42,982 nt of DNA from a virus, in IMG/VR virus record IMGVR_UViG_3300021090_000636, positions 1 through 42,982 of that record; one strand, 5' to 3'. Shown here piece after piece: positions 1 to 42,982 of the stretch (within the stretch, counting starts at the first letter, position 1; each line of letters opens with the position of its first letter). The position numbers and the translations under genes were made by a program. Under the pieces are notes generated by a model. That model worked only from the letters and a program-made list of their open reading frames with translations. It made no database searches and was not told the DNA's origin.

Positions 1-144
1 TTGTCATCCGGGTCAGTTGCAAAACGACAACCGCTGCTGTCCTTATCGAAGAGCTAATGCCGGATATGCCGTTCGTTATCTTCGACCCGGAGGGCGAATA
101 CTACGGGCTGAAAGAAAAGTATCCGGTGCTGATTGCCGGTTCCG
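1..144. repeat. Terminal overlap, left copy
   Basis: These bases repeat positions 42839-42982 (offset 42838). Positions 19-144 are identical. The only differences are at 2, 4, 13 and 18, and each is T here where the right copy has G. The overlap shows a circular or circularly permuted molecule of about 42,838 bp. The four clustered T calls look like read-end errors, because they destroy the P-loop of the gene that crosses the junction. Confidence 0.93.
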
Positions 145-1439
145 GTGCGAACGTGGAACTGCCGGTCACCGCACGTCAGGCGGGGGCGCTGGCGGAGTAT
201 GCGCTCGACCACCAGATGAGCGTGATTCTGGATACGAGCGATTTTGATGCGGACGAAGCCGCAGACTTTATGCTGGAATACCTCAGCCGGTTATGGGAGC
301 TTGCCGGGCAGCGCCGTGCGCCCTGCTGCATCGTGCTGGAAGAGGCGCATGAGTTTATCCCGCAGGCAGGGAAGCCGTCGCCGCTGGCAGCACTGCTGAC
401 GCGGATCGCGCTGCGCGGGCGGAAACGTGGGCTGGTGCTGATGATTGTCAACCAGCGCAGCAGCAATATCGCCAAAAACGTGCTGACGCAGGCGGGCATG
501 TTTTTCCTGCACCGGGTCGCCCATGCTGCTGATATGACCGTGTATAAAGATTTGATACCGGGATTGTCGGGCAAAGAAGTTGAGGCAATGGTGCGCGGGC
601 TGCAATCCGGGCAGGCGGTCTTTGTGCGCGGCGAGCAGGCGCAGGTGGTACAGATGCGGCAGCGGCATACGTCGCATGGAGGACCTACGCCGGGACTCGC
701 GGCTGCTCCGCTGCCGGTGATGGACAGCGATACGCTGGAAAGCCTGAAAAAATTTCTTCAGGCAGATACGCCACACCCTGCGGACGATGAGGCGGCGAAG
801 CTGCGGGCGATCATCCAGCGACAGGCGGAGCAGATCGCCATGCTGGAAACGCAACTCAAAGCGAGTGTGCAGGAAATCACGCGCCAGCGCGAACAAAAGG
901 TTGAATTCGCTCCGTCGACTCCGTTGCAGGCGTGGCAACCGAAGCCGTCGAAGTCCACCCCCGCATCCCCCCTCAGTCCCCCGCTACGCAGGGGGGAAGC
1001 TAACAGGGAGGGAGTACCGGGCGTAAATGGCAAAGCGGTGACTGTCCAATCACCGGCACCATTGACTGAAGTCCTCGCCGAGCGCCAGAAAAAACTTGAT
1101 GAGCGCATCATCAGCCAGCAGCGCAAGAAGCTGGGAGAAATTTGCAGCCAGATTAGTCAGCAGTCGTACATGCAGCGTCTAATGCTGGCGTATCTTATCG
1201 ACCATGATGCTGATGTTATCCCCGCCGGGAAACTCTCAGGAATAATCGGATACCCTGAAGACCGAATTAACAAACTGCCGCCAACTGGCTTACTCGATCT
1301 GAACCTGATTTGCCGGGACACGGGCAAGGCGCTGAACATGGGTTACTGGCTGAACGATGAGATACAGGCGGGTTATCCCAATCTGGAAGTGAAGGAAATT
1401 ATGGCGGCGCTACGCCGTGCCTGTGAGGTGTGGGGATGA
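1..1439 (+). CDS. HerA/FtsK-type ATPase, C-terminal part (continues from 42562)
   Basis: This is the larger part of a 571-residue protein whose first 277 nt are at 42562-42838. It is a P-loop ATPase of the HerA/DUF87 type, a family of hexameric DNA-translocating motors. Seen: Walker A GIRGSGKTT at about residues 94-102 (intact only in the right-end copy), then VIFDPEGEYY, Walker B IVLEEAHEF near residue 203, and a sensor-like VNQRSSNIAKNVLTQAG. A coiled segment follows around residues 370-400. A proline-rich stretch at about 412-433 is encoded by a C-rich repeat. The C-terminus (about 470-571) could fold as a winged helix. It is followed by a small membrane protein with a 4-nt overlap. The role (DNA pumping, partition or replication) is inferred. 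No NurA-like nuclease partner is seen. Confidence 0.85.
   Translation, partial: VIRVSCKTTTAAVLIEELMPDMPFVIFDPEGEYYGLKEKYPVLIAGSGANVELPVTARQAGALAEYALDHQMSVILDTSDFDADEAADFMLEYLSRLWELAGQRRAPCCIVLEEAHEFIPQAGKPSPLAALLTRIALRGRKRGLVLMIVNQRSSNIAKNVLTQAGMFFLHRVAHAADMTVYKDLIPGLSGKEVEAMVRGLQSGQAVFVRGEQAQVVQMRQRHTSHGGPTPGLAAAPLPVMDSDTLESLKKFLQADTPHPADDEAAKLRAIIQRQAEQIAMLETQLKASVQEITRQREQKVEFAPSTPLQAWQPKPSKSTPASPLSPPLRRGEANREGVPGVNGKAVTVQSPAPLTEVLAERQKKLDERIISQQRKKLGEICSQISQQSYMQRLMLAYLIDHDADVIPAGKLSGIIGYPEDRINKLPPTGLLDLNLICRDTGKALNMGYWLNDEIQAGYPNLEVKEIMAALRRACEVWG
958..999. repeat. C-rich palindromic repeat inside the ATPase gene
   Basis: The palindrome CCCCCGCTACGCAGGGGGG is preceded by a CCCCCCTCAGT tract. 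It lies in frame and encodes SPLSPPLRRGE in a linker before the C-terminal domain. It shares the sub-type at 26302 and 30470. Confidence 0.85.
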
Positions 1440-1666
1440 AAAAGAAATCGAATTTAAGTAACACGGTGGGATTGATGTTTTTCGTACTGGTCGTGCTTCT
1501 GGTGGTTGTATTTCTGCTGGCTGGTCTGGCGGGTCTCATCACCGCGGTTGTCGGTGCACTGGCGGGTTCTTTGTTCGGTGGGCTGATGGTTTTGCAATCT
1601 GTATCTGAAGGCGAAGTCACAGCGACGATGCTGGATGATGCTGAGAAAGGCAAGCGAAAGAAGTGA
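1436..1666 (+). CDS. Small hydrophobic membrane protein
   Basis: This is a 76-residue protein with a short basic N-terminus (MKKKSN). One long or two adjacent membrane segments follow, from about residue 9 to 52, rich in V, L, A and G. The tail is charged and ends in KGKRKK. The start codon overlaps the ATPase stop (ATGA), so translation is probably coupled to it. It may anchor the ATPase at the membrane, but this rests only on position. No family is recognised. Confidence 0.75.
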   Translation: MKKKSNLSNTVGLMFFVLVVLLVVVFLLAGLAGLITAVVGALAGSLFGGLMVLQSVSEGEVTATMLDDAEKGKRKK

Positions 1667-1733
1667 TTACGCGGGTCAGAGTTTTTCGCTCTGACAGACG
1701 ACGATGTGAAATACATTCGCAGCTTATAGACAT

Positions 1734-1757
1734 GGGCGGGCAAGCCTTGCCCCTACA
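1734..1757. repeat. GGGC...GCCCCTACA palindromic repeat
   Basis: The arms GGGCAAG and CTTGCCC are followed by CTACA. The repeat ends 10 bp before the start of the exonuclease gene. Other copies are at 2963, 5917, 13595 and 30000. Confidence 0.8.
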
Positions 1758-1767
1758 CGGAGGGATT

Positions 1768-2955
1768 ATGCTTACGCGAGGCGATGTGGCAAAGATGCAG
1801 AAAAGTTTTGAGGCGTGCCAGGATTGGGATGTCATGCTTAATTCGATGATTGTGCTGGATATTCAGCCAGGGCAAATCCGCGAGACGGCAGATATGTTCA
1901 AGGTCGATTTTCATGATGCTCTTATCATCGAGATTGTGCATCACGGGATGACGGCGGCAAACCCCACCCCAACCTTCCCCGCAAGCAGGGAGGGAGGACA
2001 GGGCGAGTCGGTGACGGTGTTCATCAACCCGCTGTGGACGAAGCATTGTGTCATCAGCATCCGGCACTATCTCAGCAGCAAAGCTAATCCCACCTGGGAA
2101 TGCCGAACGGAAAGCGGAGACAAGATTTATATCCGCCAGGCGAACAAGAAGCTGTGGTTCGACGCAGGCTATGAACAACTTGAAGAGATGGCACTCGAAG
2201 AGGTTGCGATGGCAAAGATCGAGTGTTACACGATACCTGGCAAAGACAACTTCATTGACGTTCAGCATGTCGTCCCCTGTGGGATTCTGGCATTGCCGAT
2301 TGCAGCACCTGCGCCGAAGCTGGAACTGGATCAACGACAGCGGCATGTTGCGCGTTGGGCGGCGAATTTGATGGCGGCGGGTGACTTCATCGTGTGGGAT
2401 ACCGAGACAACTGGACTCGAAACCGAGGATGAAATTGTGGAAATCGGTGTGGTCGCGCTGGATGAGACCATTCTGTATCAATCACTCATCAAGCCGGTTG
2501 ACTCATCGCGGCTGCTGATTGCGGGCAAGAACGGCAAGCGCCCGGTGGACATCCACCATATCACGCCGGAGATGCTTGAGGATAAGCCGGGCATCGGGGC
2601 TGTGCTGGAGAATATCCGGGCGGCGATGGGCGATAAGAACTGGGTGGGATTCAACGTGGAGTATGACGAGCGGATGCTGCGCCAGTCGATGACGCTGGCA
2701 CAGGTTGAACGGTCCGCATTTATCATGCCAGCATCTGAGCCATTTCCGTTTGACAGGTGCGTGATGTTGAAGTATGCGGAGTTCGTCGGGACCTTGCAGA
2801 AAGGTTCTTATCGCTGGTGGTCGCTGGATGATGCGTGCGAGGCGATGAAGGTGAAGGTCGATGACCTGACTCCGCACCGGGCAGCGAGTGATGCGATTGC
2901 TACGCTGCGGCTGTTGAAGGCGCTCGCGGCGCTGCATGATGGTACGCCATTTTAA
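1768..2955 (+). CDS. DnaQ-like 3'-5' exonuclease (DEDDh family)
   Basis: This is a 395-residue protein. The second half is a DnaQ/epsilon-type exonuclease. Seen: Exo I DTETTGLE, a HHITPEML loop, Exo II NVEYDERML and Exo III PHRAASDA, giving the D, E, D, H and D residues of the DEDDh site. It would remove nucleotides from DNA 3' ends (proofreading or end trimming). The first 190 residues are not recognised. They carry an in-frame C-rich repeat at about residues 65-78 (PTPTFPASREGG). The start is chosen at ATG 1768 because ACGGAGGGA lies just upstream. An in-frame start at 1663 would read through a palindromic repeat. No phage DNA polymerase is present, so it may help the host polymerase. Confidence 0.88.
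   Translation: MLTRGDVAKMQKSFEACQDWDVMLNSMIVLDIQPGQIRETADMFKVDFHDALIIEIVHHGMTAANPTPTFPASREGGQGESVTVFINPLWTKHCVISIRHYLSSKANPTWECRTESGDKIYIRQANKKLWFDAGYEQLEEMALEEVAMAKIECYTIPGKDNFIDVQHVVPCGILALPIAAPAPKLELDQRQRHVARWAANLMAAGDFIVWDTETTGLETEDEIVEIGVVALDETILYQSLIKPVDSSRLLIAGKNGKRPVDIHHITPEMLEDKPGIGAVLENIRAAMGDKNWVGFNVEYDERMLRQSMTLAQVERSAFIMPASEPFPFDRCVMLKYAEFVGTLQKGSYRWWSLDDACEAMKVKVDDLTPHRAASDAIATLRLLKALAALHDGTPF
1961..1999. repeat. C-rich palindromic repeat inside the exonuclease gene
   Basis: The sequence CCCCACCCCAACC is followed by TTCCCCGCAAGCAGGGAGGG. It stays in frame and adds about 13 residues in the uncharacterised N-terminal region. Confidence 0.85.
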
Positions 2956-2962
2956 TTAGCCT

Positions 2963-3025
2963 GGGCATGGCACGCCATGCCCCTACAATTTCGACCCCTC
3001 TCCAGCGGCTGCGATTGGAGAGGGG
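2963..3025. repeat. Two palindromic repeats in the leader of the SSB-tail gene
   Basis: First comes a GGGCATGGC/GCCATGCCC palindrome followed by CTACA (2963-2987). Then comes CCCCTCTCCA...TTGGAGAGGGG (2995-3025). Both repeat families therefore sit side by side in one 95-bp gap between genes. Confidence 0.8.
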
Positions 3026-3050
3026 GCTTATATTATCTGAGGTGAAGACG

Positions 3051-3563
3051 ATGAAACCCAAACCTGTACGCACGATGAAGGAATTCATTTTTAAATTAAA
3101 GGCGTTTCCGACGCGCGATAAGGCGCTGGCTGAGGCTCGCGCTACGCTGAACTCATACCACCATGATAATCCGGGTCAGCCGCCTGTCTTCGTGGCGCTG
3201 CTATCAGATGGTGAGGGCTTCCGGGGCGTTCTAAATCCGGGCGATGTGCGATCCAGACTTCAGATTGATGCGATTGCCAGCCGATATGGATGGCGGGTGG
3301 AATACGTGGCGGAGGCGGATGTGCCGGGCGGAAATCTGCGGGCAGTATGTTCGCAAGGGAATGAAGGTGCAGGTGACTGGCATCCCGAATGCGAGAGCGT
3401 ATCTCGACCAGCAGAACAGGCGCGGGCTTCGCTGGATTTGACGGCTCACAATATCGAGTTTGCCAGCCGTGCGCCAGAGGATCATAATGCTGATGGCGGC
3501 GATTATGACACGAGCTATGCGCCTGCGCCGGGTGGCTCTGACATGGATGATATTCCGTTTTGA
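3051..3563 (+). CDS. Protein with SSB C-terminal tail; probably a damaged or chimeric SSB
   Basis: As read, this is a 170-residue protein starting at ATG 3051 after TGAGGTGAAG. Its end is SSB-like: ARASLDLTAHNIEF, a flexible acidic linker, then DMDDIPF, the tip that binds replication proteins in bacterial SSBs. The upstream OB-fold segment is missing in this frame. The +1 frame at about 3328-3417 reads AEICGQYVRKGMKVQVTG and AYLDQQN, which match the middle of an SSB. The SSB-like sequence is thus split between two frames, with no N-terminal OB strands seen. The first 90 residues are unrecognised. It may be a sequencing frameshift, a degraded SSB or a fusion. Confidence 0.6.
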   Translation: MKPKPVRTMKEFIFKLKAFPTRDKALAEARATLNSYHHDNPGQPPVFVALLSDGEGFRGVLNPGDVRSRLQIDAIASRYGWRVEYVAEADVPGGNLRAVCSQGNEGAGDWHPECESVSRPAEQARASLDLTAHNIEFASRAPEDHNADGGDYDTSYAPAPGGSDMDDIPF

Positions 3564-3577
3564 TTGTGATAACAGGT

Positions 3578-3587
3578 TTTCTGCCAG
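3578..3587 (+). repeat. TTTCTGCCAG short repeat
   Basis: This is one of about a dozen copies, several degenerate, found between genes and usually beside a hairpin. This copy lies 18 bp before the next start codon. Confidence 0.6.
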
Positions 3588-3605
3588 GATAATCGAGGTA
3601 GCTAT

Positions 3606-3803
3606 ATGACACGGAAAAAGCGGGTATTGCAAGCAGTCCTCTATCTTTTGGCTATGGCGCTGGCGCTGGGTATGGTGGGAACAAGGTTTATTGACCCATC
3701 GCTCACGGAGACGGAATTGTTTTTGCGCTACTGGTGGCTGTATATACCAGGATGCGTTGTCGCGCTGCTGCTGGCATTTGCTGCTGCGAGACTGGGTGAG
3801 TAG
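3606..3803 (+). CDS. Small membrane protein, two membrane segments
   Basis: This is a 65-residue protein with a basic N-terminus (MTRKKR). It has hydrophobic spans at about 8-26 and 44-61, separated by a short acidic loop (DPSLTETE). No family is recognised. It sits in the early operon between the SSB-tail gene and a small unknown gene. The weak RBS is CGAGGTAGC. Confidence 0.6.
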   Translation: MTRKKRVLQAVLYLLAMALALGMVGTRFIDPSLTETELFLRYWWLYIPGCVVALLLAFAAARLGE

Positions 3804-3809
3804 GACGAT

Positions 3810-4103
3810 ATGAGCAACCCGAATGATTTTTTAAAGCACGCGCAGGCGGCTGTGACGGCTGCGGCAATCCTGCAAAAGTTCGATGTGGAACCTGCTTTGA
3901 TGCTGGAAACGGCATATCGCAAGCGGATTCGTAAAGTACCGGACGAGATTTCGGCACAATCGGCGAAACGTTTTGCCGAAATGACACGGGGCATTCCGGT
4001 GACTCCTGACGAGGCGCTGCTGATTTACTATCGTGTTTGTGAAGGTATGTGGCAGCGTATGACGGCGGATGAGCAGCGGCAATGGCTGCTGAAGGTGGAG
4101 TGA
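3810..4103 (+). CDS. Hypothetical protein
   Basis: This is a 97-residue soluble, mostly helical protein of mixed charge, beginning MSNPNDFLKH. It starts 6 bp after the previous stop, and its stop overlaps the next start (TGATG). These features support a real gene in a tightly packed operon. No motif is recognised. Confidence 0.6.
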   Translation: MSNPNDFLKHAQAAVTAAAILQKFDVEPALMLETAYRKRIRKVPDEISAQSAKRFAEMTRGIPVTPDEALLIYYRVCEGMWQRMTADEQRQWLLKVE

Positions 4104-4432
4104 TGACGTACTATCGCATCATCGAATTGAACGGGTTTCCGTCTCCGCACATCAGGATTCGCCAGCAGCGTGCCAGCGCGACGGATATGGATACTGCAAA
4201 GCGTCTGGCTGAGAAGGTTGTGCTTAGTCCGGCAAACCCGAATTGTTGTGGCGCACTGATTGTTGAAGATGACGACGGGCGCTGTTATCCGCTGCTGACA
4301 GTGATTGCGGAGTACGAGTACACCATCAGCGAACATACCGGAAACGGTTACCTGAAGTTCATCGGGTATCGATATGATGACGACCCGGTACGGTGCTTTC
4401 TGAATTATGGCTATGTTGGACAGAGAGTGTAG
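4103..4432 (+). CDS. Hypothetical protein
   Basis: This is a 109-residue protein. It begins MTYYRIIELNG at the ATG that overlaps the previous stop. It contains a possible beta-rich region (GALIVEDDDGRCYPLLTVIAEYEYTI). No family is recognised. The coupling by overlap favours this start. Confidence 0.6.
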   Translation: MTYYRIIELNGFPSPHIRIRQQRASATDMDTAKRLAEKVVLSPANPNCCGALIVEDDDGRCYPLLTVIAEYEYTISEHTGNGYLKFIGYRYDDDPVRCFLNYGYVGQRV

Positions 4433-4461
4433 GGGCGGATTTTTAGAAAGGAACATATCAC

Positions 4462-4707
4462 ATGCCTAAAAAATACACACTGACCTGGCACGATGAAGAA
4501 ACCGGCGACCACGTTCAGACTGTTGAATATCACGAAAGTTTCGGCAGTAGTCCGCCATGCCCAAAGTGCGGCAAGAAAACCCATTACTGGGAAGGGCAAA
4601 TCGACCAGGATTTTATGGGCAATGATATTCAGGGCTGGAACTACGTTTGCTATGAGTGCCGCATCGGGACAAAAGCCGAAGAACTGGATGATGAATACGA
4701 TGGATGA
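4462..4707 (+). CDS. Small zinc-ribbon protein
   Basis: This is an 81-residue protein with two cysteine pairs, PPCPKCGKK and YVCYECRIG, spaced about 35 residues apart as in a zinc ribbon. The rest is acidic. The start follows GAAAGGAACATATCAC. It may bind nucleic acid or a polymerase, but no exact family is recognised. Confidence 0.65.
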   Translation: MPKKYTLTWHDEETGDHVQTVEYHESFGSSPPCPKCGKKTHYWEGQIDQDFMGNDIQGWNYVCYECRIGTKAEELDDEYDG

Positions 4708-5020
4708 AATCACAGTAATTTCCCGCCCGCAATCAGACATCGAAGACGATGAAGTGTATCAGCAGACCATGCTGAATATCGTCGCCGGAATCCTGCGCTG
4801 GCTTGACCGCCCGGAAAATAGATGGTGGAAAGATGCGTTCACGCAGCACCAGTCATGGCAGGTCTATGACCTGTGCATTCCCGATGCGCTGTGGGCTGCG
4901 CTCGGTGCTGCCTGGCTTGCAAACCGGCAGGTCTCTACCACCAGTCAACTGCTGCTGTGGGATGACGCGATGTATCAGGTCACGACGATGATTTGCCTGC
5001 CGCAATCGGCGCTTGAATAG
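4691..5020 (+). CDS. Hypothetical protein
   Basis: This is a 109-residue protein (MNTMDEITVISRP...) that overlaps the zinc-ribbon gene by 17 nt. A second ATG at 4700 would shorten the overlap. It is rich in tryptophan and leucine with several predicted helices. It ends the first early gene cluster and is followed by a 270-bp regulatory gap. Function unknown. Confidence 0.55.
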   Translation: MNTMDEITVISRPQSDIEDDEVYQQTMLNIVAGILRWLDRPENRWWKDAFTQHQSWQVYDLCIPDALWAALGAAWLANRQVSTTSQLLLWDDAMYQVTTMICLPQSALE

Positions 5021-5065
5021 TTGTCCCATTAGCTCAAGCCGCCGCAAAAATAAGCTCGAAAGTGG

Positions 5066-5206
5066 TATAATTGTTCTATCGAAATGGCAAACGCCCGCGC
5101 TGTTTTCGCAGCCGGGCGCACGAGCAATCACTATAAGGAGTGAGGCTGTGAAGAATTGACATTCTGCCAGCACAGCCCGTTTCTCAGCACGGGAACGGGC
5201 TTTTCT
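5066..5206 (+). ncRNA. Candidate small RNA or leader with its own promoter and terminator
   Basis: An extended -10 box (TGGTATAAT at 5063-5071) would start a transcript near 5078. The transcript would hold a bulged hairpin, CGCCCG-C-GCTG / CAGC-CGGGCG (5092-5118). It would end at an intrinsic terminator (AGCCCGTT / AACGGGCT then TTTTCTC, 5174-5206). It could also encode a 19-residue peptide (ATG 5084 to TGA 5143). Whether it acts as RNA or peptide is unknown. Confidence 0.4.
5174..5206 (+). terminator. Intrinsic terminator
   Basis: An 8-bp stem, AGCCCGTT (5174-5181) with AACGGGCT (5194-5201), has a 12-nt loop. A T-rich tract follows. The short repeat ATTCTGCCAG (5161-5170) lies just before it. 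Confidence 0.7.
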
Positions 5207-5221
5207 CATCTTTCTCTAATG

Positions 5222-5248
5222 TATAATACTCCTAATTAGGAGTATTAT
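5222..5248 (+). promoter_or_regulatory. 26-bp perfect palindrome overlapping a TATAAT box
   Basis: Positions 5223-5248 are a perfect inverted repeat with half-site ATAATACTCCTAA. A TATAAT at 5222-5227 overlaps its left arm. The next gene begins 44 bp downstream. This is the arrangement of a repressor operator on a -10 element. No strong -35 box is seen. Confidence 0.6.
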
Positions 5249-5291
5249 TTAAGTATGGAGTGCAATAAGGCACTCGCAGAGGAGACCGAAA

Positions 5292-5885
5292 ATGAACATC
5301 AGCACAAATCAGGGAACAGAAGTCATCAAGTGGTTGGAAGCGGGCAAAGAAGTCACGTTCAAATATGAGAGCGACCCGGTTCGCAAAGTCGCCCGGTTCG
5401 TTCGTATCGAAGCCAGATATTATCGCTTCGAAAACGGCAAGTCCAATTTTGAAAACGAAACACTTCCTGTCGAAACGTACCTGGAAAAATTCAATGAAAT
5501 CTCAAGCCGCAGCACGACTCGCGGTGGTACCATCGTCTTCCTGTTCGAAGACAACGAAGGCAACCAATTTTCTCACTCAGGCGGATTATTCTGGACGGAT
5601 GACTCTGAAGTTCAACCGGTGATTGTGGCATCAGAATCAGATGCAGAAGTATTTATCGGCGCGGTGGTAGAAGTCCCGATTTACTGCGGAGTAAAGAATT
5701 TCGAGGCAGTTGTAGTCGAAGCCACCAGCAGCGCTTTTATCGGTAATCGTGCCTCACGCATCTGGAATCTGGCTGTCTATCCCGATAATCCAGCCTACAA
5801 ATTGTTTGTTGATGAAGCCCGGCGCGATGGCAAGCCGTATATCTTCGCCAGTAGTTCGCGGCATCACTTCACTGTCAAAGCGTAA
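5292..5885 (+). CDS. Hypothetical protein
   Basis: This is a 197-residue soluble protein (MNISTNQGTEVIKWLEAGKE...). Its base composition is less G+C-rich than its neighbours. It has a good RBS (GAGGAGACC). It is probably beta-rich with aromatic residues throughout. No family is recognised. It stands alone behind the 26-bp palindrome and is therefore likely regulated separately, perhaps as an early or lysogeny gene. Confidence 0.6.
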   Translation: MNISTNQGTEVIKWLEAGKEVTFKYESDPVRKVARFVRIEARYYRFENGKSNFENETLPVETYLEKFNEISSRSTTRGGTIVFLFEDNEGNQFSHSGGLFWTDDSEVQPVIVASESDAEVFIGAVVEVPIYCGVKNFEAVVVEATSSAFIGNRASRIWNLAVYPDNPAYKLFVDEARRDGKPYIFASSSRHHFTVKA

Positions 5886-5916
5886 ATGGCAAATCCCGGC
5901 TTGCGCCAGGACTCGT

Positions 5917-5945
5917 TGTAGGGGCGGCGCTGTGAACGCCGCCCC
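5917..5945. repeat. GGGC...GCCCCTACA repeat, inverted copy
   Basis: TGTAG is followed by the 9-bp arms GGGGCGGCG and CGCCGCCCC around a 7-nt loop. It lies in the gap between two genes and may also slow transcription. Confidence 0.8.
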
Positions 5946-5999
5946 ACTATCTTAATCGAAATAGTTCCGGGGCGCGACGGGATACGCGCAGGAAAAATC

Positions 6000-6542
6000 A
6001 TGAGCAACAACACGAACAAATCAGCAGCTTTGCGCCTTATCGACGCATACCGCCATATCCTGGCGGCATCAGCCACGCCACGCGAAATCACAGCCGGCAG
6101 CGTTTTGCATATTGCGGCAGCAGCTATCAATGCCGCCCACCCCGTACTATTTGCGGACGATGATGATTTGGCGGCGGCAGTCGCCGGGGAACTGCTGCGA
6201 AATTTTCGCCTCGAATTGCACAGCGAACCCGGCTTACGTGCCACGCAGGATTTTGCAAGCGTCATTGTCCGGGATATTTATGTGTCGGCTTACAATCGCG
6301 ACAAGGCGGCATTCGCGCCCAAAAGCCGCCGCCTTGACCTGCTGCTGTCGGCTTTATCGACAGTGGATGTCGATAAGCCGGTGACGGTGACTCAGCTTGC
6401 GGCGCGGGCGGGCGTTGTGCGCAGGACGGTACAGGACGCGATTGAGACGGGGCGCATCCCCGCTGAAAAATTCGGGAATACCTATGCTATCCGCGCCGAT
6501 GATGCGGCTGTATTCATCGCCAGTCGCCGTTCGCCAGAATAA
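6000..6542 (+). CDS. Protein with C-terminal excisionase/MerR-like HTH
   Basis: This is a 180-residue protein. The last 55 residues carry a helix-turn-helix of the excisionase/MerR-like kind: VTVTQLAARAGVVRRTVQDA, then a GRIPAEKFGNTYAI wing and DDAAVFI. The first 120 residues are alanine-rich helices of unknown role. It probably binds DNA, perhaps as a transcription or recombination factor. The next gene's start overlaps its stop. Confidence 0.65.
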   Translation: MSNNTNKSAALRLIDAYRHILAASATPREITAGSVLHIAAAAINAAHPVLFADDDDLAAAVAGELLRNFRLELHSEPGLRATQDFASVIVRDIYVSAYNRDKAAFAPKSRRLDLLLSALSTVDVDKPVTVTQLAARAGVVRRTVQDAIETGRIPAEKFGNTYAIRADDAAVFIASRRSPE

Positions 6543-6784
6543 TGATTAATCGTCTTCTGGCAGCCGGGGCGCTCACTGCAAAGGTGCAGCGCCCCAATTA
6601 CGCCAATCGCATTTATAAGGGCGGCATTGTCACGGTGTCCGTCGTGGCGAATGGCTACGATGTGCGCTATGAATCGCCCGAAGTGCCTGAGTATCTCGTT
6701 CGCGCTTTCCCGGCAGGCGAGGAGGCGGCACTCGAAAGCTACATGCTGGTGCTGGCAGATGCAAAGCGCTGGCGCAAACTGTAA
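6542..6784 (+). CDS. Hypothetical protein
   Basis: This is an 80-residue protein whose ATG overlaps the previous stop (TAATG). Its 5' end includes a GGGGCGC...GCGCCCC inverted repeat. No motif is recognised. Coupling to the HTH gene suggests related use. Confidence 0.5.
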   Translation: MINRLLAAGALTAKVQRPNYANRIYKGGIVTVSVVANGYDVRYESPEVPEYLVRAFPAGEEAALESYMLVLADAKRWRKL

Positions 6785-6800
6785 AAAAACTTATATAAAT

Positions 6801-6852
6801 GTTGTGACTGGTGTGTAAAACTATTGACCAGTCGCAACACCTATGGTATGAT
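6801..6852 (+). promoter_or_regulatory. Strong promoter with an inverted-repeat operator
   Basis: A -35 TTGACC (6824-6829) and -10 TATGAT (6847-6852) are spaced 17 bp apart. The arms GTTGTGACTGGT (6801-6812) and ACCAGTCGCAAC (6827-6838) form an inverted repeat with one mismatch, and one arm overlaps the -35 box. A dimeric regulator is expected to bind here. Confidence 0.7.
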
Positions 6853-6877
6853 TCTTTTATCAAATGAGGAGAAAGAC

Positions 6878-7348
6878 ATGTTTGGAAAACCGCTGACCCC
6901 TGAAGAAAAAGCCGCCCGTGAAGCTGAAATCACCGCTGACGAATCGACCCGCCTGGCTGCCGAAGCCGCCCGCCGTGAAAAAATCGCGGTTGCCCGCGCC
7001 GCCGCTGAAGCAAAAGCCGCCAGTGTCACGCCGGCGTTAAAAACCATCGTCGCGAACAGGCGCACGCTGGAAATCGGAAAACTGTATGCCCTGCGTAATT
7101 GTACATTCCAGGTGTACGACCCGGCAACGCTGACCCACAAACAGGTTGACGCAGTGCATTCGATGCTGCGCGACCTGGGGATTATCACCGTCATCGGTGA
7201 ACGCATCCCGGCAAAAGACTTTTATCCGTTTATCGATGTGCTGTTTCAATTCATGCGGCACGAAATCGTCGAGGGAACATTCACGGCGATTACCGGCATC
7301 GAACTGAACCTGTCCACATTCAACGGTATGAGCGACCACAATCTATGA
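6878..7348 (+). CDS. Hypothetical protein with helical N-terminus
   Basis: This is a 156-residue protein. Residues 5-50 form an alanine/glutamate/lysine-rich helix, possibly a coiled coil. The following domain (about 60-156) is unrecognised. The start at 6878 follows AATGAGGAGAAAGAC and lies 26 bp after the -10 box. As the first gene of a strongly promoted unit it is probably abundant. Its stop overlaps the next start (ATGA). Confidence 0.6.
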   Translation: MFGKPLTPEEKAAREAEITADESTRLAAEAARREKIAVARAAAEAKAASVTPALKTIVANRRTLEIGKLYALRNCTFQVYDPATLTHKQVDAVHSMLRDLGIITVIGERIPAKDFYPFIDVLFQFMRHEIVEGTFTAITGIELNLSTFNGMSDHNL

Positions 7349-7599
7349 AAAACAACCTGTCCGATACCATGCGCGACGCGCGACGCATCAAACTGCTGCT
7401 GATGCGCTCCGATAAGCCGCTGCGCACGATGGAAATCATCGAAGCGCTCGGCTGGCAGGATACGCCCGGCAATCGCAGCCGCCTGTACACTGTGTTCGCA
7501 GCGGTGGGGCAGGGTCTGCAAAAGCCCCGTTCCGGCAAATACACTTATGCCCCCACCGCCGAAGACCGCGAATTTGCGGAAGCCGTCAGCCGGAAATAG
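7345..7599 (+). CDS. Small winged-helix-like protein
   Basis: This is an 84-residue protein. It resembles a DNA-binding winged helix: basic helices, DKPLRTMEIIEALGWQ as a possible recognition region, and a SGKYTYAP strand at the end. It overlaps the upstream gene by 4 nt. The family is not identified. Confidence 0.55.
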   Translation: MKNNLSDTMRDARRIKLLLMRSDKPLRTMEIIEALGWQDTPGNRSRLYTVFAAVGQGLQKPRSGKYTYAPTAEDREFAEAVSRK

Positions 7600-7606
7600 G
7601 GGTTAT

Positions 7607-7654
7607 CCCCCAGCCGCGCGGGGATGAGCGCGGCACAATCTGAAAAATAAGGAG
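7607..7654 (+). repeat. Duplicated leader, copy 1
   Basis: This roughly 48-bp leader matches 8045-8094. It contains the hairpin CCGCGC/GCGCGG, then CACAATCTGAAAAATAAGGAGA, where AAGGAG is the RBS of the next gene. The shared block suggests duplication together with the gene's control region. Confidence 0.7.
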
Positions 7655-7660
7655 ACTGAA

Positions 7661-8038
7661 ATGAACGAATATCTGAATCGCCTTAAGGATTTATTCGCCG
7701 CTGTGCCGCTGGATGGCTGGCGTGGCGGGAGCAAGCCGTCTATCGCCCTGGCGTGGCGAAAAGCAAATTTTGAGGACGCAGGGACGCTGATTTATCGCAT
7801 TCATCCGGCGCTTGAAGAGCAAGCGGAGATGTGCGGGGGTTCGGCGCCCCGGCATGATAACCGGGCAATCGGCGCTGAGGTAGCGCGCCGGGGCAAGATC
7901 ATGGCAGCGCTGAGCCGCGCCGCGTTCCAGGTGGGGTGGCACCTGTATCGCGGCAATAATGAAGTTCTGGCGGAGAGAGCGCTGGAAGAATCGGAACGAC
8001 TTGTAGCATCCGAATTAGAAAGCTGGCACAGGATTTAG
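7661..8038 (+). CDS. Hypothetical protein
   Basis: This is a 125-residue helical protein. It starts at ATG 7661, seven bases after AAGGAG, in a leader that is duplicated before the next gene. No motif is recognised. Confidence 0.6.
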   Translation: MNEYLNRLKDLFAAVPLDGWRGGSKPSIALAWRKANFEDAGTLIYRIHPALEEQAEMCGGSAPRHDNRAIGAEVARRGKIMAALSRAAFQVGWHLYRGNNEVLAERALEESERLVASELESWHRI

Positions 8039-8044
8039 GGTCTA

Positions 8045-8094
8045 GCCCCCATGCCGCGCGGGGTGGAGCGCGGTACAATCTGAAAAACAAGGAG
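8045..8094 (+). repeat. Duplicated leader, copy 2
   Basis: This is the second copy of the hairpin-plus-RBS leader at 7607-7654. It has the same CCGCGC/GCGCGG stem and ACAATCTGAAAAA-CAAGGAGA. Confidence 0.7.
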
Positions 8095-8102
8095 AAAATA
8101 TC

Positions 8103-8384
8103 ATGAGGGTAGCGGTGCAAATATCAAGCGGAACAGACGAACACGATACGATTGTTCGCAAATCCGGCGATGGCGCCGGAATATCTATCATTCGCGGGGT
8201 GCTAAAAGAGTCCATCCTGGCGCAGGAGTGGGGATGGGAATGGACTGGTCACGGCGGGCGGGACCAGTGGGGTTCCGCTGTCTGGGTCGGTCAGGTCGCT
8301 GAAGTCAGCGAAGAAATTTTCTTCGCCTGGGCGGATAAAAATCTCCCGAAATTTCTACAGGAGGAAATTCGGGGTCTGCCGTAA
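8103..8384 (+). CDS. Hypothetical protein
   Basis: This is a 93-residue acidic protein rich in tryptophan, glycine and glutamate. It has an RBS in the duplicated leader. It is the last gene of the early block. No family is recognised. Confidence 0.55.
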   Translation: MRVAVQISSGTDEHDTIVRKSGDGAGISIIRGVLKESILAQEWGWEWTGHGGRDQWGSAVWVGQVAEVSEEIFFAWADKNLPKFLQEEIRGLP

Positions 8385-8444
8385 AAGGCATTCTGCCAGC
8401 CCGCGCTGAACATCTAAGGGCTGAACGATTGATGACCTTCAGGT

Positions 8445-8673
8445 TGCAGGAATGGCAGGGCAATGCTATGATTTTGATGGCGGGTCGATGGTGATGGGTT
8501 ATCCCTCTAAGATACTCCCCACACCAATTTTTATCCGCCCCAACCATGATTAAACTTGGGGCAAATGCGCCCCGGCAGGCATGTCCTGCACGGTAAAGTT
8601 TAGCGGTGCGTCCCGTTTGAAGACGGATACGGCGCGTAAGTCGAGCGAGGGACACGAGAAATCGTGTCCTTTT
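8445..8673 (+). ncRNA. Candidate noncoding RNA of about 190 nt
   Basis: A promoter (TTGCAG, 17-bp spacer, TATGAT, with an extended TGC before the -10 box) lies around 8445-8473. It would start RNA near 8480. The transcript holds GGGGC/GCCCC and GCAGG/CCTGC hairpins and a CGT/ACG hairpin. It ends at a very strong terminator, GGACACGA-GAAA-TCGTGTCC then TTTT (8650-8673). No start codon with a good RBS and a credible frame is seen. The RNA family is not recognised. Confidence 0.5.
8650..8673 (+). terminator. Intrinsic terminator with GAAA tetraloop
   Basis: A perfect 8-bp stem (GGACACGA with TCGTGTCC) is closed by GAAA and followed by TTTT. It separates the early block from the packaging genes. 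Confidence 0.8.
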
Positions 8674-8725
8674 GCGTTCACCGGTGGGGTGTTTAAATTT
8701 TATATCGGCAGATGGCGAATAAATG

Positions 8726-8734
8726 TGCTATGAT
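8726..8734 (+). promoter_or_regulatory. Extended -10 promoter before the packaging genes
   Basis: TGCTATGATTT matches the -10 region of the RNA promoter at 8465 (TGCTATGATTT). No clear -35 box is found. It would give a leader of about 40 nt before ATG 8780. Confidence 0.4.
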
Positions 8735-8779
8735 TTGAGGGGGATAACAACTGTAAAACAATGCGGGAACAATCAATTA

Positions 8780-9151
8780 ATGCGGGATATGGAACTGACA
8801 TGGTATGAGCGGGCGGTGTTGAAGACGCTCCGCGAGTTGTATCAGTTTAGTCGCAACTTTATACATACGCGCATCGTCGCTGACTGCCTCGATAAAAATG
8901 ACCGCATCATTCGCGGGGTGTTAGTACGGCTGGAGCAGAAGCAGGCGGTGCTGCGTAAAGGGCAGCGCGGCGGCTGGAAGCCTCTGGATGCGCGAGCAAT
9001 GCTGCCTGCTGCGCCCTCGCCTGCCAAAATCATTTTTGCTGCACCGGAATTCCAGTGCTGGCAACCTCGTCCGCCAACTCCGAAGCAACCGCCAAACCCT
9101 ATTATGCTGACGGAGTATCTGTCAGACCCCACGTTGCAGGCGGTGATTTGA
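8780..9151 (+). CDS. Small winged-helix-like protein upstream of terminase
   Basis: This is a 123-residue protein. Residues 1-75 fit a winged helix (WYERAVLKTLRELYQFSRNF, then VRLEQKQAVLRKGQRGGWKP). The rest is proline-rich. An in-frame start at 8723 falls on the likely promoter, so 8780 (or 8789) is preferred. It may be a regulator of the late genes or part of the packaging apparatus. The stop overlaps the next start. Confidence 0.55.
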   Translation: MRDMELTWYERAVLKTLRELYQFSRNFIHTRIVADCLDKNDRIIRGVLVRLEQKQAVLRKGQRGGWKPLDARAMLPAAPSPAKIIFAAPEFQCWQPRPPTPKQPPNPIMLTEYLSDPTLQAVI

Positions 9152-9534
9152 TGCCATTCCAAAAAGGTCAGAGCGGTAATCCTGGCGGGCGACCTCCAAA
9201 GCCTCGCGCCCTGGCGAAGATTCTTGAAACAAGCGGCAAGAAGTCCATCGTTCGCCCGGATACAGGTAAGAAAATCTCCCGGAAAAATTTACTCGCCGAG
9301 ATGATATGGACTGCCGCGACAGAGGGCAAGGTCACTATACCCGGTGGTGAGACGCTGACGGTCAAGGATATAGGCGAATGGATGGCACTGGTAAAGTTCA
9401 TCCATATTCATATCGACGGACCGGCGAAGGCAGAGGTCGATTTGACGACGGGGGATCAGCCGCTGGTATTCAATATTCACCCTGCTCCGCCGCGACAGCC
9501 TGACGTGAGCGAGCCGGACAGCGACGAAGAATAA
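9151..9534 (+). CDS. DUF5681-type protein, possible small terminase partner
   Basis: This is a 127-residue protein that begins MPFQKGQSGNPGGRPPKPRA, the signature of DUF5681 proteins, which are commonly encoded directly before phage large terminases. A basic N-terminal half suggests DNA binding. The C-terminus is acidic. It starts in a 1-nt overlap (TGATG) with the gene before it and ends 1 bp before the terminase. The small-terminase role is inferred from position. Confidence 0.7.
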   Translation: MPFQKGQSGNPGGRPPKPRALAKILETSGKKSIVRPDTGKKISRKNLLAEMIWTAATEGKVTIPGGETLTVKDIGEWMALVKFIHIHIDGPAKAEVDLTTGDQPLVFNIHPAPPRQPDVSEPDSDEE

Positions 9535-9535
9535 T

Positions 9536-10801
9536 GTGGATATTGGGCTTACTTCGCAGCAACTGGAATTTGTGCTGGCGGAGCAGCAGTATGCTGCATT
9601 CGTCGGTGGGATAGGCAGCGGGAAAAGCGTCGGCGGCTGCGTTCGCGGGTTGATGGCTGCTGGCGGGCAAATCGGGCAACAAAGAATCCGCACCCCCAAC
9701 CTGGGCGTGATTACCGCGCCCACCTATCCTATGCTCCGCGACTCTACCCTGCGCACATTCCGGGAAATCGCCGGGGATGCCATCGCAGACTACAACAAAG
9801 AGGAAATGCGGGCAACGCTGGTTAACGGCAGCGAAATCCTTTTCCGGTCAACCGAACATTATGAACGCCTGCGCGGTCCGTCGATTAAATGGTGGTTCGG
9901 CGATGAAGCTGCGCTTTACCCGGATGTTGTCTGGCGAATTATGGTGGGTCGTTTGCGCCAGTTCGGGGAGCAGGGGTTCGCATGGATAGGCACCACGCCG
10001 AAGGGTCGTAACTGGGTCTGGCAGAAGTTCGTCAAGGATTTTCAGCAGGCTGTTGCGGCTAACCGGCACAAGCTGGTCAAACGGTATCGACTGGTCAGGG
10101 CAAGGACGGTTGATAACACGTTCCTTGACGCGGAGTTTGTTGAGAGCCTGCTGGATGAATACACCGGTGATTTCGCAGAGCAGGAGTTGCTCGGCGAATT
10201 CGTCGCCTTCGAGGGGTTGATATATCCTGAATTCAACCGCATAGCACATATGACCCACGACACCGGCGACCTGCGGCGGTTCAAGGTCATCATCGCCGGG
10301 GTGGACTGGGGCTTCACGAACGCGGGCGTTATCCTGATTGCCGGGATTGATTGGGACGGGCGTATTGTCATCCTGCATGAAGAATACGCCCGGCGGCGCA
10401 GAATTGAAGACTGGGTAGAGGTTGCGAAGCAGCTACATAAAACGTTCAACGTGAGCGCGTGGTACTGTGACCCCTCGAAGCCTGATTATATCCAGATGTT
10501 CGAGGAAGCCGGACTGAGTGCTGAAGCTGCGAACAACAGTGTTGAGACGGGCATCCAGGCAGTACGGCAGCGGCTCATCATCCGGCAGGACGGGCTGCCC
10601 CGGCTGCACCTGGGCTATGGCGCGGTGTGGCTGCCGACTGAGTTTGAACAGTATCAATGGGCAGCGAATAAGTACGGGCTGAAAGACCAGCCGCTGAAGG
10701 CAAATGACCACACAATGGATACGCTGCGCTATCTCTGTATGGGTGTCGATGAGAGCGCGGGCGGGTTGATTACGGTGGATACGCAGCGATATGCGGGCTA
10801 A
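9536..10801 (+). CDS. terL: Terminase large subunit (packaging ATPase and nuclease)
   Basis: This is a 421-residue protein of full length for the family. It cuts concatemeric DNA and pumps it into proheads. Seen: Walker A GGIGSGKSVGG at about 22-32, Walker B WWFGDEAAL near 120, and a coupling motif IGTTPKGRN near 155. The RNase H-like nuclease has acidic residues in VDWGFTN, CDPSKPD and NDHTMDTLRYL. A GTG start lies just after the previous stop. Confidence 0.95.
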   Translation: MDIGLTSQQLEFVLAEQQYAAFVGGIGSGKSVGGCVRGLMAAGGQIGQQRIRTPNLGVITAPTYPMLRDSTLRTFREIAGDAIADYNKEEMRATLVNGSEILFRSTEHYERLRGPSIKWWFGDEAALYPDVVWRIMVGRLRQFGEQGFAWIGTTPKGRNWVWQKFVKDFQQAVAANRHKLVKRYRLVRARTVDNTFLDAEFVESLLDEYTGDFAEQELLGEFVAFEGLIYPEFNRIAHMTHDTGDLRRFKVIIAGVDWGFTNAGVILIAGIDWDGRIVILHEEYARRRRIEDWVEVAKQLHKTFNVSAWYCDPSKPDYIQMFEEAGLSAEAANNSVETGIQAVRQRLIIRQDGLPRLHLGYGAVWLPTEFEQYQWAANKYGLKDQPLKANDHTMDTLRYLCMGVDESAGGLITVDTQRYAG

Positions 10802-10836
10802 ACCCCACCCTGACCCTCCCCGCAAGCAGGGAGGGA
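10802..10836. repeat. C-rich palindromic repeat after terminase
   Basis: CCCCACCCTGACC is followed by CTCCCCGCAAGCAGGGAGGG directly after the terminase stop. The short repeat CTGGCAGAAA (10842-10851) follows. It lies between the ends of two converging genes. Confidence 0.85.
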
Positions 10837-10874
10837 ATAGCCTGGCAGAAAGATGCTTATCAAACCACGAAAAA

Positions 10875-11231
10875 TTACTCGTCCAGCCTGTACCGGCGCG
10901 GGGCGCAGGTGTAGCCCGGCGCTTCGTTGTTCGGCGCAGTCACCATCGACCACATTGGGAATATCCACAGTTCCTGCGTCTGACGCGAATAAAACATCAG
11001 GTAGGCGCGGACATCGTGCATGTCTGTCGTTTCCGGGTCGTCAAGATACAACGTTTCCAGATAATACAGGTCGTTGGGCGTGCCGGGGTAGGCTTTGCGC
11101 ACGTTGTCCCATACCATCGCTTCGCCGTGACTGGTTAAATCCACCATGTCACACAGCGCCGGTGTATCGAGCGAAACGGCTGGCTGTACCATAAGCATCA
11201 GCGCCAGGATAACTATCATCAGCATTTTCAT
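10875..11231 (-). CDS. Exported protein, probable moron
   Basis: This is a 118-residue protein on the opposite strand to the structural genes around it. It has a typical signal peptide (MKMLMIVILALMLMVQPAVS, cleavage near residue 20) and an acidic, aromatic-rich mature part with a few cysteines. The RBS AAGGGGGA lies about 8 bp before ATG. Position between terminase and portal and reversed orientation mark it as an inserted accessory gene. Its promoter appears to be the mirror image of the late promoter at 11.3 kb. Function unknown. It may alter the host surface. Confidence 0.7.
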   Translation of the reverse strand: MKMLMIVILALMLMVQPAVSLDTPALCDMVDLTSHGEAMVWDNVRKAYPGTPNDLYYLETLYLDDPETTDMHDVRAYLMFYSRQTQELWIFPMWSMVTAPNNEAPGYTCAPRRYRLDE

Positions 11232-11269
11232 AGCATTCCCCCTTCGAAGCAGTCAATTTATGCAGGTAA

Positions 11270-11336
11270 ATTATGTTCGGAAATATGCAAGGTTATCGGA
11301 GGGTTGTCCGATACTTGCCGGGGCGACGGCTATGCT
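11270..11336. promoter_or_regulatory. Divergent late promoter (copy A)
   Basis: TCCGATA (11307-11313) is followed 17 bp later by TATGCT (11331-11336), pointing at the portal gene. A mirror copy TATCGGA (11294-11300) lies 6 bp away. On the minus strand it is followed after 18 bp by CATAAT (11275-11270), pointing at the exported protein gene. One activator site or one shared sigma-factor type could thus serve both strands. Confidence 0.65.
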
Positions 11337-11371
11337 GTGGCGTAGATGGTTACTGATTCGGGATGGGTTCT

Positions 11372-12874
11372 ATGGCAAGCACTTTAGCGCTGCTGCAACT
11401 GGTTAAGCCGCTGGTGCAGGATAAGGTTGCCTGGTATACGTGGCAGCGGGAACAGACGGAGCGTGCCAATAAGGTTGCACTCTGCCGGGACTATGCTGAC
11501 GGGGAGCATCGCGCCAGCCTGACTGAAGAAATGCGCAATATGCTCCGGGTCAAGACGGCGGAACTGGGCAGCCCGTTCAACCTGAATCATATGGACAATA
11601 TTATCCAGAGCGTGATTGACCGGCTGGAATTGACTGCCATCGAAGCCGATAAGCCTGAAGCGACAACGTGGTTTCAGGATAAGCTCACCGACAATCGGAT
11701 AGACGGGCTGCAACTGGATGTGCATGAGGCGGCGCTACGGGATGCGGACAGCTATATCATGGTCAGCTTTGATAATGAAACCGGGGATGTTGTATTGACG
11801 CAGGAGGATGCATTTGATGGCACCTGCGGCATTATCATGGTGTATGGTCCCGATAAGCGCACCCCGCTGCTGGCGCTGAAGCTCTGGCAGGAAGCGAAGC
11901 CAGCACCCAAACGCGCCGCGCAATTTATCACGCGGGTGAATGCGTACTATCCAGACCGGGTGGAGAAATACCAGTCCGGCGAACGCGGCGGTGCATTGAT
12001 GCGCATGGAAGAAAACCCTGAGAAAGAAGGCAAATGGGTGATGCCTGACGGCACAGCGATTGGGATACCCATCATCCACTATCGCAACCGCAGCGCGAAA
12101 AACCGGCAGGGTGGCAAGAGCGAGATTAGTGATGTGATCCCGCTTCAGGATGCGCTTAATCGAACTATGGTCAGCATGGTCATGGCTGCCGAATTGACCG
12201 CGTTCCAGATTCGATATTCTATTGGTATGAAGCCCCCGGCGGCGCTGTCGCCGGGGATGTGGATAAACGCCTATGTCAAGGATGAGGCAGGTGAAACGAA
12301 GCCGCCCAGTGATGCACAGCAGAAATGGCTGGACAGCATTCGCTTTGGTACGCTGGCGCAGGGGGAACTGATACCGTTTCTGGAACAGGCTAAATTCAAA
12401 ATCGACCAGATGTATCTCATTACGCGCACGCCGAAGCCGGGGGACGCGGGCGATACATCGAGCGGCGAAGCGCTGAAGCAGCGTGAGATTGGGCTGGTGG
12501 GCAAGGCGAAACGCTGCCATGTCAATTTCGGGAATGCCTGGGAGAATGTGGCGCGGATCATGTGGCGGGTGCAGGCGGCGTATGGGACGGAGCAGCCGCC
12601 GGAATACAAAAAACTGTATGCGAAGTGGCGCAGCGCTGAACTGCGGGATGATGTGAAGGTCATCGACAACGCCAACAAGGTTGCCGAAAAGATTGACCAG
12701 AAGACGTACCTGAAACTGGTCGCGCCGGTGTTTGGCTGGGACGATGATGCGATTGATAAAATTATCGATGCGCTGCGGGGTGATTCGGGCGCAAGGATGG
12801 CGGCGCTGGCGGGGAACATTCCGGCGTTCGGTGGCGGGGTGCTGAACGGCATACCTGTGGGATCGGCGGCGTGA
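11372..12874 (+). CDS. Portal protein (SPP1 gp6-like)
   Basis: This is a 500-residue protein. Length, position after terminase and internal sequence (SPFNLNHMDNIIQSVIDRL, PIIHYRNRSAK, SSGEALKQREIGLVGKAKR) match the SPP1-type phage portal family. These form the dodecameric ring through which DNA enters the head. ATG 11372 is preferred to ATG 11363 because it keeps the 41-45-bp distance from the -10 box shared by the other late genes. The stop overlaps the next start. Confidence 0.88.
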   Translation: MASTLALLQLVKPLVQDKVAWYTWQREQTERANKVALCRDYADGEHRASLTEEMRNMLRVKTAELGSPFNLNHMDNIIQSVIDRLELTAIEADKPEATTWFQDKLTDNRIDGLQLDVHEAALRDADSYIMVSFDNETGDVVLTQEDAFDGTCGIIMVYGPDKRTPLLALKLWQEAKPAPKRAAQFITRVNAYYPDRVEKYQSGERGGALMRMEENPEKEGKWVMPDGTAIGIPIIHYRNRSAKNRQGGKSEISDVIPLQDALNRTMVSMVMAAELTAFQIRYSIGMKPPAALSPGMWINAYVKDEAGETKPPSDAQQKWLDSIRFGTLAQGELIPFLEQAKFKIDQMYLITRTPKPGDAGDTSSGEALKQREIGLVGKAKRCHVNFGNAWENVARIMWRVQAAYGTEQPPEYKKLYAKWRSAELRDDVKVIDNANKVAEKIDQKTYLKLVAPVFGWDDDAIDKIIDALRGDSGARMAALAGNIPAFGGGVLNGIPVGSAA

Positions 12875-13020
12875 TGATGAAAACACAAAAACCGAATCTG
12901 CCTTACGGCACGCCTGCACTGACTGAAATTCTTGGCGATCTGCTGGACAGCCTTGTGCGGATTGTCCCGCCGCCGAAGCCGAAACCGAAACCTGCGCCGA
13001 AGTCGGATGGACTGAGATAA
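12874..13020 (+). CDS. Small proline/lysine-tailed protein
   Basis: This is a 48-residue protein whose ATG overlaps the portal stop (TGATG). A helix (ALTEILGDLLDSLVRIV) is followed by a repetitive PPPKPKPKPAPK tail. It is too short to assign. Coupling to the portal suggests a real gene. Confidence 0.5.
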   Translation: MMKTQKPNLPYGTPALTEILGDLLDSLVRIVPPPKPKPKPAPKSDGLR

Positions 13021-13040
13021 GGCACATTATGCCAGCCCGC

Positions 13041-13064
13041 CCCCTCTCCAACGAGGGGCTTTTG
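13041..13064 (+). terminator. Terminator-like palindrome
   Basis: CCCCTC and GAGGGG form a hairpin followed by CTTTT. A degenerate TTTCTGCCAG-type repeat (ATTATGCCAG, 13026-13035) lies before it. The late promoter copy B begins 6 bp after it. Confidence 0.55.
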
Positions 13065-13069
13065 ATTTG

Positions 13070-13099
13070 TCCGATAGAGGCAGGCGGCGGGGCTATGCT
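13070..13099 (+). promoter_or_regulatory. Late promoter, copy B
   Basis: TCCGATA (13070-13076), a 17-bp spacer and TATGCT (13094-13099) lie 45 bp (from the -10 box) before the decoration gene. The spacer ends in GGGGC, and GGCTATGCTGTGG is shared with copy A. Confidence 0.65.
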
Positions 13100-13138
13100 G
13101 TGGGCAGCGAATTTTATGGCATAGCCGGAGAAAATCTT

Positions 13139-13573
13139 ATGGCAGTTATCAGTCTTCCCACGAGCGTTACGCCCGGAGCCGACGCGAATATCCGCCAGGG
13201 TACGTCGGGCGCTGCGCTTCAGGCAGGTGAAGTTCTTTATCTGAATTCGGTGACAGGGCGGCTGGAAGTGGCTGATGCTGATGGAGCCGCTGCAACCGCC
13301 GAGGTGGTAGGGATCGCGCTGAACAGCGCACCGGCAGCCGGACAGCCGGTGGACTATATCACTGATGGCACGCTGAACGGCGCGACGCTGCTGAAATCCG
13401 GGCAAGTTTATATCCTGTCGAATACGCCGGGTGATGTGTCGGAGTTGGTTACAATCGCAATACCGGACACAACGGAAGATGTTTCGTATGTCACGGGCAT
13501 TGGTATCGGGCTGTCAACCACGTCGATGAAGATCAAGATCAACGCCAGCGGCGTGCGGATGAACCTGGCTTAA
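13139..13573 (+). CDS. Capsid decoration-like protein (DUF2190-type), copy 1
   Basis: This is a 144-residue beta-rich protein without cysteines. The pattern GEVLYLNSVTGRLEVADADG...VVGIALNSAPAAGQPV is that of small DUF2190-type head decoration or stabilisation proteins. It is similar to the protein at 15649-16065, so the genome has two paralogs around the scaffold gene. The start follows GGAGAAAATCTT. An in-frame start at 13067 would lie in the promoter. Confidence 0.65.
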   Translation: MAVISLPTSVTPGADANIRQGTSGAALQAGEVLYLNSVTGRLEVADADGAAATAEVVGIALNSAPAAGQPVDYITDGTLNGATLLKSGQVYILSNTPGDVSELVTIAIPDTTEDVSYVTGIGIGLSTTSMKIKINASGVRMNLA

Positions 13574-13594
13574 AGCCATCTCGTTTGATTATTC

Positions 13595-13620
13595 GGGCGG
13601 GTCTGAGACCCGCCCCTACA
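13595..13620. repeat. GGGC...GCCCCTACA palindromic repeat
   Basis: The arms GGGCGGGTC and GACCCGCCC surround TGA and are followed by CTACA, 16 bp before the next start codon. Confidence 0.85.
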
Positions 13621-13635
13621 AAATCGGAGATTGAT

Positions 13636-13782
13636 ATGCGGGCGTTGTTACGGCTGGCGTACCTGAAAAGTCTGATGGATGCACGCAGTCGGTGGTTTGC
13701 CGGGATGCCTGCAATGCTGGCTCATTTTGATTTGCTGCGCCGGATAGTCCCGCTGTCCATGATCACGAAATTTCTGCTGTGA
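13636..13782 (+). CDS. Small basic hypothetical protein
   Basis: This is a 48-residue protein, basic at its N-terminus (MRALLRLAYLKSLMDARSR) and with a hydrophobic end. It is preceded by CGGAGATTGAT, a fair RBS. Its stop overlaps the GTG start of the minor head gene. Similar tiny genes occur between head genes, but no family is recognised. Confidence 0.45.
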   Translation: MRALLRLAYLKSLMDARSRWFAGMPAMLAHFDLLRRIVPLSMITKFLL

Positions 13783-14819
13783 ACCCCTCTCTACCCTCGC
13801 GCACCGAAACTGTATACGACCTCGTTACGAACCTGCTGGATAAGGGCTACACGGACACGGCGGGCGCGACGATGAATGCTATCACGGCAAACAGCAGCAA
13901 GGGTATCGTCGCCCAGCGCCTGAAAGAACTGGACGCTGAAGCTGCCCGGCTGAATGAGAATCAGCAGAAGCTGTCGCCAGATAATCCGGTGATGCGGGCA
14001 ACGCTGGCGGACTTCGATACTATCCTGCGGCAGAACTCCAAACTTATCAAAGAGACTGCGCCTGATTTGCAACGGGTTGGCTCAACGGCAGCCGCGACGT
14101 TGACCCGTGAACTGGCTGTGCCGGGGGTGACAGATGCGGAACTGGCGCGATTCGGGGTGGCATGGAACACGCCTGACCCGGAAGCGGTCAACGCGCTCGT
14201 CGGCTATGCCACGTCGCCGGAGTGGAATGCAGCGCTGGATAAGTATCAGAAGGACTCAGGCACTGCGGTTCTGGATGTGGCTATCCGGGGCTTCGTGAAC
14301 GGGTTAAATCCCAGGTCGAGTGCGCGGGCGATACGGGAATCAGCGGAGAGCATTCCGGTGTATCAGGCGAATACGCTGATGCGGACGCTGCACCTGCAAT
14401 CCTACCGGGATGCGACGAGTTTCAACCAGCAGGCGAACGCTGATATTTTAGAGGGTCAGGTGCGGATTGGCGTGCTGGATGGGCGTATCTGCCTGGCGTG
14501 TTTGGCGCTGCATGGCACACTGCTGCCGGTGGGTCAGCGTATTACGGACCACCATAACGGGCGGTGTACGGCGGTGAGTATCGTCAAGGGGCGCAGGCGG
14601 GATATTGTCACGGGGGAACAATGGTTTGGCGGGCTGACGATTGACCAGCAGCGGCTGCTGGCAGGTCCTGCGAATTATGAGGCGCTGCGCCAGGGCAAAG
14701 TGAAATTGAATGACTTCGTAGACCCCTATGAAGACCCTGTTTTCAAAGAGATGATGCGCGAGGCAAGCCTCAAGAAAATCCTCGGTGATGGTGCAGCGGA
14801 ATTCTATACAAAGCGGTGA
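13779..14819 (+). CDS. Minor head protein (SPP1 gp7 / Mu gpF-like)
   Basis: This is a 346-residue protein. The C-terminal half has the head-morphogenesis signature: VLDGRICLACLALHGT with a CxxC pair, then DHHNGRCTAVSIV with further His/Cys, a likely metal site. In SPP1 and Mu the related proteins sit inside the head near the portal and help DNA delivery. It starts with GTG overlapping the previous stop. Order portal, minor head, scaffold and capsid is the usual one. Confidence 0.8.
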   Translation: MNPSLPSRTETVYDLVTNLLDKGYTDTAGATMNAITANSSKGIVAQRLKELDAEAARLNENQQKLSPDNPVMRATLADFDTILRQNSKLIKETAPDLQRVGSTAAATLTRELAVPGVTDAELARFGVAWNTPDPEAVNALVGYATSPEWNAALDKYQKDSGTAVLDVAIRGFVNGLNPRSSARAIRESAESIPVYQANTLMRTLHLQSYRDATSFNQQANADILEGQVRIGVLDGRICLACLALHGTLLPVGQRITDHHNGRCTAVSIVKGRRRDIVTGEQWFGGLTIDQQRLLAGPANYEALRQGKVKLNDFVDPYEDPVFKEMMREASLKKILGDGAAEFYTKR

Positions 14820-14822
14820 TTC

Positions 14823-14852
14823 TCCGATAGCACCTGCGCCGCTACGTATGAT
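14823..14852 (+). promoter_or_regulatory. Late promoter, copy C
   Basis: TCCGATA (14823-14829), a 17-bp spacer and TATGAT (14847-14852) lie 42 bp before the scaffold start. It begins only 4 bp after the minor head stop. Confidence 0.65.
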
Positions 14853-14888
14853 GAGTGCAAATTCATTTACGTATTAGGGGGAGGCTTG

Positions 14889-15566
14889 ATGCCAACCGAT
14901 ACCCTGTCGCCTGATGCGACCCAATTAAAACACCGAGTCAGAACCGCCAGCCGGAGCAACACCGGGATTTCGCTGCTGATGCGGCGTGCCTGGTTTGCCG
15001 AGGGCGATCCGGCTCCGGGCGCGAACCCGCAGCAGCCACCCCCCGTAGGAACGGCTCCTCCGCCCGGTGGACAAACACCACCAGCGCCGCCAGTATTGCC
15101 GTCACAGATTGACGACAGTACCGACCTTTCGCAGCTTCCCCCGCCGGTGCAGGCATACATCAAATCCCTGCGGACGGAAAACAAGTCCCGCCGTGAGGCG
15201 CTGCAAGCAGCCGAGGACGCAAAGGCGACTGCGGAAACGAAGCGGCTCACCGAGCAGGGCGAATGGAAGACACTGGCGGAACAACGGGCGACAGAACTTG
15301 AGTCGCTCAAGATGCAGAAGACACGGGCTGATGCGCTCGAAGGGCAGATTAAAGCCATGAACGAGACGCGCATCAAGCAGGTTCCTGAAGCCATGCGCAC
15401 CATGATTCCGACAGACTATACGCCGGAAAAATTGAGCGGCTGGCTGGATGCTAATCTGCATCTGCTGACGAAAACGCCTGCGCCCAACCTCGATGGTGGG
15501 CAGCGTGGGGAGCGCGGGAAGACCCCGCCGGACCCAACGAAAACGCTGAAGAAAACAGCGTACTAA
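14889..15566 (+). CDS. Scaffolding protein
   Basis: This is a 225-residue protein. The N-terminus is proline/glycine-rich. A charged helix or coiled coil of alternating K/R and E from about residue 85 to 150 follows (SLRTENKSRREALQAAEDA). The tail is basic and flexible. This composition and position just before a decoration protein and the major capsid gene fit a phage scaffold, which shapes the prohead and then leaves. The RBS GGGGGAGG lies before ATG 14889. Confidence 0.75.
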   Translation: MPTDTLSPDATQLKHRVRTASRSNTGISLLMRRAWFAEGDPAPGANPQQPPPVGTAPPPGGQTPPAPPVLPSQIDDSTDLSQLPPPVQAYIKSLRTENKSRREALQAAEDAKATAETKRLTEQGEWKTLAEQRATELESLKMQKTRADALEGQIKAMNETRIKQVPEAMRTMIPTDYTPEKLSGWLDANLHLLTKTPAPNLDGGQRGERGKTPPDPTKTLKKTAY

Positions 15567-15570
15567 TGTA

Positions 15571-15635
15571 TCCCCACCCCCAGTCCCCCTCCCCATTTCA
15601 TGGAGAGGGGAGTAAAGCCGGGGGATTGGCAGAAA
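15571..15635. repeat. C-rich palindromic repeat plus TTTCTGCCAG repeat
   Basis: CCCCACCCCCAGTCC, then CCCTCCCC...GGAGAGGGG (15571-15610), is followed by TTGGCAGAAA (15626-15635), 13 bp before the next start codon. Read on the minus strand, the short repeat leads into the hairpin. Confidence 0.8.
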
Positions 15636-15648
15636 GGGATTTATCAAT

Positions 15649-16065
15649 ATGGCAACTATCGCAATCACAGCAGCGGACCGTATCTCGCTGCTTTTCAATG
15701 ACAAAGCAGAGACGTACAACGGCATCTGCGGCGTGGCAATCGCACGCGGGCAGGCAGTGTATTTTGCCTCAACGGGCAAGCTGGCACTGTCGAACGCGGG
15801 GGCAGCGGGTACTGCGAAGTTTGCGGGTATCGCGCTGGAAGCGGGTGGCATCGGGCAGGCAATCAGCATCCTGAAACGCGGGCATATCGGCGGGTTCACG
15901 CTGGCAGGTGCCTATCACAGCCTCGCGTATCTGAATGATACGGATGGCGTAATCGGGGACGCTGCCGGAACGGTGAGCGTCGTTATCGGTGCAGTCGTGC
16001 CATTGAGCGACGCTCCCAACTATACCAAAGCTCTGTACATCGACGCGCCCCACTGGGCAGCCTAA
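15649..16065 (+). CDS. Capsid decoration-like protein, copy 2
   Basis: This is a 138-residue beta-rich protein. GVAIARGQAVYFASTGKLAL and FAGIALEAGGIGQAISI align with the same elements in the protein at 13139-13573. It sits directly before the major capsid gene, the usual place of head decoration proteins. It probably trims or stabilises the mature shell. Confidence 0.7.
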   Translation: MATIAITAADRISLLFNDKAETYNGICGVAIARGQAVYFASTGKLALSNAGAAGTAKFAGIALEAGGIGQAISILKRGHIGGFTLAGAYHSLAYLNDTDGVIGDAAGTVSVVIGAVVPLSDAPNYTKALYIDAPHWAA

Positions 16066-16081
16066 CCGGGAGGATTAGCAA

Positions 16082-17155
16082 ATGGTAGGGATTTACGGAC
16101 TTCTCGGTTTGCAGGATGGTGATGATACCTTCATCAACACAGTGGGTCAGTCGATTGTGTATGAGGCGGCGGAAACGTACCTCCAGATGATTGACGACGA
16201 TATGATGAAAGCCTACGCGGTCTTTATCGAAATGGAGACCGAGGAATACAAAGAACGCTACAAGCTGCCCGGTGGCGGGCGTATGCAGGAACGCGGGCGG
16301 CAGGCAAGCAACGCGGCTGTGCGGAACTATGGCGGCTGGGATGTGGCGTTTCCGCTGAAAGATTTCGAAGAGCCGGTGGCGGAGAACGATGTTGATGTGG
16401 CGTATATGACCGTGCGCGATGTGCAGCTTGCATTGGACACGATTCAGATTCGTAATATCAACACCTGGCGTTATGAAATGCTGAAGCTGATGTTCAACAG
16501 TGCTGGCTACACCTTTGCTGATAAGTACAAGGGCAGCCTGAGCGTTGTGCCGCTGGCAAATGGGGACGCAGTGACCTATCCGCCGGTGATAGGGAGCGAA
16601 AGCGAAGCCACCGAAAACCACTATCTCGAATCGGGCTATGCTTCGTCAGCCATCAGCGACACGAACAATCCGTTCCCGGTGGTACGCAACGAACTGGAAG
16701 AACACACCGGCACACCAACCGGCTTCGGGAATGTTGCATCGTTCATCAATACCGCCCAGGTTGCAAAAGTTGAAGACCTGACTGACTTCGACCCGGTGGA
16801 AGATGTCAACGTGCGCAGCGGCGACCAGCGGGATGTCCCGATTAATTTGCCAATGGTGCCGGGACGCATCATCGGGCGGTGTAATGGAGTATGGGTGGTT
16901 GAATGGCGCTGGATTCCGGCAGACTATCAACTTAGCCTTGACCTCGATGCTCCGCAGCCGATTAAAGTCAGGCGCGATCCCGCCGCGACGGGTCTCCAGC
17001 GTGGGCTGCATCTGGCAGGTGACTCGAAGATTCACCCGCTGTACAGCCGCCACTATCGCAATCGTTTTGGCATGGGCGTGGGCAACCGGCTCAACGGCGT
17101 TGCATTGGAATTTGGGACGGGCGGCACTTATACAGTGCCTGCCGCTTTCGCATAA
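16082..17155 (+). CDS. Major capsid protein
   Basis: This is a 357-residue protein after a strong RBS (GGGAGGATTAGCAA). Length, position after scaffold and decoration genes, and the beta-rich, low-cysteine sequence fit an HK97-fold capsid subunit. No direct motif proves it. The C-terminal half (LPMVPGRIIGRCNGVWVVEW and the HPLYSRHYRNRFGMGVGNR region) resembles Mu-like or DUF2184-like capsid proteins. A strong hairpin follows the stop. Confidence 0.75.
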   Translation: MVGIYGLLGLQDGDDTFINTVGQSIVYEAAETYLQMIDDDMMKAYAVFIEMETEEYKERYKLPGGGRMQERGRQASNAAVRNYGGWDVAFPLKDFEEPVAENDVDVAYMTVRDVQLALDTIQIRNINTWRYEMLKLMFNSAGYTFADKYKGSLSVVPLANGDAVTYPPVIGSESEATENHYLESGYASSAISDTNNPFPVVRNELEEHTGTPTGFGNVASFINTAQVAKVEDLTDFDPVEDVNVRSGDQRDVPINLPMVPGRIIGRCNGVWVVEWRWIPADYQLSLDLDAPQPIKVRRDPAATGLQRGLHLAGDSKIHPLYSRHYRNRFGMGVGNRLNGVALEFGTGGTYTVPAAFA

Positions 17156-17160
17156 TCTGG

Positions 17161-17195
17161 TTTCTGTCAATCGCCGGGCGCAGGGAACTGCGCCC
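17161..17195 (+). terminator. Hairpin after the major capsid gene
   Basis: GGGCGCAG-GGAA-CTGCGCCC (17176-17195) is a perfect 8-bp stem with a 4-nt loop, 20 bp after the capsid stop. There is only a short T run, so it may be a partial terminator or mRNA end protector. TTTCTGTCAA (17161-17170), a variant of the short repeat, precedes it. Confidence 0.6.
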
Positions 17196-17222
17196 GTTCA
17201 ATATTTCACAATGAGGTGGATC

Positions 17223-17576
17223 ATGGCAAAAGCAAGCCGTGTGCAATCGAGAATGCAGCAGCAGTTGAACGACATCCAGCAGAAACTTGATTTCATAATC
17301 ACGCATATGCCCCTGCCCGGAACAGGTGATAATCCTTATCTTTCGCCTGAAGAGGCGGAGAAACTCGAAGCAACAATGAAGCCGAACAGCTTCGAAGGTG
17401 TGAAGACAGACGAGCCGCCTGGCGATGAAACCCCGGCGACACCTGCATCCGTTAAAGATGACCCTGTAGAACCTGAAGATGGCGGTGCAGAAGTGGTCAC
17501 TGATGATGACGGGTATGTGATATTCACAGACGAACCCGATGCTGAGAAGTCCACTGCTCGCCGCAAGAATAAATAG
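17223..17576 (+). CDS. Hypothetical protein, acidic tail
   Basis: This is a 117-residue protein. Residues 5-30 form a glutamine-rich helix (QSRMQQQLNDIQQKLDFII). The rest is acidic and proline-rich and ends in basic TARRKNK. The start is ATG 17223 after AATGAGGTGGATC. It lies between the capsid and connector genes. It may be a head protein or a short tail-fibre-like linker. Confidence 0.6.
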   Translation: MAKASRVQSRMQQQLNDIQQKLDFIITHMPLPGTGDNPYLSPEEAEKLEATMKPNSFEGVKTDEPPGDETPATPASVKDDPVEPEDGGAEVVTDDDGYVIFTDEPDAEKSTARRKNK

Positions 17577-17591
17577 TCGGGGGGGTATGTG

Positions 17592-17957
17592 ATGACTTTC
17601 ACCTATACGCCTTTCACCAGTGATGTTAGCCGGGTACGTTTTCATATCGACGATACGAATGCGGCTGCGCCAGTTTTCACGGATGAGATTATCACCGCCA
17701 TCATCACGGAGTATGGCACCTGGCAAAAGGCGGTCATTGCGTGCATCCGGCATATCATCGCCAAATTATCGTCTGTGCCAGATTTCACAGCCGACTGGCT
17801 GAAGGTGAGTACGGCATCGGCGATTGCTTCATATCGGAAGATGCTGGACGACAAAATGTCAGAACTGGACGTGTCGGATGGCAGCATCGAAGCGAGCGGT
17901 ATCCATGTTTACCGCTACGACAGCGACCAGCTTGTGCCGCCGGATTATCAACCATGA
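17592..17957 (+). CDS. Head-tail connector (gp15/adaptor-like)
   Basis: This is a 121-residue helical protein (MTFTYTPFTSDVSRVRFHID, PVFTDEIITAIITEYG). It has the size and opening pattern of phage adaptor proteins that bind below the portal. It is the first of five tightly spaced connector and tail genes. The stop overlaps the next start (ATGA). Confidence 0.65.
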   Translation: MTFTYTPFTSDVSRVRFHIDDTNAAAPVFTDEIITAIITEYGTWQKAVIACIRHIIAKLSSVPDFTADWLKVSTASAIASYRKMLDDKMSELDVSDGSIEASGIHVYRYDSDQLVPPDYQP

Positions 17958-18331
17958 CGATACTGCCTGAGTGGTTGCGGAACAAACTCATTGTCGCTGC
18001 GAAACAGTATATGAAAACAACCTGCACTATCGAGCAGGAAGTGGTTGTGACGGGTGAGTTCGCGCAGCCGGTGAAAAACTGGCAGGTGGTTGCCAGCAAT
18101 GCGCCGTGCCGGGTGATTACGGTGGGGTCAACGCGGGGAACGTCGGCAGTGAACGAGGCAGGCGCACAGGAAAATCTCCAGCAGGAATATCGGCTGGAGG
18201 TCACGGTGGACATAGCTCTGAGCGTCAATCAGCGGGTTATGGTTGACGGCGAGCAATACAACATCGTTCGTATTGAGAAGGCGCTGACGGATGAGTTGTT
18301 CCATCAGGCAATCATGACCCGGCGAGGGTAA
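17954..18331 (+). CDS. Head closure protein
   Basis: This is a 125-residue beta-rich protein (CTIEQEVVVTGEFAQPVKNW, YRLEVTVDIALSVNQRVMVDG). Size and beta pattern match small stopper or head-closure proteins such as SPP1 gp16, which plug the portal channel. It overlaps the adaptor gene by 4 nt. Confidence 0.6.
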   Translation: MTILPEWLRNKLIVAAKQYMKTTCTIEQEVVVTGEFAQPVKNWQVVASNAPCRVITVGSTRGTSAVNEAGAQENLQQEYRLEVTVDIALSVNQRVMVDGEQYNIVRIEKALTDELFHQAIMTRRG

Positions 18332-18333
18332 CG

Positions 18334-18750
18334 ATGGTCGCATGGATGAGCGCGACGACGGACACCAGCAAACTGCAAGCGCTGAAGAAGCGGCTGCCGG
18401 ATCGATTTGACGGGATGCTGCGGGGTGCCTCCGAGGAGATTGTCACTGATATTAAGTTGAGCTTTGGCACATCCCCGGCAGGCGCATCATACACACGCGG
18501 GACTGTCGTCCATGTCGCCAGCCAGCCTGGGTATCCGCCCAACATTGATATTGGGGCGCTGCTGGCAACTATACGATGGTTTAGAGACAGGCGCGGGCGC
18601 TTCATCATTACGGACGGGGTAATCTATGGGGCGCATCTGGAGATTGGCACGGAGCGTATGGCGGCGCGTCCGTGGATGACCCCGGTGTTCGAGCAGTGGC
18701 GTTCGCATAAATTTGCAGAGTACGCCCGCGACTATAATCTCTTAGGTTGA
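18334..18750 (+). CDS. HK97 gp10-like tail completion protein
   Basis: This is a 138-residue protein with a C-terminal YGAHLEIGTERMAARPWMTPVFE motif. That pattern (Y/P-x-x-E-x-G-T....RPF-x-x-P) is characteristic of HK97 gp10-like proteins. It begins 3 bp after the previous stop. Confidence 0.75.
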   Translation: MVAWMSATTDTSKLQALKKRLPDRFDGMLRGASEEIVTDIKLSFGTSPAGASYTRGTVVHVASQPGYPPNIDIGALLATIRWFRDRRGRFIITDGVIYGAHLEIGTERMAARPWMTPVFEQWRSHKFAEYARDYNLLG

Positions 18751-18753
18751 GCT

Positions 18754-19179
18754 ATGGCAGAACCTGCACGCGCTGCACTATACAGAGCCGTCAATCTGCG
18801 CTGCATTAACCAGGGCGGATGGGATGACCGCGTTTATGTCAGACGCGCTCCGGCGGGAGTCGTGCGACCCTACGTGGTTTTTCAGTGGCAGGGCGGCGGA
18901 GAGGCTAACCGGCTTGTCAAGCAGGATGCGACGATTGTGCTGCTGGTCAAAGCGGTATCGGATAATCTGGCGCTGGGGCTGATGCTGGCGGGGCAATTAT
19001 CCGAACTGCTGAATGATGCGGGTTATTTTGATGATGCGAGTGATTGTCTGGATGGCGGCGCGGCGTGGTGGATAAAGACGACCACGCAGGAGGGTGACAT
19101 CGACATTGATGAACTGGTCGATGGCGAGCCGGTCTATCATGAAGGTTTTCTGCTGCGTGTTCAAATGGAAAGGAAGTGA
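18754..19179 (+). CDS. Tail terminator-like protein
   Basis: This is a 141-residue protein starting 4 bp after the gp10-like gene. Elements such as VRPYVVFQWQGG, ATIVLLVKAVSD and LLNDAGYFDD with a final beta strand fit the DUF3168-like tail terminator family. Those proteins cap the tail tube at the head side. Confidence 0.6.
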   Translation: MAEPARAALYRAVNLRCINQGGWDDRVYVRRAPAGVVRPYVVFQWQGGGEANRLVKQDATIVLLVKAVSDNLALGLMLAGQLSELLNDAGYFDDASDCLDGGAAWWIKTTTQEGDIDIDELVDGEPVYHEGFLLRVQMERK

Positions 19180-19182
19180 GCT

Positions 19183-19596
19183 ATGCCAGCGTACAACGGC
19201 AATAACATTTATCTCAAAATCGGTAATTTTGAGGTGCAGGCAAAGTTTAAGAAGGTGTCATTAGAGCCGAGCATCGCAACTGTGGACACGACACGCGGAG
19301 CCGGAACCAATCATATGCAGCGTAATACCGGGCTGGAAGATACCAAGCTGGGCGTGACGCTTGGTTACGACACAGACATCATCCAGACACAACTGCGCTA
19401 TCTGAAGCCGGGGCGGTATCCTGTGATTTTCGGACCGGAGGGCGCTATCGCAGGTAAGCCAAGACACATACAGGATTTTATCCTGACGAGTTCGCCGCTG
19501 GAGATCAGCGTTGAAAAATCGGAAGTCGCGTTCGATATGAAGTTCGAGGCGGCTGATGCGCCATATGCGAATATGTTTGACGGCGCGACGTTTTAA
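19183..19596 (+). CDS. Major tail (tube) protein
   Basis: This is a 137-residue beta-rich protein (MPAYNGNNIYLKIGNFEVQ, TVDTTRGAGTNHMQRNTGLED). It is placed between the tail terminator and the chaperone genes, where siphophages encode the tube subunit that stacks in rings around the tape measure. Confidence 0.65.
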   Translation: MPAYNGNNIYLKIGNFEVQAKFKKVSLEPSIATVDTTRGAGTNHMQRNTGLEDTKLGVTLGYDTDIIQTQLRYLKPGRYPVIFGPEGAIAGKPRHIQDFILTSSPLEISVEKSEVAFDMKFEAADAPYANMFDGATF

Positions 19597-19624
19597 TCCG
19601 GCGTGAGATAACCGCCATTCTACC

Positions 19625-19664
19625 AAACCCCAACCCCAGCCCCCCCCCGAATTCAGGGAGGGGA
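19625..19664. repeat. C-rich palindromic repeat before the chaperone gene
   Basis: CCCCAACCCCAGCC is followed by CCCCCGAATTCAGGGAGGGG. Its purine arm (GGGAGGGGAG) lies 20-30 bp before the next start and adds purine-rich sequence near the RBS. Confidence 0.85.
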
Positions 19665-19683
19665 GCAAGAGACGAGGACAGCG

Positions 19684-20106
19684 ATGCCAACCAAAACGAA
19701 GCGGGCGGCGAAACAACTGCCGGTGGGCGAGCAGCCAGTAATTGACCTGTCGGAGATGACCTACGAGGAAGCGATGAACATGGCGATCCTCGAAGCGAAG
19801 ATTCAACGGCTGGGTATTTTGCAGGCGCGGCTTGCCAGCGGGGATGAAACTACGGCGGTGCTGGATGAACTGCTGATGTATTCCAGCCCGGCGATGATGG
19901 AAGAAGTTTTCAACTCGGTCCGTAACCAGATGGCGAAGGTGGTGCGCTCGCTGCCGGGAGACTGGTTTACGCCGGATACGCCGCCTAATTTGAGTCTGCG
20001 CGACGCGAACACGTATCGCTGGCTGCGGGCTGACCGGGCGAAACAGCTACGGACGCTCATCCAGCGGGCGCAGCAAGATGCCTCAAAAAACTCCGAGGGC
20101 GGTTGA
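19684..20106 (+). CDS. Tail assembly chaperone (gpG-like)
   Basis: This is a 140-residue helical protein between the tail tube and tape measure genes. It is expected to hold the tape measure protein in a usable state during tail assembly. A canonical slippery sequence lies just before its stop, so a longer fused form (about 201 residues) should also be made with the next reading frame, as in lambda gpG/gpGT. Confidence 0.75.
   Translation: MPTKTKRAAKQLPVGEQPVIDLSEMTYEEAMNMAILEAKIQRLGILQARLASGDETTAVLDELLMYSSPAMMEEVFNSVRNQMAKVVRSLPGDWFTPDTPPNLSLRDANTYRWLRADRAKQLRTLIQRAQQDASKNSEGG
20085..20091 (+). promoter_or_regulatory. Programmed -1 frameshift site
   Basis: The heptamer A-AAA-AAC is in the correct register: chaperone codons are TCA AAA AAC. 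A -1 slip enters the frame of 20091-20288 with no stop between. Confidence 0.75.
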
Positions 20107-20288
20107 TTAAGGCTGTCCTCTTTGATGAGCCGCTGGAGGACGTAGAGGTATGGCGAATCAACCGCGCACAGATGGCGCTGCTGCTGAAAAAAATCCCGGA
20201 GGAAGTTGACCGGATGCCCTACCTGGATTTTGCCGAGGTGCAGCAGGTGGCGGACGCAAATCATGAACTCAACAGGCGCATCCGGTAG
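20091..20288 (+). CDS. Tail chaperone extension (gpT-like), made by -1 frameshift
   Basis: These 65 residues are joined to the upstream chaperone by frameshift. The sequence (VLFDEPLEDVEVWRINRAQ, LLLKKIPEEVDRM) is probably helical. The only independent start would be TTG 20103 overlapping the upstream stop, which is weak. Expression as a fusion is more likely. In related phages the T part binds the tape measure. Confidence 0.7.
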   Translation, partial: LRGRLIKAVLFDEPLEDVEVWRINRAQMALLLKKIPEEVDRMPYLDFAEVQQVADANHELNRRIR

Positions 20289-20298
20289 TTACATCAAA

Positions 20299-20328
20299 TC
20301 CGATAGGGGGACGTGCGGGGCTTACACT
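20299..20328 (+). promoter_or_regulatory. Late promoter, copy D
   Basis: TCCGATA (20299-20305), a 17-bp spacer and TACACT (20323-20328) lie 42 bp before the tape measure start. The -10 hexamer is weaker than in copies A-C. Confidence 0.55.
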
Positions 20329-20350
20329 GCGGACAGCGTAAGCCCGTTTT
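20318..20350 (+). terminator. Intrinsic terminator overlapping late promoter D
   Basis: The arms GGGCTTAC (20318-20325) and GTAAGCCC (20338-20345) with GTTTT form a terminator. RNA read through from upstream would contain the hairpin. RNA begun at promoter D (near 20335) would lack its left arm. Confidence 0.6.
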
Positions 20351-20364
20351 GATTCTGAGTGTGT

Positions 20365-22563
20365 ATGAGCGCCATTGAAATTGCCAGTTTGTTTGCGGTG
20401 CTGGAGGCTGACGACAGGCTTTCTGACCAGCTTGATAAAGCTGAGGGAAAGGTCGTCGGGCTGGGCAAGCGCATCGACAGGATTGGTGAGCAGATGGTGG
20501 TGGCAGGCGGCAAGATTACGACGCTGACCGAGCCGCTGAAGAACGGGCTGGAATATGCCGTTGGCGCGGCGATGGACTTCGATAAGAGCATGACGAATGT
20601 CCAGGCGGTGCTTAACAAAACTGACGAAGAGATGGTGTCACTCAACGCGCAGGTGCTGGCGATGGGGACGGACAGCGTGGCAGGTCCACAGGCGGCAGCC
20701 GAAGCGTTTTACGATATTGTGGGTGGTGTCGCGGATGCATCAACCCACATGGCAATCCTCAAAGCTGCCATGAAGACTTCGACGGCGGGCGCGGCGAACC
20801 TCGGCAGTACGACCAAAGCCCTGATTTCGGTGATGAACTCCTACAAATTCAGCGCCGATAAAGCCAGTTACGCCAGCGACGTGCTGACCCGTACTGTCGG
20901 GATGGGTGTCGGCACAATGGACGAGTTCGCCAGTGCGCTGCCACAGGTGACAGGGCTGGCAAATTCCCTCGGCATTAGCTTCGAAGACCTTGGCTCAATG
21001 ACTGCCTATCTCACCACCCAGGGGAATACTGCCAGCCAGGCAACGACGCAGCTTGGCGCAATGATGGCATCCATGCTGAATCCCAACGCGACGATGATAG
21101 ACGCGCTGAAAGAACTGGGCTTCGAATCAGGTGAGGCGGCAATCAAACAACTCGGACTGGTTGGGGCATTCGAGGCGCTGGCAGGTACAAGCACTGTAGC
21201 CGAAAAGGGCATGGCGAAAGCTACGGGAAGTCTGGAAGCGCTGCGCGGTGTGACTTCTCTAGCCGGTGGGGATTTTCTGAAATTCGGCGAGAACTATAAG
21301 ACAGGTCTGGAGGGCGCGACGGATGCGGCTGAGAAAATCCAGCTTGAGAGCGTGGCGGCACAATTCGATTTATTGAAGTCCCAACTGGCGGGAACAGGCA
21401 TCGTTATCGGAGCGATTTTGCTGCCGATGCTAAACGAAGTTGTGCCTACCGTGAAGCCGATTATCGAGAAGATTGGCGAATGGGTGCAGGCGAACCCTGA
21501 ACTTAGCCGGACGATTCTCATGATTGCGGGCGGGCTGGTAGTGCTTGGTCCGATTCTCATGATTGCGGGTATGGCAGTCGGTCTCCTGTCAACGGCGATG
21601 GGTATCCTGCTTTCTCCGGCGGTGCTGCTGGCAGGTGCGATTGCGGCGATAGTTTTTGCTGCCCAGATGGGTTATCCGGGCGGGATTGCACAACTGCTAT
21701 CGGATGCTGCCACATCCGCGCAGCAGCTTGCCATCATGGGCTTCGCTTTTTTGAGCGCGTCGGCGGTGACTGTCAGGATGATGATTGATATTGTCGTTGC
21801 GGCTTTCGATGGTTTCATTGGAAAACTTCAGGATGCAAGGAAATTTATTGACGAACTGTTAGAGCAGAATCCTGCCCTCCTACAGGCGCTGTTTGTGGTG
21901 GCGATAGCTGCGGGTATTCTGGCTGCCACATACGGAATAATGCAAGTCAAAATTCTGGCGGTGACAGGTATAACCTGGGCGCTGGCGGCGGCAAAGAGTG
22001 CGCTGGCGTTTGCTGCATGGGCGGCTGCCGCCGGGGTGGGGGGGTTATCGGCGGCGATGGCCGCCGCTGTACTTCCCATCATTGCGGTAGCGGCTGCAAT
22101 CGGAGCAGCGCTGGTCGCACTTAAAGCATTTGAGGCAGGAGTCGCAGAAGGGAAAGCTACTGCTCAGGGATTTATTGCAACCGATCCCGGACAGAAGAAT
22201 CTCACCGAGGAGCAGCTATGGCAGCAGACGCTTAAATCGACGTTTGCGGAGCATGGGGAAAATCCCTTCTCCTACCTTCTGGCACAGTCCTTATACGCGG
22301 AACTGCTGCCGAGTTTGCAAAACGGGGCATCCAGAGATAGTGGCGGGAGCGGGATGGCGGGCGAGACTTACCTGATTGGCACAGGGGCGCAGCCGGAATT
22401 GTTTACTGCGCCAGCCAACGGCACGTTTACGGCGAATGCAGATAAAATGGTCGCTCCTCTCATCGGGCAAATGATCGTGTACGCGAATGATGCTGCCGGT
22501 GGGCGTGCCGCCGGTGAAGCTGCATGGGAACGCCTGGAGGAACTGGAACGGGCGCGGGGGTAA
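20365..22563 (+). CDS. Tail tape measure protein (TP901 type)
   Basis: This is a 732-residue protein that sets tail length and is ejected with DNA. The region 70-250 matches the TP901 core: AMDFDKSMTNVQAVL, AAEAFYDIVGGVADAST, TRTVGMGVGTMDEFASALPQ, TAYLTTQGNTASQATTQLG. Long hydrophobic stretches follow in the middle (about 340-430 and 500-600), as usual. The C-terminus (SGMAGETYLIGTGAQPELFTAPANGTF) has the family's phage-tail ending. The ATG 20365 start is placed 42 bp after the -10 box. Confidence 0.92.
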   Translation: MSAIEIASLFAVLEADDRLSDQLDKAEGKVVGLGKRIDRIGEQMVVAGGKITTLTEPLKNGLEYAVGAAMDFDKSMTNVQAVLNKTDEEMVSLNAQVLAMGTDSVAGPQAAAEAFYDIVGGVADASTHMAILKAAMKTSTAGAANLGSTTKALISVMNSYKFSADKASYASDVLTRTVGMGVGTMDEFASALPQVTGLANSLGISFEDLGSMTAYLTTQGNTASQATTQLGAMMASMLNPNATMIDALKELGFESGEAAIKQLGLVGAFEALAGTSTVAEKGMAKATGSLEALRGVTSLAGGDFLKFGENYKTGLEGATDAAEKIQLESVAAQFDLLKSQLAGTGIVIGAILLPMLNEVVPTVKPIIEKIGEWVQANPELSRTILMIAGGLVVLGPILMIAGMAVGLLSTAMGILLSPAVLLAGAIAAIVFAAQMGYPGGIAQLLSDAATSAQQLAIMGFAFLSASAVTVRMMIDIVVAAFDGFIGKLQDARKFIDELLEQNPALLQALFVVAIAAGILAATYGIMQVKILAVTGITWALAAAKSALAFAAWAAAAGVGGLSAAMAAAVLPIIAVAAAIGAALVALKAFEAGVAEGKATAQGFIATDPGQKNLTEEQLWQQTLKSTFAEHGENPFSYLLAQSLYAELLPSLQNGASRDSGGSGMAGETYLIGTGAQPELFTAPANGTFTANADKMVAPLIGQMIVYANDAAGGRAAGEAAWERLEELERARG

Positions 22564-22612
22564 AACCCCACAAACCCCACCCCTGACCCCCCCCCCGAAT
22601 TCAGGGAGGGGA
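22564..22612. repeat. C-rich palindromic repeat after the tape measure gene
   Basis: CCCCACAAACCCCACCC, then CCCCCCGAATTCAGGGAGGGG, begins right after the tape measure stop. A variant short repeat TTGGTAGAAA (22651-22660) lies 8 bp before the next start. Confidence 0.85.
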
Positions 22613-22667
22613 ATAGCACGCCGAACCCAGGGCGGGGAACAAAAAGCGGATTGGTAGAAAGTAAGTT

Positions 22668-23669
22668 ATGCAACTCGTTAAATTCGCGGGCAACTACGGC
22701 ACATACGAATTTCCGGCGCAGAGCAGCGAACGGGACAACTTTAAGAATCTGGTCACGGCGACAACGCGGCTCGCCGGGGTCGATGGCGGATTCGATGAGT
22801 ATGGAGACCGCCGTGCGCCGCAGCCGGTGGGGAATGTGCAGGCGGAATGGTGGCTGTTCGCGGATTTGAGCGCCAGAGAAACCACCCAGATTTTACGGGA
22901 ACAGGCGCAGGCGATGGCGGGATGGGGCAAGCAGCTATTGTTCGCCCGTCCAGACGACATTCACTATGGCAAGCGCTTTTGCAAAGCGCGATTTAACAAC
23001 CTGGATGACCCGGAGAATGCGCGGGATCAAGTCCACCAGCGGCAGAAGTTGAGTGCCAGCTTCCAGGTGAATGTCCCGGTGTGGCAGGGGAATTATGCGC
23101 CCTGCTTCCTGGACAGCGGACTCAGTATGGACGACGGCTGGCACTGCGACGGGACGATATATCTGGACGATGGTCTATTTATGGATGATGGCTATGTGCT
23201 GCCGGGCATGAAGCTGGAAGCGCAGGCGGTCAATGGTTCGACCTATACCGCTACGAATTACGGCACACATGCGGCGCGACCCGTCATCACGATTGGGGCG
23301 CGGAGCATGGGCTGGGTGATTGGTGAGGGTGTGCTGCTGGATGATACGCCACCGCTGGATTTTGGTGCGGGTGGGGTGGTGAGCGACCTTACTATCCGGC
23401 GTATAAGCTATGGCGCGGTGCAGGATGAATTCAGGTGGGCGGGGACGCTTGAACCGGGAGAAGAACTGGTCATCGACTGCACGAAAAACAGTGTGACGGT
23501 GATGGGGAATGAGGGCGATATAAGCGGATGGGCGGATTTCGAGGCGCTGCGGGGCTTCGGGTTTGTGGAGTGTCCGCCGGGCGTATCAACGTTTGAGATT
23601 TCTGGCAGCTTCGGCACGGATGACGGGGACTGCTATCTGTCTGTAGATTTCATGGACTGCTGGTACTAA
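22668..23669 (+). CDS. Distal tail protein (Dit-like)
   Basis: This is a 333-residue protein. Position directly after the tape measure, a beta-rich sequence, and the middle part (RQKLSASFQVNVPVWQGN) are typical of siphophage Dit proteins, which form the hub at the tail tip. A repetitive LDSGLSMDDGW / LDDGLFMDDGY stretch at about 145-178 is unusual and may be a small insertion. Confidence 0.65.
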   Translation: MQLVKFAGNYGTYEFPAQSSERDNFKNLVTATTRLAGVDGGFDEYGDRRAPQPVGNVQAEWWLFADLSARETTQILREQAQAMAGWGKQLLFARPDDIHYGKRFCKARFNNLDDPENARDQVHQRQKLSASFQVNVPVWQGNYAPCFLDSGLSMDDGWHCDGTIYLDDGLFMDDGYVLPGMKLEAQAVNGSTYTATNYGTHAARPVITIGARSMGWVIGEGVLLDDTPPLDFGAGGVVSDLTIRRISYGAVQDEFRWAGTLEPGEELVIDCTKNSVTVMGNEGDISGWADFEALRGFGFVECPPGVSTFEISGSFGTDDGDCYLSVDFMDCWY

Positions 23670-23683
23670 CCAGAGGAGCGAGC

Positions 23684-24826
23684 ATGTCGAACATCCACCA
23701 TACACCAGTAGCTACCGGCGCTGCTATTGCTGCCGCCGTTTGGAATGCGCCGCTGGGACAGCTTGACGCGGCTATTCAGAGCCTGCTCGCCGGGGGTTTG
23801 CCGTTTGAGCAATTGAACTACGGCGCAGAGCCGGTAACAGCACTCACAATAGCCAGCGGCGCAATTACCATAACAAAAAATCGGCATCAGGTGGATACCG
23901 AGAGCGGTGCGGCAACGGATGACCTCACGGACATCATCGGCGGGGCGGTGGGGGATATTCTGTTCCTGCGTTCGGTGTCCTCTGCGCGTGTGCCGACGGT
24001 CAAACACAATATCAGCAAGATATTTCTGTCGTCACGGCAGGATGTGGCTCTGGATGACCCGCTGATGGTGCTGACGCTGGTGTGTCTTACGCCGACGCTG
24101 TGGGCGCAGACGGATACGCCAATGGCGCTGGCACTCTCGACCTACAACAGCCTGAAGCTGCCGCGTGACCTGGCAGTTCAGCCGGGCTGGAATGCCCGCA
24201 ACCAAATCGTGGTCAAGGCTGCCGCCGCGACGGTAGCAGTACAGGGCATCGCCTCGGTGGCGTTATCGGGGACACCTACCGCCAGCAACGATACCGACTC
24301 CGCCTATATCAATTTACTGTCAGCGGCGGGCGCGGGCAGCATCGCCGGGTTTATAAGCGCGACGTTCAACCATACGCGGCGGTCACACAATCCGAAGCTC
24401 GATATCATCTTTCGTACCGGCGCGGCGGCGGACATTGCCAATATCCGCTTCTGGATTGGGCTGAACAGCGCAGCCATCACCAACGTCGATTCGCTGGTCG
24501 GGGTGGCATCCTTCGCGGGCTTCCGCTTTTCGTCAGTCGTGGGTGATGCGGGCTTTGTGCCGGTGTGCTGTGACAATGCAGTGCAGAACGTCGGCAGTAT
24601 GGTCAGCGGAGGGACGATTACCGCCACCACGCGCTACCTGCTGTCGCTGGAAGTGAACGACAGTGCCGGGACGGTGACATTCCGCGTCAACAATGGCACG
24701 CCGTCAGTGTTGAGCGCCAATCTTCCGGCAGCCGCGACAGACCTGGGCTTCGTGATGTATCTTATCACTGTCCCCGCTGTTGCCAAGAATTTCAAATTCA
24801 GCCGGCTGGCGATTGATTACGATTAG
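23684..24826 (+). CDS. Tail-tip or fibre protein with lectin-like C-terminus
   Basis: This is a 380-residue, alanine- and threonine-rich protein of beta structure. The last 200 residues (LLSAAGAGSIAGFISATFNH through FSRLAIDYD) have the look of a concanavalin-like sandwich, with R/F-rich strands and a YLLSLEVNDSAGTVTFRVNNG stretch. This fold is common in carbohydrate-binding phage tail proteins. It probably has a host-recognition role. No exact family is recognised. Confidence 0.6.
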   Translation: MSNIHHTPVATGAAIAAAVWNAPLGQLDAAIQSLLAGGLPFEQLNYGAEPVTALTIASGAITITKNRHQVDTESGAATDDLTDIIGGAVGDILFLRSVSSARVPTVKHNISKIFLSSRQDVALDDPLMVLTLVCLTPTLWAQTDTPMALALSTYNSLKLPRDLAVQPGWNARNQIVVKAAAATVAVQGIASVALSGTPTASNDTDSAYINLLSAAGAGSIAGFISATFNHTRRSHNPKLDIIFRTGAAADIANIRFWIGLNSAAITNVDSLVGVASFAGFRFSSVVGDAGFVPVCCDNAVQNVGSMVSGGTITATTRYLLSLEVNDSAGTVTFRVNNGTPSVLSANLPAAATDLGFVMYLITVPAVAKNFKFSRLAIDYD

Positions 24827-24834
24827 AGGTCAAC

Positions 24835-25458
24835 ATGGTTTTTACGCCATTCACAGAGGGTGAAGTCGGCAACCCGGCGACGTTTAACGCGAGATTGCAG
24901 GAAATCGCGGATTATATTGACGCGCTAGGGGAAAGTCTGCTGCCGGTGATTGTTCCCTGGACGACACTGGCTGACCCGGCGGCGTTGATTACGCTGACGG
25001 GCATTTCGCAGTTGTTCACGTCGCTGAAGCTGGTGGCGCTGCTGCGCACCGACCAGGTGGCGACAAAATCGACGCTGATACTGCGCCTGAATAACGACAG
25101 CACCGAGGCTAATTATTACGCCTATCAGGTGCAGGCAGCCGCAGCTGTGGCACTCAGCACGCAGTCGGGCAGCGGTACAGCCGGGTTTGATATGAAGGAT
25201 ATGTGTACCGCCGCCAGCGCCCCGGCGAATGTCTACGGACTGGTGGTGGTTGAACTGCCCGGATATATCCTGACCACGACTAAAGGCATGTTGTATTCAG
25301 GCTACTGCCAGGGCAGCCTGGTGACGACGACGGAATATGAATATCACACCGGCGGCGGCAATTATCTGGGGGCGAGTCCTGTCAGCCGGATTGACCTGAT
25401 ACCGGGGTCGGGCAGTTTTGTGGCTGGCAGCCAGTATGCGCTGTATGGGGTGCTATGA
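24835..25458 (+). CDS. Tail-tip adhesin-like protein, paralog 1
   Basis: This is a 207-residue beta-rich protein. The C-terminal pattern NYLGASPVSRIDLIPGSGSF followed by SQYALYGVL recurs in the next protein, as does the N-terminal PATFNARLQEI / LNQRLTEL pattern. The strong similarity in plan indicates tandem duplication. It is probably a receptor-binding or fibre module. Confidence 0.6.
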   Translation: MVFTPFTEGEVGNPATFNARLQEIADYIDALGESLLPVIVPWTTLADPAALITLTGISQLFTSLKLVALLRTDQVATKSTLILRLNNDSTEANYYAYQVQAAAAVALSTQSGSGTAGFDMKDMCTAASAPANVYGLVVVELPGYILTTTKGMLYSGYCQGSLVTTTEYEYHTGGGNYLGASPVSRIDLIPGSGSFVAGSQYALYGVL

Positions 25459-26012
25459 GCTTCTCGCCGATTGTACGGACTGACAAACTGCGGGCGGCGG
25501 TACTCAACCAGCGCCTGACGGAACTGGTGGCAGCGGCAGCGTCCGCTCTGGCGCTGGTGCCGATTTTACCCTGGACAGCGTTTGACGGTCTGACTGCCAG
25601 TGCTGCCATAAACAACATTCCACAAAGCTACAGGGCGTTATTGTTACGGACGCAGTTAGGAGCGGCGGGTGTATCGAGCGTGCCGGTGACGCTGAATGCA
25701 GACGGGGGGGCAAACTATCATTACAACGATGTTAACGCACTTACGACCCCCAGTGTCCAGGTCGGCGTTACCAGCTTCGGCATCCATTGCAATTCAACCG
25801 GAGTCTATCTCGGTGTCACCGACACCTGGATTTTCAATTACACCGGCACGGTCAAATTTATCCTGCATGGCAAGTTCCGCGTCACCAGCGGAACCCGGCG
25901 GGATTTGGGCGGGATTTATATCGGGGCGAGTCCGGTGACCAGCCTGGAAATTACCGGCGGCGCTGATTTTATCGACAGCAGCAGCTATGCGCTGTATGGA
26001 TTGAGAGGGTAA
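25455..26012 (+). CDS. Tail-tip adhesin-like protein, paralog 2
   Basis: This is a 185-residue protein overlapping paralog 1 by 4 nt (ATGA). It ends GGIYIGASPVTSLEITGGAD and SSYALYGLRG, parallel to paralog 1. The middle has diverged strongly, as expected for receptor-contact surfaces. Confidence 0.6.
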   Translation: MSFSPIVRTDKLRAAVLNQRLTELVAAAASALALVPILPWTAFDGLTASAAINNIPQSYRALLLRTQLGAAGVSSVPVTLNADGGANYHYNDVNALTTPSVQVGVTSFGIHCNSTGVYLGVTDTWIFNYTGTVKFILHGKFRVTSGTRRDLGGIYIGASPVTSLEITGGADFIDSSSYALYGLRG

Positions 26013-26013
26013 C

Positions 26014-26340
26014 GTGCGGAAAATCGTGCATGACCTGGTGACTCAACAGGTTACAGTTGTTGAGATGAGCGCGGCAGAAATCGCTGATATTCAGGCGGTG
26101 CAGGCGGCAATGGCGGCGCGGGAACTGCTGCCGAAGCCGGGCAGTGATTTGCTGGCACAGGCGGAAGATGCAACTACGATTGCCGGGCTGCGGGCGGTGG
26201 TGGTGGAGATGATTACACGAGTGTATGGATTGCAGGAACAAACCCCACCCCCTGCCCCCCCCCGAATTCAGGGAGGGGAGCAAGCGCCGGAGACAGACCT
26301 ATCCCCCCTCAGTCCCCCCGCTGCGCAGGGGGAAGAATGA
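26014..26340 (+). CDS. Small tail protein with repeat-derived C-terminus
   Basis: This is a 108-residue protein read from a GTG start. Residues 1-75 are a normal helical sequence (VRKIVHDLVTQQVTVVEMSA). Residues 76-108 are encoded by two C-rich repeats in a row (TPPPAPPRIQGGE, then LSPLSPPAAQGEE) up to the stop. It overlaps the next gene by 4 nt, and the last repeat supplies GGGGGAAGA right before that gene's ATG. Function unknown. Confidence 0.55.
   Translation: MRKIVHDLVTQQVTVVEMSAAEIADIQAVQAAMAARELLPKPGSDLLAQAEDATTIAGLRAVVVEMITRVYGLQEQTPPPAPPRIQGGEQAPETDLSPLSPPAAQGEE
26240..26333. repeat. Two adjacent C-rich repeats forming a gene's 3' end
   Basis: Copy 1 is CCCCACCCCCTGCC with CCCCCGAATTCAGGGAGGGG (26240-26280). 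Copy 2 is the CCCCCCTCAGT / CCCCCGCTGCGCAGGGGG type (26302-26333). Both are in frame. Confidence 0.85.
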
Positions 26341-28094
26341 ATCGACTGTGGGCGGTTGTGACCGATGCCAGCGGGAACATCCTCGGTGATGGTCCGGTGG
26401 ATTTGACGGGCGCGACGATAACGCGGCTGCTGGATGGCGCGGGCAGCGTCAAAGTCACTATCCCCGGCAACGACCCGCGCGCCCGCAGTCTGCTGCTGGC
26501 ATTACGCCGGGTCAACGTCTACCAACAGATGGGCAGTGCTGCGCCGCGCCTGGTGGCATCCGGTATCATCACGAACCGGGGCAAAAACGAAAAACCGTCC
26601 GGGCGAACGCTGGACATCGACGGGGTTGACCTGCTGCAAGAACTCAAAAATACGAATACGCTGCTGGCGCGGGCCTATGATAACGTGGCGCTGGCGACGG
26701 TGGTCAGTTCGCTGGCGGCGTTATCCGGCTGGACGGCGGCGACGGAAACCAGCAGCCTGATTATTGCCGCCCGCTACGACGGGGCGAGCGTGCTGGGCGC
26801 GCTGCAAACACTGGTGAAAAATAACGGGCTGCACCTGCGCCTGGGCGCGTCCGGACGGCTGGTGGAAGCGGGCGCATTCGGGCAGTCCACCGGCTTAACG
26901 CTGACGAACATTGACAGCGCAACCGCCGATGATGACGGCATGGCGGTCATCGAGAGTTTTTCGATGGTCGAACAGTCGGAGAAAATCTTTAACTGGCTGC
27001 TGCCCATCGGGAGCGGTGAAGGCGAGGCGGCGGTGACGCTGCAACGTTCGACGCGCAGCTTCGTGCAGTCGGCAGTCGGCGCGGACGGGCGCACGATTTA
27101 TTACGTGTCCGATGCCGACAGTATTGCCGCTTACGGGATGATTCAGAAGACGGGGCAGTACAAGGACATCGCGCCGCTGAGCAACTCGACGGCTTCGAAG
27201 GTGGATGCGGCGAACACACTGGCCGATGCCGCGTATGCCGATTTGTATCGCAACAGCCAGCCGCAGGTGACATATGCCTGCACGCTCAGGAAGTGCGCAA
27301 TCACGCTGCGCCCCGGAGACCGCGTGCGGGTCATGTACAATCCGCCGCGACGGGATGACGGCACAGAATTCGATGATCGGGTGGATGATGAGTTTTATAT
27401 CACCAAAGTCACCGAACGTCTCACGCCGGATGCCAGCGTGGTCAGCCTGGAAATTAGCAACCTGAACAAACGCCGCCAGGATGCCGGGTCGACGTTGATG
27501 GAAGCGGTGGAGCGCATCGAGCAGCGCAACTATAAGCCGAGCCGGATTCAGCAGACGCTGGTCTTCCACTACAAAGACCATTACGATGTGTTTAGCAATT
27601 CAACGTCCATCTGGGAGATTCCCATTACGACGGACATCTCCGAGATTATCAATGTCAAACTGCGCGTCCGACTGATTCTGGCATCGGCAACGCTGGCGTT
27701 TGACCTGACGGGCGGCACGTTCTGGGCCTGGTTTCAATTTCAGCGCTCGCTGCGTTATGCCAAGTGCACAATAGACATCGGCTACATGAACCAGCCGACT
27801 TATGGACCGATTATTGAGCGCAATCTGGTGACGGCAGCCGGTGACTACAGCATCGGCTATTACAACGAATTTGACGTGACGAGCGATTTTATCAACAGTG
27901 CGGGCGGGCTGTACAACACGCATATGGTGAAGTTTACCGGCGTGGTGGAAAGCCTGGGGGTGACGGACTTTATTCGGGTGCCGGGCATTACCCCGATCCG
28001 GCTGGTGCCGCCCACGCCGCAGAATTATGCTACCGGGGACGTGGCGGCAGATTTAATTATCACGGCGATTGTGCAGTCGATTGCTCCGGCGTAA
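26337..28094 (+). CDS. Tail baseplate/tip protein (Gp37-like)
   Basis: This is a 585-residue protein, the largest tail-tip gene. Residues 1-390 match the general plan of siphovirus Gp37-like (Tal-type) proteins: an opening VDLTGATITRLLDGAGSVKV, SGIITNRGKNEKPSGRTLDI, and YACTLRKCAITLRPGDRVRV near residue 310. The last 180 residues are a separate beta-rich domain, possibly host-binding. Tail-associated proteins of this place often open the cell envelope, but no hydrolase motif is seen. Confidence 0.65.
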   Translation: MNRLWAVVTDASGNILGDGPVDLTGATITRLLDGAGSVKVTIPGNDPRARSLLLALRRVNVYQQMGSAAPRLVASGIITNRGKNEKPSGRTLDIDGVDLLQELKNTNTLLARAYDNVALATVVSSLAALSGWTAATETSSLIIAARYDGASVLGALQTLVKNNGLHLRLGASGRLVEAGAFGQSTGLTLTNIDSATADDDGMAVIESFSMVEQSEKIFNWLLPIGSGEGEAAVTLQRSTRSFVQSAVGADGRTIYYVSDADSIAAYGMIQKTGQYKDIAPLSNSTASKVDAANTLADAAYADLYRNSQPQVTYACTLRKCAITLRPGDRVRVMYNPPRRDDGTEFDDRVDDEFYITKVTERLTPDASVVSLEISNLNKRRQDAGSTLMEAVERIEQRNYKPSRIQQTLVFHYKDHYDVFSNSTSIWEIPITTDISEIINVKLRVRLILASATLAFDLTGGTFWAWFQFQRSLRYAKCTIDIGYMNQPTYGPIIERNLVTAAGDYSIGYYNEFDVTSDFINSAGGLYNTHMVKFTGVVESLGVTDFIRVPGITPIRLVPPTPQNYATGDVAADLIITAIVQSIAPA

Positions 28095-28152
28095 TTTGAT
28101 AATCACCTTTCTGTAAAGCGGCGTGGATGATACTGACGATGAAGAGGACCGG

Positions 28153-28770
28153 ATGACAATGCCAGCGCCGCAGCCGACATGGGACGATGTCAATTCGGTT
28201 GAAGCCCATCTGCGCGATTATGTGCGGGGTGAGATTGAACGGGAACGCGCGGCACGCCAGGCGGAGATGGCGGCGATCCGGCGCGACGTGGATACCATGC
28301 GTGAGACGGGTCGCCAGATTACGGCGACGGTCAATATGATCGACGGCAAGCTGATGGTGTGGGGGTCGCTGATGGATGTGGCGCAGCAGGGATTCAGAGA
28401 CAACCAGCGACGGATGAATGGCATCGAGCAGGATGTGCTGCTGGTAGAGACCAGCCAGGCGGCGCAGGTATCCGACAACAATCGATTGAACGATGCGATT
28501 TACGGCAATGCGCTGCAAAAGGACGCGCCGGAAAGTATCTTTGGGATTTTGAAACGGGTGCGGGACGGACAGGCTGGCATGATTCAGGTGCAGCAGCAGC
28601 AGGCTGTCTGGATACAGCAGGAAATTATCCGCCGGACCAACCGCCGCAAGATGCTGTGGCGGCTGGTGGAACTGGCGGGGGGCAACTGGAAGAATCTGGT
28701 CATCTGGGCGGGCGGCTTTATGGCGATACTCGCCGCGCTGCTGAGTTTTCTAACAGGGAGCAAACCATGA
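28153..28770 (+). CDS. Coiled-coil protein with C-terminal membrane anchor
   Basis: This is a 205-residue protein. Residues 20-160 are charged helices (RGEIERERAARQAEMAAIRR). Residues 178-200 form one membrane segment (LVIWAGGFMAILAALLSFLTG). The build resembles XhlA-type haemolysin/lysis proteins and tail-end membrane proteins. The start is ATG 28153 after GAAGAGGACCGG. A GTG at 28123 is possible. It overlaps the next gene by 4 nt and lies just after the tail genes, so a lysis role is plausible but unproven. Confidence 0.55.
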   Translation: MTMPAPQPTWDDVNSVEAHLRDYVRGEIERERAARQAEMAAIRRDVDTMRETGRQITATVNMIDGKLMVWGSLMDVAQQGFRDNQRRMNGIEQDVLLVETSQAAQVSDNNRLNDAIYGNALQKDAPESIFGILKRVRDGQAGMIQVQQQQAVWIQQEIIRRTNRRKMLWRLVELAGGNWKNLVIWAGGFMAILAALLSFLTGSKP

Positions 28771-29246
28771 ACGGCGATCACGTATTTTTTCTGATTCTGT
28801 CCTCGCTAATCGGGGCGGTCATCGTGACCATCCAGGCGCTGCGCAGTAATTCGGGCGCATTGAAAACGCTGGTGGGTGTGGTTGAGCATATTACGGCGGA
28901 TAAGCCGCTGATGAGTGTGCTGGAGGACGCGGCGAATACGATTGATCCAGACCTGCGCAAGAAGATGCTGGCGCTGCTGGATTTCATCAATCCGAATACG
29001 GCGACGCAATGGGGCGATCTGGCACAGGATGTCAAGGATTGGATTAAGGAAGTCTTCGACGGGGTGCCGCTGGCGGATAAGCCGCTGATGGTGATACCAC
29101 CGGCTGTCAATGTGACCTTCATGACTGGTGCGGGGACAGATACAAGCGCGCTGCCAGGAACGACACCCAACCTCACCCCCAACTCCTCTCCAATCGGAGA
29201 GGGGAGTATTCCACCAGTAATGGATACTGCCGGGCTGCCGGGATAA
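28767..29246 (+). CDS. Membrane protein, possible holin
   Basis: This is a 159-residue protein with one N-terminal membrane segment (VFFLILSSLIGAVIVTIQAL, residues 6-25). A soluble, mostly helical domain follows, then a tail containing an in-frame C-rich repeat (LTPNSSPIGEGS). Coupled to the anchored coiled-coil gene and last of the rightward late genes. Holin is a guess from position. A single N-terminal span is also seen in other phage membrane proteins. Confidence 0.5.
   Translation: MNGDHVFFLILSSLIGAVIVTIQALRSNSGALKTLVGVVEHITADKPLMSVLEDAANTIDPDLRKKMLALLDFINPNTATQWGDLAQDVKDWIKEVFDGVPLADKPLMVIPPAVNVTFMTGAGTDTSALPGTTPNLTPNSSPIGEGSIPPVMDTAGLPG
29165..29206. repeat. C-rich palindromic repeat inside the membrane protein gene
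   Basis: CCTCACCCCCAACTCC is followed by CCTCTCCAATCGGAGAGG, in frame near the 3' end. Confidence 0.8.
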
Positions 29247-29251
29247 CTGAT

Positions 29252-29295
29252 ATTCTGCCAGGCGTGAAGAGGGCGCTCGACGCGCCCCTGTTTTA
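29252..29295. terminator. Terminator between converging genes
   Basis: GGGCGC-TCGAC-GCGCCC (29271-29287) is followed by CTGTTTTATT. ATTCTGCCAG (29252-29261) precedes it. It ends the rightward late transcript and lies next to the stop of the leftward exported-protein gene. Confidence 0.65.
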
Positions 29296-29919
29296 TTATT
29301 TTGCGGGCGCTACGAGTTCGAATCTCAGTGACCAGGGCTTGTCTGCTAGCCCGATTTTCACCAGGGCTGTACAGATGTCTTTTGTCGTGAAGACGTTTTG
29401 CGCACCCGTCTTAAATTCCCCGGTAAAACCCCCGTTGTACAGCAGCATCGTCGTAAACTGATCGCAATCACCGCTAATGACTTCGAATGTAATTTGCCCA
29501 TAGCCTGCGGTGGTGTAGGTAGATTTCCAGATACCATCGGCAAAAATTAGCGGTCCCAAAACAGGCTGCTGACCATCCTGTTCATTATTGAATGCCATTC
29601 CCTGGCATTGCGAATCGATAACGCTGAAAGCAAACCGCGACTGCCGCAGGAGATCAAGCCATTTAACAACGTCACCGGTGGCGGCTGCATCAGCGATGGC
29701 TTTGCTCTGCTCGTCCAGCGAGGTCTGATACTGCTGCATCAAGGCGGCATCACATTTCAAAGTGGTGACATCCTGCGCGGAAACTCGTGACAACAGAAGT
29801 GCAGCGCCGATGAGAATCATGACGATGAAAATGGCGATGCGAACGGGAAGCGGGAACGGCTTCGGTGTGGCGGTATATTGACGATGCGCCCAACGGCGGA
29901 CATTCGATTTGTTAAACAT
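29296..29919 (-). CDS. Exported or membrane-anchored protein, probable moron
   Basis: This is a 207-residue leftward protein. A basic N-terminus (KSNVRRWAHRQY) is followed by a hydrophobic segment (IAIFIVMILIGAALLLSRVSA, about 29-49), then a soluble domain with paired cysteines (LKCDAAL, DSQCQG, SGDCDQF, KDICTA). It is probably outside the cell membrane. The RBS GGGGGAAA resembles that of the other leftward exported gene. Its orientation and place beside the integration genes suggest expression during lysogeny. Function unknown. Confidence 0.65.
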   Translation of the reverse strand: MFNKSNVRRWAHRQYTATPKPFPLPVRIAIFIVMILIGAALLLSRVSAQDVTTLKCDAALMQQYQTSLDEQSKAIADAAATGDVVKWLDLLRQSRFAFSVIDSQCQGMAFNNEQDGQQPVLGPLIFADGIWKSTYTTAGYGQITFEVISGDCDQFTTMLLYNGGFTGEFKTGAQNVFTTKDICTALVKIGLADKPWSLRFELVAPAK

Positions 29920-29994
29920 GATATTTCCCCCGAAATAAAGAGACGGTAATGCCAGCGTATCACAGATAGTTCTTACAAAGCAACTTACATAATT

Positions 29995-30020
29995 AAAAAG
30001 GGCGTGTCACCGACACGCCC
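29995..30020 (-). terminator. Terminator of recombinase 1
   Basis: Read leftward: GGGCGTGTC-GGT-GACACGCCC followed by TTTTT. This is a GGGC...GCCCCTACA repeat copy serving as an intrinsic terminator. Confidence 0.75.
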
Positions 30021-30034
30021 CTACAAATTGCGCT

Positions 30035-30058
30035 ATACACCGACAATTGTCGGTGTAT
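30035..30058. promoter_or_regulatory. 24-bp perfect palindrome
   Basis: A perfect inverted repeat with half-site ATACACCGACAA begins 4 bp after the recombinase 1 stop. It could be part of a double terminator or a dimer binding site. Confidence 0.55.
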
Positions 30059-30061
30059 CGA

Positions 30062-31216
30062 TTAACCGAAGCTGACGTAGGTGGAGAGTGAGCGCTGGTG
30101 ATAGTTGGGTTTTTTGCCGACATAACGCATGGTCACGGCTGCGTCTTTGTGGCGCAGCAAATCTTGAATATCGCTGATAGGCATCCCGGCATCGTAGGCA
30201 ATGGCGGCGGCGGTGCGGCGGGTGTCATGCGCGGCGATACCGGCATGGCGGGCGATAATATCCCGGATGCCCTGGTGCGATACACCATGCGCGGGATTGT
30301 GCCGTCCGATTCTGAAATGGAATTTGTTGCGGTGCAGGGGCTGCCAAACCGGGACTGCCCCAATGATAAGCCGGGGGTCAACATCCCCACTTTTTCCCAC
30401 GCCAGCCCCCACTTCTCCGCCACGAAACCCCACCCCCGACCCCTCCCCGCAAGCAGGGAGGGGGGCGTATCCCCCCTCAGTCCCCCCGCTACGCAGGGGG
30501 AGGTTATAAGCCTCAACATATGCCATCAAATCGGCGTGGGCAGTGCAGGAAATCGGCACAGGGTCGGTGTTAGAGCGCTTGCCCCGGACGGTGAGCAGGT
30601 AGCTCTCGCCGTCGCCTGATGGTGTGATGCTGTCGAGACTGATGCGGGCGATTTCTGCCAGGCGCAGACCGGTGCTAAAGGCGATGTGCAGCAGGGCATA
30701 ATCGCGCATTCCGGCGATGGTGCTGCGGTCAATCTTTCGCAATACCGCGTTGACCTGATTAATGCTGAGACGGATGAATTCAGGTCTCCACAATGGGGCG
30801 ATATTGCTGGTGGTCTCCGGCTTCGGGGTGGGGAGCGCGGCTGCCTGGCGGATGGATTCGCGGCAGTCGGAAATGAAATCGCGTTCCGTGCCGGTGTAGC
30901 CGGGCAGGTGCTGGTCTGCCAGACGCTTGAGGTAATGACGGACCGGTGCCAGATATTTACTGGCGATGGTGGATGACTTCAACTGCTTCTGCACGAGATG
31001 GGCAACGAAGCGCCGGAGCATGTCGGGCGTGGGAAGCTCGTCCTGAATCCAGTCGAAAAAATATTCCATGCCTGCCCGGTAGACGCGGCTGGTATGCTTT
31101 TCCTCGGTACGTGACGACGGCAGCGCGGCGATATGGGCGGCGACGCTCGCCACCGCATCGCGCCGGTTGAAGTATTGCAGCCACAGGTTGCTTTGAGGTA
31201 TAGTGATAGCGTGCAT
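30062..31216 (-). CDS. Tyrosine recombinase 1
   Basis: This is a 384-residue protein. The catalytic set is seen: R185 (TGLRLAEIA), K213 (VRGKRS), H330-x-x-R333 (AHDTRRTAA), H356 (LLRHKD) and Y365 (MRYV). An N-terminal SAM-like core-binding domain lies at about 15-115. Between K213 and H330 there is an insert from two C-rich repeats (about residues 238-275), still in frame, enlarging a region that is normally short. The protein may still fold, but activity is uncertain. It is divergent from the second recombinase. Confidence 0.85.
   Translation of the reverse strand: MHAITIPQSNLWLQYFNRRDAVASVAAHIAALPSSRTEEKHTSRVYRAGMEYFFDWIQDELPTPDMLRRFVAHLVQKQLKSSTIASKYLAPVRHYLKRLADQHLPGYTGTERDFISDCRESIRQAAALPTPKPETTSNIAPLWRPEFIRLSINQVNAVLRKIDRSTIAGMRDYALLHIAFSTGLRLAEIARISLDSITPSGDGESYLLTVRGKRSNTDPVPISCTAHADLMAYVEAYNLPLRSGGTEGGYAPLPACGEGSGVGFRGGEVGAGVGKSGDVDPRLIIGAVPVWQPLHRNKFHFRIGRHNPAHGVSHQGIRDIIARHAGIAAHDTRRTAAAIAYDAGMPISDIQDLLRHKDAAVTMRYVGKKPNYHQRSLSTYVSFG
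30426..30503. repeat. Two C-rich repeats inside recombinase 1
   Basis: One copy of each sub-type, side by side: CCCCTCCCCGCAAGCAGGGAG and TCCCCCCGCTACGCAGGGGGA. The gene stays open. Confidence 0.85.
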
Positions 31217-31246
31217 TGGTACAGCCTCCCGGTTGTGCTAATTTGG

Positions 31247-31301
31247 TTTCTGCCAGGCTTCCCCGGCGGACGCAAGCCCCCTGTTCGATGCAGGGGTTTT
31301 T
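31247..31301. other. TTTCTGCCAG repeat with following hairpin
   Basis: TTTCTGCCAG (31247-31256) is followed by a hairpin CCCCTG/CAGGGG with TTTTT (31278-31301). The T tract would end rightward transcripts. It lies in the leader of the leftward recombinase 1. Confidence 0.55.
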
Positions 31302-31304
31302 GCG

Positions 31305-31414
31305 TTATTGGATTAACTAATTACTCCAATTGTACCGCAATATTCAAATAAGTCAAGCAATGAAAACAGTCTCAATATTAATCAGTTGACTTTTTTGATT
31401 ATTGGATTTACTAT
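31305..31414. promoter_or_regulatory. Divergent promoters with repeated operator
   Basis: Leftward: TTGACT (31356-31351), 16 bp, TACAAT (31334-31329). Rightward: TTGACT (31386-31391), 17 bp, TACTAT (31409-31414). TTATTGGATTNACTA occurs at 31305-31319 and 31399-31413, and an inverted partial copy ACTCCAAT at 31323-31330. The rightward -10 lies inside one copy, suggesting control by the adjacent XRE protein. Confidence 0.65.
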
Positions 31415-31453
31415 TTGAGTGTTGATGTGTCTTACATAGCCGGGGGAGGTTTA

Positions 31454-31732
31454 ATGGTCGCAAAAAAGAGGATTGTCAATCGGTACACCGAACTGCTGGC
31501 AATCAAAGAACGGAAAGAGAGACGTACCTACTCTAACCGTCAGGTCGCCGAAATTCTGGGCGTGGCAAAAAATACGGTTGACAGCTACGCACGCAACGAA
31601 ATCACGCGCTATGATGAACACGTCGTTCTTGGCTTCTGTGATTTCCTCGGATGCAGTCTGCACGAATTTCTTGTCATCGAACAGGTAGAAGCCACCCCTG
31701 AAATGAAAACCCCGTTATTCTCTGTTGCTTAG
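31454..31732 (+). CDS. XRE/Cro-type HTH regulator
   Basis: This is a 92-residue protein with a helix-turn-helix in the middle (SNRQVAEILGVAKNTVDSYA) and a following LGFCDFLGCSLHEFL typical of small XRE-type regulators. A strong RBS (GGGGGAGG) lies before ATG 31454. It stands alone between two recombinases and likely controls the divergent promoters upstream. It may be the lysogeny repressor. Confidence 0.75.
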   Translation: MVAKKRIVNRYTELLAIKERKERRTYSNRQVAEILGVAKNTVDSYARNEITRYDEHVVLGFCDFLGCSLHEFLVIEQVEATPEMKTPLFSVA

Positions 31733-31751
31733 CTGGCGCAGAGTAACGGGG
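31710..31751 (+). terminator. Terminator of the XRE gene
   Basis: A long stem, CCCCGTTA-TT-CTCTG with CAGAG-TAACGGGG, overlaps the stop codon. TCACACTTTT follows. Confidence 0.65.
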
Positions 31752-31835
31752 TCACACTTTTAACTGATGGAAGTTTATCCACCAGCGGCTTAAAACGCAC
31801 CTTAAAAACCGAATAGCATTACCACCCAAAACGCA

Positions 31836-31952
31836 GGTGCCAAAATGATGCAACCGGAACTACTGTTTTAAGGTAGCACCAGTCGGGGCAACGGGATTTG
31901 AACCCATGACCTCTTGTACCCCATGCAATAATGCATCACAAAATGGCACCAA
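31836..31952. other. attP with tRNA-Pro(GGG)-derived core
   Basis: On the minus strand, 31926-31885 reads as the 3' half of a tRNA: anticodon loop ATGGGGT (anticodon GGG), then stem ACAAG, variable AGGTC, T-arm ATGGG-TTCAAAT-CCCGT and acceptor TGCCCCG-A. No 5' half is present, so it is a recombination core, not a gene. Inverted arm-like sites flank it: GGTGCCAAAATGATGCA (31836-31852) and, inverted, GGTGCCATTTTGTGATGCA (31952-31934). It lies 89 bp from recombinase 2. Confidence 0.85.
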
Positions 31953-31980
31953 ATTAGCGGACGAAAAATGAACCTTTTGA

Positions 31981-32016
31981 GAGGGTGGTAATCAACAGAT
32001 TATCACCCTCTTTTTT
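31981..32016 (+). terminator. Intrinsic terminator
   Basis: GAGGGTGGTAATC-AACA-GATTATCACCCTC (one G-T pair) is followed by TTTTTT. It blocks rightward transcription into recombinase 2 and lies at that gene's 3' end. Confidence 0.8.
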
Positions 32017-32941
32017 ATTTCCCAATTGCACGAGGAAATTCAATCACGGGCTTCGCTTCCTGGGGAACCAGATCGGACGTGACCTGAAGTTTGTCGAGTT
32101 CCGCGAACGCTGATTCGTAATCGGTGGGGTAGTAATAATCCAGCGTGATTTGAACACTGTCATGTCCGAGCGCACGCGCTGCCAGAGTTGGCGCGACTTT
32201 CGCATCAGCGAATTGATGCCCCTTCCTGTGACGCAGGGTATGCCCGGACAGGGTACGGATGCCCAGACTGTGACACAGGCGACGAAGCTGGAGCGAGATG
32301 TTGTTCGCCTTCATGGGGAGCGCACCTTTGCTGAAGACATAGCGTCCCGCTGTGCGCGGACGTATCAGCAGCAGCCGCGTCAGGGCAGATGCACAGAGGT
32401 CGCCGTATTTGACCGGGCGCTGCTTATCCCCTTTTTCCGTAACGATGCCACGCCGCTTCTCTAAATCCAAATCCTCGACTTTCAGCCCGGCAGCGCCACC
32501 AATACGGCAGCCGGTATCCGCCAGAAAGAGAATCATGGCGTAATCACGGCAGCGGTAAAACATGGTTTTGTGCGGGTGATTGAGAACGTGATCGAGCAGC
32601 CGGGCGAGTTCGTCATCGCTCATGGCCTTATCACGGCTGACGTACATGCGCTGGCGTTTGCGCTTCATCTCGCTCGCCGGACTTTCGGGCAGCACCTTCA
32701 GCTTAACCATCCAGTTGAAAAGCGTTTTTATGGTTTTGACGTGTTTGTTGAATGAGGCAATAGCGTAATTTTTAGTGTCGAGATGCTGGTGGTATTCAAT
32801 CATATCGACGTGGGTAACAGCTTCGACTGGTCGCGCTGTCCCGATATATGCCAGCATCGCCTTGAGAACGTAGCGATACGACTCGCGGGTGGTGGGACGC
32901 TGATTTTTCAAAAAGAGTTCGACGGCTTTAGCAAGTTCCAT
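32015..32941 (-). CDS. int: Tyrosine recombinase 2 (integrase)
   Basis: This is a 308-residue protein of XerC/D-like size. A SAM-like core-binding domain lies at about 3-85. The catalytic set is R146 (TGCRIGGAA), K173 (GDKQRPVKY), H234-x-x-R237 (SGHTLRHRKG), H260 (ALGHDS) and Y270/Y271 (DYYYP). It has no repeat insertion. It lies directly beside the tRNA-derived attP, so it is the likely integrase. The start is set at 32941, where AGGGGGAATG precedes ATG. Confidence 0.9.
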   Translation of the reverse strand: MELAKAVELFLKNQRPTTRESYRYVLKAMLAYIGTARPVEAVTHVDMIEYHQHLDTKNYAIASFNKHVKTIKTLFNWMVKLKVLPESPASEMKRKRQRMYVSRDKAMSDDELARLLDHVLNHPHKTMFYRCRDYAMILFLADTGCRIGGAAGLKVEDLDLEKRRGIVTEKGDKQRPVKYGDLCASALTRLLLIRPRTAGRYVFSKGALPMKANNISLQLRRLCHSLGIRTLSGHTLRHRKGHQFADAKVAPTLAARALGHDSVQITLDYYYPTDYESAFAELDKLQVTSDLVPQEAKPVIEFPRAIGK

Positions 32942-32969
32942 GAGTACATTCCCCCTATCTGTATGAAAC

Positions 32970-32997
32970 ATACTACTACGATAAATTGAAACGTCAA
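32970..32997 (-). promoter_or_regulatory. Promoter of recombinase 2
   Basis: Read leftward: TTGACG (32997-32992), 16 bp, TAGTAT (32975-32970). The -35 box lies within the left arm of a large inverted repeat (32986-33044), which may thus control it. Confidence 0.6.
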
Positions 32998-33044
32998 AGA
33001 CGAGCAAGCAACGACTGCTCTACGCTCGTCAATTGACGCTGAAG
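32986..33044. repeat. Imperfect inverted repeat, about 20-bp arms
   Basis: The left arm TTGAAACGTCAAAGACGAGC and right arm (inverted) CTTCAGCGTCAATTGACGAGC surround an 18-bp spacer. It lies between recombinase 2 and the replication operon and could bind an excision or copy-control protein. Confidence 0.55.
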
Positions 33045-33047
33045 ACT

Positions 33048-33177
33048 CCTCCATGTGGAGGCTAACTGAGAAAGTGCCGGGCTGTAGAAAGCCCGTTATC
33101 TTTACCCGCCGCGTCCGGGGGAACGGAGAGCGCGGCAGGGCTTATCCGAAGGTAAGTATAGCACAAAGTTGCTATGA
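33048..33177 (+). ncRNA. Structured leader before the replication operon
   Basis: Three stable hairpins in 90 nt: CCTCC-ATGT-GGAGG, CGGGCT-GTAGAA-AGCCCG, and GCCGCG-TCCG...CGGA-GA-GCGCGGC. TTACC (before the third) and GGTAA (after it) can pair around it. A last hairpin ATAGC/GCTAT lies near the RBS. No known riboswitch class is recognised. It may be a leader control element or a separate RNA. Confidence 0.35.
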
Positions 33178-33190
33178 AAGGAACGTTTTT

Positions 33191-33412
33191 ATGGAACCAC
33201 GCATCATATCCGCTGACCTGTACGAGGCGCTGCTCAATCTGGAAAGCGCGGGGAAGGCGCTGCTGTTGAGCGCCAATGACCGGGAATTTGTCGAGGCGAA
33301 ATATATCCTCGGCTGCATGATACGCCGGGTGCAGTGCATCCGGGACGCAGAAATTCTGGCGCACCGTGATTACGTGCGGGCGATGCAGGCATCAAGAAAG
33401 GCTGACGTATGA
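33191..33412 (+). CDS. Hypothetical protein
   Basis: This is a 73-residue helical protein (MEPRIISADLYEALLNLESA) starting after AAAGGAACGTTTTT. It is the first gene of the partition/replication operon, and its stop overlaps the next ATG. No family is recognised. Confidence 0.55.
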   Translation: MEPRIISADLYEALLNLESAGKALLLSANDREFVEAKYILGCMIRRVQCIRDAEILAHRDYVRAMQASRKADV

Positions 33413-33960
33413 ACGTCAGCGACTGGCGGGCGGTACTGGACGGAAGCAAGACAACCCAACGTGTCGAGCGGAAACCCGGACACGTTTGGCACTCGAACGA
33501 GGTTTCGAAACTTTACAAGACATCGAGCCTCACTTTGTATTACGTCGGTCAGGTTGTGGGGATTCAATACAGTCACAGACTGCCCACTGCGCGGTACCGG
33601 CTGGTCGGGAAGGAACGGGTTCCAGTTGCTTATGATGTCTACCGGTTCCTGGTTGCCGGGCTGAAGACGCGCGGTATACCGGTAGATGGTCATGAGGTTG
33701 CGCTCGTCAGCCTGGGCTATCTGCCTGTGCTGATGACGATAACGGAAATCAAGTCCGATGATGTGCGCCACATGGAACAGCAAGACGCGGTGGACGAGGG
33801 GTTTGGAAATCCGCTGATGTTCTGGAAGTGGTGGTGCAGGAATCGGGATCGCTCATTCCATGTGCCGGACGACGAAACTGCCGCCCGCGAACTGCTGCTG
33901 AAACGCAAGGCAAACCACTATCAGGCGTGGGTACTCAAACTGAATTTCCCGGAAGGATGA
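33409..33960 (+). CDS. ASCH/PUA-like domain protein
   Basis: This is a 183-residue protein. The second half (ITEIKSDDVRHMEQQDAVDE, GFGNPLMFWKWW, YQAWVLKLNF) follows the pattern of ASCH-like proteins: a beta strand, then EGF/DEGF and a final V-x-x-L-x-F strand. Such domains bind RNA or modified nucleotides. Early position with 4-nt overlap supports a regulatory role. Assignment is tentative. Confidence 0.5.
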   Translation: MNVSDWRAVLDGSKTTQRVERKPGHVWHSNEVSKLYKTSSLTLYYVGQVVGIQYSHRLPTARYRLVGKERVPVAYDVYRFLVAGLKTRGIPVDGHEVALVSLGYLPVLMTITEIKSDDVRHMEQQDAVDEGFGNPLMFWKWWCRNRDRSFHVPDDETAARELLLKRKANHYQAWVLKLNFPEG

Positions 33961-33974
33961 AGCTGGAGGATCAC

Positions 33975-34760
33975 ATGAAAGTTATCACACTGCTGAATGA
34001 AAAAGGCGGCGTGGGCAAGACGACGCTCACGACGCATATCGGGGCAGGGCTGGCGATTGATGGGCTGCGCGTGGTGGTCATCGACGCTGACGCGCAGGGG
34101 CATACAACCGTCCAGTTCGGGCTAAAGGAATGGGGCGGGCTGTACCGGCTTATCGCCCAGGCTGATGAGTGGGAATGGAACAAACTGTTGAAATCGCCCA
34201 ACCCGGAAGTCTGGGCGGGCAAACATAAGGTGAAGGGGCAACTGGCGGTGCTGCCGGGGAATGTTGAATCGCGGGGTATTCCGCAGGTGACGGAGCGAGT
34301 GCTGCTGCTGCGAGAGCGGCTGGAAGAACTGCGGGAACATGTGGACGTGGTGCTGATTGATACCTCCCCCACGCCGTACATGCTGCATACGATGCTGTAT
34401 CTGGCATCGGATTATGTGCTGTATCCGACGCTGGCGGAATACCTGTCGCTGCGCGGGCTGGCGGCGACCATCGCCCGCACCGAGGAAGTGAACAGCATCC
34501 GCGAAAGTAAACGGCTGATTCCGCTGACGCTCGCCGGGGTGATTCCGACGATGGTGCGCTCGAATACTACAGCGCATCAACATGGGCTGGAAAAGATTGA
34601 AGAAAAATTCGGCAAGGTGATTATGCCGTCAACAGCGCTGCGCACGGTCTGGAGCGATGCGGCGTTTGCAAATCGATTGTTGTTTGCCTATGCGCCCGGA
34701 CATGAAGCGCTGGCAGAGGTGTGGAATATTGTCCACGCAGTACAGAAAGTGGTGGCGTAA
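33975..34760 (+). CDS. parA: ParA-family partition ATPase
   Basis: This is a 261-residue protein of normal length. A deviant Walker A NEKGGVGKTTLTTH is at residues 8-21, and the A-prime/Walker B region includes VVVIDADAQGHTT and VVLIDTSPTPYML. ParA proteins form ATP-dependent patterns on the nucleoid that move plasmid or phage DNA to daughter cells. The start is set at 33975 (GGAGGATCAC before ATG). An upstream in-frame start at 33828 lies in the preceding gene. The stop overlaps the ParB-like start (TAATG). Confidence 0.93.
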   Translation: MKVITLLNEKGGVGKTTLTTHIGAGLAIDGLRVVVIDADAQGHTTVQFGLKEWGGLYRLIAQADEWEWNKLLKSPNPEVWAGKHKVKGQLAVLPGNVESRGIPQVTERVLLLRERLEELREHVDVVLIDTSPTPYMLHTMLYLASDYVLYPTLAEYLSLRGLAATIARTEEVNSIRESKRLIPLTLAGVIPTMVRSNTTAHQHGLEKIEEKFGKVIMPSTALRTVWSDAAFANRLLFAYAPGHEALAEVWNIVHAVQKVVA

Positions 34761-37165
34761 TGGCGAAGAAAAAAGGCTATGCGGACAGCAGCCCCCTGGA
34801 CGAACCGACGAATGTTACATCCGAGCCAGCCGCGAATTTGACGATGCAGGAGGTCGATGCAGCGGTGTACGGACGCATCGACATACCGGAGACAGGCAAC
34901 CAGGTGGCGAAGCCGCTGCCGCTGCAAGAAATCTACCCGGACCTGACGCAGCCGCGACGAGCAATCCCGATCACGGTGCGGGGACAGTGGGACGGCGACC
35001 CGGACGATTTACCTGCTATCCTGGGCAACTGGCATCTGATGGCGAGAAAGGCATCGCCGGTTGACATTGACGTGGTTAAGCTGCTGATGGGTGTGGGTGA
35101 TCCTGCTGGTAGCGACGAGCGCAATCCGGTTGTGGATGAATATCTCGAACTGATTGCGCTGGCGGCGAGCATCCACCGCGACGGGCTGGTGAATCCGATT
35201 ACGGTGACTGCCCAGGGCGGGCAGTATGTGATTGAGACAGGGGAGCGGCGGGTACTGGCGCACTGGCTGCTGGCGCATTTCGTTGACAGCGGGAAGTACG
35301 AGAAGATTGCGGCGCGGCTTGTGGATAAATCAGATGTATGGCGGCAGGCAGCGGAAAATGGTGTACGCCGCCCGTTGTTTGCTGTCGGCATGGCGCGGCA
35401 ACTGGCGCTGCTCATCATGGATATGTACCGGGATGACCCAGGTGAAAAGTTCATGTTCTACCGGGACATGGTGCTGCCGGGCGAAGTTGACCGGAAGTTC
35501 TATGCGCAGGTGGCAAACGGCAATGCATACCCGGTCAAGCCGGGCATGTCGCAGCGGATTTTGGATGTGACCGGGCTGAAAAATGTGGCACGTATCGCCG
35601 AACATCGGTCACTGCTTCGTGTCCCAGATGAGGTCTGGGTGGAGGCGGATACCGACAACTGGACACTGGGCGGCATTCTGGCTCATTTGGACACCTTAAA
35701 GCCTGCCGTTGCAGTAAGTCAGGGGGATAACACCTTCCAAAATTGGAAGGTCTTACCAGATGCAGTGACAGAGCCTGAGCCGCCGGATGAAGACAAACCC
35801 GACAGCCGCGTTATGTGGTGGGAAGGCAAGCAGGTTACATGGCAGGCGGGCAACCAGAATATGAAGGGGCAGGTCGCAGCAGTCTATAAAGCGAGCAACC
35901 TGCCGCGTCCCGGTGCGGTGATGCTGCAAGTCAAGGGCGGCGATGGTGTGTTCCATCAGGTGGAGGCGGAAAACGCGAGGCTGGCAAAAGATGACAGCCC
36001 GGAACCGGCCGCCAGTATTGCTGCACCGGTTTCAAATCCAATCGGGTATACCGCTGGTGATATGGTCGTCATCACCGGATATGGCGCATTCGGCAAAGGA
36101 AAGAAAGGCATCGTCCAGAAGGTTGACCAGGAACAAGTACAGGTCAATCTCTATACCGAATCGGGCAAGCTCAGCGTCTCTATCGTGAATTACCTGCCAG
36201 CGCAGTTGAGCTACGAACGGCTGCCAGAGGCTCAGGACAAGATGCTGCTTCAAATCTATCATGGCGACTCCATCGATCCGAAGAATGCGGCGACACGCAT
36301 GGCACTCAAAGAAAAGGGGATGATTTTTATCACATCCTCTGAGATGTGGATGGCGGCGCTGAAGAACAAAGGCAACGAGTATCTGAGGCAGTACGCGCTG
36401 ATTTCGGAACATGCCCCGGATGACGATGACGAAGAGGAGGAGGAAGTAGCGCTGCCTGCTCAGGCTGTGGCACGCCTTGCCGCTACATCGCAACCGGCGA
36501 GCGCAGATAACCCGCTTTCTGCCAGGAGTGATACACCTGAAATTCGTTCGGGCGATAAGGTCTGGATTATAAGTTCACCGAAACCCTGGCAGCTTAACGT
36601 GCTGTGGACGGTAGATGGCATTGATACGCGAAGCCTGGCGACGCTCTCAATAGTGATTGGGGGGGAAGTGGTAAAACGTGTTTATCAATATGTTTCGAAT
36701 CTGCGGCTGGACGATGCAGCGCAACCTCACGCCCCTGCCCCCTCTCCAGACGGAGAGGGGGAGCAAGACCCCGAACCGCTGCCAGCGCAAACCCCACCCC
36801 CTGCCCCTCCCCGAATTCAGGGAGGGGAGGAAGAGACACTGCCACCGGCGGCACAGGCATGGGATGCACATCCGATTGTGATGCTCGGAAGCGAGATGTC
36901 ATTGATGCTGAAATGGCTGTCACATGCGGCACAGGCGACTCACCGGGCGGAGGTCGATGGGGCGATAAAGCGGCTGCTGGCGGCTTCACCGGCGGAGGTT
37001 GCGAAATTCGTGTCGGTGAACGGGGCGCAGCGCTATACAGAGATGCTCCAGAACGAATATCAAACCGTGCTGATGTTCACTAAAGAAGTGGTGCAAACAC
37101 TCGATGACGTGTGCCAACTGCTCCATGAGAAGGCGCTGGAGATTGAGCAGGAAAGCAAAGCGTGA
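34760..37165 (+). CDS. Large ParB-like protein
   Basis: This is an 801-residue protein, over twice the usual ParB length. Residues 35-200 hold a ParB/Srx-type domain (LTQPRRAIP, HRDGLVNPITV, VIETGERRVLAHWLL), so it should bind a parS-like site and may use CTP. The long C-terminal half is unrecognised. It has a KOW-like beta segment (GDMVVITGYGAFGKGKKGIV, near 435), an acidic DDDDEEEEE run near 555, and two in-frame C-rich repeats at about 656-692. A C-terminal helical end could dimerise. It is coupled to ParA by overlap. Possible parS sites were not recognised. Confidence 0.85.
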   Translation: MAKKKGYADSSPLDEPTNVTSEPAANLTMQEVDAAVYGRIDIPETGNQVAKPLPLQEIYPDLTQPRRAIPITVRGQWDGDPDDLPAILGNWHLMARKASPVDIDVVKLLMGVGDPAGSDERNPVVDEYLELIALAASIHRDGLVNPITVTAQGGQYVIETGERRVLAHWLLAHFVDSGKYEKIAARLVDKSDVWRQAAENGVRRPLFAVGMARQLALLIMDMYRDDPGEKFMFYRDMVLPGEVDRKFYAQVANGNAYPVKPGMSQRILDVTGLKNVARIAEHRSLLRVPDEVWVEADTDNWTLGGILAHLDTLKPAVAVSQGDNTFQNWKVLPDAVTEPEPPDEDKPDSRVMWWEGKQVTWQAGNQNMKGQVAAVYKASNLPRPGAVMLQVKGGDGVFHQVEAENARLAKDDSPEPAASIAAPVSNPIGYTAGDMVVITGYGAFGKGKKGIVQKVDQEQVQVNLYTESGKLSVSIVNYLPAQLSYERLPEAQDKMLLQIYHGDSIDPKNAATRMALKEKGMIFITSSEMWMAALKNKGNEYLRQYALISEHAPDDDDEEEEEVALPAQAVARLAATSQPASADNPLSARSDTPEIRSGDKVWIISSPKPWQLNVLWTVDGIDTRSLATLSIVIGGEVVKRVYQYVSNLRLDDAAQPHAPAPSPDGEGEQDPEPLPAQTPPPAPPRIQGGEEETLPPAAQAWDAHPIVMLGSEMSLMLKWLSHAAQATHRAEVDGAIKRLLAASPAEVAKFVSVNGAQRYTEMLQNEYQTVLMFTKEVVQTLDDVCQLLHEKALEIEQESKA
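36727..36829. repeat. Two C-rich repeats inside the parB-like gene
   Basis: CCCCTGCCCCCTCTCCAGACGGAGAGGGG (split at 36727-36762) and the CCCCGAATTCAGGGAGGGG type (36789-36829) are 26 bp apart, in frame, in a proline-rich linker. Confidence 0.85.
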
Positions 37166-38172
37166 TGTATGCCTACAACGTGCCTGCCGGGGAAATAGAA
37201 ATCCGCTCACTCTATATGCGGCTGTTCAATGCGCATATCAACGGCGAGCCGTTCTATCCAGCGGCGTTTGCCGGGCAGCATATCAACATGCTGATGATTC
37301 GGGGACACGCCGAGAGGCACGAACAGGGCTATCGCATCACGGAATCTGGCTGCCGGGCGTGGGCAGATATGAACCGCTTTATCCTGACAGGTACGCCTAA
37401 TCTGTCGAGGAATGCCCGGCATTCGACAGGTCTGAAACAACTCATTCCGTTTTTGAAATCAGGATTGAACGAAGAGGATGACATGAGCAAATTGATGGAT
37501 GCAGTGAAAGCTTTTCTTCAGCAGGTGGACAGCAAGATTCCCACCCTGGTTAATGGCATTGAAAAAACTGTGCTGATGACAGCAGTGCGGCAGGGTTATG
37601 TTGAGCGGCACACCAAGAATACCTACACCCTCACAGATGGTGGGAGCGATTTTCTGAACAATGGGAAAACGCCGGAGGTTGTGAAAATCGAAACAAACAA
37701 CGGAATTGACACGGCATTTAATCCAGCGGCATTGCTTCAACGGCTGCTGACGACCAACAGTATTGAGCGGGTGAAACTCACCAGCAAAGACGAACAGGAG
37801 TTCATGACGGAACTGCTGCGCGAGGGGCATGTGACACTGGAGGGCAGCACCTATCTTACGACACCGGCGGGCAGACGGGCGCTCGATTACAGGCTTTCGG
37901 CTTTATCCAAACCAGAGGGCAAGGTACATCATGCCCCGACAGCGGAAGCCGCTGCAAACATGCGGACAGCCGCTGAGAACGTGACGGGACTCGCCCAGGC
38001 TCTGATGCCGGCAGCAGAAATGCCTCCGACAAATTCTGAATGTGGCGATTGCGATGACTGCCTTTCCCGGCGTGTGCTGGACGCGGTGATGGAAGTCAAT
38101 CCCGATGTGCGCAAGCTGTTCGAAGCGATGGCGATGCAGGATGTGATCCTGCGTAACCTGAGCAAGCGTTGA
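37165..38172 (+). CDS. Protein with repeated winged-helix-like modules
   Basis: This is a 335-residue protein. Three similar stretches each end in a wing-like strand pair: YRITESGCRAWAD (about 53-65), YTLTDGGSDFLNN (about 155-167) and YLTTPAGRRALDY (about 231-243), each preceded by a region such as MLMIRGHAERHEQG or LLREGHVTLEGST. This suggests three winged-helix or similar DNA-binding modules in a row. A CGDCDDCLS cysteine cluster lies near 293. Overlapping the parB-like stop, it may be a second DNA-binding partner of the partition system. Confidence 0.55.
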   Translation: MYAYNVPAGEIEIRSLYMRLFNAHINGEPFYPAAFAGQHINMLMIRGHAERHEQGYRITESGCRAWADMNRFILTGTPNLSRNARHSTGLKQLIPFLKSGLNEEDDMSKLMDAVKAFLQQVDSKIPTLVNGIEKTVLMTAVRQGYVERHTKNTYTLTDGGSDFLNNGKTPEVVKIETNNGIDTAFNPAALLQRLLTTNSIERVKLTSKDEQEFMTELLREGHVTLEGSTYLTTPAGRRALDYRLSALSKPEGKVHHAPTAEAAANMRTAAENVTGLAQALMPAAEMPPTNSECGDCDDCLSRRVLDAVMEVNPDVRKLFEAMAMQDVILRNLSKR

Positions 38173-38218
38173 TAGAAAGCCGATTGTCACAGGGCGCAGG
38201 AAATCGAGGACACAGGTA

Positions 38219-39034
38219 ATGGCAATGAAATTTTTTGACCCGCCGCCGGTTCGTTACTACGGTTCTAAATGGCAAATCGCGCAATGGATTGTGCAGTTTT
38301 TCCCGGTACATGATTGCTATGTCGAACCCTACTGCGGTGGCGCGTCCGTTTACTTCCGCAAGAATCCGGCGTTTGTCGATGTGTTGAATGACCTGAATGG
38401 CGACGTGGTTAATTTCTTCAAGGTGCTGCGAACTCAGACTGATGAGTTCATCCGGCAAATTGAACTGACACCGTTTTCCCGTGCTGAATATCACGAGGCT
38501 TTCGAACCCTGCGATGACCCGATGGAGTCGGCGCGTCGCTTCTATATCAGGGCATGGCAGGCGTTTGGCGGCGGCGGGGTGAAAGAAAAAACGGGCTTTC
38601 GCACGCAGAAAAATATACATCGTGGTACTTCAGTATCAAAGGAATGGCAACGTACACGGGGGCTATGGCTGGCAGCGGAACGGCTGCGAGATGCCATTAT
38701 CGAATCAGATGATGCACTGACAATCATCAAACGCTATGACACGCCAAAGACCCTGTTCTACGTTGACCCGCCGTATGTCTTGAAAGCACGAGGCAGAACG
38801 CTGGAACGCTATCAACACGAAGCCAGCGATGTACATCACAGGCAGCTTGCCGATGCCCTGCACCAGATTGAAGGAATGGCGGCGGTGAGCGGTTATCCGT
38901 CGGCGCTCTACGAGGAATTGTATTCGGGCTGGCGCATGGCTTCACGCACGAACACAACCAACGGCAACTCAAATAGTGTGGAGTGCCTGTGGTTATCGCC
39001 CAGCATCAGCAATCAACGTTTGCAATTGCTGTAG
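38219..39034 (+). CDS. D12-class DNA adenine (N6) methyltransferase
   Basis: This is a 271-residue protein. Seen: the SAM-binding motif YVEPYCGGASVYF near residue 37, N-terminal PPVRYYGSKWQI, and catalytic DPPY in YVDPPYVLK at about residue 183. This is the Dam/D12 (MT-A70-unrelated) arrangement. It adds a methyl group to adenine N6. It lacks a partner nuclease here, so it probably protects phage DNA from restriction or marks replication. The start may be ATG 38219 or 38225. Confidence 0.92.
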   Translation: MAMKFFDPPPVRYYGSKWQIAQWIVQFFPVHDCYVEPYCGGASVYFRKNPAFVDVLNDLNGDVVNFFKVLRTQTDEFIRQIELTPFSRAEYHEAFEPCDDPMESARRFYIRAWQAFGGGGVKEKTGFRTQKNIHRGTSVSKEWQRTRGLWLAAERLRDAIIESDDALTIIKRYDTPKTLFYVDPPYVLKARGRTLERYQHEASDVHHRQLADALHQIEGMAAVSGYPSALYEELYSGWRMASRTNTTNGNSNSVECLWLSPSISNQRLQLL

Positions 39035-39092
39035 ACACGGACGCGACGTATCGCGCCCGTCAAAGAGACCTGTTAGAAAGGATATTATCGTT

Positions 39093-40469
39093 ATGGCTGT
39101 ACGAATATGGAGAGCGCCCGCCGGGTCGAATCCGCTGGCGGGTGTGATGGACTGGTGGCGGCTGCTGGTGGCGTATGTGGCAACGATGCTGCGAACGCGA
39201 CGGAAAGCGCATCAGGAGGAAGAGAAGCTGCTCAAGGGTGAGGATGCGCTGACGGTGCAGCCAAAGCTGGCGCTTGCCCTGGGCAGCATTGACGCGGCGT
39301 TCATCGTGCAGAAGCTGTACGCATGGATGCGATTCAACGAAAAGCAGCAGTCGAAATTTCACTATCGTCAAGGCAAATGGTGGACATTCAACTCCTACCC
39401 GGAATGGAAGGAAAACCATTTTAGCTGGATGAGCGTCTCGAAAATTTCGCGTGCCTTCCGGGAACTTGAGAAACAGGGCATTGTGGTCAGCGGCAAATTT
39501 CGCAAGGAGCGGGGCGACCAGCGGAAATGGTACACGCTGGATTACGGTGCGTTGAATGCTGCCGTTGCAAAATGGAATCATCATCGTGTCAAATCGTCGG
39601 GGCATGACTCCATTTTGGAGTCATCATCGCGTCAAAATGGCACGATGAATCAACAAGAGAAATCTACCAAACAAAAATCACAAGGCAGGGAATTCCAAGC
39701 CAGCAACAGCAGCCTGCCCGCGTGGAAGCCTCGCCCGCCTGCTGCTGTTGGCTCGCCATCAATGGTATCCCAGAAGATGGCGCTCCCAAACGTCGAAGTT
39801 CCTGCCGCTCCCCCCGTTTCCGGGCTGCCCCCCTCTCCATACCCCCCGCCTATCCCCACCCCCGTCCCCTGCCCCGTAAACGGGGAGGGGGGGACTGCGG
39901 CGGCGCTGGTGGATGAAATCGTGGCGGCGTGGGGCGGTGCGCTGACGGCGAAGACTGCCGAGAAATTGATTGCGCTCTATGGCGAGAACCGGGTGCGGGG
40001 GGTGGTGTACTACGCCCGCGATACGCGCCGGGGCAAGCTGGACAATCCGCCGGGCTTCGTGATTGATGAACTGCGCGAAGACAAATATGGCATCGTGCCG
40101 GTGGGGGCATCGATAACGCGGGATGATGTGAATGCTGAGGCGCTGGCTGATTGGCAGGCGCGGAGAGAACGTGTCGCTGATGATGAGTCGCTGATACCGT
40201 CGGCACTGGATACCCCCCGCGATAAATGGCTGGCGGCGTATCAGCAGCTTGAACTGCTGCTGGATCGTGCCAGCTTTGATACCTGGCTGCGCCCGGCACG
40301 GTTTGTCGATTACGAAGCCGGAGTGTTTACGATTAAATGTCACAGCACCTATGCGCGGGACATGCTCCAGCACCGGCTGTATCGCAATGTGCGCCGGGTG
40401 TTGAGTGATGTGTGGGGCGAACCGGTGGAGATTCAGTTCGTCGTCCAGGAGGTGCAGGATGCCGCCTAA
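39093..40469 (+). CDS. Replication initiator-like protein (winged helix + DnaA domain I-like)
   Basis: This is a 458-residue protein. Residues 60-155 contain a phage initiator-type winged helix (FIVQKLYAWMRFNEKQQ, WMSVSKISRAFRELEKQGIV, KWYTLDYGAL). A variable linker rich in proline and serine holds a C-rich repeat at about 252-267. Then comes WLAAYQQLELLLDRASFDTWLRPARFVDYEAG...KCHSTYARDMLQHRL (about 370-430), which matches the DnaA N-terminal domain (domain I) consensus. That domain contacts DnaB and DiaA/HobA in DnaA. The protein would bind the phage origin and recruit host helicase. The start is set at 39093 with AAAGGA upstream. The origin itself was not identified. Confidence 0.75.
   Translation: MAVRIWRAPAGSNPLAGVMDWWRLLVAYVATMLRTRRKAHQEEEKLLKGEDALTVQPKLALALGSIDAAFIVQKLYAWMRFNEKQQSKFHYRQGKWWTFNSYPEWKENHFSWMSVSKISRAFRELEKQGIVVSGKFRKERGDQRKWYTLDYGALNAAVAKWNHHRVKSSGHDSILESSSRQNGTMNQQEKSTKQKSQGREFQASNSSLPAWKPRPPAAVGSPSMVSQKMALPNVEVPAAPPVSGLPPSPYPPPIPTPVPCPVNGEGGTAAALVDEIVAAWGGALTAKTAEKLIALYGENRVRGVVYYARDTRRGKLDNPPGFVIDELREDKYGIVPVGASITRDDVNAEALADWQARRERVADDESLIPSALDTPRDKWLAAYQQLELLLDRASFDTWLRPARFVDYEAGVFTIKCHSTYARDMLQHRLYRNVRRVLSDVWGEPVEIQFVVQEVQDAA
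39852..39893. repeat. C-rich palindromic repeat inside the initiator gene
   Basis: CCCCACCCCCGTCCC is followed by TGCCCCGTAAACGGGGAGGG. It lies in the linker between the winged-helix and DnaA-like parts, in frame. Confidence 0.85.
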
Positions 40470-40836
40470 ACGACGTGATAAGGCATTTGCCCGTGTCGGC
40501 TATGTTGGATTGGGGCAGAAGCCGCAGACGAAGACACCGCCGATTGTTGAGGTGCCGATGGACTGGCGTTCCAGAGAGTTGCTTGAAGATGGAACGCGCC
40601 GATTCAAGATGGGGCAATGCACAATTTTTGCATCCCCGCCGCATGAAAATGTGGGCTGGCATTTAAGCATGTCGCACCCGACACGTTATCCGTCCTGGGA
40701 TGAAATCGCAAAGGCTCGATATGAGCTACTGCCGAATGACTGTGATTTTGTGATGGTGCTGCCGAAGCCGGAGGACTATATCAGCATCCACGAAAACTGC
40801 TTCCAGGTATGGGAAGACGGAAAGGAGCGCATGTGA
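40459..40836 (+). CDS. DUF7694-like hypothetical protein
   Basis: This is a 125-residue protein starting 11 bp before the initiator stop. The region GWHLSMSHPTRYPSWDEIAKAR...FVMVLPKPEDYISIH is typical of a small phage domain of unknown function (DUF7694). Overlaps on both sides show one operon. Confidence 0.65.
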   Translation: MPPKRRDKAFARVGYVGLGQKPQTKTPPIVEVPMDWRSRELLEDGTRRFKMGQCTIFASPPHENVGWHLSMSHPTRYPSWDEIAKARYELLPNDCDFVMVLPKPEDYISIHENCFQVWEDGKERM

Positions 40837-41153
40837 TGCCGCTGGATGCCTATGCTGATATACGGTACGTGTTCACAGCCGATTTTGCGCGAACTATCGA
40901 TGGGGTGCGGGAAGGGATTCTGCGGTTTCTGGATCGTGCCGAAAATGTGGATTTGTGGGCGGCGATGACGGGCAACTCACTGGCGCTGGTCTATCAGCAA
41001 GCTATCGGCGATGCGATTTTTGAAGCGATGGGTGCTGAAGTGTGGCTGTGCCAGTCGCTCTGCTCGTTCGACATGTACGAGGTCTGGATGGAGGCGTTTT
41101 ATCAGGCAGCCGCCGTGCTGTGCCTGGATGACGTGGAGGAATCTTATGAGTGA
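40836..41153 (+). CDS. Hypothetical protein
   Basis: This is a 105-residue acidic helical protein (MPLDAYADIRYVFTADFART). It is coupled by overlap to neighbours on both sides (TGATG, then 8 nt). No motif is recognised. Confidence 0.55.
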   Translation: MPLDAYADIRYVFTADFARTIDGVREGILRFLDRAENVDLWAAMTGNSLALVYQQAIGDAIFEAMGAEVWLCQSLCSFDMYEVWMEAFYQAAAVLCLDDVEESYE

Positions 41154-41763
41154 GCGAACTGCGCTGCGGCTGGTGCTGCCGGTGGTGAATGAGGTGCGCC
41201 AGCTTCTAGAAGATGCGTGCGAATGGTTTGAAGTCGGGGGCAGCGTGCGACGGGGCGCTGCATCGGTTAAGGACGTGGAACTGGTGGCAATCGCCGGGAC
41301 TTCGGTGCTGGCGCGGCTGGACAGGTATGTTGCCAGCGGCCTTATCACGAAAGCGCTGTACGGGGAAAAGCGTCTGCCGCGCTGGGGCGAAAAATATCGC
41401 GGCTTCGAGTTCGAGGGGATACGGTTCGAATTGTTTCTGACGGACAGAGACAGCCTGGGCTACATATGGTGGCTGAGGACGGGTCCCGGGGATGCGAATT
41501 TGTATGTGATGGACCGGCTGAAGAGTACGAGTTCGCCGGTGCGGGCGGCTGATGGGGCGATATGGCACGATGGGAAGCGGCTGTGTGTGCCGGACGAACG
41601 CGAGATGTTCCGGCTGCTGGGGATGCCGTATCTCCAGCCAGTGCAGCGCAGTGAGTTTGTATATCGCAGTTTCCTGAGTGTTCCGAATTATCCGCTGCCG
41701 GAGACGTTTACTTATGCGGCGGTGCAACCTGTGTCTAAGCCGAAGCAACAGAGTCTGCTGTAG
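41146..41763 (+). CDS. DNA polymerase X-like nucleotidyltransferase
   Basis: This is a 205-residue protein. Residues 28-52 contain FEVGGSVRRGAASVKDVELVA, the GGS-x-RR-G...D-x-E/D motif of DNA polymerase X/beta-like nucleotidyltransferases. A later acidic position lies in GIRFELFLTD. It is shorter than a full pol X and lacks the helix-hairpin-helix domain. It may be a repair or terminal-transfer enzyme, or act on a protein or RNA. Confidence 0.7.
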   Translation: MSERTALRLVLPVVNEVRQLLEDACEWFEVGGSVRRGAASVKDVELVAIAGTSVLARLDRYVASGLITKALYGEKRLPRWGEKYRGFEFEGIRFELFLTDRDSLGYIWWLRTGPGDANLYVMDRLKSTSSPVRAADGAIWHDGKRLCVPDEREMFRLLGMPYLQPVQRSEFVYRSFLSVPNYPLPETFTYAAVQPVSKPKQQSLL

Positions 41764-41772
41764 GGGGATGTG

Positions 41773-42090
41773 ATGAGTTTAAGTTTGATTTCGCAGCTTC
41801 AGGCGGAAATCGCTGAAGCGCAAGCCGAGGCTCTCAAATATCAGAATGCGGCGCATATCAACCATGAGAAATATTTGGAGGAAGTGGCGGCGCGGCAGGC
41901 GGAGTCGCTGGACGGGATTGCGGCGCATTATCTGACTACCGGCGATGAACTGCGGGTGCTGCTGCATGGCTTCGGTGTGCTGTCGCTGCTCGGCTACAGT
42001 CTGGATGATATGGTGCAGGCGCTGGTGGCGGACGCGGCGGAATATCCGAATCGGTGTCAGGCGATTAAGACGGCATTTGGGGTTCGATAA
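41773..42090 (+). CDS. Hypothetical protein
   Basis: This is a 105-residue protein with a coiled-coil-like N-terminal half (ISQLQAEIAEAQAEALKYQN) and a compact C-terminal half (RVLLHGFGVLSLLGYSL). It starts after GGGGGATGTG. Function unknown. Confidence 0.55.
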   Translation: MSLSLISQLQAEIAEAQAEALKYQNAAHINHEKYLEEVAARQAESLDGIAAHYLTTGDELRVLLHGFGVLSLLGYSLDDMVQALVADAAEYPNRCQAIKTAFGVR

Positions 42091-42094
42091 AAAA

Positions 42095-42161
42095 GTCCCC
42101 CCCCCCTGACCCCTCCCCGCTTTGCGGAGAGGAGAACTTAAGATAAGTGGCTTTCTGCTAG
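42095..42161. repeat. C-rich palindromic repeat plus TTTCTGCCAG variant
   Basis: CCCCCCCTGACCC, then CTCCCCGCTTTGCGGAGAGGAG (42095-42134), is followed by TTTCTGCTAG (42152-42161), which runs directly into the RBS AGGAGGA of the next gene. Confidence 0.8.
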
Positions 42162-42170
42162 GAGGAAATG

Positions 42171-42584
42171 ATGGTCAAAGAACCTGATGCTATCAAATAC
42201 ACAGCGACCCGGCTGCATTGTGGGAACTGCGGACGGGAACTCAAAGCGCACATGCGCAGCAGTACGCCCGGCGATGGTAAGCCCGGACTCATGTACCTTT
42301 GCGAATACTGCGGAGTCGAAAACCAGCATAAGCCGCTTATCGTTGATGAGCGAATGGCGCAAGAGCCACGAGAACGAATTGTCGTACCCGGCGTGAAGGC
42401 GCAGGCGATGGGCGTGCTGGAAAAGCTGGTCGATTTCATGCTGGATGTCTCCGAGCAGACCGGGGGCAAGGGCAGTGTCACTGTCACTATGAGCTTAGAG
42501 ACGATGAACGTTGAAGCGTTGAAGCCGGACGAACCGGCAGCGACAGAAGGGGTTGCCGACCATGACAGTGATGCTCCAGCGTGA
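42171..42584 (+). CDS. Zinc-ribbon protein
   Basis: This is a 137-residue protein with a CxxC pair (LHCGNCGRELK) and a second pair (YLCEYCGVENQ) about 28 residues apart, as in a zinc ribbon. The C-terminal half is acidic and unrecognised. A very good RBS (AGGAGGA) precedes ATG 42171. The gene overlaps the ATPase start by 23 nt. Confidence 0.65.
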   Translation: MVKEPDAIKYTATRLHCGNCGRELKAHMRSSTPGDGKPGLMYLCEYCGVENQHKPLIVDERMAQEPRERIVVPGVKAQAMGVLEKLVDFMLDVSEQTGGKGSVTVTMSLETMNVEALKPDEPAATEGVADHDSDAPA

Positions 42585-42982
42585 CTATAAGGCTGGTGAT
42601 GATGCGCTGTATAAGACGTGGATAGGCAGCGGCAAGGATTACCGGGAAGTTGAAGTCCCTGTGACGATTGTCCGACTGGGAACGTCGCGCGTCTTTATCC
42701 AGCACAAGGACGGCAGCGAACACTGGTGTGAACGGCGGAAGCTGCGCCCGGTGGAAAGGGATGATAAGCCAATGGGACTCAATATCGGGAACATTGACCT
42801 GAAGACAGATGCCTTCATCGGGCAGTGCGTGGCGGTGCTGGGCATCCGGGGCAGTGGCAAAACGACAACCGCTGCTGTCCTTATCGAAGAGCTAATGCCG
42901 GATATGCCGTTCGTTATCTTCGACCCGGAGGGCGAATACTACGGGCTGAAAGAAAAGTATCCGGTGCTGATTGCCGGTTCCG
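42562..42982 (+). CDS. HerA/FtsK-type ATPase, N-terminal part (continues at base 1)
   Basis: This holds the start of the 571-residue ATPase whose main part is at 1-1439. The ATG at 42562 lies inside the preceding gene. Residues 1-70 are an unrecognised, partly beta N-terminal domain (VPVTIVRLGTSRVFIQHKDG), perhaps like the HAS barrel of HerA proteins. The intact Walker A (GIRGSGKTT) lies at about 42844-42870. This is the reliable copy, since the left-end copy has read errors. Confidence 0.85.
   Translation, partial: MTVMLQRDYKAGDDALYKTWIGSGKDYREVEVPVTIVRLGTSRVFIQHKDGSEHWCERRKLRPVERDDKPMGLNIGNIDLKTDAFIGQCVAVLGIRGSGKTTTAAVLIEELMPDMPFVIFDPEGEYYGLKEKYPVLIAGS
42839..42982. repeat. Terminal overlap, right copy
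   Basis: This is the same sequence as 1-144, with the correct reading frame for the ATPase. Confidence 0.93.

Follow-up and report, generated by a model that had tools for sequence, protein, structure and literature searches.

The pattern TCCGATA-N17-TAnnnT very probably represents a real, phage-specific late promoter, here put forward from sequence, in the virus record IMGVR_UViG_3300021090_000636, whose entire length (42,982 nt) was analyzed and is referred to as the window. We put at roughly 70% the probability that it is a dispersed sigma70-like late promoter, belonging to the window phage and some of its distant relatives, at which a phage activator acts over the -35 position. A preliminary description of the sequence had proposed a phage-specific late promoter of this type, and two results support it: the pattern is kept at matching gene boundaries in related phages, and three Anaerolineae MAGs contain no excess of it.

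The record contains exactly four exact copies, all on the plus strand. Site 1 (11307-11336; TCCGATA at 11307-11313, TATGCT at 11331-11336) precedes the portal gene (11363-12874, plus strand; PHROG 104, E 2.4e-41), which has in-frame ATG codons at 11363 and 11372 as possible starts. Site 2 (13070-13099; TATGCT at 13094-13099) lies before a decoration-like gene (13139-13573, plus strand) that has homologues in relatives and a weak match to PHROG 49 (E 0.0016); a predicted terminator-like hairpin from the consensus scan (13041-13058, plus strand) ends directly before this site. Site 3 (14823-14852; TATGAT at 14847-14852) precedes the head scaffold gene (14889-15566, plus strand; PHROG 233, E 4e-5), and site 4 (20299-20328; TACACT at 20323-20328) precedes the tape measure gene (20365-22563, plus strand; PHROG 28, E 3e-54; start GTG 20359 or ATG 20365). 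The first base of the -10 box stands 41, 45, 42 and 42 bp ahead of the ATGs at 11372, 13139, 14889 and 20365, respectively, in agreement with the 41-45 bp reported earlier. The identical spacing of the four copies was likewise confirmed as exact. The -10 consensus originally given, TATGMT, describes three of the four sites and fails at site 4, whereas TAnnnT fits all four.

The pattern is sharply delimited within the window. No one-mismatch copies exist in the record, and the 19 two-mismatch copies correspond to the chance level. When the gap from TCCGATA to TAnnnT is tabulated from 0 to 29, four cases fall at 17, one at 20 and none elsewhere. A weight matrix scan of the window yielded no extra sites exceeding the control level, and a scan for equal matches inside genes, which the preliminary description had named as evidence against a promoter, found none. 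Its statement that the -35 position is not TTGACA-like also stands: a consensus scan for such boxes at 16-18 bp from the -10 lists none of the four sites. An inverted half-site, TATCGGA, lies on the minus strand at 11294-11300, 6 bp upstream of the site 1 box.

Although the record is classed as linear, its two ends share a 140-bp direct repeat (5-144 and 42843-42982, 99% identical), and the genome is probably complete, with a circular map. Searches with the single portal and terminase proteins returned no relatives; alignments then recovered them, and terminase alignments yielded approximately 40 related contigs from IMG/VR and Anaerolineae MAGs, with terminase identity of approximately 45-60%. 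Head gene order is mostly kept in these contigs, where they cover the head genes. The only relatives of >40% identity from genome collections are in three Anaerolineae MAGs, and on this sequence-based ground the host of the window phage is probably a member of the Anaerolineae (Chloroflexota). Several of the contigs overlap. L234, an IMG/VR contig, is the same stretch as L209, which comes from an Anaerolineae MAG; L150 and L209 share 507 identical bases; and contig C466 of the Anaerolineae MAGs overlaps the L150 phage.

The strongest evidence that the pattern is functional comes from these relatives. Their 682 kb of sequence contain 45 occurrences of TCCGATA, counting both strands, and TANNNT follows at a gap of 17 in six of them, versus 0.25 expected (P ~3e-7), with other gaps giving 0 or 1 case each. 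All six of these sites are intergenic, the next ORF start being 22-73 bp away. The box with the same spacing precedes the portal gene in L150 and L155, as at window site 1; the decoration gene in L146, as at site 2; and the scaffold gene in L209/L234, as at site 3. A second copy in L209 lies before a 171-aa late gene, and the copy in L154 stands before a coiled-coil/membrane gene pair. Between L150 and L155 the box and the -10 are kept while the spacer has diverged, and the late-gene upstream zones of the relatives contain TCCGATA four times, each time with TAnnnT at 17 or 18. The occurrence of one signal before the same genes in distant relatives makes a genuine late-gene switch very probable. 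The shared 507 bases indicate that L150 and L209 derive from one phage with at least three copies; TCCGTTA at L150:1774 is a probable degenerate fourth.

Conservation of the box is nonetheless restricted to part of the family. Loss of the motif in relatives with conserved gene order had been named as an observation that would count against a promoter, and the outcome is divided: the motif is kept in some such relatives and absent from most, which lack TCCGATA at these places. L135, despite its long late region, has two variants only, one with a spacing of 18 before the scaffold gene and one with a spacing of 19 before a regulator gene that stands ahead of the terminase. The earlier statement that the copies precede structural genes only therefore holds in the window and not in the family, where the L154 gene pair and the L135 regulator are exceptions. 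An inverted half-site in L135, at 9298, has the same geometry as that of window site 1. As such half-sites occur at only two of the ten sites examined, dimer binding is not evident. A pattern extended from L150 and L155 retrieved only those two contigs from IMG/VR, and an exact motif extended with GGCTATGCTG, which gave three IMG/VR matches, none near a homologue of the window, was rejected.

Given the 17-bp spacing, CCGATA occupies the exact position of a -35 hexamer. The -10 box is sigma70-like, reading TAnnnT overall and TAnnCTG in most copies, and no sigma factor was found among the window proteins scanned, in line with the preliminary description. From the combination of these three observations, the simplest explanation is that host polymerase acts together with a phage activator. 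In such a mechanism, the -10 box would be read by the host RNA polymerase carrying the housekeeping sigma, and TCCGATA at -35 would be bound by a phage-encoded DNA-binding activator. This protein would recruit the polymerase after early gene expression, and a separate late start would arise from each copy, for portal, decoration, scaffold and tape measure. We thus infer three things: transcription begins at these sites, it does so late, and the box is recognized by an activator and not by a sigma factor.

It is also conceivable, though improbable, that TCCGATA functions as a genuine -35 element, recognized by a sigma factor that is altered or alternative: either a phage sigma-like protein or a host sigma whose -35 preference is changed by a phage protein. 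The position of the box exactly at -35, its fixed spacing and the lack of a dyad at most sites are compatible with this explanation, as is a 145-aa HTH protein encoded upstream of the terminase in L150, which weakly matches sigma region 4 along with other HTH families. Those region 4 matches are generic and below the Pfam cut-offs, however, and neither the sigma70-like -10 nor the domain content of the window proteins scanned favors a dedicated sigma. A separate sigma28-like reading, with GCCGATAA as the -10, was dropped because inspection of two sites by eye showed no TAAA box at the right upstream distance.

If a phage activator reads the box, the best-placed candidate is a predicted winged-helix protein encoded at 8723-9151 (plus strand), whose role we propose tentatively, judging it likelier to be wrong than right. 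The protein has 142 aa and a pI of 9.65, and its gene lies directly upstream of a small terminase-like gene. It matches PF03444 (HrcA_DNA-bdg; E 6.9e-6) and no other Pfam family, and has no PHROGs match at E 0.01. Its AlphaFold2 model is a winged helix with pLDDT >90 over most of the domain; a fold search of the PDB with this model returned generic winged helices only, none with E <0.001. In these searches the protein showed no sequence homology to a known late-regulator family. Three HTH proteins had been suggested as possible activators, and the other two are less well placed: the one at 6000-6542 is excisionase-like (phrog_7506, E 1.8e-7), and for the one at 7345-7599 neither a family match nor relatives were found.

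An alignment search for relatives of the winged-helix protein failed because the protein is too diverged. In L135, L154 and L132, homologues precede the terminase genes, and a further one sits where the L210 contig is broken off. They thus occur in the box-bearing phages L135 and L154 and were not found in L146, L150 and L155, which are partial contigs. The L135 homologue has a TCCGATA variant site with an inverted half-site before its own gene. In L154 (8103-8711) a single 202-aa protein contains the regulator candidate as three winged-helix-like repeats in tandem. In staphylococcal phages, the late regulators RinA and Ltr are encoded upstream of terminase genes (PMC13123087). Regulators of the Ltr/RinA type are small basic proteins of ~130 aa, a description that the 8723-9151 protein fits. 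RinA and Ltr differ from the window system in that they act at one promoter to give a single late transcript, with Ltr sites being repeats upstream of the promoter, whereas the window has four separate promoters with a common -35 box and its candidate showed no homology to RinA/Ltr.

We give little credence to the proposal that a transcription factor or minor sigma of the host recognizes the box, which would make late gene expression follow the state of the host, even though several diverged phages share this box and have their nearest bacterial relatives in the Anaerolineae. The three Anaerolineae MAGs (18 Mb), which may not represent the true host of the window phage and so do not settle the matter, contain eight matches to the TCCGATA pattern versus 17 for a reversed control; two of the eight are on contig C466, in the overlap with the L150 phage. 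By comparison, canonical TTGACA-N17-TATAAT gives seven matches versus zero for its control in two of these MAGs. The absence of an excess argues that the pattern is not a host promoter class.

Alternatively, the sites may not be promoters at all, serving for instance as repressor operators, as signals for packaging or recombination, or as conserved elements in leaders. The two sites with an inverted half-site do have an operator-like character, and the promoter reading is drawn from sequence. The constant 17-bp gap to TAnnnT, the 41-45 bp to the starts in the window and the restriction to the coding strand nevertheless make a function other than transcription initiation very improbable.

We also asked how often comparable patterns arise in randomized sequence. 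In a whole-window test that allowed any 7-mer at a gap of 14-20 to TANNNT, 11 of 300 dinucleotide shuffles reached four for one 7-mer or another, so that the number of copies is by itself weak evidence. A de novo test confined to the 110 bp before 59 gene starts, with any 7-mer and a gap of 12-22, reached four copies in none of 2,000 shuffles. When approximately 55 records were scanned without reference to the motif, requiring that some hexamer keep a constant distance from TANNNT in three or more upstream zones, only three were flagged: the window, L150 plus L234, which share its box, and L131, where the motif is another one. That the four matches are a chance set picked post hoc from many upstream regions, as the whole-window shuffles might suggest, is very unlikely, close to negligible, given the outcome of the upstream-only test and the conservation of the motif in relatives, where six intergenic copies were found versus 0.25 expected.

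Several known phage systems resemble a phage-activated late promoter of this type. P2 has four late promoters with a non-canonical -35, activated by Ogr; the P2 sites are dyads centered near -55, whereas the window box is at -35. At the middle promoters of T4, a MotA box replaces the -35 element of a sigma70 promoter. That box is located near -30, differs in sequence and requires AsiA, and no such protein was found in the window. The late promoters of phage Mu (lys, I, P and mom) are dispersed, have non-consensus -35 and -10 elements and are activated by the C protein, a small activator (PMC4461284). Mu and the window phage thus both have several dispersed late promoters in one phage; they differ in the TCCGATA box and in host phylum, and activator dependence is presumed for the window. 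Unlike the dyad sites of Mu C and P2 Ogr, the window box consists of one 7-mer located at -35, and a dyad is not consistently present. The late promoter is very probably new in sequence and of a known kind, comparable to that of Mu and its C protein. Our literature searches found no work specifically on late transcription in phages of Anaerolineae, and nothing relevant on TCCGATA as a promoter box among the matches listed.

The window contains other features outside the late promoter sites. Two tyrosine recombinase (integrase) genes lie side by side on the minus strand (30062-31216 and 32015-33007), and the L144 record (L206) also contains homologues of the two, close together. Eight copies of a C-rich element that terminates in a hairpin (CCCCTCCCCGAATTCAGGGAGGGG-like) are dispersed over the window, at positions 15563, 19618, 22566, 26233, 30418, 36782, 39845 and 42089, and L144 has repeats of a similar element, CCCCTCTCC...GGAGAGGGGA; the element may be a small mobile repeat. 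Two neighboring early genes are preceded by a 49-nt duplication (88%; 7607-7655 and 8047-8095) comprising hairpin-like sequence and a ribosome-binding site. Finally, a perfect 22-bp palindrome, AATACTCCTAATTAGGAGTATT, at 5225-5246 overlaps a TATAAT-like box before the gene at 5292 and is a possible repressor operator.

A second putative promoter code emerged in the relatives. TTGACA-N7-TANNNT occurs there 20 times at the gap of 7, versus approximately 3-4 times at other gaps, with a smaller peak at the canonical gap of 17. This pattern precedes the decoration, scaffold and tape measure genes in L015 and is present in four copies in L131; sites are at L015:3730, 4198 and 9487, L131:458, 3195 and 7425, L129:5476, L138:4534 and L148:7955. 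It showed no enrichment in the three Anaerolineae MAGs. Judging from these sequences, phages that share a gene order seem to use different late-promoter codes. We speculate, while considering it rather doubtful, that one phage family with a common late-gene order, whose hosts are Anaerolineae where known, uses different codes, TCCGATA-N17-TAnnnT in some members and TTGACA-N7-TAnnnT in others, with the recogniser exchanged repeatedly. If true, the recogniser would have been swapped again and again while the regulated genes stayed, and one such recogniser may have moved the -35 box by one turn of the helix. The TCCGATA box itself, present in ten exact copies across at least five phages, offers a direct handle on this biology: it would mark late transcription units in uncultured phages and could serve as bait for finding the activator.
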